A DNA stretch of 64,000 bases from Anadara kagoshimensis (lineage: Eukaryota > Mollusca > Bivalvia > Arcoida > Arcidae), in NCBI GenBank assembly GCA_021292105.1, contig CM037863.1, positions 9,426,085 to 9,490,084 of the forward strand, in the 5' to 3' direction. Numbering within the stretch: the stretch's first letter is position 1; every line of letters starts with the position of its first letter. Position numbers and translations under genes: made by a program. Below, piece after piece: positions 1 to 64,000 of this stretch. Below the pieces are notes generated by a model. It was not told the DNA's origin. It did no database searches and saw only the letters and a program-made list of their open reading frames with translations.

Positions 1-46
1 GGGTTTTGATGACCTTACATTTACAATTTAAAGAGTATTTTAAACA

Positions 47-1195
47 AGAGTCCCATGGGCCTTAACGCTCACCTGATGAAGAGTACATATCTTATGCAGA
101 GGTTCAATGGCCAATGACATTAATAAAAGAGAATATCAAAATTTTCAGCAGTAAGGGCCAATAATATGCAAGTATTTTTGCAAATTATTTATAATATTAT
201 TATATAAGTATGCTATATATAACATATTTAAAGTCTAGCTACAATATATTATTTATAAACAGCTAAAACATCTGTATATTAATATGTGCATTAGGCCAAT
301 ACCTACAATATTCCAATATACATGCCTATACAAAGAGTTTATAGTTTTTGAGATAATTAACCATTTAAGTATTCGTTTGCATCTATGACCTTGACCTTTG
401 AACCTATGACCTTCATTCATATATCAAAATGATCGATAGGCCAATACCTACAATATTCTAATATACATGCCTATACAAAAAGTTTATAGTTTCTGAGATA
501 ATTAACCATTTAAGTATTAGTTTGCATCTATGACCTTGACCTTTGAACCTATGAACTTCATTCATATATCAAAATGATCGTTGTGCAAATGCCTACAATA
601 TTCTAATATACATGCCTATACAAAATGTTTATAGTTTTTGAGATAATTAACCATTTAAATATTCGTTCGCAGCTATGACCTTGACCTTTGAACCTATGAC
701 CTTCATTCATATATCAAAATGATCGTTAGGCCAATACATAAATATTCCAATATACATGCCTATACAAAAAGTTAATAGTTTTCAAGATATATTGACAAAT
801 ACATAATTTTTAGCAATTTCCCCACTCAGCACCTTACCATTTCCCCATTTTGAGCCCCATGGCTACCATTTGTGCAAATCTGAAACTAGATGACCTAAGG
901 ATGTTATATATGAAATAAATAAGGTATATGTCTTGTAGATTCAGAGGAGAAGATTTTTAAAGTTTTTCACTATTTCCCCCCTTATGGGGCCCCAAGGGGA
1001 CATAACTCCTTCATTTGTGCAAATCTGAGAGGGCTTCACCCAGGCATGATGGTTACCAAGTTTCATTAAATTTGGCCCAGTGGTTTTGGAGGAGAAGATT
1101 AAAATGTAAAAAGTTTACGCACGACGGACGACGGACGACGGACGAAGATGGATAGCAATAGCTCATCTGAGCTTTCAGCTCAGGTGAGCTAAAAA
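47..1195 (+). mobile_element. Putative Helitron-like non-autonomous element with tandem core
   Basis: The left edge holds TCCCATGGGCC and then gctcacctga; the right edge holds the inverse tcaggtgagc inside a GC-richer hairpin (about 1162-1191) that ends in CTAA. In between are a 145-bp tandem core (291-790), a conserved arm and a short ACGG-type microsatellite (about 1121-1144). Left arm, tandem core, microsatellite and terminal hairpin is the layout known for bivalve Helitron-derived elements (Pearl/HINE type). The TC start, 3' hairpin and CTRR-like end fit Helitrons, but there is no clean A/T insertion site. It could instead be a MITE with 10-bp inverted ends. No protein is encoded. Confidence 0.5.
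291..790. repeat. 145-bp tandem repeat, about 3.4 copies
   Basis: The phrase aggccaatacctacaata recurs at about 293, 438, 583 and 728, giving a 145-bp period. Each unit carries 'tgaccttgacctttgaacc' and ends near atcaaaatgatcg. Copies differ by scattered substitutions. The array is the core of the surrounding element. Confidence 0.85.
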
Positions 1196-1263
1196 ATCAA
1201 AGGGTATTTACACAGATACTCCTCTTATGTGGAATCCATTCATTTCCAAATGTAGAAAATCTA

Positions 1264-1370
1264 TTGTATCCGGCCTCACTTCCCTGGTGGAAGTCCATGG
1301 GTTTAAAATTTAAAGATTGTCAAAGTGTTTACTTTGTTTATTGTGGTTTCAACATGGATTGGAATGTTTC
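1264..1370 (+). repeat. DR1 dispersed repeat, partial copy (plus sense)
   Basis: Matches the 3' half of the DR1 family: ggcctcacttccctggtgga, then a diverged tactttg...gtggtttcaacatggattgg. The open frame across it is not a gene. Confidence 0.6.
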
Positions 1371-1589
1371 TGTACAACTTTTGGACATCAAACCTTTGTT
1401 TTTGATTCATCATTCAATTTTTAGACAATTACCACTACTTCTAGATTTTGACAAGGACACCTATTTAAGAAGAAAAATTTCCGTATTTCGTTACCAGGTT
1501 AACTTTAGACTATTGTATGTTATGTTGTTACCGTTAAACTTACCATCTTTTATGTCAGCTTTAATTAAAACTGAAACATAGACATACTT

Positions 1590-2822
1590 GTTCACGTCCA
1601 AATCAAAATCCCAAAGCAAAGCAAAACCAAATATACCAATCCATGTCCAAACCACAATTCCGAAGCAAAGTAAAAACAAACATACCAAACCATGTCCAAA
1701 CCCCAATACCAAAGCAAAGTAAAATTAAACACACTAATCCATGTCCAAACTAAATCCCAAATCAAATCAAAAACAAACATACCAATTGATGTCAAAACCA
1801 CAATCCAAAGCAAAGTAAAAAACAACATACCAATCCATGTCCAAACCACAATCCAACAGCAAAGCAAAACAAACACACTAATCCATGTCCAAACTACAAT
1901 CCTCAAAGCAAAGGAAATTAAACACACTAATCCATGTCCAAACTAAATCCCAAATCAAATCAAAAACAAACATACCAATCGATGTCAAAACCACAATCCC
2001 AAAGCAAAGTAAAAACCAACATACCAATCCATGTCCAAACCACAATCCAACAGCAAAGCAAAACAAACACACTAATCCATGCCCAAACTACAATCCTCAA
2101 AGCAAAGTATATACCAGCATAGCAATCCATGTCCAAACCACAATCCCGAAGCAAAGTAAAACACACATACTAATCCATGTCCAAACCATAATCCCGAAGC
2201 AAAGTAAAACCAACATACTAATCCACTTCCGAACTACATTCCCAAAGCAAAGTAAAAACAAACATACCAATCCGTGTCCAAACTACAATTCTCAAAGCAA
2301 AGTAAAAACAAACACACTAATCCATGTCCAAACTACAATCCTCAAAGCAAAGTAAAATTAAACACACTAATCCATGTCCAAACTAAATCCCAAATCAAAT
2401 CAAAAACAAACATACCAATCGATGTCAAAACCACAATCCCAAAGCAAAGTAAAAACCAACATACCAATCCATGTCCAAAGCACAATCCAACAGCAAAGCA
2501 AAACAAACACACTAATCCATGCCCAAACTACAATCCTCAAAGCAAAGTATATACCAGCATAGCAATCCATGTCCAAACCACAATCCCGAAGCAAAGTAAA
2601 ACACACATACTAATCCATGTCCAAACCATAATCCCGAAGCAAAGTAAAAACCAACATACTAATCCACTTCCGAACTACATTTCCAAAGCAAAGTAAAAAC
2701 AAACATACCAATCCGTGTCCAAACTACAATTCTCAAAGCAAAGTAAAAACAAACATACCAATCCATGTCCAAACCTCATTCCCAAAGCAAAGTAAAAACA
2801 CACATACCAATCCATGTTTAAA
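1590..2822 (-). repeat. ~49-bp satellite array derived from the DR1 tail, with 440-bp higher-order period
   Basis: About 25 copies of a 48-50 bp unit containing accaatccatgtccaaac and aaagcaaagtaaaaac. The unit equals the last ~49 bp of the dispersed DR1 element read on the minus strand, so the array is an amplified DR1 tail. A higher-order period is visible: 1925-2364 and 2365-2804 are near-identical 440-bp blocks of nine units, sharing variants such as tcgatgtcaaaaccac and gtatataccagcatagc. The open frames across it on both strands are a by-product of a repeat length near a multiple of three. Confidence 0.9.
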
Positions 2823-2824
2823 CC

Positions 2825-3058
2825 TCATATTCCGACAAAGACCTGGCATGCTTGAATTACACGCAAAAAGAAAGAAAACTCGACCTGAATTGCGCCGTCT
2901 AATGACGTCATTGACACAAGAACGTCATTAGTTGCCGTGACGCTGCTTTGGTACCGTGATGGCGTGGCCGGCGATCCGTTAATTGTTTGTGCAGTAGGAA
3001 GTTCTGGAACCCCTACATTGTTTTCGGTATGCATAAACACACTATTACCTGTAAACAC
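2825..3058 (-). other. Non-repeat, GC-richer segment; possible orphan exon (minus)
   Basis: This stretch is not repeat-like and is richer in G, C and CpG than its flanks. On the minus strand a possible acceptor (gtttacag, about 3050) leads into a frame of roughly 70 codons that starts near GNSVFMHTENN and ends at 2825. It lies 3' of TRIM-like gene 1 on the same strand. I do not recognise the protein, and an overlapping plus-strand frame (2937-3209) is equally open. It may be an exon or old non-coding DNA. Confidence 0.2.
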
Positions 3059-3257
3059 TTTCTACGGATATGGCAAGTACTTCCTCCGACAAACAGATTA
3101 CATGCCGGGTAACGGTTGTTACCATGATGGTACAACAATAACGCAAGACCATCTGAGTAAAATAACAAATTTGTTCACAAAAAATGTGAAAATAAAGTCA
3201 TTTATATAACCACGTACGGGTTATAAAGTAGGTTACAACAGAAATAGATTTACGTGG

Positions 3258-3258
<1 letters not shown>

Positions 3259-3312
<54 letters not shown>

Positions 3313-3313
3313 A
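3259..3313. repeat. (TA)n microsatellite
   Basis: An almost pure TA dinucleotide run of about 50 bp with one TG interruption, in the region 3' of TRIM-like gene 1. Confidence 0.95.
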
Positions 3314-3511
3314 ACCCTTTTTAATGCAAATGATACATAATTACATGTAATATGTAGCTTGATAATAGAAAAATATAAAATTGTATACAATCTTGAAATC
3401 ATGATGCTTTTTTCACTACGCTTCCATCAAGTGTTTCCAGCACAACTGTAAAAATGGTATTTTGATCTCTCAAACTATTTCTCGGCTTAAAGGTCAGCAC
3501 AATATGGCGGT

Positions 3512-3517
3512 TTTATT
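3512..3517 (-). promoter_or_regulatory. Candidate poly(A) signal of TRIM-like gene 1
   Basis: AATAAA on the minus strand, 12 nt after the stop codon. It would give an extremely short 3' UTR; a more distal signal cannot be excluded. Confidence 0.4.
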
Positions 3518-3529
3518 CGGGTTATCGAT

Positions 3530-5653
3530 CTACGAAAGTTCGACGATAGATACGGCATCATTATCTCGAACATTCTTGTTGCCTTCAGATTTTTGTTGGT
3601 GACAAACATAGAAGCGACCTGAAGTGTCCAAAACATCGAGAGCCGAAGGGATAAAAGGAAGTGGGAATTTTTGTACTTTTTCCAGTGTTTGTGTATATCT
3701 TCCAAGTGTTTTCGTTTCGTCGTCGGTAACATAAATACAACCATCCACCCCCTGCGTTATTCCTGACAAACATGCATGTTCACTGTTCCGATAAAGTTCT
3801 GTTCCATCCATCGCGACACAAACTAAGTGACTTTCAGCTGTGTAGTATATCCGTTCTAAATCGGGTGCAACACAAAGGTATCCGTTTGAATATCGAAGTT
3901 TTGGTATGGTAGTAGATGATTCGGAGTCGATATCAAAAATTTCTATACAACGCGTGCAAGAAGTAAATAACTTTCTTTCTGCGACATAAAGTCCGTAACA
4001 CTTATCTTGCGTCTGCAGCCATTCCTTCTTGGACATATTTCTAAGATTTAACTTAAAAATTTCGCATTTTTGGGGTACTGATATTGCGATACTAGTGTCA
4101 TCCAAAATGGCGAGATCAAAGGGTTTGAAAAACGATTCGCCATGTACCCCTAGGTCCATGCACTTTAAAAACACCCCCTCCGCATCGTATATATAAAGAT
4201 TACTATTGAAATTGTTGATTAACTTAATACTTCCGGATGGGTGAATGGCGATTCCTTTTACGAATATTCTTCCCTTTTTATGGGCAAATTTGCAACCCCT
4301 TTTCGCCGAGGACTTATGTTTCGAGTCTGCATCATCCAAATCGTCTGCTCCAGGAATCAGGGGAATGTCCTGTATTTTTTCCAATCGCTTCTTTGTTGGA
4401 ATATCCGACACGCGTTTCTTTTTAGCAACTTTTACCGATCCAAGTTTTTGGTATCCGGTTTTTATTTCTTCAATTGGAATGTTGTATTTAATTTTATATT
4501 CAACAATAGGCTCTTTTTTCTTGTACTCTTTCAGTAATTCCACTTGTTTGTTGAAAAATGTATTAATCTTATCAAGTTGCTGCATTACTTTGACGCTTGA
4601 CTGAATTTTACTACACGCATGAATTATTGCCTTGCAATGCTTGGCCTGTTTTAAAGCGTTATCCATGTCTTTTATCTGTTGTTCGAGGTCAGAAATGGTC
4701 TGGGTATGCAGAGTAGAATTTTGTAGCATCATGTTTTGTATCAAGCTATTAAAGTGCTCTATAACAGACGTTCCAAACTGTGTTATTTCACTTTCAACTG
4801 TAGCATGCTGGGCTGTTAAATTCGCGATGTTCTCTATTTTGTCCTGTTTTAGTTTTTGGTATCGTAAAATCAAAGCATCAGCATCCGTAGAAAGGTCAGA
4901 AATCATATCAGATCCATCGGCATTCTGGGCTGCCACACTGATCTGCCTGATATTGTGGCACTTGTTATGGTTTGATTCGAGACAGTGATTGCAACACGGA
5001 TAATGGTGATCAAAGCAAAAGAATTCTACTCTTGAACCATCATGATCTTCACATAATATATCTAATCCAACAACAGGTGCTTGTCCAGTCGCCCCAGACT
5101 CGTCTAATGGAATGACATTATGGTTTTCTAAAGTAGGGAATCGATTGTGGTAATGTTCACACATATTGCATAAGGCTATTTGGCAATCGAAACACCAAAC
5201 TTTCGTTCGGATCTTGTCATCGGATTTTATGCACAAGTCACAATATGGATGAGGTTTGTTGAATTGCTCTTCTTGGATCATCATAAGCAAGACATTATTG
5301 AACGGTAATTCTTGAATAAACTCTAGTAAGGTCAACTCGGGGTCAATAGAAATAGGCGTGTTGCACACGGGGCAGCAATAGGTCATTGGGGGTTTATTCG
5401 TTTCGTGATGCTGACTATCACCATCTTTAGTTTGTTGAGTTGGCTGGCATTTCCGAGATATTGGCATCTTGCTTTTGACTTGGTGGTTTTCATTCAAATT
5501 GTTTTCTGAAGATGGCATTAAAACATAATCCTTAAGACAATCGCAGCAAAACGAATGTAGACAAGGAAGCTGTTTGGGGTCTTTATACACATGATTACAA
5601 AGTGTACATAGCAGGAAATCATCTCCTTTGAATGCCCCCTTAGCTTCAGCCAT
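3530..5653 (-). CDS. TRIM-like protein 1 (RING, two B-boxes, coiled coil, NHL-like propeller)
   Basis: 707-aa probable E3 ubiquitin ligase of the TRIM family, coded in one exon. RING ligands are C16, C19, C31, H33, C36, C39, then C94 and C97 after an unusually long ~50-residue polar insert. B-box 1 spans about 138-178 (C138, C141, C154, C157, C162, C165), B-box 2 about 201-233, and a coiled coil about 245-420. The C-terminal ~210 residues have NHL-like blades such as GITQGVDGCIYVTDDE. I chose the ATG at 5653 and not the frame-extending ATG at 5779: a good 3' splice site (tctatttttgtag, ending 5676) lies between them, 22 nt before the ATG, and TRIM-like gene 3 has the same MAEA start behind a similar acceptor. 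RING plus B-boxes define the class; substrate and pathway are unknown. Confidence 0.9.
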   Translation of the reverse strand: MAEAKGAFKGDDFLLCTLCNHVYKDPKQLPCLHSFCCDCLKDYVLMPSSENNLNENHQVKSKMPISRKCQPTQQTKDGDSQHHETNKPPMTYCCPVCNTPISIDPELTLLEFIQELPFNNVLLMMIQEEQFNKPHPYCDLCIKSDDKIRTKVWCFDCQIALCNMCEHYHNRFPTLENHNVIPLDESGATGQAPVVGLDILCEDHDGSRVEFFCFDHHYPCCNHCLESNHNKCHNIRQISVAAQNADGSDMISDLSTDADALILRYQKLKQDKIENIANLTAQHATVESEITQFGTSVIEHFNSLIQNMMLQNSTLHTQTISDLEQQIKDMDNALKQAKHCKAIIHACSKIQSSVKVMQQLDKINTFFNKQVELLKEYKKKEPIVEYKIKYNIPIEEIKTGYQKLGSVKVAKKKRVSDIPTKKRLEKIQDIPLIPGADDLDDADSKHKSSAKRGCKFAHKKGRIFVKGIAIHPSGSIKLINNFNSNLYIYDAEGVFLKCMDLGVHGESFFKPFDLAILDDTSIAISVPQKCEIFKLNLRNMSKKEWLQTQDKCYGLYVAERKLFTSCTRCIEIFDIDSESSTTIPKLRYSNGYLCVAPDLERIYYTAESHLVCVAMDGTELYRNSEHACLSGITQGVDGCIYVTDDETKTLGRYTQTLEKVQKFPLPFIPSALDVLDTSGRFYVCHQQKSEGNKNVRDNDAVSIVELS

Positions 5654-5675
5654 TTTTATCCAATAATCTTCTTTG

Positions 5676-5695
5676 CTACAAAAATAGATTAAAAC
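5676..5695 (-). promoter_or_regulatory. 3' splice site before TRIM-like gene 1 ATG
   Basis: A T-rich tract followed by TAG on the minus strand implies an intron in the 5' UTR. The upstream non-coding exon was not located. Confidence 0.6.
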
Positions 5696-5964
5696 AGTTA
5701 GAACATATTTAAAAGCTGCCGCCATATCCTCAAAACCCTCAAGAACTAAGATATACCATTTCATACAAAATATTTCCATAACTAAATTCTGTTAAATATA
5801 TTTTGGTCAATTGGATATCTTTGCAACCCCTTGAAAAGATTATTGTTTAACAATGTTGATCCAAGCTCTACCTATTTGAAATTTTATTCGTCTAGTGCTG
5901 CAAAATAAAAACAGGCTTAGTATGAATTCAATCACTTTGAAACAACTATACCAAAGCAAAAAAT

Positions 5965-6205
5965 AACTAGAACTGTCTCTTGAGAGCCAAATACCACCGC
6001 CCCCAACATGAAATTTTTTCCAGCGACCTTGACCTTTATGTTATGACCTTGGATCAAAGTCATGACACACCTTTGTACCATGAAGATTATTCAAGTGAAG
6101 TTTTATGACAGTCGTTCAAAGCAGCTAAGAGATATGGCCGGGACATGATTTTACACGGACAGACAAACATGGTGATTCCTATATACCCTGTCAAACTTGT
6201 TTGCT
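5965..6205 (-). repeat. DR3 dispersed repeat (minus copy)
   Basis: Shares ordered blocks with copies at 10.25 and 11.65 kb: ctgtctcttgagagccaa, ccttgacctttatg, tttatgacagtcgttcaaa, and tgattttacacgg near the outer end. About 230-240 bp, no coding capacity. Confidence 0.8.
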
Positions 6206-6317
6206 TGGGTATAATTAATGTTAACAGTGTAATTGGGATTAGCAAGATTTTAATAACATGGCTACACAATGAAAGGGGCCTTGACCGTGCAATAATTACT
6301 CAAGCTGTGTTTATTTT

Positions 6318-6380
6318 TGCAGCACTAGACGGCCGTTTGGGAATAAAATTGCAAATAAGTAGTGCTAGGATGCTGAAATG
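6318..6380 (+). repeat. DR5 short dispersed repeat
   Basis: About 65 bp containing gcagcactagacggccgttt and ataagtagtgctaggatg. Related copies lie at 16.57 and 24.07 kb (same sense) and at 27.25 and 29.35 kb (inverted). Confidence 0.6.
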
Positions 6381-6487
6381 AGAAAAATAGAATTACAAAA
6401 ATATATTTAACCACATTTACCTAATGCAATACTAAGAACGATTAAAAAAGAAATATACATGTGCTTGTCAACTTGTTTAGCCGATAA

Positions 6488-6742
6488 GTTTGATGTCTCT
6501 GTGTCCAGGATTGTCCTGGATATATTTGACATCTCATAGTCCAATGTTCCTTTCATTCACTTTTGATTACACACGTGACCGGTGTGGCAAGCTAAACAGG
6601 AGGAGGTTACCCTTCAAGAGCATCGGGCTTCACGTCCCTGGTGAAAGTTCATGTGTCTTACCTAACTTGTCAGTTTCAAAGTTTTTACTTTGCATCTGGA
6701 TTGTGATTCGGACATGGATTAGTACGTTTGTTTTTGATATAT
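6488..6742 (+). repeat. DR1 dispersed repeat, near full-length (plus)
   Basis: This ~255-bp copy can serve as a reference for the family. It runs from tgatgtctctgtgtccagg through acacgtgaccggtgtggc, gctaaacaggagg, cacgtccctggtgaaagttc and gttttactttgc to gacatggattagtacgtttg. The block near gctagctaaacaggagg and the block near gaagttcacgtg sit where pol III A and B boxes would in a SINE, but the match is weak. Confidence 0.85.
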
Positions 6743-7233
6743 TTAAACAAATCCACCAAATGCAATAATTTGAACCATTAAACAAAGAAAAAAAACATGT
6801 GCCTGTCAACTTCTTTAGTTGACCAATTTGGAAAATAAATTTATATAGGAGGTGAATCTATAAAGCACCTACCACTATGCAAACTTTGATAGGTTTAGTT
6901 TTAATTCAGGGGAATTGCATTGCAGATTACACAAAATATGTACCATTCATAGCAAATATTGCTGAAAAATGGCAAAACTAATAAATAAATAAATGAATGA
7001 ATAAATAAATAAATAAACTGTAAAAATTCACGAAAAAGAGACGAAAATTGCATGAAATAGGAGGTACACATCATTGTTTTGCCGGAAAACTTCAGCCCTA
7101 ATACATTTGGAATTACAGATTTACACAAAGTGTGTACTGTAGTAGACAGGAACAGACGAACGAATCGACAAGTCGAGCATCTACTAGCCTCGCTTTCACC
7201 GTGAATATTGAAAACTACGGCCTTAATACAGTT
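6743..7233. other. Intergenic; AAAT microsatellite, otherwise unassigned
   Basis: AT-rich DNA with a degenerate AAAT/AATG microsatellite at 6974-7017. A phrase gaacagacgaacgaatcgac near 7150 recurs near 7527, on the other side of the MITE-D insertion. No gene seen. Confidence 0.6.
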
Positions 7234-7469
7234 CAGGGGTTCAAAATTCCCAGGGTCCGAGGTCCGGGACCTATTGATTTTACCTTGGGACCTTTGATAT
7301 TAAAATTGTAAAAAGTTCGATGGACCTGCCATTTTTACCAGAATAATTCTACTTTTTCAATATAATTACATAATTGCACATGGATCTTTCAATGCTGATA
7401 TTGGACTTGCTTAAAATAAAGGCAAAAGGTCCTGGACCTTCCATTACAAAACATAATTTTGAATCCCTG
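7234..7469. mobile_element. MITE-D: 236-bp element with 15-bp inverted ends and 5-bp duplication
   Basis: The left end caggggttcaaaatt and the right end aattttgaatccctg are inverted copies (14 of 15 match). The element is flanked on both sides by the 5-bp direct repeat CAGTT (7229-7233 and 7470-7474). This is the signature of a non-autonomous DNA transposon insertion. No transposase frame; superfamily not assigned. Confidence 0.75.
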
Positions 7470-7760
7470 CAGTTGGATTTACAGAGTACACAAAGTACAT
7501 ACCTTGGCTTTGACAGACCGATGGACGAACAGACGAACGAATCGACACGAGTCGAGTGGCTACAAGACCTGCTTACACCGTTGGTGACGCATATTACTTA
7601 CTCCGAGTAAAAATGTAGATATTTGTATCAGAACAAAATATTTCGATATTTAACGGTAAAATCATTTTTGTGAAATTAAAACTGTCAATATAAGCATAGT
7701 ACTTATCAGTGACATAGAATAGATTATGGCTACATGTCGCTGGTATTTATGCTAGCATAA

Positions 7761-7990
7761 CAGTACAGATCTGTCGAAAGTTTAACAAAAATAAGATAAC
7801 AGATTAGCATCATATTCAAAGTTCATCTCGCTTCCTCTTTCATTTATATATCTTGACAGATTTTTGGTAGCTGCTATCTGTCTCTAGGCAGCTTTTGGAC
7901 CACGAGCTATCAACATCTTTTACACTTGTCAGCCAAGTTTCGTCTTTTTTCGTTATCTCAGTGTTAAACTTTCGACAAGTTTTCACTGCA
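7761..7990. mobile_element. MITE-A copy 1, ~230 bp
   Basis: The ends are inverted copies built on ctgtcgaaagtttaac (left) and gttaaactttcgacaag (right). The interior carries inverted gcagc motifs. Two further copies are at 14.87 and 40.38 kb. Confidence 0.7.
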
Positions 7991-9039
7991 TGGGTAATAC
8001 TCTCACACTCATAAATCATCTTTATCCAGACAGGAATATTGGTAATTTTATACATGTACTACAAATACTTCCAAAACTTCAGAGTTTTAAAATCAAATTC
8101 TGGAATGTGAATTATCGCTGAGGACTTTTGTTTGTTACCCAGGGAGGGAATTGATTTTTAAATCCCCTTCCCGGTTTTAACGCAATGGTGTGTTAAACCA
8201 AAGTTAAACATAAAATATCCATAAAGTTTAAATATAGATCTATAAAAGAAAGAAAATCAATTTTCATGTAATTTAAATCCCTATATTTAACGTACAGTTT
8301 ATAATACGTTTTTTTTCGACTAATCAGGGAGTCCACTAAACCGACAACAAATTCGAGACAAAAATTGGGGGTTATCATGACTGTGTTACTATATGCAGAA
8401 CCTGGATAAAAACACGTGGGGGATTTCAGCTGATTAATTCCTTTAGCTACGATGGCGAGCTGTGTAGAAAGTGAAAGTAAGCAAGATGTGATATACCTTC
8501 AGTAACAACTCGTGCAGCATGACTTTTATCTTGACTTGGAAGTAACCCAACCAACATAATTTTAAAATAGAAAAACGAGATGTGATCTGTTCCGGAAAAT
8601 TAGGTTGTCACTCGACTGACCCACGTCCTCTGCGTTTTTATTTATTTATTCATTTATTTATTTATTTATTTATTTATTTGTTTATAGTTTCTGGTATTTA
8701 TTTTGCATTACTATCCAAGCGGCATACATAAAATAGTAGTTAACATGATTGTGCATGTTCTGTATAGTCGATAGCATTTTAATCAAATTGTGCATAGTTT
8801 ACAGTTCCCAGTTTCACAATCATTTTCCAAAAGTTAAATTTATCAAATTTTAACACTGTTTTTATTTAAACAACAAATAAACATTTAGTGACAAAACTTA
8901 ATTCTGATTTTAAATCTATAAACTTTACTTGAAATTATCTTCAAAATGACTCCTTAAATTTTAGAATATCTTGAAAAATTACAAAATTAATAAGATTTGA
9001 AATTGTGTCAGATAATTGTAGTTAAAAAAAAATATTTCA
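7991..9039. other. Intergenic, no gene assigned
   Basis: AT-rich, with a TTTA microsatellite at 8636-8682. A short ATG-led frame at 8451 (MASCVESES) runs into a donor-like gtaag at 8476, but nothing connects it to the cadherin exons downstream. Confidence 0.5.
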
Positions 9040-9769
9040 TACTTTTACTTGGGACTTCAATGATTTGGTAGGAACAATTTCACACATTATACAGTTGTTA
9101 AAACATCGAAATACAGTTGTTACTGGATTTTCGGGTCCGCGATGATGGTGATGGAAGTAACTAGATCTCTTGCATTTCGGTTGGTAATGTAACGTTTGAT
9201 GCGTATTTTGAGGCGGTTGCGGTAAGTTTCTTACGGTGGGGAAACCGGAGTACCTAGACCGCTGTGCCACATGAACTTTTATATCTTGTTTTTCAGATGG
9301 TTATCTCATACTCGATATGTCTTTGATAGAGTTACACATAATAACATCAGCATACGGGCGTCACTGGTTTCTTTTAAACAACCGCGGTTAGTTCCGGGTG
9401 GTGAGGGAAAACTGGGATACTCTGATCAATGTGGCGCATTGTAATATTTATATCTTGTATTTCAGATGGTAATGCTTGGTACGTTTTTGTAGGTACAGCT
9501 GAGATACATTATAACATCGGTATTCTGTTTACAGGCTAAATAGTTGTTAATGGTGAAGGAAATCGGAGTTCCATGACCACTATAACACATTATAACTCTC
9601 ACATCTTGTATTTCAGCTGGTAATGGTATACTAGGGACGTCTTTGGTAGGAACAGCTGTGACACATTACAACATCAGTACAGAGGCATTATAGTACCGAA
9701 TACTAAGGGAAACCCGGAGTTCCCTGGTCGTTATAGCACACTGTATAACTCTTATATCTTGTATTTCAG
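9040..9769 (+). repeat. Decayed tandem array of a cadherin splice acceptor and exon start
   Basis: The phrase cttgtatttcag followed by a tggtaatg-like exon start recurs with acceptor ends at 9296, 9465, 9616 and 9769 (spacing 169, 151 and 153 bp). Two more degraded units lie near 9050 and 9181. Each unit keeps the intron end and up to ~60 nt of the exon (cgtctttggtaggaacagct, acacattataac), then diverges into stop codons and a gaaaccggag-type phrase. Only the last unit leads into an intact exon. This is a partial-exon tandem duplication, now mostly decayed. Confidence 0.75.
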
Positions 9770-11134
9770 CTGGTAATGTTATACTAGGAGCGTCTTTGGT
9801 AGGAACAGCTGTGACACATTATAATATTGATATACAGGTGACAGATGGAACTAACACAGCTACCAGCACACTTACTGTTGTGATATCAGGTTAAGTAGTT
9901 ATACGTAACTGGTCAAGATTGATTGATCGATCGATCATTGATTGATTGATTGATGGATGAATCAATGAATTAATAAATAAATGAATGAATGAATGGATGA
10001 ATGAATGAATGAATGGATGGATGGATGGATAGATGGATAGGTGGGTGGTTGATTATTAATGGATGGATGGATGGATGGATTGATTGTTTGGTTGATTGAT
10101 TGATTGGAATTTTTAATGCCTCAGTGAAGATTCGTGACCGGCAGGTCAAGGTTGATTGATTGCTTTATTGAATGATGCTTTATGTACCACTGAAGAATAT
10201 TTCACTTGTATCGAGACAACTTGCATTTTAAAAACCCAATATATTTATATACAAATCACCATATTCGTCCGTCTGTCTGTCCATCCATGTAAAATCATGC
10301 CCAGGCTGCTTTGGACAACGGTCATAAAACTTCACATGACTAATCTTCATGGTCTAAAGGTGTGTCATAACCTTGAACGAAGGTCATATCTAAAAGGTCA
10401 AGGTCACAGGTAAACATTAAATGTTGGGGCGGGGAAGGGGGTATTTGGCTCTCAAGAGACAGGTTCTAGTTTGTCATGTCATTGCAAGTAGAAATTATAT
10501 CAATGTTTTTTCTTTTTTATTTTGTAATGCGCTCGGAAAAATGTGTAGGTAGGATTCCTTAGCGTTCTTTAGATTCTGTATTTTTTATTTTTTTTATTTT
10601 GTAAACAGATTTGAATAACGCACCAGTCATCAATAACTTACCGAGGGAGTTAACTTTACCGGAAACACAGGCTGTTGGATCAACCGTCTTCACCCTTTCT
10701 GTGACCGACTTGGATGATGATCCTGTCAGTTATCAGCTAACATTCAGTCCGGTATCAGGGGCTGCAAAGTTCAACTTGGATACTGCTAGTGAGTATTTCT
10801 GACTCTTATAATACATTATTTCAGTATACCGAGGTCTTAAAATAGCTCAAAGGACGAAGTTGATTAGAGTAATGCGCCTCAGTCAAGACACTTGAAATCA
10901 CTTACATCAAGGCGAGCAGTTCATGGATGATAGAGAAAACCAGAGTCCCGGAGAAAACCGCTAAACCTCAGCAAGCGAACTGGCAAAATGTATCTCACTG
11001 GGATCTGTCCTGGGTGGGATACGAACCAAGGCGATTAGAGACAGTGGTCTGTAAATGTGCGCTTTAGACCACTCGGCCACCCAGGACCAGTAAAACGTGT
11101 ATTTCTTTCTTTCTATCTTTCTTTTTTCGTTGAT

Positions 11135-11169
<35 letters not shown>

Positions 11170-14100
11170 CGTTGTATTTATGATTACTTATTTTCTAATT
11201 TATTTCATTTATATACTTACTTATTTCCAGGTAGAGGGATAAGATTGGCTAATACATTGGATTATGAATCTGGTATTCGGGAGTATAACATAACAGTAAT
11301 AGCATTTGATGGTGCATTGTCCTCAACTCCAGGGACCTTGAATATCCAGATAATTGACGTAAACGAACCGCCAGTATTTGACAAAAACTTGTACACTATT
11401 AGTAGATCTGAAAGTAATGTAAGTACACGTATATCGGTATGAATTCGGTACATATATATATACAGTCAAACCTGTGTATAAAGGCCACCCAAGGGAACCA
11501 GGAAATGCGGTCTTTATGGGCAGGTGGCCCTTATATACAGGTTCTAATTATATGAATAAAGAACAATTGGGATACAATTTCACTGACCTCTATAACCAGG
11601 TGGCCTTATATAGAGGTGGCCTTTAAGGCATGTTTGACTGTGTTTATAAGTGTTGGCATTCCCGCAAACTAGTCTGTCCGTCCCTGTAAAGTCGTGCCCA
11701 GGCCATATCTCGTAGCCGCTTTTGACGACGATCATAAAACTTAAAATGGATAATCTTCTTTCTCTCAAGGTGTGTCATGACATTGAACAAAGGTTATATC
11801 GTAAAGGTCAAGGTCACGAGAAAACATAAAATGTTGGGGCGGGCTGGGGGGATTTGGCTCTCAAGAGACAGTTCTAGTTTCCTACAGTGTTTATTATTAC
11901 ATCCGACTCAAATAATGTTTACTAACCTTTCTACAAAACCCTTTAATTCTCGGAGACACGAACACCTAGTTTCGCCAACTCGGTTTTCAACGTTTCAACT
12001 TTCCAGGTTGAATATCGAAGTGCATTAGAGCCAACATCGACCCACCCCCGCATGTGCGACATAAAACCGTTGTCCCCGTTGCCGTGTCAATGTAAACTTT
12101 TTGGTGAATATATTAAACCATATGTTTTAATAAAAGTAAAATTGACACAGAAACGAAACCAGATAATTATATAATAATTTTAAAGAGACCATGCTACAAT
12201 CGTTGCTTTAGAAAGGGCAGAAAAAACAATGGATGGAGTACTGGCGTTTTTCACTGAGTCAAGAGTTTTTCATTTCTAATATCACGGCTGTCAGTACAAA
12301 TTGATAAGAAGGAGGGTATCGGAGTTAACGATGAAACACACTCACTGCAATGGCCAAACTGATAATTTTTCCCTATCAAGATATCGAGGTGGTGAGTACA
12401 CGTATGGAGGACAGCAGAGCGAACATTGAAAAAACATCGACCGCAGTGGCCGAACTGATAAATTTTCCCTGTCAAAAGAATTTCACTAATATCGAGGCGG
12501 TTAGTGAATGTATGGAGGAGGAAACCAGAGTGAACGATAAAGATCATCGACCGCAGTGACCGAACTGGTAAACTTTCTCTGTCTTAAGATATGCCCGTGT
12601 GTCATACGTACCTAAAGGGGATGAGGCGTTTTAATTTGTTAAGTGGGTGCTTTATATCAGAAGGTCGATGTCCCTTAAAGAAAGTTTAGATGACCTTAAC
12701 ATCGGACCAAACATGGGCTTGTGTTATAATGCTTGTAACTGACTAAAACCCTTTGGAGAAAAAAAAAAGGGAGGAAGTTTTGATCTGAGTAACGGAAAAA
12801 TAGGGAGAATACAAGGGTTAGAAAACGAGTCGTGTAAGAGTTCGTTGTTTTGCTTTTCTTTTTCTTTTTTCTTTAAGGAGTTTTTGTCTGTAACAGGTTT
12901 TGTTTTGTCAGTAACGGGAATTTTAATACGAGGTCCTGTAAACATTGTTTTATATACACGACTCGTCGCTATTTCTTTTTCAAAACGTGACTTTTAATCT
13001 TCTAATTTCTGCACTTAAGGACTGACTTTTCTTTTTTTATTCACTCATCAAGATATGAACTGCTAAAGCAGGCTGGGACAAATCACATAAATCGCGAAGT
13101 GGTTTATAGCTGGTTTATAAAAGTTCATACCTTGATGAACGATTAAAATACAACCGTCAATTCTTATATTTACAATCAAGTAAATGTCCTTTTTTCGAAT
13201 GACGGTTTTAAAAAGTACTATATTGAACTGAAGACACCCAGTTACAATTATTAATTGGTACTATTTGTGGAGTTTGCGCATCATTATGTTCCATATGCAA
13301 TCACGGAACTGTTTACACTATTTACAACAGTCCATCGAAAAATAACGTTAGTCGGGGGAGAGATGTCCATGTAGATAGTGATATTTACATGTAAATATTT
13401 TACTATGTCCAGATATTTACATGTAAATATTTTAATATGTCCAGATATTTACATGTAAATATTTTAATATGTCCAGATATTCACATTGTAAATATTTTAA
13501 TATGTCCAGTGGTAAGCATCCTCTGTAACCTACTTTAAAAAAAAATCAATACCACGACGGTAACTCAGTTGGTAGAGTGCTCGCTCAGTATGTAGAAAGG
13601 TTATGTGTTCAAACCCAGCCGGGGTCTGACAAAGACTTGAAAATAAGAATTGTTCTTTCGCCAAGCACTTGTTTTCACGAAAAAGATCTTAAAAATTGAT
13701 GGCCCGTGTCATGTAAACGAACACTCCCTGCGGATTGCCCTAATGCAAAGGTAAACATTTATACCATTTCACAAATAGCTGGTGAATTATTTTTGACCGG
13801 GAGGTAAAACCTATTCAATCAGTCAATTTTCGAAATCACCACTTACTGTTCTCATGACATTTCATCATTTATATTGTAGGCCGGTCATTCTTTTCCAAGT
13901 CCAGGTGCATCAGTTACTGACCCGGATGTTAATGACACATTTACGTTTAAAATAATCGGAGGAGACGACAGCACAAAGTTTGTTCTTAACCCTAACACTG
14001 GTATTGTTAGCTTTGCCGTTCACTATGACCTGGAAGCCGGATATCCGTCAAATCTAACCTGGATAATTGCAGTCGTTGATTCTGGAGGACTGTCAGGAAC

Positions 14101-17009
14101 GGCAACTCTGGTTGTTTATGTAGTTGACAATAATGATAACACACCAGAATTTCAGCAGATGACGAAAACTGTTCAAATATCAAATGATGTTGGAATCGGA
14201 GCATCCATTGCGGATATCCAAGCAACTGACGCAGACGTTTCAGAGTTATATTCCAGCATCACATACTCTATCGACCAATCTCATGATTATGAATATTTTA
14301 GAATCGGAACAAAAGGGGAACTTTTTACCGCCAAATCCCTCTCTTCCTTAACTGATGCCACCCTTAAAATATTCGTCCGAGCAACCGACGTTAATAACAG
14401 ACAATCAGCAGCGGAAGTGCTCGTTGTGGTTAGGGCACCTGTTTCCAAAAGTTTTGCTGAAGATCCGGGTAACTTTGTCTGGATAACTTCCGTTATCCTA
14501 GCCGTAGCTGCTGTGGCGATGCTTCTTGTTGCGGCCATATACAGAAGAACAACAAACGGCTTTATTTTCTGCAAGTAAGAATAATTATATGAGTCTCTCA
14601 ATTGACTGAGAAAATGAGAAAAGAAATAGAATATAAGCGATTTGCGACAAGACTATGTTTCTTCCCTATCGCAAGGTTGAATCTAAATACAAGTCCAAAA
14701 CAGATTAAACGTGACTTGTTCATTGGGCTGAAAGTATACAGATATGTAGTATACACTGTGGTATATCTGTAATTTTAAATAAAACTGATGGTTCTATGTA
14801 CCCTGGCAAGTTAACTTATCGCTATGCGAGATATTTCTTTGAAGGGTGACAAAATGATCAAATACAGTATAGACTTGTTGAAAGTTTAGCCCTATGTTAG
14901 TTAACGAATTTGTACCGAACCGACAGCTTCTCTTAGCCATACTCGAGCTCTTTAAAGGCAGCTATTTTAGTATCTCTTGGCAGCTTTTTTGTCACTAGTT
15001 GTCCATATTTAAGCCACCAACTCTTCAGCCTAGGATCGACTCCTGTTCGTTTAGTTTAGTGTTAAACTTTCGTCAAGTCTGTACTGCATATGAATCAAGG
15101 ATGTAGAGTAGTCTGTGTTTCTTTGTTGTTACTAATTGTGTGTTCGTTCTTTCGTGTTCTTAGTTGCTTTAGTATTTGTTCAGTGCATATATCCTCTCGC
15201 TAATGCAGACATACTTTAGTGTGGAAAAATATATTCTTTTCGTTTGCCGAAGGTCAGCTGTTTCCTCCACAATCAAAGAACTGTTCGGCTTGATATAAGT
15301 GGAATTAAATCGACCGCGACACAAAACACCATTACTCCACTCACTTATAGCTTAATTTTTTTTTTAATATTTTGTTATTTTTTAATGATATCTTTAAACA
15401 TTTTTGACCTTGGTAGTGACCTACAGTTGACCTTTGTATTTTGTTATGGATTTAGTATTTTTTTATTTTCAGAAAATGGCCTGATATCTTGAAGCCATCA
15501 ATGGGTTCCTCCAAAGTTTCTTCAACGTGTAAGTATCCCCTCGAAATGGCACAAATACATTTTATATATCGCACTACAGATAAATGATTTGCGTATCGCT
15601 TATGTTTGGCCATATGTCTATCCGATTTAGAGTGCAAAGCAAAAACAAACATACCTGTCCATATCTAAATCATAATCCCAAAAGCAAAGTAAAATCTTCG
15701 AAAACTGGCAAATGGAGTTAAGCAGTTATTCGGTCATATTATGGTGTTGAAAAGCTTCAGTTATCTTGGGTTTCTCTGAGAACTTCTTAGCCATCGCAAT
15801 CCCAAAAGCAAAGTAAGATCTTCGAAAACTGGCAAATGGAGTTAAGCAGTTATTCGGTCATATTATGGTGTTGAAAAGCTTCAGTTATCTTGGGTTTCTC
15901 CGAGAACTTCTTAGCCATCGCAGTACTGACGGTCTCGTGTCCTTAGCTGGCACATTCACACAATCTGCAATCCTAGTCTAGGTCTTTTATTTCTATTTCG
16001 CGCCAGCGATAACTTATTTACTCTTTCAACAGAGACAAAGGTGCCTCTGTTGATATATGAAGAGTTCTCTATAATCTAAAACAAACATATCAGTCCATGT
16101 CAAACTCACAATCCCAAAAACAAAGTAAAAACTTTGAAAACTAAAACAAGTAGTTAGACAAGTGCACTTTCACCTGGAAGGTGATATTGGATGCTTTGGA
16201 AAGGTAAGCTGTAAAAAGCACATCCTGTATAGCTAGTTGCCACTGCCATGTGTTACATTAGCAAAAATCTTCATTGTTTGTATTTGCAGGGGCAAGGAAA
16301 CCACCTCCTACTTCCAAAAAGATGAAATCATCGAATTCTGAATGGAAACCATGGACATATAACCTACGTAAGCATCTAAATCTTAACACTTGTAAAAATT
16401 AACAATATGAAAATGCGTCATTTAAATATCATTTTATAGGAATCTTTCAGACATTTACCCACATAGTAATTCATAGGGGTTGTTTTGTATTCAAACCTCA
16501 TGTCATATTGCATAAAACACATTTTCTTGTTTAAATCTCAATTATAACTAAACCTGTTTTATTTTGCAGCACTAGATGCCCATTTCGGAATACGTTTTCT
16601 CGTCAGTAGTGCTTGGACTAAAATTGTGAAACGAAAATGTTTCAAGAAGTTGGAAAAAATATCCAATGGACCAAAATATATTAAAACAAATTTAGCTTAG
16701 GAAAAACTTTGATATACCCGTTAATGATGAAACAACCAAACAAGAAAATATAAATAAAAGACGAGCACGTATTGTGACCACTGATTATAAAATGCATGAC
16801 TTTGGTCAGACACTTGAGTAAATGTCTTTTTTCACAACGATGGGTCCATAAATATACACATTTAAAAGTTGAGTCAATCCCTAGTTTTCCAAACAATGCA
16901 TCAAGCAAGTCCCCCTACAATTAAATGCAAATTCATATACCTTTCATTTATTTCAATAAAAGTGTTACAAAAATGTTACTTTTAATTCTTTATTTTTTTT
17001 TCAGGATAA
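9770..17009 (+). CDS. Cadherin-type single-pass membrane protein, 3' part (seven exons)
   Basis: Exons 9770-9889, 10609-10788, 11231-11418, 13880-14574, 15473-15528, 16290-16367 and 17005-17009 all have AG/GT borders. Their phases join without a break: 440 codons including the stop. The visible part has the end of one cadherin repeat, then repeats at about 40-147 (ending DVNEPPVF), 148-252 (ending DNNDNTPEF) and 253-350. A transmembrane helix lies at about 361-383 (FVWITSVILAVAAVAMLLVA), followed by a ~56-residue basic, proline-containing tail ending WKPWTYNLR. Cadherins are calcium-dependent adhesion proteins; the DxNEPP and DNNDN linkers bind calcium. The tail has no recognisable catenin-binding region, so this is a non-classical, cadherin-related protein. 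No 5' exons were found; the gene is truncated, or its 5' exons are too diverged to see. Confidence 0.8.
9915..10105. repeat. Degenerate tetranucleotide microsatellite (GATT/GAAT/GGAT)
   Basis: About 190 bp of interleaved 4-bp units beginning 26 bp after the donor of the first visible cadherin exon. The dominant unit changes from GATT to GAAT to GGAT and back. Confidence 0.9.
10245..10478 (+). repeat. DR3 dispersed repeat (plus), in cadherin intron
   Basis: Blocks in order: tccatgtaaaatcatgccca, acggtcataaaacttcacat, aaggtgtgtcataacc, aaaaggtcaaggtcacagg, ttggctctcaagagacag. The order matches the copy at 11.65 kb. Confidence 0.8.
10835..11088 (-). mobile_element. SINE-2 with tRNA-like head (minus), in cadherin intron
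   Basis: On the minus strand the head reads tgggtggccgagtggtctaa (A-box-like), then ggttcgtatcccaccc (B-box-like), as in a Leu- or Ser-type tRNA-derived SINE. The body contains the inverse of gaaaaccagagtcccgga. It is not a tRNA gene: no cloverleaf closes and it continues into the SINE body. Confidence 0.7.
11463..11640. mobile_element. MITE-B, Tc1/mariner-like ends
   Basis: The left end cagtcaaacctg...aaggccacc is mirrored by ggtggccttt...catgtttgactg at the right, as inverted repeats of ~27 bp with a short mismatch block. CAGT termini next to a left TA (right TG) fit a degraded TA target-site duplication. No transposase. Confidence 0.7.
11650..11880 (+). repeat. DR3 dispersed repeat (plus), in cadherin intron
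   Basis: Carries tccctgtaaagtcgtgccca, gacgatcataaaacttaaaa, gtaaaggtcaaggtcacgag and ttggctctcaagagacagtt. Same sense and block order as the copy at 10.25 kb. Confidence 0.8.
12280..12600 (-). repeat. Tandem ~100-bp repeat related to the SINE-2 tail
   Basis: Three degraded units recur at about 12341, 12438 and 12549 (gcagtggccgaactgataaa, then atatcgaggcggt, then atggaggaggaaaccagag). Read on the minus strand this matches the tail module of the SINE-2 copy at 32.8-33.2 kb (ctggtttcctccaccatc...cgatat). No tRNA-like head is present here. Confidence 0.6.
12601..13378. other. Cadherin intron, no feature recognised
   Basis: Part of the long intron between 11418 and 13880. AT-rich, no open frame with protein-like composition and no clear repeat. 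Confidence 0.6.
13379..13509. repeat. 32-bp tandem repeat with palindromic core, 4 copies
   Basis: Unit: agatatttacatgtaaatat followed by tttaatatgtcc. The first 20 bases contain the perfect 18-bp palindrome ATATTTACATGTAAATAT. The last copy has a substitution and an insertion. Confidence 0.9.
13553..13790 (+). mobile_element. SINE-1 with tRNA-like head (plus), in cadherin intron
   Basis: The head gtaactcagttggtagagtg (A box) and tgtgttcaaacccag (B box) is followed by a conserved body (ctgacaaagacttgaaaata, gttctttcgccaagcacttg, aagatcttaaaaa) and ends near aatagctgg. The body matches the minus-strand copies at 17.2 and 55.7 kb, so this is a SINE and not a tRNA gene. It ends ~90 bp before the acceptor of the largest cadherin exon. 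Confidence 0.8.
14864..15087. mobile_element. MITE-A copy 2, in cadherin intron
   Basis: The left end tagacttgttgaaagttta and the right end gttaaactttcgtcaagtct are inverted. It sits between the transmembrane exon and the first tail exon. Confidence 0.7.
15641..15922 (-). repeat. DR1 fragment with a near-perfect 124-bp tandem duplication
   Basis: 15641-15727 matches the DR1 tail and middle on the minus strand (caaaaacaaacatacctgtc, aaagcaaagtaaaatc, aactggcaaatggagttaa). From 15674 a 124-bp block is repeated head to tail at 15798 with only a few differences, so the duplication is recent. Confidence 0.85.
16078..16250 (-). repeat. DR1 dispersed repeat (minus), in cadherin intron
   Basis: aaacaaacatatcagtccat, caatcccaaaaacaaagtaa, a diverged centre and tagctagttgccactgccat. 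It ends ~40 bp before the acceptor of the 16290 exon. Confidence 0.7.
16566..16640 (+). repeat. DR5 short dispersed repeat
   Basis: gcagcactagatgcccattt and cgtcagtagtgcttggacta, in the last cadherin intron. Confidence 0.65.
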
Positions 17010-17165
17010 GCTTAAGTAAGCTTAGGAAAGAAAACATAAATTATCATCAAACAATATTTAAAAAAATCAAAGGCCGGAAGAAGAAAAGCGCAATTTGTCT
17101 GAAAACAAATCCAATAATTTTACTTTTTATGTAATTGGAACAACTCGTGTAAAACTATAACTTGC

Positions 17166-17171
17166 AATAAA
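17166..17171 (+). promoter_or_regulatory. Candidate poly(A) signal of cadherin gene
   Basis: AATAAA about 157 nt after the inferred stop codon (17007-17009), at a usual distance for a terminal exon. Confidence 0.5.
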
Positions 17172-17199
17172 ATGTTTAAAGTAAATGGCGTTCTGTGTC

Positions 17200-17475
17200 T
17201 GTTAATTTGAGTTCAGTAATGGTGTTTATCGTCCCAGTCAAGAACATTTCACTGACGTCAGCTATAGGCAAAGGTGCAGAAATTTCCCTGTGCGTTGCGC
17301 TGATGGCATAATACAGCAGTGTTCTTTGTCGTGCAACGCCCACCTTGACATTTAGACGCCTTTATAATAAATTCCAATCCGAAAGAACTGTGACTTTCCT
17401 TTCGTAATGCCAAGTGTTTGGTGAAAGAACGGTTATTACCCACTTTTTAGTATTGTGTCAGACCTGGTCGGGGGT
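17200..17475 (-). mobile_element. SINE-1 (minus), diverged head
   Basis: Read on the minus strand it carries gaccaggtctgacacaa, ccgttctttcaccaaacact and ends at ttgcctatagctgac, in the same order as the 55.7-kb copy. The tRNA-like head is eroded. Confidence 0.7.
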
Positions 17476-17627
17476 TCTGTGTCAATTATTTGATGCGAAT
17501 ATTCTGTGTTGACTCAGAATGTATATGCTCTCCGTAATTAGTGTTTGGTCCTATTATTTTTTTCTTTAGATAGATAAGTGAATGTACATTTTGTATCTTT
17601 TACAGTTGTTTGTCATACCATAAGAAC

Positions 17628-17725
17628 CACTACGGTAACTCAGATAGAGTGCTCACTTCGCATGTGTTCGATGCCTGGCCGGGGCTGACTGCGACCGATG
17701 TGCAGATCGGCTTTTGGGACAACTG
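17628..17725 (+). mobile_element. SINE-1 head fragment (plus)
   Basis: accactacggtaactcagat (A box region) and catgtgttcgatgcctgg (B box region), then ggggctgactgcgaccgatg. It lacks the rest of the SINE body. Confidence 0.6.
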
Positions 17726-17824
17726 GTTATAATACTAAAACTTTAGATGTGCACTGGAGTTAATGTCCTATTGTATGACTGTAGTTATTTAGGGACCGCG
17801 ATAATTCCAATTTATAACCAGTTA

Positions 17825-18090
17825 GATTTCCCTGGTGAAAGATCACGTGTTTAACTAAATATGCCCATTTTTAAAATTGGCTTTAGGCTATGCTTTGAAC
17901 ATGGACTGGTATGTATATTGGTTTTTTAAATAAATATCAAGTCGCATTTATTTTAAACACAAATATTTCCGGATCACCCGGTCAGTTCCAGGTGGAAGTT
18001 CGCGTGTCTAACCTTTTTGTCAGTTTCAAAGGTTTTACTTTGTTTCTGGATTTTTAATTCAGACATGGATAAGTATGTTTGTTTTTGATA
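17825..18090 (+). repeat. Two partial DR1 copies in tandem (plus)
   Basis: Two 3' halves follow each other: ttccctggtgaaagatcacg to gaacatggactggtatgta (17825-17925), and ccaggtggaagttcgcgtgt to gacatggataagtatgtttg (about 17960-18090). Confidence 0.65.
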
Positions 18091-18232
18091 TATAAAAAGG
18101 TTTTGATAACATTATTTACGGGGAAAATTACAACATGCATTGTGTTTATCTTGTTCGTAAAAATGTTGAAATAGGATAAATACTGTATTTTCTCTAGAAA
18201 GCTTAGTGAAATGTAAAGAGACAGGTCTTGTT

Positions 18233-18455
18233 AATGGACAGTGATCCTTATTAAATTATCAATCTCAATTGTCTAATTTCACACGTGGCGGGAGCAGCTA
18301 GCTAAACAGGAGTCGTTTACCATTCCGAAGCACCCGACCTCACTTCCCTTGTGAATGTTCATGCGTCTAACCTAACTTGTCAGTTCCAAAGTTTTTACGT
18401 TGCTTCTGGATTGTGAATCGGACATGGATTAGTATGTTTGCTTTTGATTTTCATA
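18233..18455 (+). repeat. DR1 dispersed repeat (plus)
   Basis: Nearly complete: cacacgtggcgggagcagct, agctaaacaggagtcgttta, aacctaacttgtcagttcca, cggacatggattagtatgtt. Confidence 0.8.
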
Positions 18456-18596
18456 TAAACGTATAACAAAAAAGTATATAGGGGTGAATCTTAACTTTTA
18501 TGAGTTAGGTTGCCAGTTTACATCTTTTATCAATTAAAATATATTAGTCAGCACAGAAAAGCATCAAATATCATATATATATACATTTCACACTGT

Positions 18597-18700
18597 TAGA
18601 CTAAATCAAAAACAAACATACAAATTCATTTATAAACCCAAATTCTAAAACAAAGAAAAAACTTCAAAACTGGCAAATTAGGTTAAACAAATTAGAAAAT
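18597..18700 (-). repeat. DR1 tail fragment (minus)
   Basis: atcaaaaacaaacatacaaa, a diverged tail, then cttcaaaactggcaaattag gttaaaca. Confidence 0.65.
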
Positions 18701-18867
18701 ATTGAGAAGGATAGCATTTACCGGGACTGATTCAAGATAATAAATTCCAAATATCAAGATATTTATTAAAAAAAACTCTTTTTTTATTTCATTCAATATA
18801 CAATTACAAACAATTAAACATTATACAAGTACAAGACACAGAATATACAATGTATAATGAATATTTT

Positions 18868-18870
18868 AAT

Positions 18871-18903
<33 letters not shown>
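18868..18903. repeat. (GA)n microsatellite
   Basis: About 36 bp of GA dinucleotides with two small interruptions. Confidence 0.95.
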
Positions 18904-18904
<1 letters not shown>

Positions 18905-19934
18905 TATGATACCTTAAAATAAAACATTTACCATATATACTCTATCTTATAAACTTATTATATAATACATACTGTTATATAAAACACTTTTCAAACATAT
19001 TTTTATTAAAAACTGTTAACGCACGTAAAGCATTATCGATTTTCTGTACACATTTTGTACAAATCAAATAAACATTTCATTTTAAAATTGAACATATATA
19101 CGAAGGCCAGCTGGTACTACTTCACAACTGTAGATATAGACGTAACACTAACATTTTAAAATTTAGTATGACATAAACATGTGTATGTAAGGTTATTGGT
19201 TCAATGTTTTGGTAACATAAAGGTATTTATGATTTTGAAACTGATTGCTCAAATGTATCTAGAACGAATTTTAGTTGCTTAACTATTACCACAAAATATG
19301 CTGTTCACCCCAGTGCCTGTCCATAGAAGGGCGTTTTGTTACCGGGGTAAAATGGCGATCCCAGTTTCTTCTTCTTTGACTCAAACATTCTATATTGTAA
19401 TTGAATTGTGTTTTTTTTATGGTGATATTGAATGTTGCTTAACGTCGCATCGCCATTTTTCCAGCTATTCGCAATGAGAACTACTTTATTAATCGCTATG
19501 GATTAATCTATGAGCAAGTTCGTGTATGCACGTGAAGTGCTAGTGTGTTTTATGATCTGCCTTGTACCAGCACAAACTCAGAGCGACTTTAAAATGGTAG
19601 CTCACAGAGCCAGGTCGCTGCAGACAAGCGTACAAGCGTACAACCCACACGTCACTTTAAACTGACCTCGGGTGAACCATTAAAGGACACCGGCAAGGGG
19701 AATTCACTTTCCCTCGCTAGGTGAAAAATGTAAATATAACATTAAAATCCCATTACAAATAAATGTTGACACTTTAATAAAAATCTACCAACATCTATGA
19801 AAAGACCTAAATAATAAAATTATCCGCATTTAAATATCTCTATGTTTCACAGTGAGCATACGTGTATACACATTTTTTACTCGTTACAAATTTAACTCGT
19901 AAGTATATTTTTAAACAAAATAATACCATGCATT
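18904..19934. other. Intergenic, no gene recognised
   Basis: AT-rich. The stretch 19560-19700 is somewhat richer in G and C, but no frame, splice sites or family motif could be supported. Confidence 0.5.
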
Positions 19935-20115
19935 AAAAACAAATACACTGTATACCAATCCATGTTTAAACACAAATCCTAAAACATAGTAAAAACTGAA
20001 GCTGGCTAATTAGGTAAAAAGCATGAACCTCCATTAGGGAAGTGAGTCTGTGTTGTCCGGAAGGGTAAGCATCTCTCCTTCAGCTAGCTACGCTCGTCAC
20101 ATGTATAATAAAATG
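19935..20115 (-). repeat. DR1 dispersed repeat (minus)
   Basis: taccaatccatgtttaaaca, cctccattagggaagtgagt, tccggaagggtaagcatctc, agctagctacgctcgtcaca: the DR1 block order in reverse. Confidence 0.75.
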
Positions 20116-20169
20116 GGTAGAAAGTAACATGACACTGTCGAATATCAGACAGTCATACAAATAGATATC

Positions 20170-20255
20170 TCATGCGGAGCATCCGGCCTCCAGTTCCAAA
20201 GTTTTTACTTTTCTTTTGGATTGTGATTCGGACATGGATTAGTATGTTTCGTTTT
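20170..20255 (+). repeat. DR1 3' end fragment (plus)
   Basis: ccggcctccagttccaaagt followed by ttggattgtgattcggacat and ggattagtatgtttcg. The first part of the element is missing. Confidence 0.7.
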
Positions 20256-20619
20256 TTTTTACGTTTTCCGAATCGTAGTCAAACGGTTTTCTTTTTTCTT
20301 TATTTTTTTCTTTAAAAATCTTTGCTCATTTGATGTTCTTACCTATTTTCCATCCAAGTGTAGTCATCGAGTTTATTTATAAAGTGTCCTTTAACTTTAT
20401 TTTTGTTTGTATCGTGTTTGTGATGGTTGCGTCTTTTTCAGTCACATGTTTTACGAAGTATCGTTAATTGTAAAATCGAAGCAAAAGTTAGTATCCTACA
20501 AAAGTACTAATGGGCGTCGGTAGTTTTTTCGCAGCGGACTATTTTCTACGACTCCTCCTTTTTCGCGGTTGTTTGCTGTTTGTTTCTATGTTCCAATACA
20601 GATTGTTGTTTGCTCTTGG

Positions 20620-20795
20620 CGGGCGTAGATAGCTAAACAGGGGGTGCCTATCTATCCGGAGTGCCCAGCTTTACGTCCCTGATGGAAGTTCACGCGATTA
20701 ACTTAATCTGCTATTTTTAAAGTTTTTATGTTCCTTTGGCATTATTACCGGTATTTGGACATAGATTGTTTTTTTTGTTTTTATGCATACATTCA
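20620..20795 (+). repeat. DR1 dispersed repeat (plus), diverged
   Basis: ggcgggcgtagatagctaaa, tccctgatggaagttcacgc, then a diverged tail atttggacatagattg. Confidence 0.65.
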
Positions 20796-21711
20796 AATTT
20801 TAGATTTCTTCTTGCTGCGTATTGTCGCTAACAAGTTGTCGTAAAATGTTCCAGTTAGATATAAACGATTCCTTAAAATGGACTAAGTAACTATAGCATA
20901 TACATGTAATTAATAACTATAACGGTAATATCAAACTCCCCTGTAGTGCAAACTTATAGAGATAAAGGGGTTTATAAGATATAATAGTTATAAAGTTTTA
21001 TAACGTCACTGTGTCTACGTGAGTCTTTGACAATGAGAAGTCTTGTGGGTTTTTTAATACTTTTATCAAGTTTGTCATACAGGATACTTGGACTAAATAA
21101 CAAGTCAATTTTAAATAGGAATTTAGTTTTCGATCGTCACTATCTATACACGAGACTCGTTCTTTTAAAAGATTTTCAATTTTTTGTCAAACAGGATTAC
21201 TTAAAGTGGACTAAATAACAATGCAATTTAAATGAGGGTGAAGTTTTAAATTGCGACTATGTTTATATGAGACTCATTCTTTTAAACGGTGTACGTTCGT
21301 ATTTCTGATACTTTGATCAAGTTTGTCATACAAGGCAACTTTAAATAAGGATTAAGTTTTTATTGCCACTATCTGTACATGAGAGTGATTTGTTTAAATA
21401 AGTTTCAGACATTGATAATCTTTACGTTTCTTATATTTTCAAGACTTTAAGCAAAGCTTTAGGATTGGAGCCTAATAGGTGTCTCTAAATGCAGGACATT
21501 CATAAGATTTTGATATCGATATAAGAACAACTATGAATGACGATGAAGTACAAAAATTCGAGTTGAATATATGCAATGGAGACGGAAGTTTCTCGGCAAT
21601 TTGAAGAACCACCTTTAATAGCGCGACAGATGAGAAATTTGATATATTGGGAAAATCATACCATTTTGAGGTAACTATTTTTGAGTACTTTTTATGTATG
21701 TCAACATACAG
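20796..21711. other. Upstream region of TRIM-like gene 2, with a degenerate repeat
   Basis: Between about 21000 and 21400 a phrase (tcaagtttgtcatacagg, gacttaaagtggactaaataa, tttttattgccactatctgt) recurs loosely three to four times, suggesting an old ~150-bp tandem repeat. A 5' UTR exon must lie somewhere upstream if the acceptor at 21709-21711 is used; it was not identified. Confidence 0.4.
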
Positions 21712-21716
21712 AAATA

Positions 21717-23702
21717 ATGGCATTGCCTTGGGCTATAATAGATGATGAAAATTTAATGTGCCCACTCTGTTTTGAACAATATCAAGAGCCTGAGTATTTG
21801 CCGTGTGTGCATTCATTTTCTGAAAAATCTTTAAAAATTCATCTAAAAGCTGGGAGAGTTAGAAAAAGAGGGACCGGTATACATACTATATGCCCTCCGC
21901 TTTGTTGTACAGAATTCGAGAAGCCACAAGGACCTTCCAATTCTAACATTCTAAAAGCGATTCCAAATGTAAACACCGAACGACATATTCAAGACACCAA
22001 CCATGAACAGATTAAAGAAGTAATGTGCTTTCCGTGTCAATGCGATGGAAATAATGTAAAAGCAACATATTGGTGTTTTGATTGTGAATTTGCCATCTGT
22101 GATCTCTGTAAAAATTTCCATGCGAAATTTCCAACAATGATCAGTCATAGAGTTTGTTTACTAACCAAGAAAACCCCCAGCATAGAAGCTTCTACTGAAT
22201 TCTGTCCAGACCACAAACACGAAAAACTAGACATGTATTGTTGCACACATCATAAACCGTGCTGTGAAATTTGTTCAGTGACAGAGCACAGAAATTGCTT
22301 GAGTGTAGTAACTTTAGACATCGCGGTACAACAATTTGCTGATCCGACAAGTATTGGTTCATTAAAAGACTTGCTTGATGAATCAAATCAAAGAATGACA
22401 CTTCTTAAAGAAAATAGAAAACAAAACATTGTAGATCTGCAAGTTAGTAAAGTTGATATCGACAACCATATGGCAAATCTTCGTAGCGAAGTGGATAGAT
22501 ACCTCGATAGAATCCAGCGCGAATTTAACAGTAATCTGGACAACCTTCATAAGAGAACTGTTTCGTTATTGCAAAATCAAATTTCAGAGTTTGAATCAGA
22601 GAAAGAGAAATTATTAGACAGTAAGACATCCCTTGACATAAGCGTCAATAGACGGTCTAAACTTTTGAAAATGAAAGAAGTTGAACGGGCAAAAGATTTA
22701 GAAAGACAAACTCGTAGGTTCATTGTAGAGATGGAAAAACAAATGCGCCGTTTGTCATATAAAGAGGTATTGAAGACAATAAGCGCGATTCAGAGCGATA
22801 TCCCTTCACTTGGGTCCGTAAAATTAATGTCCGAATTCATCCAAAATATATCACTAACAGATTTGTCAAAGAAGTATCCTTTACAACATGAGAAGAGCTT
22901 CATGATTGAACCTACAAATGAAATTACAGGTATGACATTTTTACCCACCGGAGACATCATTTGTTGTATATATCAAGACAAACGCTTGTGTCGATACAGA
23001 TATGATGGGAAACTAGCTAGTAGATACGTCGTTGAACATAACCCATTTGATATCACCTTATTCAGTGACGTAGAGGTCATTGTTACATTTCCTCTGACCA
23101 AATGTCTTCAGATACTGAACATTGGAAATATGACTCCTACTCAACAGATCGAAGTTTCCCAACAATTCTACGGAGTATGCTGTAGACTAGAGAAGATTTA
23201 CCTTTCTCACGCGCATGGAATCGTCGTCATTAACTCAAGAGGATTTGAGGAACAGAAATACGCATTTGACATTGGACCAGAAAAATACATCAATGTTAAA
23301 ATGTCTGGAGAAATTCTTTTTACTTCTCCAAGCGGATTACATAGTATATCAACGAATGGCGAACAAAAAAAAGTTTTCGATAAAACCGTCCCTTTGTTTG
23401 GAGTAACGTCAGATTATGATGGCCAGATATATGTTGCCTCGGGAACTTCTGCAATAATGTTGTCTGACCGAGGATGTATTAAACAGAATTTCTATTTGAA
23501 ACACAGCTGTCGTGCAATTGCATTCGGGATCAATCGAACTAAAATCGCTGTGTCAAGCACAGACACCGAGTACTACACAGATACACCTGTTTCAAGAATT
23601 TCAAAACGAAGAAGAGCCATTGGCAAAACTGACGAAAGGATTCAGTTACAAAAACACCATTTAGCGATTTACGATCTTACAGACAAAGGTAGTCATTCTT
23701 AA
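21717..23702 (+). CDS. TRIM-like protein 2 with degenerate RING
   Basis: 661-aa TRIM-family protein in one coding exon. The ATG at 21717 was chosen because the frame upstream starts only at a TTG and an acceptor (acatacag) ends 5 nt before it. The RING keeps C15, C18, C30 and H32, but the next pair is S35 and S38 (both TCT) where TRIM-like gene 3 has C35 and C38. The last pair reads CPPLC, with three residues between Cys instead of two. One zinc site is thus lost and the other is disturbed. B-box 1 (104-144) and B-box 2 (163-194) are complete, and a coiled coil (about 215-365) and an NHL-like C-terminus follow. Members without a working RING can act as scaffolds or regulators; ligase activity is unlikely. 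A DR1 repeat begins at its stop codon. Confidence 0.9.
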   Translation: MALPWAIIDDENLMCPLCFEQYQEPEYLPCVHSFSEKSLKIHLKAGRVRKRGTGIHTICPPLCCTEFEKPQGPSNSNILKAIPNVNTERHIQDTNHEQIKEVMCFPCQCDGNNVKATYWCFDCEFAICDLCKNFHAKFPTMISHRVCLLTKKTPSIEASTEFCPDHKHEKLDMYCCTHHKPCCEICSVTEHRNCLSVVTLDIAVQQFADPTSIGSLKDLLDESNQRMTLLKENRKQNIVDLQVSKVDIDNHMANLRSEVDRYLDRIQREFNSNLDNLHKRTVSLLQNQISEFESEKEKLLDSKTSLDISVNRRSKLLKMKEVERAKDLERQTRRFIVEMEKQMRRLSYKEVLKTISAIQSDIPSLGSVKLMSEFIQNISLTDLSKKYPLQHEKSFMIEPTNEITGMTFLPTGDIICCIYQDKRLCRYRYDGKLASRYVVEHNPFDITLFSDVEVIVTFPLTKCLQILNIGNMTPTQQIEVSQQFYGVCCRLEKIYLSHAHGIVVINSRGFEEQKYAFDIGPEKYINVKMSGEILFTSPSGLHSISTNGEQKKVFDKTVPLFGVTSDYDGQIYVASGTSAIMLSDRGCIKQNFYLKHSCRAIAFGINRTKIAVSSTDTEYYTDTPVSRISKRRRAIGKTDERIQLQKHHLAIYDLTDKGSHS

Positions 23703-23706
23703 TAAA
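23701..23706 (+). promoter_or_regulatory. AATAAA overlapping the stop codon of TRIM-like gene 2
   Basis: The stop TAA (23700-23702) is immediately followed by TAAAAAC, forming AATAAA where the DR1 repeat begins. It may serve as a poly(A) signal, but would leave almost no 3' UTR. Confidence 0.35.
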
Positions 23707-23880
23707 AACAAACATACAAATCTATGTCTAGGTTACATTCTCAAAATAAAAAATGTTAAAAACTGGCAAATAAAGTAAAACTCACGTGCTTCCGCCATGA
23801 GCGTGAGACCAGATGCTCCGGGAGGATAAGCACCTCCTGTTTAGCTAGCTACATTCGCCACGTGTGACCTTAAACTTAAG
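23703..23880 (-). repeat. DR1 dispersed repeat (minus), abutting a stop codon
   Basis: taaaaacaaacatacaaatc, aactggcaaataaagtaaaa, tgctccgggaggataagcac, tgtttagctagctacattcg, ccacgtgtgac. It starts directly at the end of the TRIM-like 2 reading frame. Confidence 0.8.
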
Positions 23881-24069
23881 AATGTAAAAAAACATGGAGC
23901 AATGGGGAGTTTATTTCATGATAACAAAATGATTATTTTAAGCAAATAGTTTAATGTATCCCTTGATTGGAGATACATACATACAAATGCAAAGAAGCCT
24001 TTGAGCCTTGTCGACATGAAACGATCCGTAAACCACAAATATAGTCAAAGTAAGTATTACTTAACATGT

Positions 24070-24135
24070 TTTACCATAAGACGGCTGTTTCGGAATAAAT
24101 ACTGCTTCATCAGTAGTGCTTGGACCACAATTACT
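24070..24135 (+). repeat. DR5 short dispersed repeat
   Basis: ggctgtttcggaataaatac and tcatcagtagtgcttggacc. The clearest copy of this family here. Confidence 0.65.
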
Positions 24136-24224
24136 TGTATTGTGGTGTGCATTTGGTTTTGTTCACTATTGTCAAGTACATATTTCTTCTTTTTATTCTT
24201 TCTTTTATATACATAATTTTGAAA

Positions 24225-24365
24225 TCAAAAACAATTAATCTACTCTATGTCTAAGTCACAATTAAAGAACAATTTATAACCGACAAATTTAGTTAAACAT
24301 GCCATTGTCTACCAGGAAAGTGAGACTTCTTTCCAGCTAACCAATCCGCCACGTGTGTAATAAAA
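24225..24365 (-). repeat. DR1 dispersed repeat (minus), internally deleted
   Basis: atcaaaaacaattaatctac, aaatttagttaaacatgcca, ccaggaaagtgagac, then a jump to ccgccacgtgtgtaataaaa. Confidence 0.65.
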
Positions 24366-24679
24366 ATGATAATAAAAAGAAAAAGAACAAATGATATTAT
24401 TGATGTAAAATAAATCTCAGGTAGTGTATATTTGCAAATGTAAAATCAATATTTGTTAAGTACAGGATCACTAGTAAATTAAGCGTTAATTTCAAATGAC
24501 TAGATAGTTATTATAAGGGACAATAGTTATTATAAGGGACAACTTAATACCGTAAGTGAACTCTTTCTATATCATACCATTCAATGCCATTTTGTCTTCA
24601 GATCCAGTGTTCAAAAGACTAGAATCACTACTATCAGTGATGTCAATAAATGTTGATGTTGAGGCTTTTTTTATTTATT

Positions 24680-24830
24680 ATTACACACATGATGGTCATA
24701 GCTAGCTAAACAAAAGGTAATAACTCTTCCGAAGCACCCGGCCTCACGTCCCTAGTGAAAGTCCGCATGTTAAATTTAATTGCTTTTACTTTGCTTTGGG
24801 ATTGTGATTTGGATATTGATTGCTATTTTT
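24680..24830 (+). repeat. DR1 dispersed repeat (plus)
   Basis: catagctagctaaacaaaag, gcacccggcctcacgtccct, gctttgggattgtgatttgg. It ends ~95 bp before the acceptor of TRIM-like gene 3. Confidence 0.75.
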
Positions 24831-24911
24831 TATTAAATCGTATTTGCTTTTTGTGTTTTCGTTTAGTAATCGTTAAGTACAAGTGCTTTATCTCGCTTAT
24901 AAACCCACTTC

Positions 24912-24924
24912 TTCTTGTTTGTAG
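24912..24924 (+). promoter_or_regulatory. 3' splice site before TRIM-like gene 3 ATG
   Basis: ttcttgtttgtag, 20 nt before the ATG. The position is almost the same as in TRIM-like gene 1 (22 nt), which supports a shared 5' UTR intron and the MAEA start in both. Confidence 0.6.
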
Positions 24925-24944
24925 GTACCAAATAGACACTAAAG

Positions 24945-26969
24945 ATGGCAGAAGCACAGCGAACGTTTGATGAAGATATTCTACAATGCCCTCTGTGTTG
25001 TTGCATCTACGATAATCCTAGACAGTTGCCTTGCCTTCATTCATTTTGCTTGAAATGTCTCCTGAACCATGTTTCACCCTTGTCATACAGTAATAATGAC
25101 ACGGTCACGGAAAGAATCAATGAATGCAAAGAATCAAGGTCTCACATGTGTCCTGTGTGTCGTACAGTTTTTGCCATCAGTCAAGAATTGGATCCATTAG
25201 AATACGTTAGAAGATTACCGTCAAACAATGTGCTGAGCATGCTGATTCAACAAGACAAATTCGAGCAGTGTCACAACTTTTGTGATCTTTGCTTCAAATC
25301 TGATAAAAAGGCCAAAGCTGAATTTTATTGTGTCGATTGTAAAATGGCATTTTGCATCGTGTGTGAGAACTGTCATAAAAAATTTCCATCAATTTCAAAC
25401 CACACCACACTACCCCTAGATGCAACAGTAAACCGTTCATGTGTTCCGGGATCTAATTTATTTTGCGAGGATCATACGTACTTGAAACTAGATTTCTTTT
25501 GTTCCAGTCACCAGAAGCCATGTTGCAAGCTTTGTGTCAAATTATATCATACACAATGCAAGGATGTAAGGGCTATCCGCAAAGCATTAAATGATGTTGA
25601 TAAAACAGAGGAAATTTCCAATCTTTCACATTCTTTTGATGAATTAATTTCAATGTACGTTGAAATTAAAAAAGACAGACATGAAAATATTGTACGTTTA
25701 ACCAATGAAACTAGAATCACAAACGATAGAATAGAACTCTTAGGAAACAGTATCATCGAGCATTTCAAAACCTTGATGCAAACTATGAAGAATCAAAATG
25801 AGTGTTTACTTTCCAAAAGTGTGTCTAAACTTGATCAACAGATGTCAGAAATCGACCACTCTTTGAAATCGGCTATTAATATCAAGACTTTACTCCGTGC
25901 GTGTAGCAACCACTCCTCAAACATACAGATACTACAACAGCTGGATAAGATTTCTCACTCTTGTAAAGAACAACAAGGCTCATTAACAGAGTATAGAAAG
26001 CAGTTGTTTAGCATTGAGCATGAAGTGAATTTCACATGTCGAATAGAAGACGTACAAGCACAACAAAGAGAATTGGGGTCCTTGAAAGTGAAAAAAGCAA
26101 TAATTCCAAGTATATCTATGTATACTGAAATGAAGAGAACACTATCCATCGTCATCCCGGCAGAACAAAATCGGGAATCAAGCCAATATTCAACACAAAA
26201 ATTTTTTGGAGCAAGACATGCTAAAAATGCATTCATCACTGGAGCAGTATTTCATTCAAGTGGTAACATAATATTCGCCAATAACTCCGAAAATGCAATC
26301 CATATACACGACTCGGAGGGAAGTAAATTACTGAAACAGATGTTGAACTACAAACCCTTTGATCTTGCCGTTTTAGATGACGACATGCTTGCAATATCAT
26401 TTCCCGAGGAATGTCAAATTATGAAGTTCAGTCTAAAATATAGACAGCTTCGAGGTTGGAAGACAACACTGGAAAGCTGTTATGGAATACATTTGACACG
26501 AGATAAATTATTTGCCTCATGTATTACCCATATTGAAATTTTTTCTACAATTTCAAACACACAACATATGATTCAGAAAGTTAAAAGTACACAGGGTTAT
26601 CTGTATGTTCCGTCTGACTTGGATGAAATCTACTATACGGCGGAGAATCGCTTGGTTTGTGTATCATCAGACGGAAAAGAACTACATCATCATAACAGTG
26701 ACAATAGAAGCCTTGCAGGGGTTACAATGGGTGCCGATGGTTACATATATGCAGCAGATACTACGAATAAGACTGTTATAATGTTTTCAAAAACACTGGT
26801 ACAATTACAGGCATATCCAGTTGACTTTATACCTTCAGCCCTGGTTTTCTTAAAAGAAAATAAAAAACTTTGCATTTCTCGTATGCAAAAAGGGGAAGTG
26901 GGAGGCATTGTACAAGATCGCTACAAGCAAACTCTGCTTGAGTGTGCATCTTTATTTGAATTAATGTGA
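24945..26969 (+). CDS. TRIM-like protein 3 (RING, two B-boxes, coiled coil, NHL-like propeller)
   Basis: 674-aa probable E3 ubiquitin ligase of the TRIM family. The RING is complete: C15, C18, C30, H32, C35, C38, C69 and C72. B-box 1 spans 113-153 and B-box 2 174-205. A long helical region (about 215-390) contains leucine-rich heptad-like stretches. The C-terminal ~250 residues resemble gene 1 closely, with shared phrases such as YKPFDLAVLDDDMLAIS, GYLYVPSDLDEIYYTAENRL and GVTMGADGYIYAADTTNKT. Genes 1 and 3 are the closer pair although they lie 20 kb apart on opposite strands; gene 2 is more distant although it is adjacent. No clear poly(A) signal follows within 100 nt. Confidence 0.92.
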   Translation: MAEAQRTFDEDILQCPLCCCIYDNPRQLPCLHSFCLKCLLNHVSPLSYSNNDTVTERINECKESRSHMCPVCRTVFAISQELDPLEYVRRLPSNNVLSMLIQQDKFEQCHNFCDLCFKSDKKAKAEFYCVDCKMAFCIVCENCHKKFPSISNHTTLPLDATVNRSCVPGSNLFCEDHTYLKLDFFCSSHQKPCCKLCVKLYHTQCKDVRAIRKALNDVDKTEEISNLSHSFDELISMYVEIKKDRHENIVRLTNETRITNDRIELLGNSIIEHFKTLMQTMKNQNECLLSKSVSKLDQQMSEIDHSLKSAINIKTLLRACSNHSSNIQILQQLDKISHSCKEQQGSLTEYRKQLFSIEHEVNFTCRIEDVQAQQRELGSLKVKKAIIPSISMYTEMKRTLSIVIPAEQNRESSQYSTQKFFGARHAKNAFITGAVFHSSGNIIFANNSENAIHIHDSEGSKLLKQMLNYKPFDLAVLDDDMLAISFPEECQIMKFSLKYRQLRGWKTTLESCYGIHLTRDKLFASCITHIEIFSTISNTQHMIQKVKSTQGYLYVPSDLDEIYYTAENRLVCVSSDGKELHHHNSDNRSLAGVTMGADGYIYAADTTNKTVIMFSKTLVQLQAYPVDFIPSALVFLKENKKLCISRMQKGEVGGIVQDRYKQTLLECASLFELM

Positions 26970-28730
26970 AGAAAAAAGTGAAAGCGATGAAAAAAACTAA
27001 AACAGAAAACCACAGAAGTTGCTAATACAATAGTAATATTCTTCTTATGTGACTCTTTTATTTGTATCGCTTCTCAAAAAACGCAATAATTGTGTCAAAA
27101 ATGTACAATTGTGTAAATTTGCTGCTAGTTTAAATTGAAATTCCTTAAACACTTTGGTATATTTCTCCGTGCAAAGTATATCTTTAGCTAAATTTGGTAA
27201 AATATATTTTGGTCCTTTTTGGTATCTTTTCAACATTTTTGAAACAAATTACTTCACAATTTTCGTCCAAGCATTACAGATGAGGAATTGAATTCCGAAA
27301 CTGTCGTTATTGTTTTATTGACCTGGCATTCCCTTTCTTATTTATTTATTTATTTATTTTTTTTTGGCTCAAAGTTGTGGGTTTTAGGCGAGAAAATACG
27401 GTAATATAAAGAGGTATTAAACAGGTATTATTACGCTAAAATTAAACTGCGCTAATATGTTTACCAGTCATCAATCGCTAAAATAAGTATGCGCCAATAT
27501 AAAGCGGTTTACAGTATATGAAAATTTATTTGTATTCGTGGGATGCTGAAAAGAGAAGGCAAGGTAAATGGAAAAAAACTGGACAGTTAATGACCTTAAT
27601 CCTCCTGATCCTGTGACTGTCATTCCACTGAATTTTTATTATACTGAAACATCCATACTGCATACCTAAATGTCCTGGATTTTGATGTTACATTATTTCA
27701 AAGCATATAACAGTCGAATTGCGAATCGAGTTCCATTTTCCAAGTGTACGTTGTTTAGGCTGTGATTGAAAACATATTATTTGGTTACAACCTAATAAAT
27801 AATTTTTGTCTAATTTCGTATTCAGTTGTGATGTATGCATTTTGTCATAATAAATGAATATCAAAGCACATGTCATCTTGTTTGCTGTCATAGTAAATCC
27901 CCTTAAGGATTTTAAAATAAATATTTGCGTATATTTTCTGACGGAGATAGTATTACAAAATGTATACATCACAACGGTATATAACATGATGCAAAATTTA
28001 TTTATTTTCATACCTAAAAAATTGAAAAACTAGTGTCACGTTGGACATGAATTAAAAGTAGTGATTCCCTGTTTACATTATTGTTATCATTCATAAAGAA
28101 TATTTGTTTCGTATTTAATCTTTTTCTGAATAGAGCATTTCTAAAATTAAACAACTAGTATTTTTCATTTATTCTGACAATTTTAATTTTTTTTTCAAAA
28201 TGTATTGCAAATTTATATTTTTGGATTAACTGTTTAGATTGTAATATAATCGTTCTCTCATGAATATAATTATTTTAAACATTTTTTAGGTAAACAAAGT
28301 AGATCAAGTTAATAAATACTACATGATTTCATGCCTTGTAATCTGTATACGTAAGAGTTATTCCCCTTTGAACACCGGTAACAACCAAATTCGTTACAAG
28401 TTTATAAAAATTTTACCTGTTTTCAGTTTTTAGATTTTTTTAATTCTTTAGCTAGTTTAGTTGAGAAAACAGTTAAAAAAAAAAAAAAAGAATTTGTCAT
28501 ATATTATATATAAAACTTTATGCAAATAAATGGATGTCAGATGGAACGAAACCCGGTAATTGAAAAGAAGGGAAATAAATCGTACTCCATAAATGAAATA
28601 TTATTTACTTACTAGTATTTGATCATTTTAATGTAGTTAATAAAAACAATTTAGAAAACCTACATGGCTTTTATAATTTCTTTGCAGCAATATACCTGCT
28701 TCTCAAACTTATGGGGGAATTGTTTTCACA
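26970..28730. other. Intergenic, one DR5 copy, no gene
   Basis: AT-rich. An inverted DR5 copy lies at 27245-27305 (cgtccaagcattacagatga, gaattccgaaac). A phrase with cgctaaaataagtatgcgcc near 27475 resembles a common invertebrate interspersed repeat, but no borders are visible. The open frames here have no protein-like composition. Confidence 0.5.
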
Positions 28731-28799
28731 ATTAATACGTTATGGAAGAGCTTGTCATACATTTGAAGTCTTTCCATGTGCCTTTCATTCTTAATTTTG

Positions 28800-28935
28800 A
28801 TTTCTAAACCCTCCGGAGCACCCAGTCTCAATTTCCTGTCGGAAGTTCACGTGTTTAACTAGCTTTGTCAGTTACCGAATAAATTTTGCTTTGCTTTATG
28901 AATTGTGATTTGGAAGTATGTTTGTGTTTGATTAT
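28800..28935 (+). repeat. DR1 dispersed repeat (plus), 3' half
   Basis: ctccggagcacccagtctca, ggaagttcacgtgtttaact, gctttatgaattgtgatttg. The final atggattag block is shortened. Confidence 0.7.
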
Positions 28936-29344
28936 TATAATTATTTCCCATAATTTATTTTTTTTTTTAATTTGGAACCCAAGTACTACATTTTTTCGTC
29001 ATACCACTGGACATTTATTTCTGGCTAAATCACATTCAAAAGTTGATAAAAACTCAGAGACATGTTTTGGAAAGACATGTCAATTTTAAATTTTAAATTA
29101 TCTCCTGAGATAAAATAAAAGAACTCCATATATTAAAGCAAAAACTGTTCAAATATATGTGATTGTTCAAGACAGTATTATTCAGATGTTGTTTTACATA
29201 ATTTGCTTATTTTAAACGTCTTGGCTTTGTTATTATTATAGCGTTTCCGATATGCGTTTATCTTCTCTACTTTTCTTCTGTTTAGCTGCTTTTTTCACTA
29301 ATTTGTCTTGTGGTGTGTTGGTTTTTGCTAAGTTTGCGTTTTCA

Positions 29345-29405
29345 CAATTTTTATCGAAGCACTACTGATGAAGAATTATATTCCGAAACGTCCGCTTAGT
29401 GTGGT
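29345..29405 (-). repeat. DR5 short dispersed repeat (minus)
   Basis: tcgaagcactactgatgaag followed by attatattccgaaacgtccg, the inverse of the 24.07-kb copy. Confidence 0.65.
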
Positions 29406-29559
29406 AACATAAACACTGGTATAATAAAATATTAGTTATCTTATTTTCATTAAAAAAATTCTCTTTATAAAGTTTGTTTTATTCGATTCTAAACAACAGC
29501 GGCAATTGCGCTCGATCAAAGACGCAAATGTTATTATAAATTCACAACATTGTTGATAA

Positions 29560-29800
29560 GCATGATGTCCCTGTATCCGAAATTAATCTTGATATATTTA
29601 GCCTTCCATAGTCAAATGTTCTTTTCAATCCTAATTGCACGCTGCAGGTGTAGCTAGCTCAACAGGAGGCGCGTACACTTCCGGAGCACCAGGTCTCGTT
29701 TTCTGGCTGGTGGAAGTTCAGTGTTTAACCTAATTTGCCACCTTCAAGGTTTTACCTAGCTTTGCGATTTTGGTTTGGACATGAAGTGTTATGTTTGTTT
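29560..29800 (+). repeat. DR1 dispersed repeat (plus), near full-length
   Basis: Contains the 5' part (gatgtccctgtatccgaaat, atagtcaaatgttcttttca), tgtagctagctcaacaggag, ccggagcaccaggtctcgtt and tttggacatgaagtgttatg. Confidence 0.8.
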
Positions 29801-29931
29801 TTATTAATAGTATCAAAGTTCAATAAGGTAATTTGTTGCTTATTGTATGGACTAGGAAAAGCAAACATAATGGTAATACAATATAGCAAAGGAAAAACAA
29901 ATCAAACAAGCCATGAATATGTCACATCAAA

Positions 29932-30110
29932 AACAAACATACCAATCCATGTCCAAAACTACAATCTCATAAATCTTTAAAACTGTAAAATTAGGTGAAA
30001 CACGTGAACTTTCACTAGTGATGTGAGGCCGGGAGCTCCGGAAGGGTAAGTACCTCCCGTGTAGCTAGCTACACCGGCCACGCGTGTGATCAAAATTGAG
30101 AGTAAAAGGA
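29932..30110 (-). repeat. DR1 dispersed repeat (minus)
   Basis: aaaaacaaacataccaatcc, acgtgaactttcactagtga, ctccggaagggtaagtacct, tagctagctacaccggccac. It is inverted relative to the copy 130 bp upstream, so the two face each other tail to tail. Confidence 0.85.
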
Positions 30111-30436
30111 ATACATAATTTTTGAATGTATTGAATGGCAAAATCTAAATATTTGCATGTGACAAAACAACTATCACATATTGGGTTATTCGATTATGAT
30201 ACTTTCGAATGCACTGTAGTAAATGATGAAATATAATCAGTAATGTGGTTATAGAAATTTAAAATGGCATTCAAAAACCGTATTTTTTTACAAGCCGTGG
30301 ATTATAAAAACCAGAATAAAACATTTGCATATAAAGAATAATCCTGTTTGTCGTAAACAACACATATAGTAGTTTTAATGTAACAAAATATTTTGAAATA
30401 CGGTATGAACAGCGTAAGTTTATTCATTCAGGAAAT

Positions 30437-30601
30437 TTAATCAAAAACAGACACACAATCCACGTCCAAATGACAATGCCAAAGAAAAGTAAAAATTGAA
30501 AACTGGCAAATTAATTTAAACACGGTAGAAGTAAGACCGGGTTCTCTGGAAGGATAAACGTCTCCTGTTGAGCTAGCTACGCCCGATAAGTGTTAAAAAT
30601 A
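30437..30601 (-). repeat. DR1 dispersed repeat (minus)
   Basis: atcaaaaacagacacacaat, aaaactggcaaattaattta, ctctggaaggataaacgtct, gagctagctacgcccgataa. Confidence 0.75.
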
Positions 30602-30715
30602 CGATATGGTATAACCAATGGTGGCTTTCCTTTCTGTGAAATACGGTTTATTCTGCTAAAGCCTCATTAAGGCTTTAATTTATGAATTATGTATGTGTGT
30701 TCACCCACATAAACA

Positions 30716-30870
30716 AACAAACAAATAAATAAATAACTATCTCTCTTCACTAGATTTGTCAAGTAATAAACTCTGGCTCATACTTCAATAACCAGACGAA
30801 ATTATAATTAAATTGTAAATAATAAATAAATAAATAAATAAATAATAAATAAATAAATAAATAAATAAAT
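30716..30870. repeat. (AAAT)n microsatellite, two blocks
   Basis: AAAC/AAAT runs at 30716-30735 and 30820-30870, separated by non-repeat AT-rich DNA. Confidence 0.9.
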
Positions 30871-31296
30871 AATCATCTGTTGATAAATTTTTATTTTCAA
30901 AATAACAAAAAAAGTGTAACAATGTTTAAATATACATATAAATAACAAAATCATACAACATGCACTATTTTTTTCACAAAATCGATAAAACTTTTAATAC
31001 ATATTCATGTCGACATACAAAAATCTTATATGTAGAAATTCAATGGTTAAGGTCCACACAATTTGGTAAATTTAACTAATAGAACATAATTATATGCTTA
31101 AGGTCTCTCGTTATTTCTTTGAATCATTATTACTAGTATAACAAAACGTATAAATTTGTCTCGTGATTTCGCCTCTAGTATCCAAACAATTTGGTGAAAT
31201 TTAACTGATAGCATAAACATTCCATGTGCTTCTTTTGAATGCAATATCTAATAAACATTCAAAAGTAGCAAATTACATACATACAAGCATACTTAA

Positions 31297-31709
31297 CAGG
31301 GATTTTTCTGGGTATCCACAGGGTCCGGTAAAGGGACCCAATGCAAAAAAACATACATTTTTCCCAATTAGTAAAAAATTCTTAATTAGCTATGTTTATC
31401 AATTTTTTGAGAAAAAAAATCACAAGATCATCAACATCATATTAGCATATTCGTAGGATATCTCGTTCTGATAACGATTTCAATCTATATTAACCATTTA
31501 ACCCACATTTTGCTGGATGATTTATATAGAGACAAAAGAGACAGCGCTATTTTGCTGTGAACACCGATATAATTTGTTCAATTACCAGTATTCTAGTGAT
31601 CTAGAATTTCTAATATGTTGTTGTGATTTTTCCCAAAATAACATTTTTGTTGAGCATTTTCCCAATTTCATCCCAAGGTCCTTTTCCCAAAAGGTCAGAA
31701 AAATCCCTG
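31297..31709. mobile_element. MITE-C: 413-bp element with perfect 14-bp inverted ends
   Basis: It begins cagggatttttctg and ends cagaaaaatccctg, a perfect 14-bp terminal inverted repeat. Inner flanks (gggacccaatgc; tttcccaatttcatccc) resemble a repeat common in invertebrate genomes. No transposase and no exact target duplication. Open frames inside are spurious. Confidence 0.75.
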
Positions 31710-32244
31710 ATACAACATGTATAATTGCATGGCGGTTGTTGAATTTTTGTGTGTAATATAGCAGATATGCCTTCTGTATTTTATTTGTATTCTAATTCCT
31801 TGTGCAAAATTACTGAACAATTTCTTTTTAAGCTATTGTTAATTTGAGCTAAAACAAAACACTGCTTCAAATATTTTTGAAACCGACCTGTCATAAATAT
31901 AATTTCTTTGGGGAAAATCCAATAAAACTATTTCCTACCTCTTAGACAAAAAAACCAGTTTAAGCAGTAAATAACATTTAAACAGTACCAATTGATTTTA
32001 GTCAAATAAGAATGAAGTGTGTAATCATCTAACAATGTAATTACCTATAAGGAGGCAACTCTTGTAACTGATACACAACAGTAAGAAATAAATAAAGTTT
32101 TAATCAATAAATATCTAGCAGACTCTCGACACTATAAAAGGAACTTCAAGTTAAAGTCATAGATATGCACCTTTATGTCGTAGTCACAATACACATTACG
32201 ATAAATTATGCTACCGTTACCATGGTGAAAATAAAGTTAAACAT
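31710..32244. other. Region 3' of the zinc-finger gene
   Basis: AT-rich and without coding signals; probably 3' UTR or intergenic DNA of the minus-strand zinc-finger gene. A confident poly(A) signal could not be fixed. Confidence 0.4.
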
Positions 32245-35200
32245 TCACAATTGTATCCCTAATAGTACAGCTATGCGCAAGAATCGGTTAAACTTCCGAC
32301 TGTCGCATTTCCGCCTCCGGTGAAGCTCTCCTATCATTTGCGTCTGAAAACGTCTAACCGGAACTCGGACTACACCAAAGTTTTTTAGATTGCCACTGGA
32401 CAAACTTGTCAAATCTGTGTAGGTATTCTAAAAATAACAATGTAAACCAGTTACTAAGTGCAGTCGAAGAAGTGATATAGATTGGTAACAGAAACAATGT
32501 TCTTATAAATATGACTTCTGTTTTATTAAAAAAGCAGAGTATATAACATATATTTCAAAAGTAATTTTTCAACGAATATAAAAAGCGTCTAGTTACAGTA
32601 ACACGTGGCTAAACAGAAAGGTTGTTGCAGGAAACAAGGACATATTAAGACCACTGGTTATAAAACTCCATCTTTGAACAGGCACTGGAGGAAAAAGTCC
32701 CATATCTCAAGATATAAATCTATATGTGTGATCATTTCGCCTTCTCTAATCTTGATTTTACAGAACCATTGACTTGAGTGGGCGTTGGTAGCCAAGTGGT
32801 CTTAATCACAGGCTTACAGATCGCAGCGCCTCTCACTGTCTAGGTTTGAACCCGAGTCTGTCAGATCCTATAATTTGAAAAGGTTTCTTAGTTAGCCAAT
32901 TTGATGGTTTTCTCCAGGTACTCTGGTTTCCTCCACTATCCCAATAACTGATCAACAGCTTCGATATAAGTCAAAGAATTCTTTGCGCGAAAAACGAGTT
33001 CGAATACTAACTTGTTTGCCAATTTGGTGGTTTTTATTTGTGCTCTGGTTTCCTCCACCATCCGATAAAGCTAACCTCCCCGATATGTGATAAAATTCTG
33101 ACTTGGGCGTGAAACACGTGTTTTTGTACTTATTTTTTGCCAATATAATGTTTTATTAGTCCTTTGCCATCCCAAATAACTGATCAACCGCCTCGATATA
33201 AGTAAGAGAATCATATGTCAGGCGTGAAACACGCGTTTTAATACTAACCTGTTTGTATGAGTATAACAATGAATCTTCATGTCGATCTTCTGGTGGAATC
33301 CCTTCCCACAATAGGGACACATGTAGGGTTTATAGTTGGTATGAGTGCGCATGTGCGTGTTGAGGTTGGATGCTCTGTTGAAGGCTTTATTGCAGTGAGG
33401 ACAGACATACGGTTTGACTGTTGTGTGCGTTAGTCTGTGACGGGTAAGGTTACCAGGCTGTCTGAAGGCTCGACCACATGACTCACATTTAAATGGTTTG
33501 TCTCCCGTATGTATTCTCTGTAAAATAATAATGATAATAATAATAATAATAATAAAATATTGATGTTAATATAAATGTAATAATAATAATAATAACAAAT
33601 ATATTAAAATAACCTCCAAAAAATACATGTAGATTAGATTACTTTAAAATTTACCTGTAACATAAACTGAAATTAATGAAATTTAATAAAGTGTTGTATT
33701 GAATTTCATCTATAATTAAATTTCACAGCAACTGAAATTAAATTACATCAAACAATTCTCTCCCTTTAAGTGAGGAGTTATTTCCCTTAAAAGCACCAAA
33801 TCGTGACAACACAGAAAATTATGTTTGTTATAAAAGGGTTTTAATTTTATTGTCGGTCTAGCATCAAGCATTACTTACTTTACCTTTAATTTAATTTAAT
33901 TTGATTTAATTTAATTTAATTTAATTTAATTTAATTTAATTTCATTTCATTTCATTTCATTTCATTTCATTTCATTTCATTTCATTTCATTTCATTTTAT
34001 TTTATTTTATTTTATTATATTATATTATTTTGCTTCATATAGTAAAAATGTTTCATGAGATCAAAGCAAAATCAATTTCCGAGATACATTTATGATAAAT
34101 CTATTTTATTGATACAAAAATTCCCCCGCCCCACGCCAGTTTGGGTAAAGTCCAGTTGTCCTATTGAAAAATCAATTAAAATTTTTCCTAACTGCCCATC
34201 AGATGTGTTCGATGTGAAAATGTAAATAGAAATGGATACATTTGGACATCCGGTACAACCTACCACTCATTTAGGAGGATAAACAAAATGGCACTTTATT
34301 GAATATCACGGGTCAAATTTAATTGTTAAATCAACATTTTTATTTGGTTTTAAATGCCCAGATTTCGGCCAAATGGAAGTGGACACTTGTCTCCTTTTAA
34401 AACGGTATATCAGTATAAACACTTGACCATGAATTGAGAAAATTATCAATTAAAAAGAACAAATCAATCGCGAGAATCCTAAGGCAGAGGCTGTGTGGAA
34501 CTAAAAATTATCGATTTTTAAAAACCATTTTGTATCCTTGCACTGTTTCTAAAATCTTTGTTTATTGTATAAATACAATGAGTTTTTAAATTCAATTAAG
34601 ACAAAAATCGAATTTTTGGCTAAAATTTGGATTATTAATTGTTTTTATATTGTGTTAGTGTCCAGTCTCCTTGAAGGGCTAAGTCAACAATGATAAAAAT
34701 TTTCATTTTTCTTTTATAAATTATAACCTACACACTTTATTATTTATCTATTTATTTATTTATTCATTTATTTATTTATATTTATTTATTTATTTATTTG
34801 TTTATTTATTTATTATAAACCACTCATTATTTATTAATTAAAGTAATTAAGTTATCCAATTGTTCACTAATTCATCTATTTAGTTATAAAAATATATATG
34901 TTTTTTTCTGTGGCATGCAAAATATTGTAATGTTATAATTGTCTAGGAAACCGGTTTATATAAGAGTTTACTCTTGTTCCGGGATCCTCTTTATATTATT
35001 TATTTGTATATTATACTGGAAACACAAATAAAATATTGTTTAAACTAACAATGATAAAATAACTGGACATTCATTTCTACTCCGGTCTCAGTGACCATCA
35101 ATTAATTATACAAATACAATAATGATTTTTATTAATTGAAAAAAATCCTTACTCTTAGCTACATTTGATCATTTCATTTAGGATAGATGCTGGGTCAGTT

Positions 35201-38200
35201 GTCATGACGTATTTCAATATTTGACGAAAGAAATGATAGGTTTTTTTCTTCCCAAAATTGAATTACAAAATAACGACATGTACACCTGAATTCGGCAAAA
35301 TTTTTGTCAAACCCTCATGTCGTAGTATTTTGAATTTACTGAAGGAAATACAAGGAATAAAAAATAACATGTACTCTTTCAGAAACCATATAAATTAAAA
35401 ATCTATTTCACGTTAATGTGCTAAATATATAATTAACATAGACAGATTATGACAGTTTATCGAAAAATGTAATATGACAGTTTATCGAAAAATGTAATAC
35501 GAATTTTTTATTATAATATTTCATTTATTTATTTATATTTTTTTTTTTTGTAAAATGCAAGAAAGAATTTTCCTTCACGACTGTATCCGTTTATTGAAGA
35601 AAATAATATAAAAATCATTTTGTAAAAAAAAATAATAAAATGGAAGATTTTCTTAAAAATTAAAAAAAGTCTGGATTTTGTAGCAAAAAATATAATAGAA
35701 TTCGTAGAAGAACTGGAAAATAAAATAGTCTATAGTGCAATAGAATAGAATAGAATAGAATAGAATAGAATAGAATAGAATAGAATAGAATAGAATAGAA
35801 TAGAATAGAATAGAATAGAATGAATGAATGAATGAATAGAATAGAATAGAATAGAATAGAATAGAATAGATAGAATAGAATAGAATAGAATAGAATATTT
35901 ACCTTGTGTGTGACTAGTGTGTTACTTCTAGAGAAAGCCTTTCCGCATACATCACATTTGTATTTTTTGACCGGGGGTGGTTTGTCTGAGGGAAGTCTCT
36001 TCATCCCGACTCCATTCATCTGTAAAAATGCTGGATGAAAAAACTGATGGTGGTGCGTTAACTGAATTCATAAACTGTAGTAACGATGGCGTTGGTAAGT
36101 TAGGAATAACTTGTCCAGGTAGACCGTATGAACTGGCGGTGTTGTACATGCGAGGAGATAAATTCAAATTGTCCGACGAGACATTGGATTTCATTTCATT
36201 TTCAAATCTTGTCTTTGAATATAACTTTTCTTCCATTCGATCTGCCTGCTCCGTTTCTGAAATTGAATCTTCCCTTTCCCGAATTTCTCATTCTTTTTTT
36301 CTTGGTGTTCCTTGTTTATATCTGTATTTTCGGATTCGCTTCCCTTTCCCGTCGAACCTCTTTGGAAAATCCGTGTCAAATTCAGAAAATAATTTGTAAA
36401 TGGAATTTTTGTGTCAACATAATAGTAAGCATTTTTATCTACATTTTCCATTTTCACCGAATCCTCGTTTTCTTCATCCGATTTGGACGAATAACTTGAT
36501 TGGAATCCCTCGGATAACCCGCGCGGCAACGGAAAAGACGCCCCTCCTGGAAATGACTCAAGACTCCATGGAGGTAAGCACATTCCGGGAATATATCCAA
36601 CTCCAAGTGGCGGGCAGAACGGGTTGATTGGAGGTAAGTTCGGAACTGGAATTGTTGGATGTTTTTCCTGTCAATTTTACTAAATGCAGAACATTCCGAA
36701 GGCGTTATAAATGATGGTTTTGGTAATGATGGTGAATCTTCACTTCCAACGGATAACCCTCGGATTTCCGAACTCCCGGATGAAACTGAAGATGCAGGAC
36801 TTGTTGCTCCGTCTTCCATTCCAGAGTCTTAAAAAAAGACAAAAAACAAAAGATATATTGTTTTTGTTTTATCAGTTTTTAATGGCACGAAAACTTATAT
36901 TATAATTTTCAAAATATCCTTATGTTCTGTGAAAAAATATTTTGATTTTTTACAAATAAAATATAAAAAATTCTGCACATAAAATTGTTAAATTCAATTT
37001 AATTCAATTTAAATGCTAGAACTTGTTAAGGAAAAGGTAAACTTTTGTTGAAAAAAAATCTAGTAAAATAGATTTTGAAAGTTATATTTTATTTTGTGGC
37101 ACTAATTAAAATGGATTTTATTTGAAAAATTCAAGCGAGCACTGATTTGCATTTAGTTTAAGAGTACAAAAATAATTTGTCAGCGACGAAAGCTTTTTCA
37201 TGCCAATTTGGATTGTGTTTCCAACAGGTTTATTTCTTTATTTTTTGTATTTATGTATTCAAATATTAAAAAAAAATAAAAAAGTAATTTCCAAATTCGA
37301 AAGAATTCCGAGTCAAACTAAATAAATAAATAAATCAATTAAAAAATAAATAAAATTAAAATAAAAATTAAAAAATAAAAATAAAAATATTTTCAAATCA
37401 CAAACATACCTGTGGAATCAGAACACCTTGTGTAGGAAAATTCTATCGAAGTTTCTTGATTTGAGCCTTCACGATTCCGCATCTCCTCCAAGAGAATCTG
37501 AAAGGTATAGGTAATGATAGACTAACTTAAAATAACCTATCTAATTAATGCAATCAAGAGTCCCAGGTAAAATTCAATATTGTCCGGAATTTTTTCTTTA
37601 TCCTAAACATTTGATTGGTCAGTTCAGCTATAAGCCCCGCCCAATCATTTAATATTCATAAGCTGTTAATTCTGTTACCTGATGTCATAATCGAATTTCG
37701 GATCACAACTTGATTTTTCGTTTTGTTTTTATCGTTATCCTATTAACGGATTTGTACTAAAGAACATAAGAAATGGCAGGTTTTATATAGAAAATATATT
37801 AAAAATACGTGAAACATTTCAAACTGTTGATTGCAAATTTATAACTAAACTTTCAAGTTTCATTATGCAAATACCGAAAAGCCTTCCTCTCATGTTCCCC
37901 TTTAAAAAAAAATTAAATGCTTTTCAAAGAAATGTTCAAAATGGCTTGATTTTTTATTTTTCAGACTTTATCAGTCGAAATTAAAATTTCAGAAGAAAGT
38001 ACAATTGTAAGTCTATTCCAAATCCATACATTGGATTTATTTCAGTTTAAATTATCAACACATAGCAACAGTTCATTTAATATTAAAATGTTATTTATTT
38101 CTAAGCCACTCTGGACTGGACCAGATAACTGGTTTGCGAAACAATTATAAAATATGTCTAAAGTTACGTTTTTGAAAAGGTGTTGATTCTAAAAACGTTG

Positions 38201-39325
38201 GTATAACGTTGTGATTTCCCTGACCATTTTTGACAAAGGTGTACACTTTCATTTTTACATGTAAATCTTTAAACACAAAATACAATACAAAGAATAAAGC
38301 ATTATGAATTTAAAAAAATGGTTTAAGAAAAAAAACCAAGTGACAACTAAGAATCTGATTTAAGCATTTGCTAGAAACAAAAACTTTTTAAAATCGAACA
38401 ACGAAACAGCTGGTAAACAAGATAGGAACCGAAAGAAAAACAAAGGATTGATAGGACTGGTCAATCTGGATGCTAAAATGGGCGTGATTGTTTTAAACTG
38501 AAAATTAAAATTGAAAAAGCGATTTATACATATGAAGTTTTTAGATTGCAAATAAATTTAAATGCGCCTTTTTTTTTATCAAATTGTCTTGACAACATTT
38601 TTGCAAAAAGACATTGGTATCTAGCAACACAACAAGAGTACTCTTTTAATCGCTTGAATTATCATTTTCAGCATCTATTGAAAAAGATATTGGTTATCAA
38701 ACAATGAAATAACATTACTTATTTCACCTCAAATATAATCCCTATTGATTTGTTCCTTGATTGCCCCTCCCGACGCGTGCTAAAATTATCCATACCTATC
38801 TGTAAGGTAAATGTGTAATAATGATTGTATTGATTGAGGTACTTAGTAATTGAAAGCGTGAACTAGTGTTTGTATTCAACAGATTTTCGTAATGAAGTGT
38901 TTGTTCATTTTCACGCCAAAGCGAGAACAGATTGTTAAGCAGGCTAAAACAGGGAAACCCCTGACGATTGCCTTGGTCAACTGACGGCTATTTAAGTAGA
39001 TAGGTGTTCAATAAATTGCCTATAATAGCCCAAGATTGGGTGAACTCGAAAATCGTAATTGTTTTTATTGCCAAAAGACCGTCTGTGATGAAAATAATAG
39101 AAACGGTGTTATCATGGTGACGATATTGACCGATTTGATTTGTTAAACAAACACACTAACAACAGTGTTACAATGTGTCAAAATGAATAATTTCTTCTTT
39201 TATGAAAGTTAGACAGCGAAATAAAAGATATACATGCATCATCAGATCATCACAGTTCCATGTGATCCAACTTAAGACTAAAACTATTCAAAATTAATAG
39301 TATGTTTAAATAAATAAATAAAAAA

Positions 39326-39368
<43 letters not shown>

Positions 39369-40051
39369 ATATACAGAATGGCACGATTTTGTAAATTAAA
39401 CTCACTAACAACATTGTTACTCTGCGTCAAAATTAATAATGAGAAAAAAAGATACATAGCGTTAAAAACTTCACACAGTTTCTTGTTATCTAACTTAAGA
39501 GGTAACACTATTCAAAATTAATCTAATAAATAAATAAATAAATAAACTGCGCGATTTTTAAATCAAACAAATTGACAATAATGAATAATTGCTTTGGACA
39601 ATGATAAAAAAGATACATCGTTACGCCAGTTTCTTGTCATCTAACTTGAGAAGCAAATATTCAAAAAATAAATAAATATTCAGAAGAGATAAAATTACTT
39701 TTTGACTGAATATGAAATTAGGGACAAGATTTTAGAAAAAAATGATGCATTTTTTGTTTTTAATTGCAGATATGCCATGTGCTACTTCCTAATTTTTATG
39801 AAATAATGCATTCAAAAGTAGCACATGATACATTATTTTGAAATAATTTACTTCGACTGAGTCGTAGATTTTGTTTTATTCCGGATGTAAACGTTTACAT
39901 ACGAAAAACAGCATTTACCAGCATTACGCAATTTTTTGTTTTAAGTTTAAGATGGAAATAGCGAAAAAATAAAATAGTTAATAACATACCTCCACTGCAA
40001 AGAGCGCATCTTGTTGGTTTCTTTTTCCGGTTTAGCAAACTTCATCAGCAT
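32245..40051 (-). CDS. C2H2 zinc-finger transcription factor (four fingers), five exons, frame-disrupted as sequenced
   Basis: Minus-strand exons in order: 40051-39990 (ATG, MKFAKPEK), 37497-37410, 36827-35903, 33517-33249 and a terminal exon near 32427-32245. Fingers: 1 spans the intron 35903/33517 in phase 0 (CDVCGKAFSRSNTLVTHK then RIHTGDKPF); 2 is CESCGRAFRQPGNLTRH; 3 is CPHCNKAFNRASNLNTH; 4 is CPYCGKGFHQKIDMKIH. Fingers 3 and 4 most resemble FEZF, with some Gfi-1 likeness, but FEZF has six fingers and I see no eh1 or SNAG motif. The N-terminal part is serine-, proline- and acid-rich, as in many transcription factors. The frame must shift by one base near 40030, 36664, 36.19-36.29 kb and 36068; the finger exons are intact. 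The terminal exon is open for 61 codons in a phase one base off the preceding exon, or shorter in phase (for example a stop at 32354), so the C-terminus is uncertain. Confidence 0.7.
32778..33248 (+). mobile_element. SINE-2 with triplicated tail, inside zinc-finger gene intron
   Basis: The head gtggtagccaagtggtct-type (32790-32810) with ggtttgaacccgag B box is followed by a tail module that occurs about three times: gtttcctccactatcccaat...gaatactaac, then a diverged copy, then ...gaaacacgcgttttaatact. The last tail copy ends at the 5' splice donor of the 33249-33517 zinc-finger exon. Confidence 0.7.
33532..33598. repeat. (AAT)n microsatellite
   Basis: Trinucleotide run interrupted once, starting ~12 bp upstream (minus sense) of the acceptor of the 33249-33517 exon. 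Confidence 0.9.
33884..34026. repeat. Pentanucleotide microsatellite with stepwise unit change
   Basis: About 140 bp: TTTAA units, then TTTCA units, then TTTTA, then TTATA. Each block is homogeneous, so unit variants spread sequentially. Confidence 0.95.
34027..35740. other. Intron of the zinc-finger gene, no other feature
   Basis: AT-rich intronic DNA. A 25-bp direct repeat (tgacagtttatcgaaaaatg) occurs twice in tandem near 35450-35500. No frames of interest. Confidence 0.5.
34737..34814. repeat. (TTTA)n microsatellite
   Basis: About 78 bp with a few interruptions, in the large zinc-finger intron. Confidence 0.9.
35741..35895. repeat. (AGAAT)n microsatellite abutting a splice donor
   Basis: About 155 bp of AGAAT/TAGAA units with a short (GAAT)n break at 35821. 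It ends about 6 bp from the donor GT (35901-35902) of the 35903-36827 exon. Confidence 0.95.
37498..39989. other. First intron of the zinc-finger gene
   Basis: AT-rich intron between exons 39990-40051 and 37410-37497. It holds AAAT microsatellites at 39307-39371 and 39524-39545, and a degenerate ~200-bp repeat: cacagtttcttgttatctaact and related phrases with cactaacaacattgtta recur near 39140, 39400 and 39560. Confidence 0.5.
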
Positions 40052-40375
40052 TGAACTGAACAACAGATGATCGAATCTTCAATCTTCAAGGTTAAAAAAC
40101 CCCTCGTATATTATGTATATATTAAAAATATATTTTCACACATAAAGATTAATTTTCACTTTTTAAAAATAATAAAATTAATGCCGAGAGGCAACGCTTT
40201 TAACATCAAAGAAGCGGGATCCTAGATAAAACGGAACCGGCCCAATATGAAGTAAGGATAAAGACACCACATGAAAGACCGCCGACAAGAAAGGTGTATT
40301 AGCGAGAAGATTTGACTTTTTAAATAAAAAACAATGGATTTCTTTTCTTTAAGGTATTATTTATGAAACATACAA

Positions 40376-40591
40376 CACGGGCCTGTCGAAAGTTTAACAA
40401 TGGGCTAACAAAAAGGAGTCGAAACGCGTCAACCGAATGCAATTATAATGATAGCTTATGGCCAAAAAGCTGCTGAAACGGCGACAGTTGCCGAAAAGCT
40501 GCCGAGATCTAGCTAACTTTGGGCTAAGACGAGTTCCCGGTTTAGCACTTATTCCTTACCTTAATGTTAAACTTTTTACAGGTCTGTACGG
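40376..40591. mobile_element. MITE-A copy 3
   Basis: Left gcctgtcgaaagtttaacaa, right aatgttaaactttttacagg; interior inverted motifs aaaagctgctgaaacgg and gccgaaaagctgccgag. It lies ~330 bp upstream of the zinc-finger ATG. Confidence 0.75.
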
Positions 40592-40948
40592 TAAGTTGTG
40601 GTTTTTATAAATCATAAGATAATTATTTAAAGCATGGACGTTTTTCTGAAAAACAATATCTGATAGTTTTTGTAAGCCGATTTTCAGATTTGTAAAGTTT
40701 CCCGAAGTCTCTCGGATTTTAATTTGCTTATATAGGATATAATGTGCCGTTCCGTGTACAAGGGTAAGATTACGACACTATATCGTATGAGTAAGAGATT
40801 TATTCTGTTAACTGACTAAAATTACCATTATGTAAAAAACAAGAATTAACCACTATTTTCCATTAAATGATAATTGTCGGTGTTTAACGACTACGTGTTG
40901 CCTGTCGCCTAATGTGCAGACCGCATTATCAATAAGAATGTTCGGTAT

Positions 40949-41021
40949 TACCGGCGTCATATACTTTTTTTTTAAATTTAATCATAAAATACATTTTAAA
41001 AAATGGTATATGACACCGGTA
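40949..41021. repeat. 73-bp hairpin-forming inverted repeat
   Basis: taccggcgtcatatac and gtatatgacaccggta are inverted (15 of 16) around an AT-rich centre. A diverged partner (aaaaaatggtgtatgacaca near 41290) suggests a very small MITE family. Confidence 0.7.
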
Positions 41022-41671
41022 TACCTTTTTTCTCTGGTGATACTTGCCGTGGTGCTACTTTTGAATACTAGATTTAATAGGTTTTGAAATTTTGTGAAGA
41101 AGGGACATTTGTTGCAGTGGTTGCATGTGCATCATTATGCTATTTTTATACTAAACATTCTTATGTTAATTATTTAGATACTAGTTCTAATTACTACTTA
41201 TTCTATACATGTTTTGAATTTAATTATAAAATACATTAAAAAAATTCGAATACCATTTTTTTAAATGTATCATAGTTTATGATTCAATTCAAAAAATGGT
41301 GTATGACACATGTGTAAACTATCAAAATAGTAAAATCCTACATTCATCAGATCAAATCGTTCAAAGACATACATACATTGAAAATAAAATGATATTTAAA
41401 AAATGCCATGCCATGGTACATTTTGTTTTGTTGTTGTACCCCATATCTACTTCCCATTATCATTCCTACAAGCTTGTCATTTTTCGTCTTACAGGAGACG
41501 TAAGTCGTCACTTAGAAGGCTTCAATGCATGTAACTGCATTTTCCTAGCAATACACTAGGTTCTGTCATATGCCTTTTATAAAATTTTATCTTTCGGTAT
41601 ATTACAAATGCTATATGGCAATACCATCGATAAGTAAGAATGTTATGGAACATATGCTTTTTGAACAATTT
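41022..41671. other. Intergenic, no gene
   Basis: AT-rich; a diverged copy of the hairpin repeat near 41215-41310. The open frame at 41296-41559 has no recognisable features. Confidence 0.5.
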
Positions 41672-41905
41672 CATCAAAACAAACACACCAATCCACGTCA
41701 AAACCACAGTCCCAGAGCAAAGTAAACACCTTGTAGCTGGCAAAATCGATTTAACGCGTGGAAACCAACCAGAAAAGTGAGACCAGTTGCACAGAAAGGC
41801 TAAGCACCTCTTGTTTAATTAGCTACACCGGCCACGCATGTAATCAAAATTGGGAACGAAAGGAACATAGAACTACGGGTAGTCAAATGTATCCAGGATT
41901 ATTTT
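41672..41905 (-). repeat. DR1 dispersed repeat (minus), near full-length
   Basis: atcaaaacaaacacaccaat, gtcccagagcaaagtaaaca, aaggctaagcacctcttgtt, tagctacaccggccacgcat, and the far end gtcaaatgtatccagg. Confidence 0.85.
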
Positions 41906-43057
41906 TATAAAAATGTATTAAAAATGCAGTAAGATATTGAACAAACTTCTGTAATACATTTCATATATTAAATGTCGCCGAATGAATGTAAACATTGATG
42001 ATATATGAGAGAATATAAATGCAAGCAATGTAGTACACATGGTTTGATTGATTAAATTGCTGACTTGCCATCTATAACACAAAATCTTTACAACTGTAAT
42101 GTTTTCGTTCTATAAATGTCTGTTTGAGGCCAAATGTAAGTATGCGAACATAATCATTGCCAAATCGACATCGCTGTTTTTTTGTACGTGTGGCGTCATT
42201 TTTTGTTTTTCCAGCAAATGGACACATATGCTTTTGTTATTTAATGTGTATACATTGAAAATAATTATTCCATGTTTTCATGTATGGTGATAGGTTCTGT
42301 AAAATTAGAACTGGTATAATACGTGGTATAATGTTCACAGTTCACACTATGCTTATGTTTGAAGGAACACCGTCAATCCCAATGGTCCATTTCCGTGTTA
42401 GCCGTCGAACTGATCTCACTGAAGTAGTTTAGTGACCGAACCCATTTGATCTGCTTGAGCGGACTCTGAATACTCCGCCTATGTGTATGGGTCAAGCTTT
42501 GAGAATCTGTATTACATATTATTTTAACTTAATATACATTTCTACAAAAATATAATAAAATAAAACCTTTTGTGTATTTTTCAAAATACACAACACGTGA
42601 TGTTTGAAGGCCCTTAAAAATTCCATAGAAACACATCACCTTGTATTATTTAATCATTTTTTGCACCCAGTGCCCGTACAAAGTCGGGTAGTTTATAATT
42701 AGTAATCCAATACATTTTTTGTATTTTCATATATTTTCATGTTTTGTCTATTTTTCATCATAACCTTTATTGTTTCGTGTAATCTGTTGCACTGGCTGTT
42801 TCCAGTTACATGTTATTAAATTGTTATTATAACCAGTCTCTTGTTTTCTGATGACGTCAGTGTGTTGTGTTCTTGCAAATAGATGCAGCTATTATTGTCA
42901 GTTGCAGACCGATTTTAACATTTCAGCTTTTGTTTAGTACTGTATTACAACGATTCTACAGGCAAATATTTCTCAAGCTCATCATTCATTGTGGAGTGTA
43001 TTATTTGAGTTTTATACCCCAGTCAACATTCTTTCACTTATATGATTATATCGAGGC
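41906..43057. other. Intergenic, nothing assigned
   Basis: No repeat family or gene recognised. The plus frame at 42867-43205 runs into a SINE-2 copy and is not supported. Confidence 0.5.
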
Positions 43058-43392
43058 GTTCAGCTCTGGGATGGTAAAGGTAACAGAAGTGACCGGAGAA
43101 AACCACGGACCTTCGGAAAGTAAACTGACAACCTTTTCTTACTCTAAAATATTTCACTTGGGTCCAAACCTAGGCACTTGGAAGCGCTGTGATACTTGGA
43201 GGTGAGTTTCAGACCACTCGGCTATCAACCTCCCAACCCCTTCCTCCCAGCCACCATCGATCTTTGAAAAGCAAACTGACAATTTTTCTCGCACTAAAAT
43301 CTGTCACTCGGATTCAAACACCTAGGCTTTAGGATTTGCTGTGGCCATTGAGGGTGAGCTTCAGACCACTTCACCACCAACCTCCAAACCCT
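43058..43392 (-). mobile_element. Two SINE-2 copies in tandem (minus)
   Basis: Both carry the inverse of the SINE-2 head (tcagaccactcggctatcaa at 43210; tcagaccacttcaccaccaa at 43362) and the inverse B-box region (gggtccaaacctaggc; ggattcaaacacctaggc). The second lacks most of the body. Confidence 0.65.
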
Positions 43393-44397
43393 TCATCCCC
43401 ACCACCATGCATTGTTTATTACTGTACATATATAAATAAATATAAATATATAATTTATAAATATTAAATTCGACTTTAATAACAAGATTAAACAAATGTC
43501 GGAATTTTTGAAATGAGATATTCGTTTTTAACAATAGATTTATCCCTGAAGTTGGCTAATCCCATAAACTTCGTCATATTTTCTTTAGAATTTCAAAATA
43601 GCATTTCATTGTTAACTCGTGGGAAATACACAAACCTTGGGAACAGTCAATTTTCTTTTTGTCTTCTAATCAGGACTGGATTATCTGGGATTAACGAGAT
43701 TAAACATTGAAATTTCTCTGTGGGATTAAAAATTAACTTATCCCTGATCTGTTCAACGTTTCCAAATTTACGGATTAAAAAACACTTTAATTTGCTTTTA
43801 TTACAATTAGGTCTAAAGAATTTACCGTGTGAAATTTTAAACAACAGATTATGTTTTTCTTAAAATTTAAAAGGACATTAAACGTTAATGATACAAGTTA
43901 TAACTGAATTAGGATGCTGTAGCAACAGTGTCTCTTCAACAAATATCTGGTCAAAATAAGAATACCGGTACCCGATGTCAGATCTAGTGCACCCAAAGAT
44001 TGTTCCTGCGAAGTTGCATAAAGATCAGTTGATGACAGTTTTCGAGAAATATGGAGGGAGAAAAAATTGCGGAAAATGGAGTAAACACAATATATTCCCC
44101 ACTTCCTTTGCGATACAAATTAAGCCAGCTGCTTCTGTAATCTAGTTATTTGTTATCTTGTAAGGCTATGGGGAGTCTAGTAATTTCGTATGAAATGCAC
44201 TGAGTTGTTTTGAATATTTTGATCATAGTGACCAATTCTAGATAAACACCTCCAAAACAAATTGAGATGTTTCGCTGTTTTATTTACAATATCAACTACT
44301 AGTATTATTTTAGTCACTCAAAATTGTTGTAGCCCGACTAATTGGACAGCTTAGTGTCCTCGCTGTTACAAAGTTCTTCAGACAAGTAAATTTGTTT
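43393..44397. other. Intergenic, nothing assigned
   Basis: AT-rich. A phrase at 44009-44040 (gcgaagttgcataaagatca) is typical of bivalve interspersed repeats, but its borders are not visible. Confidence 0.4.
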
Positions 44398-44592
44398 TAC
44401 GCCCTAGTGAAGATTCTGTCCCCTATATCGAGAATGCCAGTTCTGGGAAAACCGGAGTGCCCGGAGAAAAAACACCAAGCGATGTTTCGGAAAGTGAAAT
44501 GACAAACATTATACCACTAGAACCAAGGCGATGAGAGGCGCTCTGATCTGCAAAAGCATGCTTTAAACCAAAAGGCAACTGAGAATCCAAAA
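44398..44592 (-). mobile_element. SINE-2 copy (minus)
   Basis: ggaaaaccggagtgcccgga, agaaccaaggcgatgagagg (inverse B-box region) and tgctttaaaccaaaaggcaa (inverse head). Confidence 0.65.
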
Positions 44593-44859
44593 GTCCTTGA
44601 TGTTACTTAGTATTGGCAGACAATAATGGTCCGAACTTTTTAAAACTATGTGTGCCAGTAATGAAAACTGCAAAGTGACTAAACGCTGGCAAAGTTACTA
44701 TGAACGAGAAGCAAAGAACACGACATATTATAAGAACAAGAACAACACACAACCAACAAAGGTTGAAGCCAATGGATCATTGCAAATAAATGAAATCCTT
44801 TGTGAATTACAAACACTTGGCAACAGTCGAGGCACCTAAAACACGATATAATACAAATA

Positions 44860-45121
44860 ATCAAAAAACAAACATACTAATCCATTTCCGAATCACAATC
44901 CAGAAGCAAAGTAAAAACTTTGGAACTGACAAGTTAGGTTAGACACGTGAACTTCCACCAGGGAAATGAGGCCGGGTGCTTCGGAAGGGTAAGCACCTCC
45001 TGTTTAGCTAGCTACACCCGCCACGTGTGTAATCAAAATTGTGTGAAAGGAACATGGAACTATGAGACGTCAAATATAATCAAGGCAATCCTGGACACAG
45101 AGACATCAAACTTATCAACAA
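44860..45121 (-). repeat. DR1 dispersed repeat (minus), full-length
   Basis: All DR1 blocks are present in reverse order, from aaaaaacaaacatactaatc to ctggacacagagacatcaaa. About 260 bp, one of the best-preserved copies. Confidence 0.9.
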
Positions 45122-45956
45122 TACTGTGATGACGGCCATAACACTTTTTGAGGGCCTTGATAAGCCTAGGCTTGCAATATCCCCGAGTCAACAATTTATT
45201 TGCAAGCAGCCTACTTCGTTGTACATAAATGGTATAAAAGAACCAAACAAGAAATTACAGACATAATGGGACCACTGATTATAATATTCTAGGCTATTTA
45301 TACCTTTTGAGTGAACTTATGGGCGTTATGTTATATAAGATATTAAATAATTTTGGAAGGACTCCCTATTACAATCCCTAAATATTGATTTTTAATTAAA
45401 AAAATACGAAAATTGAAGGAATCAACCGTTTTGGACAACACTCTGTGAAATATATTTCATATATTTTAAGAAGTTTACATAAAAATTAAATGGTTGGCTT
45501 TCAAAGGGAAGTCTTGACACAATTATTGTACTGAATGATGCCATCGTCATGTTATTGTCATTTACAGTTTATTTAAAAGTCGATTTGGTCACTGGGCATA
45601 ATTTTGAAATATATTGCAGTGCTAGTCCAAAGTCGAGAGTTTATAATCATTGGTTTCAATATGTGCTTGTCTTTTCTTGTCTTGTATGTTTGGGTTCAGA
45701 TTTCATTAACGTGTGCTGTTTGATGTTTTTGCTTGCTTTGGTTGATGCCAAGTATATACCGCGTTTTTTCTTTTTTTTTTTCTTTTTTAATTTTCACAAT
45801 TCTACTTCGATTACCGGCTTACATTCCTGTGATGGCTTATTTGAAAACTTGGCATTTGGGTCATGACATTTATAATTAGATCTTGATGAGTTTTCAGTTT
45901 ACCAAATTCTTTACTTCAAAATCTCTTTATGAATGGCATGGGACACAAGAAGAACA

Positions 45957-45997
<41 letters not shown>

Positions 45998-46841
45998 AAT
46001 ACAAGTAAATGAAAGAAAGCATCTGAATAAGACATTAAAATGAAATTATTTTTCCGACAATTGTTTATTTTTTTAATTTGATGTTGGCTTATTACAGTGA
46101 AAACTTAGCTTTGGCGTTTCATAACAAGCGAATTATCCGATACCTTGATGAAAAGACTTTAGTAATTCAAAATACATTTATACATTTTTTTCTGAAAATT
46201 ATGTATAATCATTGAAAATCCACTTTTCAGAATAATCTGTAAAGTTATTTCCAAAAACCTCGAAATCCTGACAAACGAAACACCTGGTTAGTCATTATAA
46301 AATACAATTAGGAAATGTAACAAGATTGGAATGAATATCCGGAATTATCAGATATTTATGATATAACGAGATAATCCTTAATCTATCTTGTTATCAGCAA
46401 GATAATAATTTAATCATGAAACAGAAAATATTTTTAACTCCCAGCATGTGTTATATCCACTTAAAACTATTTTTCCTAATCCTATAAACGCAGAAAGCAA
46501 AAGTTTTCAAACTCATAAAAGAATTAATAGACTTTGTTTTGTATTTTCTCCTAATCTTGTAAAAGTATGAATTTTTTAGACTTATCTTTAACTTAGTTTG
46601 TCATTTTTAAAGTGAATAATCTTTGTTTTACACACTCAAATGAAATTCCGAATACCGTAAATCCTTCTTTTGTGTTAGTTAAGTGGATAATATTCTATTT
46701 GTAAAATCCTGTTATTATTAATTGATTTGGATAATTTTCAACTTTAGACTACCACGGAACCATGCCGTCTCCTGATTGTCTTTTGATATTAGAATTTTGG
46801 CGTTATAAGATACGTAACTTATTGTTAGTAATCTGTAATTT

Positions 46842-46842
<1 letters not shown>
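45122..46842. other. Intergenic, poly(A) run, nothing else assigned
   Basis: An uninterrupted run of about 38 A lies at 45958-45996. The 45549-45866 frame has no family features. A phrase with accactgattataa near 45270 recurs at 16.78 and 32.65 kb, hinting at a further dispersed repeat. Confidence 0.5.

Positions 46843-46879
<37 letters not shown>
46843..46879. repeat. (CA)n microsatellite
   Basis: About 37 bp of pure CA, with a short TTTA run just after it. Confidence 0.97.
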
Positions 46880-46882
<3 letters not shown>

Positions 46883-47096
46883 CTTTTTATTTATTTATTT
46901 ATTTATGCGATACTTTTGACGCGTGCTAATTCTTAAGTTTCTATTGAATATTGTTTGCTTTTTGTGTTCAATTTTCAATACTTTATTTTATGGTTACTTC
47001 ACAAAAATTTCAAAAATCAACACATGACACTCAAAAAATAAATACGAAAAAACTCTCACAAAATTTAAAAAAGAGTAAAATAAAAACAGATTCACA

Positions 47097-47139
<43 letters not shown>

Positions 47140-47157
47140 ATTAAATAAATAAATAAA
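47097..47157. repeat. (AAAT)n microsatellite
   Basis: About 60 bp of AAAT with one irregular unit. Confidence 0.95.
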
Positions 47158-47464
47158 AATGCATTTGAAATAACACTATGACAAACGATTTTCAATGAAT
47201 TAGATAATGGAATTTTCTCTATTAAGTTTCTTTCTTAAGTAATTCATCTATATTTAGTAAAAGATGTCATAAACTATGCTACACAAAGGTTATCCTTGGG
47301 TTACCTTCGTCAGAAAATAAAATATTAATGAAAATTAGTAAGTTATCACAAACAGTCCAGAGAATATACCCGACTCCTTCTCTTTGTTCCTTGGGCATAC
47401 GGACCCATGATAATTCGATTTTCCCAATAACACATCCGGCTTGTGTAACCCATTCTATGCATTA

Positions 47465-47640
47465 ACTTTTTGGTGTCAATTTCATTTCGCTTCGACACAT
47501 CGGGTTTCGCCGCACAAAGAGACTTTGGTTACATCTTAAAATGTGTATGAGATTGAAAATCAAATTAATTTTTTGTGTAAATTTCATTTCGTCTCAACAC
47601 ATCGAGTTTTGCCGTACAAAGAGAGTTTTCGCTAACCGCG
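47465..47640. repeat. ~103-bp degenerate direct repeat, two copies
   Basis: tttttggtgtcaatttcatt tcgcttcgacacatcgggtt and a diverged second copy about 103 bp later (ttttttgtgtaaatttcatt, cgtctcaacacatcgagttt). No coding frame. Confidence 0.65.
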
Positions 47641-47947
47641 TCAAGTGTTTAAAACTTGTATGATTGTTTATCGCGAAGAATCGGAATTAAATTAACTTTG
47701 TAAGAACGCTGACTTCTGAATTCACTCTATTTTTATTACCTTTGCAAAATGAATTACAGACGTGACGAATTTTACAGACAGAACAGAGTGCAATCATGTC
47801 CATTTATTTGTTGTGGAGATGAAATATTTATTAAGAATGAGACCACAATTTACCATAATAATACATGTATATGTAACTGAAAAAGCTACCCAGGGATATT
47901 GCAACCCTCAAAAAAAATTATGGACGTCATCACAGTATTGTTATGAT

Positions 47948-48200
47948 TTATGTCTCTGTGTCCAGGGTTGCCCTGGATATATTGACGTCCCATATTTCCA
48001 TGTTCCTTTCACACAATTTTGATTACATAGGTGGCGGGTGTAGCTGTCTAAAAGGAGATGATTGCCCCTCCGGAGCACCCAGCCTCACTTCCTTGATGGA
48101 AGTTCACGTGTTTAACTTAATTTGTCAGTCTTAAGGTTTTTACTTTAATTTGCTTCTGTTTTGTTGTTCGGACATGAACTGGTATGTTTATTTTTATATT
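47948..48200 (+). repeat. DR1 dispersed repeat (plus), full-length
   Basis: tatgtctctgtgtccagggt, ttgattacataggtggcggg, ctccggagcacccagcctca, ggaagttcacgtgtttaact, cggacatgaactggtatgtt. Confidence 0.88.
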
Positions 48201-48302
48201 ACAATAAAAGCAGCCAAGAAAAAGACACAGTGCAAGTAAATGGCACATTTCAAGTTAATACAGAAATGTTTAACATACCGTGACCACGGATACCTGAAGT
48301 AC

Positions 48303-48365
48303 GTTACTTATTCAACATTGCAGCGTTCAACATTGAATAAGTAAACAGTTACTTATTCAACATTC
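48303..48365. repeat. Inverted and direct repeat of acttattcaacatt
   Basis: acttattcaacattg and ttcaacattgaataagt form a hairpin, followed by a second direct acttattcaacattc. It lies ~60 bp before the satellite array. Confidence 0.75.
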
Positions 48366-48424
48366 GCAAATATTTTCGTTTCATTTATAAAACATCAAAT
48401 AAAACAAATTTTATCACATTTCAC

Positions 48425-51400
48425 GATTAAGTGTCACTACCAAGTATAGTTATCCCCAATGCCTCGGAACACATTGGCTTAAAGCTTCAATGTAAGCCCA
48501 TAGCATTATACAGTGTATTTCCTATAGACGGAAAGTAAAAAGCCTGAGCAAAGTGAAGCTTTCACTGTGCTCGAAATTTCGCAATACCATTTTGTAATAC
48601 TATGCTTAGGCAATGTCACTACCAAGGATGGTTACCTCCCGTGCCTCGGAACACATTGGCTTAAAGCTTCAATGTAAGCCCATACCATTATACAGTGTAT
48701 TTCATATAGACGGAATGTAAAAAGCCTGAGCAAAGTGAAGCTTTCACTGTGCTCAAAATTTCGCAATACCATTTTGTAATACTATGCTTAGGCAATGTCA
48801 CTACCAAGTATAGTTACCACCCGTGCCTCGGAACACATTGGCTTAAAGCTTCAATGTAAGCCCATACCATTATACAGTGCATTTCCTATAGACGGTAAGT
48901 AAAAAGCCTGAGCAAAGTGAAGCTTTCACTGTGCTCAAAATTTCGCAATACCATTTTGTAATACTATGCTTAGGCAATGTCACTACTAAGTATGGTTACC
49001 ACCCGTGCCTCGGAACACATTGGCTTAAAGCTTCAATGTAAGCCCATACCATTATACAGTGTATTTCCTATAGACGGAAAGTAAAAAGCCTGAGCAAAGT
49101 GAAGCTTTCACTGTGCTCGAAATTTCGCAATACCATTTTGCAATACTATGCTTAGGCAATGTCACTACCAAGTATGGTTACCCCCCGTGCCTCGGAACAC
49201 ATTGGCTTAAAGCTTCAATGTAAGCCCATACCATTATACAGTGTATTTCATATAGACGGAAAGTAAAAAGCCTGAGCAAAGTGAAGCTTTCACTGTGCTC
49301 AAAATTTCGCAATACCATTTTGTAATACTATGCTTAGGCAATGTCACTACCAAGTATGGTTACCCCTAGTGCCTCGAAACACATTGGCTTAAAGCTTAAA
49401 TGTAAGCCCATACTATTATACAGTGTATTTCCTATAGACGGAAAATAAAAAGTGAAGCTTTCACTGTGCTCGGAATTTCGAAATTCCATTTTGTACTACT
49501 ATGCTTAGGCAATGTCACTACCAAGTATGGTTACCCCCAGTGCCTCGGAACACATTGGCTTAAAGCTTCAATATAAGCCCATACCATTATACAGTTTATT
49601 TCATATAGACGGAAAATAAAAAGCCTGAGCAAAGTAAAGCTTTCACTGTGCTCCGAATTTCGAAATACCATTTTGTACTACTATGCTTAGGCAATGTCAC
49701 TACCAAATATGGTTACCCCCAGTGCCTCGGAACACATTGGCTTAAAGCTTCAATGTAAGCTCATACCATTATACAGTGTATTTCATATAGACGCAAAGTA
49801 AAAAGCCTGAGCAAAGTGAAGCTTTCTCTGTGCTCCAAATTTCGAAATACCATTTTGTACTACTATACTTAGGCAATGTCACTACTAAGTATGGTTACCC
49901 CAGTGCCTCGGAACACATTGGCTTAAAGCTTCAATATAAGCTCATACCATTATACAGTGTATTTCATATAGACGGAAGGTAAAAAGCCTGAGCAAAGTGA
50001 AGCTTTCAATGTGCTCGGAATTTCGAAATACCATTTTGTACTACTATGCTTAGTCAATGTCACTACCAAGTATGGTTACCCCCAGTGCCTCGGAACACAT
50101 TGGCTTAAAGCTTCAATGTAAGCCCATACCATTATACAGTGTATTTCATATAGACGGAAAGTAAAAAGCCTGAGCAAAGTGAAGCTTTCACTGTGCTCAA
50201 AATTTCGCAATACCATTTTGTAATACTATGCTTAGGCAATGTCACTACCAAGTATGGTTACCCCTAGTGCCTCTAAACACATTGGCTTAAAGCTTCAATG
50301 TAAGCCCATACTATTATACAGTGTATTTCCTATAGACGGAAAATAAAAAGTGAAGCTTTCACTGTGCTCGGAATTTCGAAATTCCATTTTGTACTACTAT
50401 GCTTAGGCAATGTCACTACCAAGTATGGTTACCCCAGTGCCTCGGAACACATTGGCTTAAAGCTTCAATATAAGCCCATACCATTATACAGTTTATTTCA
50501 TATAGACGGAAAATAAAAAGCCTGAGCAAAGTAAAGCTTTCACTGTGCTCCGAATTTCGAAATACCATTTTGTACTACTATGCTTAGGCAATGTCACTAC
50601 CAAATATGGTTACCCCCAGTGCCTCGGAACACATTGGCTTAAAGCTTCAATGTAAGCTCATACCATTATACAGTGTATTTCATATAGACGCAAAGTAAAA
50701 AGCCTGAGCAAAGTGAAGCTTTCACTGTGCTCCAATTTCGAAATACCATTTTGTACTACTATACTTAGGCAATGTCACTACTAAGTATGGTTACCCCAGT
50801 GCCTCGGAACACATTGGCTTAAAGCTTCAATATAAGCCATACCATTATACAGTGTATTTCATATAGACGGAAGGTAAAAAGCCTGAGCAAAGTGAAGCTT
50901 TCAATGTGCTCGGAATTTCGAAATACCATTTTGTACTACTATGCTTAGTCAATGTCACTACCAAGTATGGTTACCCCCAGTGCCTCGGAACACATTGGCT
51001 TAAAGCTTCAATGTAAGCCCATACCATTATACAGTGTATTTCATATAGACGGAAAGTAAAAAGCCTGAGCAAAGAGAAGCTTTTACTGTGCTCGAAATTA
51101 CGAAATACCATTTTGTACTACTATGCTTAGGCAATGTCACTACCAAGTATGGTTACCCCCAGTGCCTCGGAACACATTGGCTTAAAGCTTCAATGTAAGC
51201 CCATACCATTATACAGTGTATTTCATGAAGACGGAAAGTAAAGTGCCTAATCAAAGTGAAGCTTTCACTGTGCTCGGAATTTCAGAACACCATTTTTTAC
51301 TACTATGCTTAGGCAATGTCACTACCAAGTATGGTTACCACCCGTGCCTCGGAACACATTGGCTTAAAGCTTCAATGTAAGCCCATACCATTATACAGTG

Positions 51401-53340
51401 TATTTCCTATAGACGGTAAGTAAAAAGCCTGAGCAAAGTGAAGCTTTCACTGTGCTCAAATTTCGCAATACCATTTTGTAATACTATGCTTAGGCAATGT
51501 CACTACCAAGTATGGTTACCACCCGTGCCTCGGAACACATTGGCTTAAAGCTTCAATGTAAGCCCATACCATTATACAGTGTATTTCCTATAGACGGAAG
51601 GAAAAAGCCTGAGCAAAGTGAAGCTTTCACTGTGCTCAATTTCGCAATACCATTTTGTAATACTATGCTTAGGCAATGTCACTACCAAGTATGGTTACCC
51701 CCTGCCTCGGAACACATTGGCTTAAAGCTTCAATGTAAGCCCATACCATTATACAGTGTATTTCATAAGACGGAAAGTAAAGTGCCTAAGCAAAGTAAGC
51801 TTTCACTGTGCTCGGAATTTCAGAACAGCATTTTTACTACTATGCTTAGGCAATGTCACTACCAAGTATGGTTACCCCCAGTGCCTCGAACACATTGGCT
51901 TAAAGCTTCAATAAGCCTACCATTATACAGTGTATTTCATATAGACGGAAAGTAAAAAGCCTGAGCAAAGTGAAGCTTTCACTGTGCTCGGAATTTCGAA
52001 ATACTATTTTGTACTACTATGCTTAGGCAATGTCACTACCAAGTATGGTTACCCCCAGTGCCTCGGAACACATTGGCTTAAAGCTTCAATGTAAGCCCAT
52101 ACCATTATACAGTGTATTTCCTATAGACGGAAAATAAAGAGCCTGAGCAAAGTGAAGCTTTCACTGTGCTTGGAATTTCGAAATACCATTTTGTACTACT
52201 ATGCTTAGGCAATGTCACTACCAAGTATGGTTACCCCCAGTGCCTCGGAACACATTGGCTTAAAGCTTCAATGTAAGCCCATACCATTATACAGTGTATT
52301 TCATGAAGACGGAAAGTAAAGTGCCTAAGCAAAGTGAAGCTTTCATTGTGCTCGAAATTTCAGAAAATCATTTTTTACTACTATGCTTAGGCAATGTCAC
52401 TACCAAGTATGGTTACCCCCAGTGCATCGAAACACATTGGCTTAAAGCTTCAATATAAGCCTATACCATTATATGGTGTATTTCATATAGACGGAAAGTA
52501 AAAAGACTGAGCAAAGTGAAGCTTTCACTGTGCTCGGAATTTCGAAATACCATTTTGTACTACTATGCATAGGCAATGTCACTACTAAGTATGGTTTCCC
52601 CAGTGCCTCGGAACACATTGGCTTAAAGCTTCAATGTAAGCCCATACCATTATATAGTGTATTTCATATAGACGGAAAATAAAGAGCCTGAGCAAAGTGA
52701 AGCTTTCACTGTGCTCGGAATTTCGAAATATCATTTTGTACTACTATGCTTAGGCAATGTCACTACCAAGTATGGTTACCCCTAGTGCCTCGGAACACAT
52801 TGGCTTAAAGCTTAAATGTAAGCCCATACTATTATACAGTGTATTTCCTATAGACGGAAAATAAAAAGTGAAGCTTTCACTGTGCTCGGAATTTCGAAAT
52901 TCCATTTTGTACTACTATGCTTAGGCAATGTCACTACCAAGTATGGTTACCCCCAGTGCCTCGGAACACATAGGCTTAAAGCTTCAATATAAGCCCATAC
53001 CATTATACAGTTTATTTCATATAGACGGAAAATAAAAAGCCTGAGCAAAGTAAAACTTTCACTGTGCTCCGAATTTCGAAATACCATTTTGTACTACTAT
53101 GCTTAGGCAATGTCACTACCAAGTATGGTTACCCCCAGTGCCTCGGAACACATTGGCTTAAAGCTTCAATATAAGCCCATGCCATTATACAGTATATTTC
53201 ATATAGACGGAAAGTAAACCGCCTGAACAATGTGAAGCTTCACTACCAAGTATTGTAATCAATGTCGCGGAACACATTGGGTAAAAAATTCAATAGACGT
53301 ACCGTATATTTCATATAGTCGTTAAGTAAACTGTTCGAGC
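48425..53340 (+). repeat. 182-bp satellite, diverged array (~27 monomers)
   Basis: The phrase gcctcggaacacattggctt recurs every ~182 bp (48461, 48643, 48825 and on). Monomers differ by substitutions and by short indels, including a ~14-bp deletion (cggaaaataaaaagtgaagc) shared by those near 49441, 50339 and 52860. Blocks of five monomers (~898 bp) repeat in the same variant order, for example about 49330-50225 and 50230-51110. After 53240 two strongly decayed monomers grade into unique DNA. Open frames inside are spurious. Confidence 0.95.
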
Positions 53341-53959
53341 ATAGTTAGGCTTATATTCTGGTAAACGGTTGATAACATTGTGTTGATATACTATTCTGTT
53401 ACTATGTCAGTACTAAGTTTAGTCTGGTAGAGGATTTTGAAAAAACCGCTTATTTTTCGATATAGGGAGGGTAACGTGTTCAAAGGTGGCAAGTTATGTC
53501 ATAACCTTCTTTGAACTTTATTTTGGTAGAATCGGCTTGTTGCCAAGCATGATTTCACTCAGGGGCCATTGTGGGGGCAACTAAAGGTCAATGGGTGCAA
53601 TGTTCAAGTGAAAATGTCCATATTGACCTATACACAAATTCAAGGTGGCTTACAGAAGTTTTTCTTTATACATTTTGTCTTCTAAATATGTAAGTGGTAT
53701 CTTCAAATTAATAGAAAGTCATATCCAACTAATTCAGTCACTTATTTTCAAAGTTTTCCATGAAAAATAAGATTAGACGCTTGCACAAATTTGACCTTTA
53801 CAAATATGATTAATTGTGGCAAATAAATACTACTATAAACACATTTGTGCATTTTAAATTGTTTAACAAAACTTTGGACTTCTGTTAAAATAATTTTACT
53901 GAATCATATTGCCCGTATTTATATAAGTATCCACTTTTGAAAAAAAAGAAATCAAAGTA
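53341..53959. other. Spacer between satellite arrays, unassigned
   Basis: AT-rich; a phrase with aagttatgtcataaccttct resembles a common interspersed repeat. Nothing else recognised. Confidence 0.4.
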
Positions 53960-55140
53960 CTGGTGGTACTGAAAGATTTGATTAGCTATAATGACTGTAT
54001 CTGTATAATACTATCAAGTGTGTTCTCTTTTTCTGGTGGAAATATTAGTGAACTGTTGAAACACGAACTATTTCCAGTGTCGCCTATACCTGATATATCA
54101 GGACCCTTGTTATCTGCAACCGACGAATCGGACCTTCAAAATATCCCTGAGGAAGAAGTTTGCATGGAGACATTACTACCAAAATAATTAATGGTCAAAC
54201 TTTAGTTGTAGCACTGGGAAAACGGAAAGACATCAATACATTCGGCGAGTTGGGAAACGCACAAACTGTTTTTATCCACGCGAAAGATAAATGTATTAAA
54301 TTGATGTCATTATGATAGATATGACCACTAATCCATAACAGGTGAAACCATCTAGAGATAAAAGAGGATCAGGTCTCTATTCTGTTAGAAAAAATATTGA
54401 TGATTAAAATGTCCCTCTGCCATCAAATTGGTAAGATTTCATCAGTCACCTAGAAAACAAATATGATCTCGTAGTAATCAAAGACACTTCTTAGCTTAGC
54501 TGAGGGTATCAGGGGGTCCAACAGACAGTATGTTTAATTCATACAGAGGAAAAAGTGAAACCGTTTTTAAAGCTTTACACAAGGAAGCCGATACTAGAAT
54601 TGTTCCCCATGGTGTTGATGCTTACATGCAAGGCTATAAAAGAACAGTTTGTCTGTCATGATACTGATGACCTTATTCTTCTGTTGCTTTTAAATGAGGA
54701 AGTATGATTCTAGACCGGTTCGTCCCTGTTCATAGCATAAAATTATCACCTCTGCAGAGGAATAAGCTCCCAGTATTCCATGCAATTACAGACTGTAAGA
54801 CTGTCAATTAACTTTCTAGACATTCTAAATACAGCATTCCGTGTTTCCAGGAAAAACACAGGTCTTCTTCCCACTCTTGCAAGAGGGAACATTTCTGAAC
54901 TTGTGAGTGCAGATGCCTTCATTGAATGTACCTAGCGAGGATTTCTCATCTACGATGTAAACTGTTCCTCTCAGGGGAAAAGTGCAATTGGAAATTTTCT
55001 TCCAACATCATATGCAACCGACCCACATATTCAACGTGCACACTATTAAACTGCTGTTTGGCTGCATTTAGTTATACCTGGTATTTGTTCCGGATCTCCC
55101 GTCACCTATAGGACACGGATGTGCTAGTGTCACTAACTTG
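53960..55140 (+). pseudogene. Decayed mobile-element-like gene (family seen in corals and molluscs)
   Basis: Reading across frames and stops, ordered protein phrases appear: a 74-codon open start (with FSGGNISELLKHELFPVSP), then NGQTLVVALGK...INTFGEL (about 54190-54270), VPLPSNW*DFISHLENKYDL (about 54408-54472), VCHDTDDLILLLLLNEE (about 54650-54705) and LPVFHAITDCKTVN (about 54770-54810). The order and wording match, from memory, uncharacterised repetitive proteins of cnidarians and molluscs that behave like transposon products. Many stops and frameshifts make it a relic. Family assignment is uncertain. Confidence 0.5.
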
Positions 55141-55684
55141 CGTACTGTATGCCTTTCCCTTCCAGTGGAGGTTAGTCCATCGACAAAATCCCCCAAACTG
55201 GCTCTGTTCTGCGCAATTTTACTCCCTCTGTTTTAATTCCAGAAACTTGTCTCAAGGTGTCTTTTATTTCTGTGTGTTCCATTTTAAAGTTTTGTGATGT
55301 TATTGGCAGGTGTCTCGATGGTGGGACCTATCTATCCCCAATAACGCTTTTGTGTTTGTGTTTCAAAACGACCTTGTTTTGTGATCCACCATAAACTTTT
55401 CGTTATTAATTTTGTCTTGTCATCTGGCAACAGGACCACGAACAATACTAGTTTTTATACTTAAATCTGAGTTTTTCACAAATTAAAATTTTTATTTTTA
55501 TTTATTTTTATTTTTATTTTTTTTTTTGCTTAAATCTTACTTTGAACTTTAACATTCACGATTATTCACGGACAGTTAAGTTAGTGCGAGTCTGAATGTG
55601 ACTTAAAAACAGTTTTAATGAGAAAATTATAAATATTAATTGCATGGGGTTTTACGGGTTTTTACGTATTTCAGTACCAGCTAT
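55141..55684. other. Spacer, unassigned
   Basis: Possibly the 3' end of the same relic; a TTTTTA run lies at 55486-55524. No further protein phrase was recognised. Confidence 0.4.
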
Positions 55685-55955
55685 AGGTGAAGTGGCAGAA
55701 ATAATTACCTTTGTAGTGAACGTAGAGAAATGTGCAGGAAAAGCCCCTTAACATGTTACACCCGTCTTGACACGGGGCATCGGTTTTTAAGATCTCTCTC
55801 AAAGGATCTTGTGACTTTCGTTTCTAAATATCGAGTGTTTGGCAAAAGAACAGTCACTACCTTATTTCAAGTCTTGGTCAGACCCAACTAGGGTTCGAAC
55901 CCAGGACTCACCACATACGGGGAGTGAGCGCTATACCAATTGAGCTACAGTAGGG
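55685..55955 (-). mobile_element. SINE-1, full-length with intact tRNA-like promoter (minus)
   Basis: On the minus strand: tgtagctcaattggtatagc (A box) and gggttcgaaccctag (perfect B-box core GGTTCGAACCC), then gtctgaccaagacttgaaat, gttcttttgccaaacactcg and the end acctatagctgg. The best-preserved copy in the window, ~270 bp. Confidence 0.85.
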
Positions 55956-56859
55956 GTTTTTTAATGAGAAAATAACCTTTACCAAAATCATGGCATTCAT
56001 TGCTGAATTGTAATTTAAAATATAAATCACGTTGCACTACAAGATGTACATGTAGGCCATACAGTTTAAAGTGGGTGACTGTATGCACTTGCAATGGGAC
56101 CGTTGAACCGTTGATTGGTTGAACCCTTTGAATGATAATGCCACAGATAGTGATATTGATGAATGAAAAGAAATCGTTAGATGTGACTGATATATTCCAG
56201 AGATTCTCGTGACTATGCTTTGCCGATTACAGTACTTGCAGTACTTTGATTTTAAACTTTTAATAAATTTCAAATTATCAGCTGGGTTTAAACAATATAT
56301 TTGTTTTAATAACAGTCATGTATTTACAAAAGAATTATATTTTAGCTTTTGATTCATGCTTTGATGCTGAATGTATACTTTATTTTATTCTATCTTGAAG
56401 CTTGTATCAGAATTTTGAAAAATAAGATTGAAATATTTAAATTTTAGCCTAAACAGTCTCAATTAGCTTCCTAGTCAATGTTAAAATACATGAAATGAGA
56501 ACAGATTTTATTGATTTATTTAAATCTCAGAAAGTATATATTTGGACAGCTATAAACTAATAAAGATTAATTTTTGCGGAAAAAAACACTTTCTGACCTT
56601 TGACCTTTTATCTACTAAACCAAGGGTCGATCAGCTTGGCAACAGGTTGATTCTTGACCCCTAACCTATGATAATATATGACAGCTATGTTGCCAGCTTT
56701 GAACACTCATGTCCCCCTATTGTGAAGTTTCAATTTTTTTTCCACCAGACTATAAGTATTTTCTGATGTTCACGATTATTCTCGGACAGTTAAGTGTGTG
56801 ACTGAATGTGATTTAAAAACAGTTTTAATGAGAAAATATTGCATGATAGTTTATTTTCC

Positions 56860-57075
56860 TGTACTTGTTTGGGACACTTTGACCTAAAGCATCAATCTAA
56901 GCAAATGTCATCACACAATAAATTATACATATGTTGAAAGTAAAGGTTCTGGCATGGTGAAGCTTTCATTTTATTGACAATTATAAATCCAAGTTAATAT
57001 ATAAAGTATAAATTTTTGAAATGACATATTGTAACACCTCATATGGGCATTGTCACTATAGAATAGAAACTTATC
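56860..57075 (+). repeat. Highly diverged 182-bp satellite monomer in the spacer
   Basis: In satellite order: ttgggacactttgacctaaa, gcatcaatctaagcaaatgt, aaagtaaaggttctggcatg, gtgaagctttcatttt, gggcattgtcactata. The sense is that of the diverged array. Similarity is low but the block order is kept. Confidence 0.55.
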
Positions 57076-57339
57076 TAGAGCACATTTTTGAAAATCAACG
57101 AAATAGAACTGAGATCCTCAGAACATATGTTCCGAAAGTAACATATCAAAATTTGATATAACCGAAAGGCAAGGGCGGGCTCTGGGCCCCTAAAAATGGG
57201 CAATGTCACTACAGAGAATCAAAGACAAATAATAGGGACAATTGTTCCGAAAGTAATTAAATAGATTGATATCAGAATACGGGTTTTTATAGAACAAAAG
57301 AAAAATGACACAGCAAATCGAAAGTTAAGAATAAATATA

Positions 57340-57440
57340 TTTGTATTTTTGTCCATAGTTTCGTATTTTTGTCACAAGTTCGTATTTTTGTCCACAAGTT
57401 CGTACATCTGTCCACAGTTTCGGATTTTCGTCCACGGTCT
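57340..57440. repeat. Short ~20-bp tandem repeat, five units
   Basis: Degenerate units of gtttcgtatttttgtccaca over 57340-57440. They lie ~210 bp before the homogeneous satellite array. Confidence 0.75.
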
Positions 57441-57651
57441 AACCACAAAATTACTAAACAAAAATGTCTACGACAACTTACATGGGGCTATCACTTTCAT
57501 CATTTGTATTTTAAAGAAATACATCTTAAATACAATAAAATAATATCTTAAATATAGCAAAATTGCAGATTCAACTATCACTTTTCAATACACGAGAAAT
57601 ACGAAACTAAATGAACATTTTCGCGGTCTATTTCGAAACTCTAAAATGATT

Positions 57652-60600
57652 ATATTGAAGCTTTAAGCCAATGTGTTCCGAGGCACTGGGGGTAACCATA
57701 CTTGGTAGTGACATTGCCTAAGCATAGTAGTACAAAATGATATTTCGAAATTCCGAGCACAGTGAAAGCTTCACTTTGCTCAGGCTCTTTATTTTCCGTC
57801 TATAGGAAATACACTGTATAATGGTATGGGCTTACATTGAAGCTTTAAGCCAATGTGTTCCGAGGCACTGGGGGTAACCATACTTGGTAGTGACATTGCC
57901 TAAGCATAGTAGTACAAAATGATATTTCGAAATTCCGAGCACAGTGAAAGCTTCACTTTGCTCAGGCTCTTTATTTTCCGTCTATAGGAAATACACTGTA
58001 TAATGGTATGGGCTTACATTGAAGCTTTAAGCCAATGTGTTCCGAGGCACTGGGGGTAACCATACTTGGTAGTGACATTGCCTAAGCATAGTAGTACAAA
58101 ATGATATTTCGAAATTCCGAGCACAGTGAAAGCTTCACTTTGCTCAGGCTCTTTATTTTCCGTCTATAGGAAATACACTGTATAATGGTATGGGCTTACA
58201 TTGAAGCTTTAAGCCAATGTGTTCCGAGGCACTGGGGGTAACCATACTTGGTAGTGACATTGCCTAAGCATAGTAGTACAAAATGATATTTCGAAATTCC
58301 GAGCACAGTGAAAGCTTCACTTTGCTCAGGCTCTTTATTTTCCGTCTATAGGAAATACACTGTATAATGGTATGGGCTTACATTGAAGCTTTAAGCCAAT
58401 GTGTTCCGAGGCACTGGGGGTAACCATACTTGGTAGTGACATTGCCTAAGCATAGTAGTACAAAATGATATTTCGAAATTCCGAGCACAGTGAAAGCTTC
58501 ACTTTGCTCAGGCTCTTTATTTTCCGTCTATAGGAAATACACTGTATAATGGTATGGGCTTACATTGAAGCTTTAAGCCAATGTGTTCCGAGGCACTGGG
58601 GGTAACCATACTTGGTAGTGACATTGCCTAAGCATAGTAGTACAAAATGATATTTCGAAATTCCGAGCACAGTGAAAGCTTCACTTTGCTCAGGCTCTTT
58701 ATTTTCCGTCTATAGGAAATACACTGTATAATGGTATGGGCTTACATTGAAGCTTTAAGCCAATGTGTTCCGAGGCACTGGGGGTAACCATACTTGGTAG
58801 TGACATTGCCTAAGCATAGTAGTACAAAATGATATTTCGAAATTCCGAGCACAGTGAAAGCTTCACTTTGCTCAGGCTCTTTATTTTCCGTCTATAGGAA
58901 ATACACTGTATAATGGTATGGGCTTACATTGAAGCTTTAAGCCAATGTGTTCCGAGGCACTGGGGGTAACCATACTTGGTAGTGACATTGCCTAAGCATA
59001 GTAGTACAAAATGATATTTCGAAATTCCGAGCACAGTGAAAGCTTCACTTTGCTCAGGCTCTTTATTTTCCGTCTATAGGAAATACACTGTATAATGGTA
59101 TGGGCTTACATTGAAGCTTTAAGCCAATGTGTTCCGAGGCACTGGGGGTAACCATACTTGGTAGTGACATTGCCTAAGCATAGTAGTACAAAATGATATT
59201 TCGAAATTCCGAGCACAGTGAAAGCTTCACTTTGCTCAGGCTCTTTATTTTCCGTCTATAGGAAATACACTGTATAATGGTATGGGCTTACATTGAAGCT
59301 TTAAGCCAATGTGTTCCGAGGCACTGGGGGTAACCATACTTGGTAGTGACATTGCCTAAGCATAGTAGTACAAAATGATATTTCGAAATTCCGAGCACAG
59401 TGAAAGCTTCACTTTGCTCAGGCTCTTTATTTTCCGTCTATAGGAAATACACTGTATAATGGTATGGGCTTACATTGAAGCTTTAAGCCAATGTGTTCCG
59501 AGGCACTGGGGGTAACCATACTTGGTAGTGACATTGCCTAAGCATAGTAGTACAAAATGATATTTCGAAATTCCGAGCACAGTGAAAGCTTCACTTTGCT
59601 CAGGCTCTTTATTTTCCGTCTATAGGAAATACACTGTATAATGGTATGGGCTTACATTGAAGCTTTAAGCCAATGTGTTCCGAGGCACTGGGGGTAACCA
59701 TACTTGGTAGTGACATTGCCTAAGCATAGTAGTACAAAATGATATTTCGAAATTCCGAGCACAGTGAAAGCTTCACTTTGCTCAGGCTCTTTATTTTCCG
59801 TCTATAGGAAATACACTGTATAATGGTATGGGCTTACATTGAAGCTTTAAGCCAATGTGTTCCGAGGCACTGGGGGTAACCATACTTGGTAGTGACATTG
59901 CCTAAGCATAGTAGTACAAAATGATATTTCGAAATTCCGAGCACAGTGAAAGCTTCACTTTGCTCAGGCTCTTTATTTTCCGTCTATAGGAAATACACTG
60001 TATAATGGTATGGGCTTACATTGAAGCTTTAAGCCAATGTGTTCCGAGGCACTGGGGGTAACCATACTTGGTAGTGACATTGCCTAAGCATAGTAGTACA
60101 AAATGATATTTCGAAATTCCGAGCACAGTGAAAGCTTCACTTTGCTCAGGCTCTTTATTTTCCGTCTATAGGAAATACACTGTATAATGGTATGGGCTTA
60201 CATTGAAGCTTTAAGCCAATGTGTTCCGAGGCACTGGGGGTAACCATACTTGGTAGTGACATTGCCTAAGCATAGTAGTACAAAATGATATTTCGAAATT
60301 CCGAGCACAGTGAAAGCTTCACTTTGCTCAGGCTCTTTATTTTCCGTCTATAGGAAATACACTGTATAATGGTATGGGCTTACATTGAAGCTTTAAGCCA
60401 ATGTGTTCCGAGGCACTGGGGGTAACCATACTTGGTAGTGACATTGCCTAAGCATAGTAGTACAAAATGATATTTCGAAATTCCGAGCACAGTGAAAGCT
60501 TCACTTTGCTCAGGCTCTTTATTTTCCGTCTATAGGAAATACACTGTATAATGGTATGGGCTTACATTGAAGCTTTAAGCCAATGTGTTCCGAGGCACTG

Positions 60601-63600
60601 GGGGTAACCATACTTGGTAGTGACATTGCCTAAGCATAGTAGTACAAAATGATATTTCGAAATTCCGAGCACAGTGAAAGCTTCACTTTGCTCAGGCTCT
60701 TTATTTTCCGTCTATAGGAAATACACTGTATAATGGTATGGGCTTACATTGAAGCTTTAAGCCAATGTGTTCCGAGGCACTGGGGGTAACCATACTTGGT
60801 AGTGACATTGCCTAAGCATAGTAGTACAAAATGATATTTCGAAATTCCGAGCACAGTGAAAGCTTCACTTTGCTCAGGCTCTTTATTTTCCGTCTATAGG
60901 AAATACACTGTATAATGGTATGGGCTTACATTGAAGCTTTAAGCCAATGTGTTCCGAGGCACTGGGGGTAACCATACTTGGTAGTGACATTGCCTAAGCA
61001 TAGTAGTACAAAATGATATTTCGAAATTCCGAGCACAGTGAAAGCTTCACTTTGCTCAGGCTCTTTATTTTCCGTCTATAGGAAATACACTGTATAATGG
61101 TATGGGCTTACATTGAAGCTTTAAGCCAATGTGTTCCGAGGCACTGGGGGTAACCATACTTGGTAGTGACATTGCCTAAGCATAGTAGTACAAAATGATA
61201 TTTCGAAATTCCGAGCACAGTGAAAGCTTCACTTTGCTCAGGCTCTTTATTTTCCGTCTATAGGAAATACACTGTATAATGGTATGGGCTTACATTGAAG
61301 CTTTAAGCCAATGTGTTCCGAGGCACTGGGGGTAACCATACTTGGTAGTGACATTGCCTAAGCATAGTAGTACAAAATGATATTTCGAAATTCCGAGCAC
61401 AGTGAAAGCTTCACTTTGCTCAGGCTCTTTATTTTCCGTCTATAGGAAATACACTGTATAATGGTATGGGCTTACATTGAAGCTTTAAGCCAATGTGTTC
61501 CGAGGCACTGGGGGTAACCATACTTGGTAGTGACATTGCCTAAGCATAGTAGTACAAAATGATATTTCGAAATTCCGAGCACAGTGAAAGCTTCACTTTG
61601 CTCAGGCTCTTTATTTTCCGTCTATAGGAAATACACTGTATAATGGTATGGGCTTACATTGAAGCTTTAAGCCAATGTGTTCCGAGGCACTGGGGGTAAC
61701 CATACTTGGTAGTGACATTGCCTAAGCATAGTAGTACAAAATGATATTTCGAAATTCCGAGCACAGTGAAAGCTTCACTTTGCTCAGGCTCTTTATTTTC
61801 CGTCTATAGGAAATACACTGTATAATGGTATGGGCTTACATTGAAGCTTTAAGCCAATGTGTTCCGAGGCACTGGGGGTAACCATACTTGGTAGTGACAT
61901 TGCCTAAGCATAGTAGTACAAAATGATATTTCGAAATTCCGAGCACAGTGAAAGCTTCACTTTGCTCAGGCTCTTTATTTTCCGTCTATAGGAAATACAC
62001 TGTATAATGGTATGGGCTTACATTGAAGCTTTAAGCCAATGTGTTCCGAGGCACTGGGGGTAACCATACTTGGTAGTGACATTGCCTAAGCATAGTAGTA
62101 CAAAATGATATTTCGAAATTCCGAGCACAGTGAAAGCTTCACTTTGCTCAGGCTCTTTATTTTCCGTCTATAGGAAATACACTGTATAATGGTATGGGCT
62201 TACATTGAAGCTTTAAGCCAATGTGTTCCGAGGCACTGGGGGTAACCATACTTGGTAGTGACATTGCCTAAGCATAGTAGTACAAAATGATATTTCGAAA
62301 TTCCGAGCACAGTGAAAGCTTCACTTTGCTCAGGCTCTTTATTTTCCGTCTATAGGAAATACACTGTATAATGGTATGGGCTTACATTGAAGCTTTAAGC
62401 CAATGTGTTCCGAGGCACTGGGGGTAACCATACTTGGTAGTGACATTGCCTAAGCATAGTAGTACAAAATGATATTTCGAAATTCCGAGCACAGTGAAAG
62501 CTTCACTTTGCTCAGGCTCTTTATTTTCCGTCTATAGGAAATACACTGTATAATGGTATGGGCTTACATTGAAGCTTTAAGCCAATGTGTTCCGAGGCAC
62601 TGGGGGTAACCATACTTGGTAGTGACATTGCCTAAGCATAGTAGTACAAAATGATATTTCGAAATTCCGAGCACAGTGAAAGCTTCACTTTGCTCAGGCT
62701 CTTTATTTTCCGTCTATAGGAAATACACTGTATAATGGTATGGGCTTACATTGAAGCTTTAAGCCAATGTGTTCCGAGGCACTGGGGGTAACCATACTTG
62801 GTAGTGACATTGCCTAAGCATAGTAGTACAAAATGATATTTCGAAATTCCGAGCACAGTGAAAGCTTCACTTTGCTCAGGCTCTTTATTTTCCGTCTATA
62901 GGAAATACACTGTATAATGGTATGGGCTTACATTGAAGCTTTAAGCCAATGTGTTCCGAGGCACTGGGGGTAACCATACTTGGTAGTGACATTGCCTAAG
63001 CATAGTAGTACAAAATGATATTTCGAAATTCCGAGCACAGTGAAAGCTTCACTTTGCTCAGGCTCTTTATTTTCCGTCTATAGGAAATACACTGTATAAT
63101 GGTATGGGCTTACATTGAAGCTTTAAGCCAATGTGTTCCGAGGCACTGGGGGTAACCATACTTGGTAGTGACATTGCCTAAGCATAGTAGTACAAAATGA
63201 TATTTCGAAATTCCGAGCACAGTGAAAGCTTCACTTTGCTCAGGCTCTTTATTTTCCGTCTATAGGAAATACACTGTATAATGGTATGGGCTTACATTGA
63301 AGCTTTAAGCCAATGTGTTCCGAGGCACTGGGGGTAACCATACTTGGTAGTGACATTGCCTAAGCATAGTAGTACAAAATGATATTTCGAAATTCCGAGC
63401 ACAGTGAAAGCTTCACTTTGCTCAGGCTCTTTATTTTCCGTCTATAGGAAATACACTGTATAATGGTATGGGCTTACATTGAAGCTTTAAGCCAATGTGT
63501 TCCGAGGCACTGGGGGTAACCATACTTGGTAGTGACATTGCCTAAGCATAGTAGTACAAAATGATATTTCGAAATTCCGAGCACAGTGAAAGCTTCACTT

Positions 63601-64000
63601 TGCTCAGGCTCTTTATTTTCCGTCTATAGGAAATACACTGTATAATGGTATGGGCTTACATTGAAGCTTTAAGCCAATGTGTTCCGAGGCACTGGGGGTA
63701 ACCATACTTGGTAGTGACATTGCCTAAGCATAGTAGTACAAAATGATATTTCGAAATTCCGAGCACAGTGAAAGCTTCACTTTGCTCAGGCTCTTTATTT
63801 TCCGTCTATAGGAAATACACTGTATAATGGTATGGGCTTACATTGAAGCTTTAAGCCAATGTGTTCCGAGGCACTGGGGGTAACCATACTTGGTAGTGAC
63901 ATTGCCTAAGCATAGTAGTACAAAATGATATTTCGAAATTCCGAGCACAGTGAAAGCTTCACTTTGCTCAGGCTCTTTATTTTCCGTCTATAGGAAATAC
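57652..64000 (-). repeat. 182-bp satellite, homogeneous inverted array (~35 monomers, open at window end)
   Basis: The phrase agctttaagccaatgtgttc recurs exactly every 182 bp (57659, 57841, 58023 and on). I saw no substitution or indel between monomers across about 34.9 copies. The sense is opposite to the 48.4-53.3 kb array. The monomer is the inverse of that array's consensus, with variants aaagagcctg and gaaatatcatt. No open frame survives. Confidence 0.97.

Follow-up and report, generated by a model that had tools for sequence, protein, structure and literature searches.

Two inverted 182-bp satellite arrays in the bivalve Anadara kagoshimensis read as the arms of a Foldback-type transposon

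Described elements with repeat-filled ends

The closest known systems to the locus presented here are Tetris and Rehavkus-1_TC. In the available part of its description (PMC4079207), Tetris is a Foldback transposon of Drosophila virilis made of a terminal flanking domain, an outer domain in which units of ~220 bp are tandemly repeated, and a non-coding middle, with target-site duplications (TSDs) of 8-10 bp and a variable number of repeats. The same part links long homogeneous arrays of up to 66 copies to the element and reports that no transposase-coding copy was found. Rehavkus-1_TC, with TCsat23, in Tribolium castaneum carries satellite arrays with a 164-bp unit in its inverted termini, and the accessible excerpt of PMC10218199 gives mostly five and eight monomers for these arrays. 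For Rehavkus in general, the portion of PMC6446971 at hand lists a TSD of 9 bp (in a table), a definition that includes a minisatellite before the 3' terminal inverted repeat (TIR), a PHD-finger transposase, and occurrence in arthropods and annelids. Two further Drosophila Foldback elements, Galileo and FB, are named in the available text of PMC4079207, where a reference-list title places Galileo in the P superfamily.

We analyzed a window, i.e., the whole 64,000-nucleotide stretch G000:C7:9426085-9490084, together with the 1.115-Gb, 36-contig genome (about 19 of the contigs being large) in which it lies. As far as the accessible descriptions go, the family found in the window is like Tetris in its domain order, non-coding middle, TSD size and variable repeat number; the host is different, and the likeness is one of description. 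It also departs from Tetris in its 182-bp monomer, in one arm of ~42 kb (600 bp of it read), and in having one copy that lacks the middle and one that carries it apparently inverted. With Rehavkus, again as partly described, it shares the 9-bp TSD and a minisatellite adjoining the TIR, although here both arms carry repeats. Tandem repeats within long TIRs are characteristic of Galileo and FB, and this Foldback architecture is common to them and to the window family by description alone. Taken together, a 9-bp TSD and repeat-filled termini would fit both Rehavkus, placed within or beside the Mutator group, and Tetris, judging from the excerpts of their descriptions. No bivalve Foldback element was described in the portions of the foldback and bivalve literature covered, and a text search combining "182 bp", "satellite DNA" and "clam" returned no paper.

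The two arrays, their outer ends and the middle

Tandem Repeats Finder detected a period-182 repeat on both sides of a 4,405-bp spacer (53245-57649), with 26.7 copies and 92% matches in the left array, and 34.9 copies and 99% matches in the in-window part of the right array, which has the opposite orientation. All 34 whole monomers of the right array within the window were identical, and the left-array whole monomers showed 91-99% identity to this unit. These calls bore out the first-pass annotation in its picture of two inverted 182-bp arrays, the left one diverged and the right one homogeneous. Its stronger statements needed trimming. The homogeneity of the right array, described as perfect, was so for the 34/34 whole monomers, but a single lag-182 mismatch was present at base 57653, in the partial first monomer, and the array continues beyond the window to extended coordinate 66427, so that 43 of the 47 whole monomers segmented between 57650 and 66427 were identical, with all the variants situated past 64,900. 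As for the higher-order structure ascribed to the left array, monomers 5-9 (49160-50057) are repeated as monomers 10-14 (50058-50952), each pair of monomers showing 1-2 differences; it is a single local duplication, and no regular higher-order repeat runs through the array.

The sequence flanking the arrays was informative, and 200 kb to the right of the window were read. After the right array come ~148 bp in which the sequence preceding the left array recurs in reverse complement, and the nine bases CGTGACCAC before the left end recur directly outside the right end, with a 9/9 match. Inverted terminal domains with CGTGACCAC at both sides therefore mean that 48288-66575, an 18.3-kb whole element between perfect copies of the duplication, has inverted ends and a 9-bp TSD (Table 1). 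Because the right flank shows this inverted end and duplication, a Foldback reading replaces that of independent arrays, and we consider it highly probable (about 0.92) that both arrays are the arms, i.e., the long TIRs, of a single copy of a non-autonomous Foldback-type transposon. The earlier proposal of neighboring satellites in which concerted evolution had failed is displaced by this reading, with the arrays being the TIRs of a single transposon with a 9-bp TSD. The left terminal domain contains an internal 12-bp hairpin stem (fold z of -2.55). The right terminal domain of the window copy is more diverged than the left, and was absent from the best 40 of 730 matches scored with the left domain.

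Table 1. Parts of the 18.3-kb element, in window coordinates and their extension beyond the window.
Feature	Position	Strand	Remarks
Left target-site duplication, CGTGACCAC	48279..48287	.	9/9 match with the right copy
Left terminal domain of the TIR, starting GGATACCTGAAGTACG	48288..48435	+	Aligns with the reverse-complemented right end
Left arm, 26.7 diverged 182-bp monomers, one five-monomer duplication	48432..53244	+	
Decayed monomer closing the left arm on its inner side	53245..53423	+	62% identity to the unit
Middle domain, apparently non-coding, repeated genome-wide	53430..57649	+	42 matches for 53430-55450
Right arm, in-window part, 34 identical whole monomers	57650..64000	-	Runs to extended coordinate 66427
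Right terminal domain	From the right-arm end (extended 66427) to 66575		Outside the window
Right target-site duplication	Extended 66576-66584 = C7:9492660-9492668 (L001:2576-2584)		Outside the window

The decayed monomer, which makes up the first ~180 bp of the spacer, showed 97% identity in the C16 copy. The genome-wide matches to the adjoining part of the middle were at 90-100% (best 40 of 671 candidates scored), and a 53-aa piece of the middle matched at all 150 scored places, out of 675 candidates. The longest frame had 107 aa. No decayed gene could be traced in the middle, with no frame longer than this in the 150 scored copies of the 53-aa piece. A Pfam search with ten pieces of the middle, representing part of the frames, gave no significant match, with neither a transposase nor a PHD finger such as the one in the partly described Rehavkus transposase. 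The middle, of ~4.2 kb, looks like a non-coding body.

Copies, monomers and arms across the genome

The left terminal domain is repeated elsewhere: among the best 40 of 730 candidates scored, 35 begin no more than 3 bp to either side of its first position; five, among them the window and the C17 duplicate of it, extend farther outward. The terminal 30-mer, with up to two mismatches allowed, occurred 440 times genome-wide (control, 0), and 149 distinct element ends were located out of these matches. When neighbors closer than 60 kb were inspected among the first 100 listed ends (exact matches, C1-C7), 24 pairs faced inward, one outward and two lay on the same strand, against about 1.7 pairs expected in all; the pair lengths went from 578 bp to 30.8 kb. 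The two types of end differ, with GGATACC at the left and GCATATC at the right. Eight copies had both flanks read, and their TSDs matched at 9/9 positions in four, the window included, and at 7/9 in one; the duplication was missing in the remaining three, C17:44.63 (1/9) and two mini-copies (3/9 and 2/9). Control pairings of mismatched flanks (56) averaged 2.66 matching positions and did not exceed 6. Long TIRs composed mostly of tandem repeats were observed in the window copy, in the C19:3.55 copy and at one end each of three more. Exact TIR and monomer strings had 0 matches each in viral contigs.

The monomer 30-mer was found 4,131 times in the genome (control, 0), equivalent to about 0.75 Mb if every match represents a whole monomer. 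The first 100 exact matches, all on C1 and assigned by eye, were distributed as 69 between paired ends, 29 extending from one listed end only, and 2 alone. A classical satellite DNA independent of the mobile element was rejected on the latter count. The inner junction between the middle and the right arm was present at 37 places (control, 0), 11 of them exact, including the window, and the variant base 57653 was present in all 11. For 18 of these junctions a right end was also located, and the 18 right arms thus measured had from ~1.3 to ~232 monomers, the upper figure being the distance to the nearest suitably placed known end, with nested inserts possible. Their values include about 1.3, 2.3, 3.3, 5.3, 7.3, 9.2, 12.3, 39.1, 48.4, 59.2, 75.2, 75.9 and 232, and the short arms stepped by whole units (1.3, 2.3, 3.3, 5.3, 7.3, 12.3). 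Right arms were longer in copies with the exact junction than in the others (6 vs. 12, p = 0.006). In the arm of ~232 monomers, which spans ~42 kb on C9, a 600-bp sample, the only part of that arm read, was the window's right unit at 600/600 positions.

The window's right unit was also compared with 172 monomers from 27 other ends, and 19 of them had no substitution from it, at five of the 27 ends. These belong to four copies, on C19, C17 (two) and C16, and at two of those loci (L028 and L046) the unit had neither substitutions nor indels. Because it is free of substitutions at five other ends, and the nearest left-array monomer is two substitutions away, the right-arm unit is a family-wide monomer type and did not arise by local copying from the left array. 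The recent amplification proposed for the right arm is retained as growth by whole units, which is likely because the 18 measured arms differ by near-whole monomers.

Substitutions between monomers (the outer 4-6 after the first) averaged 6.6 at 20 left ends and 1.5 at six right ends (p = 0.007), in a comparison from which seven ends were dropped for having too few monomers, where the right ends are a selected set and the left ends count both the left arm of the window copy and the C17 duplicate of this arm. A more homogeneous right arm was rejected as a rule for the family, since the copies with both arms measured split into three with the right arm more homogeneous (the window, C17:23.77 and C19:3.55) and two with the left (C12:31.77 and C19:37.85). 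A difference between the two arms is no peculiarity of the window copy, and its direction varies among the five.

Some copies showed a rearranged interior. At C19:3.55 Mb, the middle is lacking, and about 32 monomers directly abut about 8 inverted ones. At C16:25.15 Mb, the left end of the middle is joined to a right-type terminus, and this copy apparently carries an inverted middle, its other (low) end being typed solely from where its match begins; in two other copies (L041 and L043), the order of the middle was as in the window. The orientation in the C16 copy suggests recombination between inverted arms. The inverted arms, regarded in the first-pass annotation as a possible mark of a fragile or recombining site, probably do recombine, because the middle of this one copy appears inverted.

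Rival readings, possible mechanism and surrounding sequence

Three other explanations bear on these data. It is unlikely that assembly and polishing of a collapsed or mis-joined repeat created or exaggerated how perfectly homogeneous and how long the right array is, a concern raised beforehand that is partly sustained. Inverted homogeneous arms of such size can mislead assembly, and the 102 monomers with at most one substitution had 71 one-base deletions against 4 insertions, an excess that looks like residual consensus error. Moreover, the window's left flank is also present at C17:23.21 Mb, where its 1,426 aligned bases differ by indels alone and show 0 substitutions; there, the terminal domain is unchanged, 1,470 bases from the start of the left arm differ by 12 substitutions and 16 gaps, and the first 2 kb of the middle are present as well. 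The window's right flank was absent from C17:23.21 Mb among the scored matches, the inner right junction is unlisted there, and the reading frame 21 kb upstream had no duplicate with this copy, which is either a false duplication, a join through a repeat, or a recent real exchange. Local assembly error is likely. Nevertheless, the right unit fills the sample of the C9 arm and recurs in other copies, the short arms are whole-unit multiples, and the variant base 57653 is common to 10 other exact junctions, all of which speak against an artefact as the source of the homogeneity.

An ordinary fragile site with a pair of independent satellite arrays, or with an array and its flank in inverted segmental duplication, would produce the same in-window picture from inverted arms alone, and the more diverged right terminal domain is compatible with them. 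This explanation is contradicted by the duplications at several loci, with 9/9 TSDs at four unrelated sites, as well as by the 440 ends and the 24 inward pairs in the first 100, and is very improbable. Helitrons and Helentrons, for their part, have neither TSDs nor matching terminal inverted repeats. They do carry tandem repeats within a mobile element, a pattern reported for oysters in the available parts of PMC7492417 and PMC11136912; we give them next to no weight here, given the TIRs, the 9-bp duplications and the position of the arrays in both arms, not in the center.

Within the preferred reading of a Foldback-type transposon, the superfamily is undecided because no transposase was tied to the family. 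PF10551 (MULE) had 76 matches in the genome, the nearest at 18.7 kb from any of the 149 located ends, and PF20700 (Mutator) had 115, the nearest at 20.6 kb from an end and outside the pair to which that end belongs; no match to either was tied to the family, as judged against the 149 located of the 440 ends. The nearest PF10551 match, C18:19120645 (one stop), is downstream of an inward end with an unmapped partner and could be inside a long copy. The segment C18:19101989-19120917, with this MULE-domain match 18.7 kb inside the unpaired end, is a possible long-copy interior. The 9-bp TSD is within the Mutator-like (MULE) range of 8-11 bp given in the available portion of PMC6446971, and a Mutator/Rehavkus-like assignment from this duplication would be unproven.

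The element is organized, from the outside in, as a ~148-bp terminal domain and a 182-bp monomer array at each end, with the arms facing each other across the ~4.2-kb middle. Insertion, which left the 9-bp TSD seen in the sequence, would depend on a transposase supplied in trans and recognizing the terminal domain. The arms, whose lengths vary among copies, may change by whole monomers during or after transposition, with unequal exchange, slippage or break-induced copying as the putative engine of their growth. The homogeneous right arm would then be the family-wide monomer type expanded in the subfamily with the window copy's inner junction, and recombination of the inverted arms may flip the middle, as in the one copy mentioned. 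We propose only tentatively that transposition or hairpin repair itself amplifies the arm, so that young insertions are born with, or soon gain, tens to hundreds of identical monomers; if true, satellite DNA would here be newly generated by a transposon in real time, and the arms, tens of kb long, would exceed those in the Tetris reports. The structure is real and informative, ordinary in kind, and distinguished by its copy number, arm length and host phylum. It is a clear example, with many copies in a mollusc, of a transposon whose arms consist of satellite DNA, and these copies, differing in arm length by whole units, make it a testbed for satellite birth and homogenization.

Neither Rfam nor tRNA scanning of the window returned a match. 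Outside the element, the substitution-free left-flank duplicate on C17 corresponds to L021 (C17:23212003-23215169). The right flank contains a ~185-bp repeat at about 4285-4472 of L001, and a search with this flank gave 5,368 first-look candidates, with 39 of the best 40 matching solely that stretch. A dispersed short repeat with many copies is present at 6483-6744, 18276-18449, 44855-45154, 47905-48201 and other positions, and one of its copies stops about 90 bp short of the left end of the transposon, on the outside. Positions 1596-2824 and 291-789 hold a 440-bp repeat composed of ~49-bp units and a tandem repeat of 145 bp. The window also contains three long single-exon frames with RING and/or B-box matches (TRIM-like), at 3530-5779 (-), 21681-23702 (+) and 24945-26969 (+), and a cadherin-domain frame at 14159-14578 (+) that probably spans the membrane near its end.
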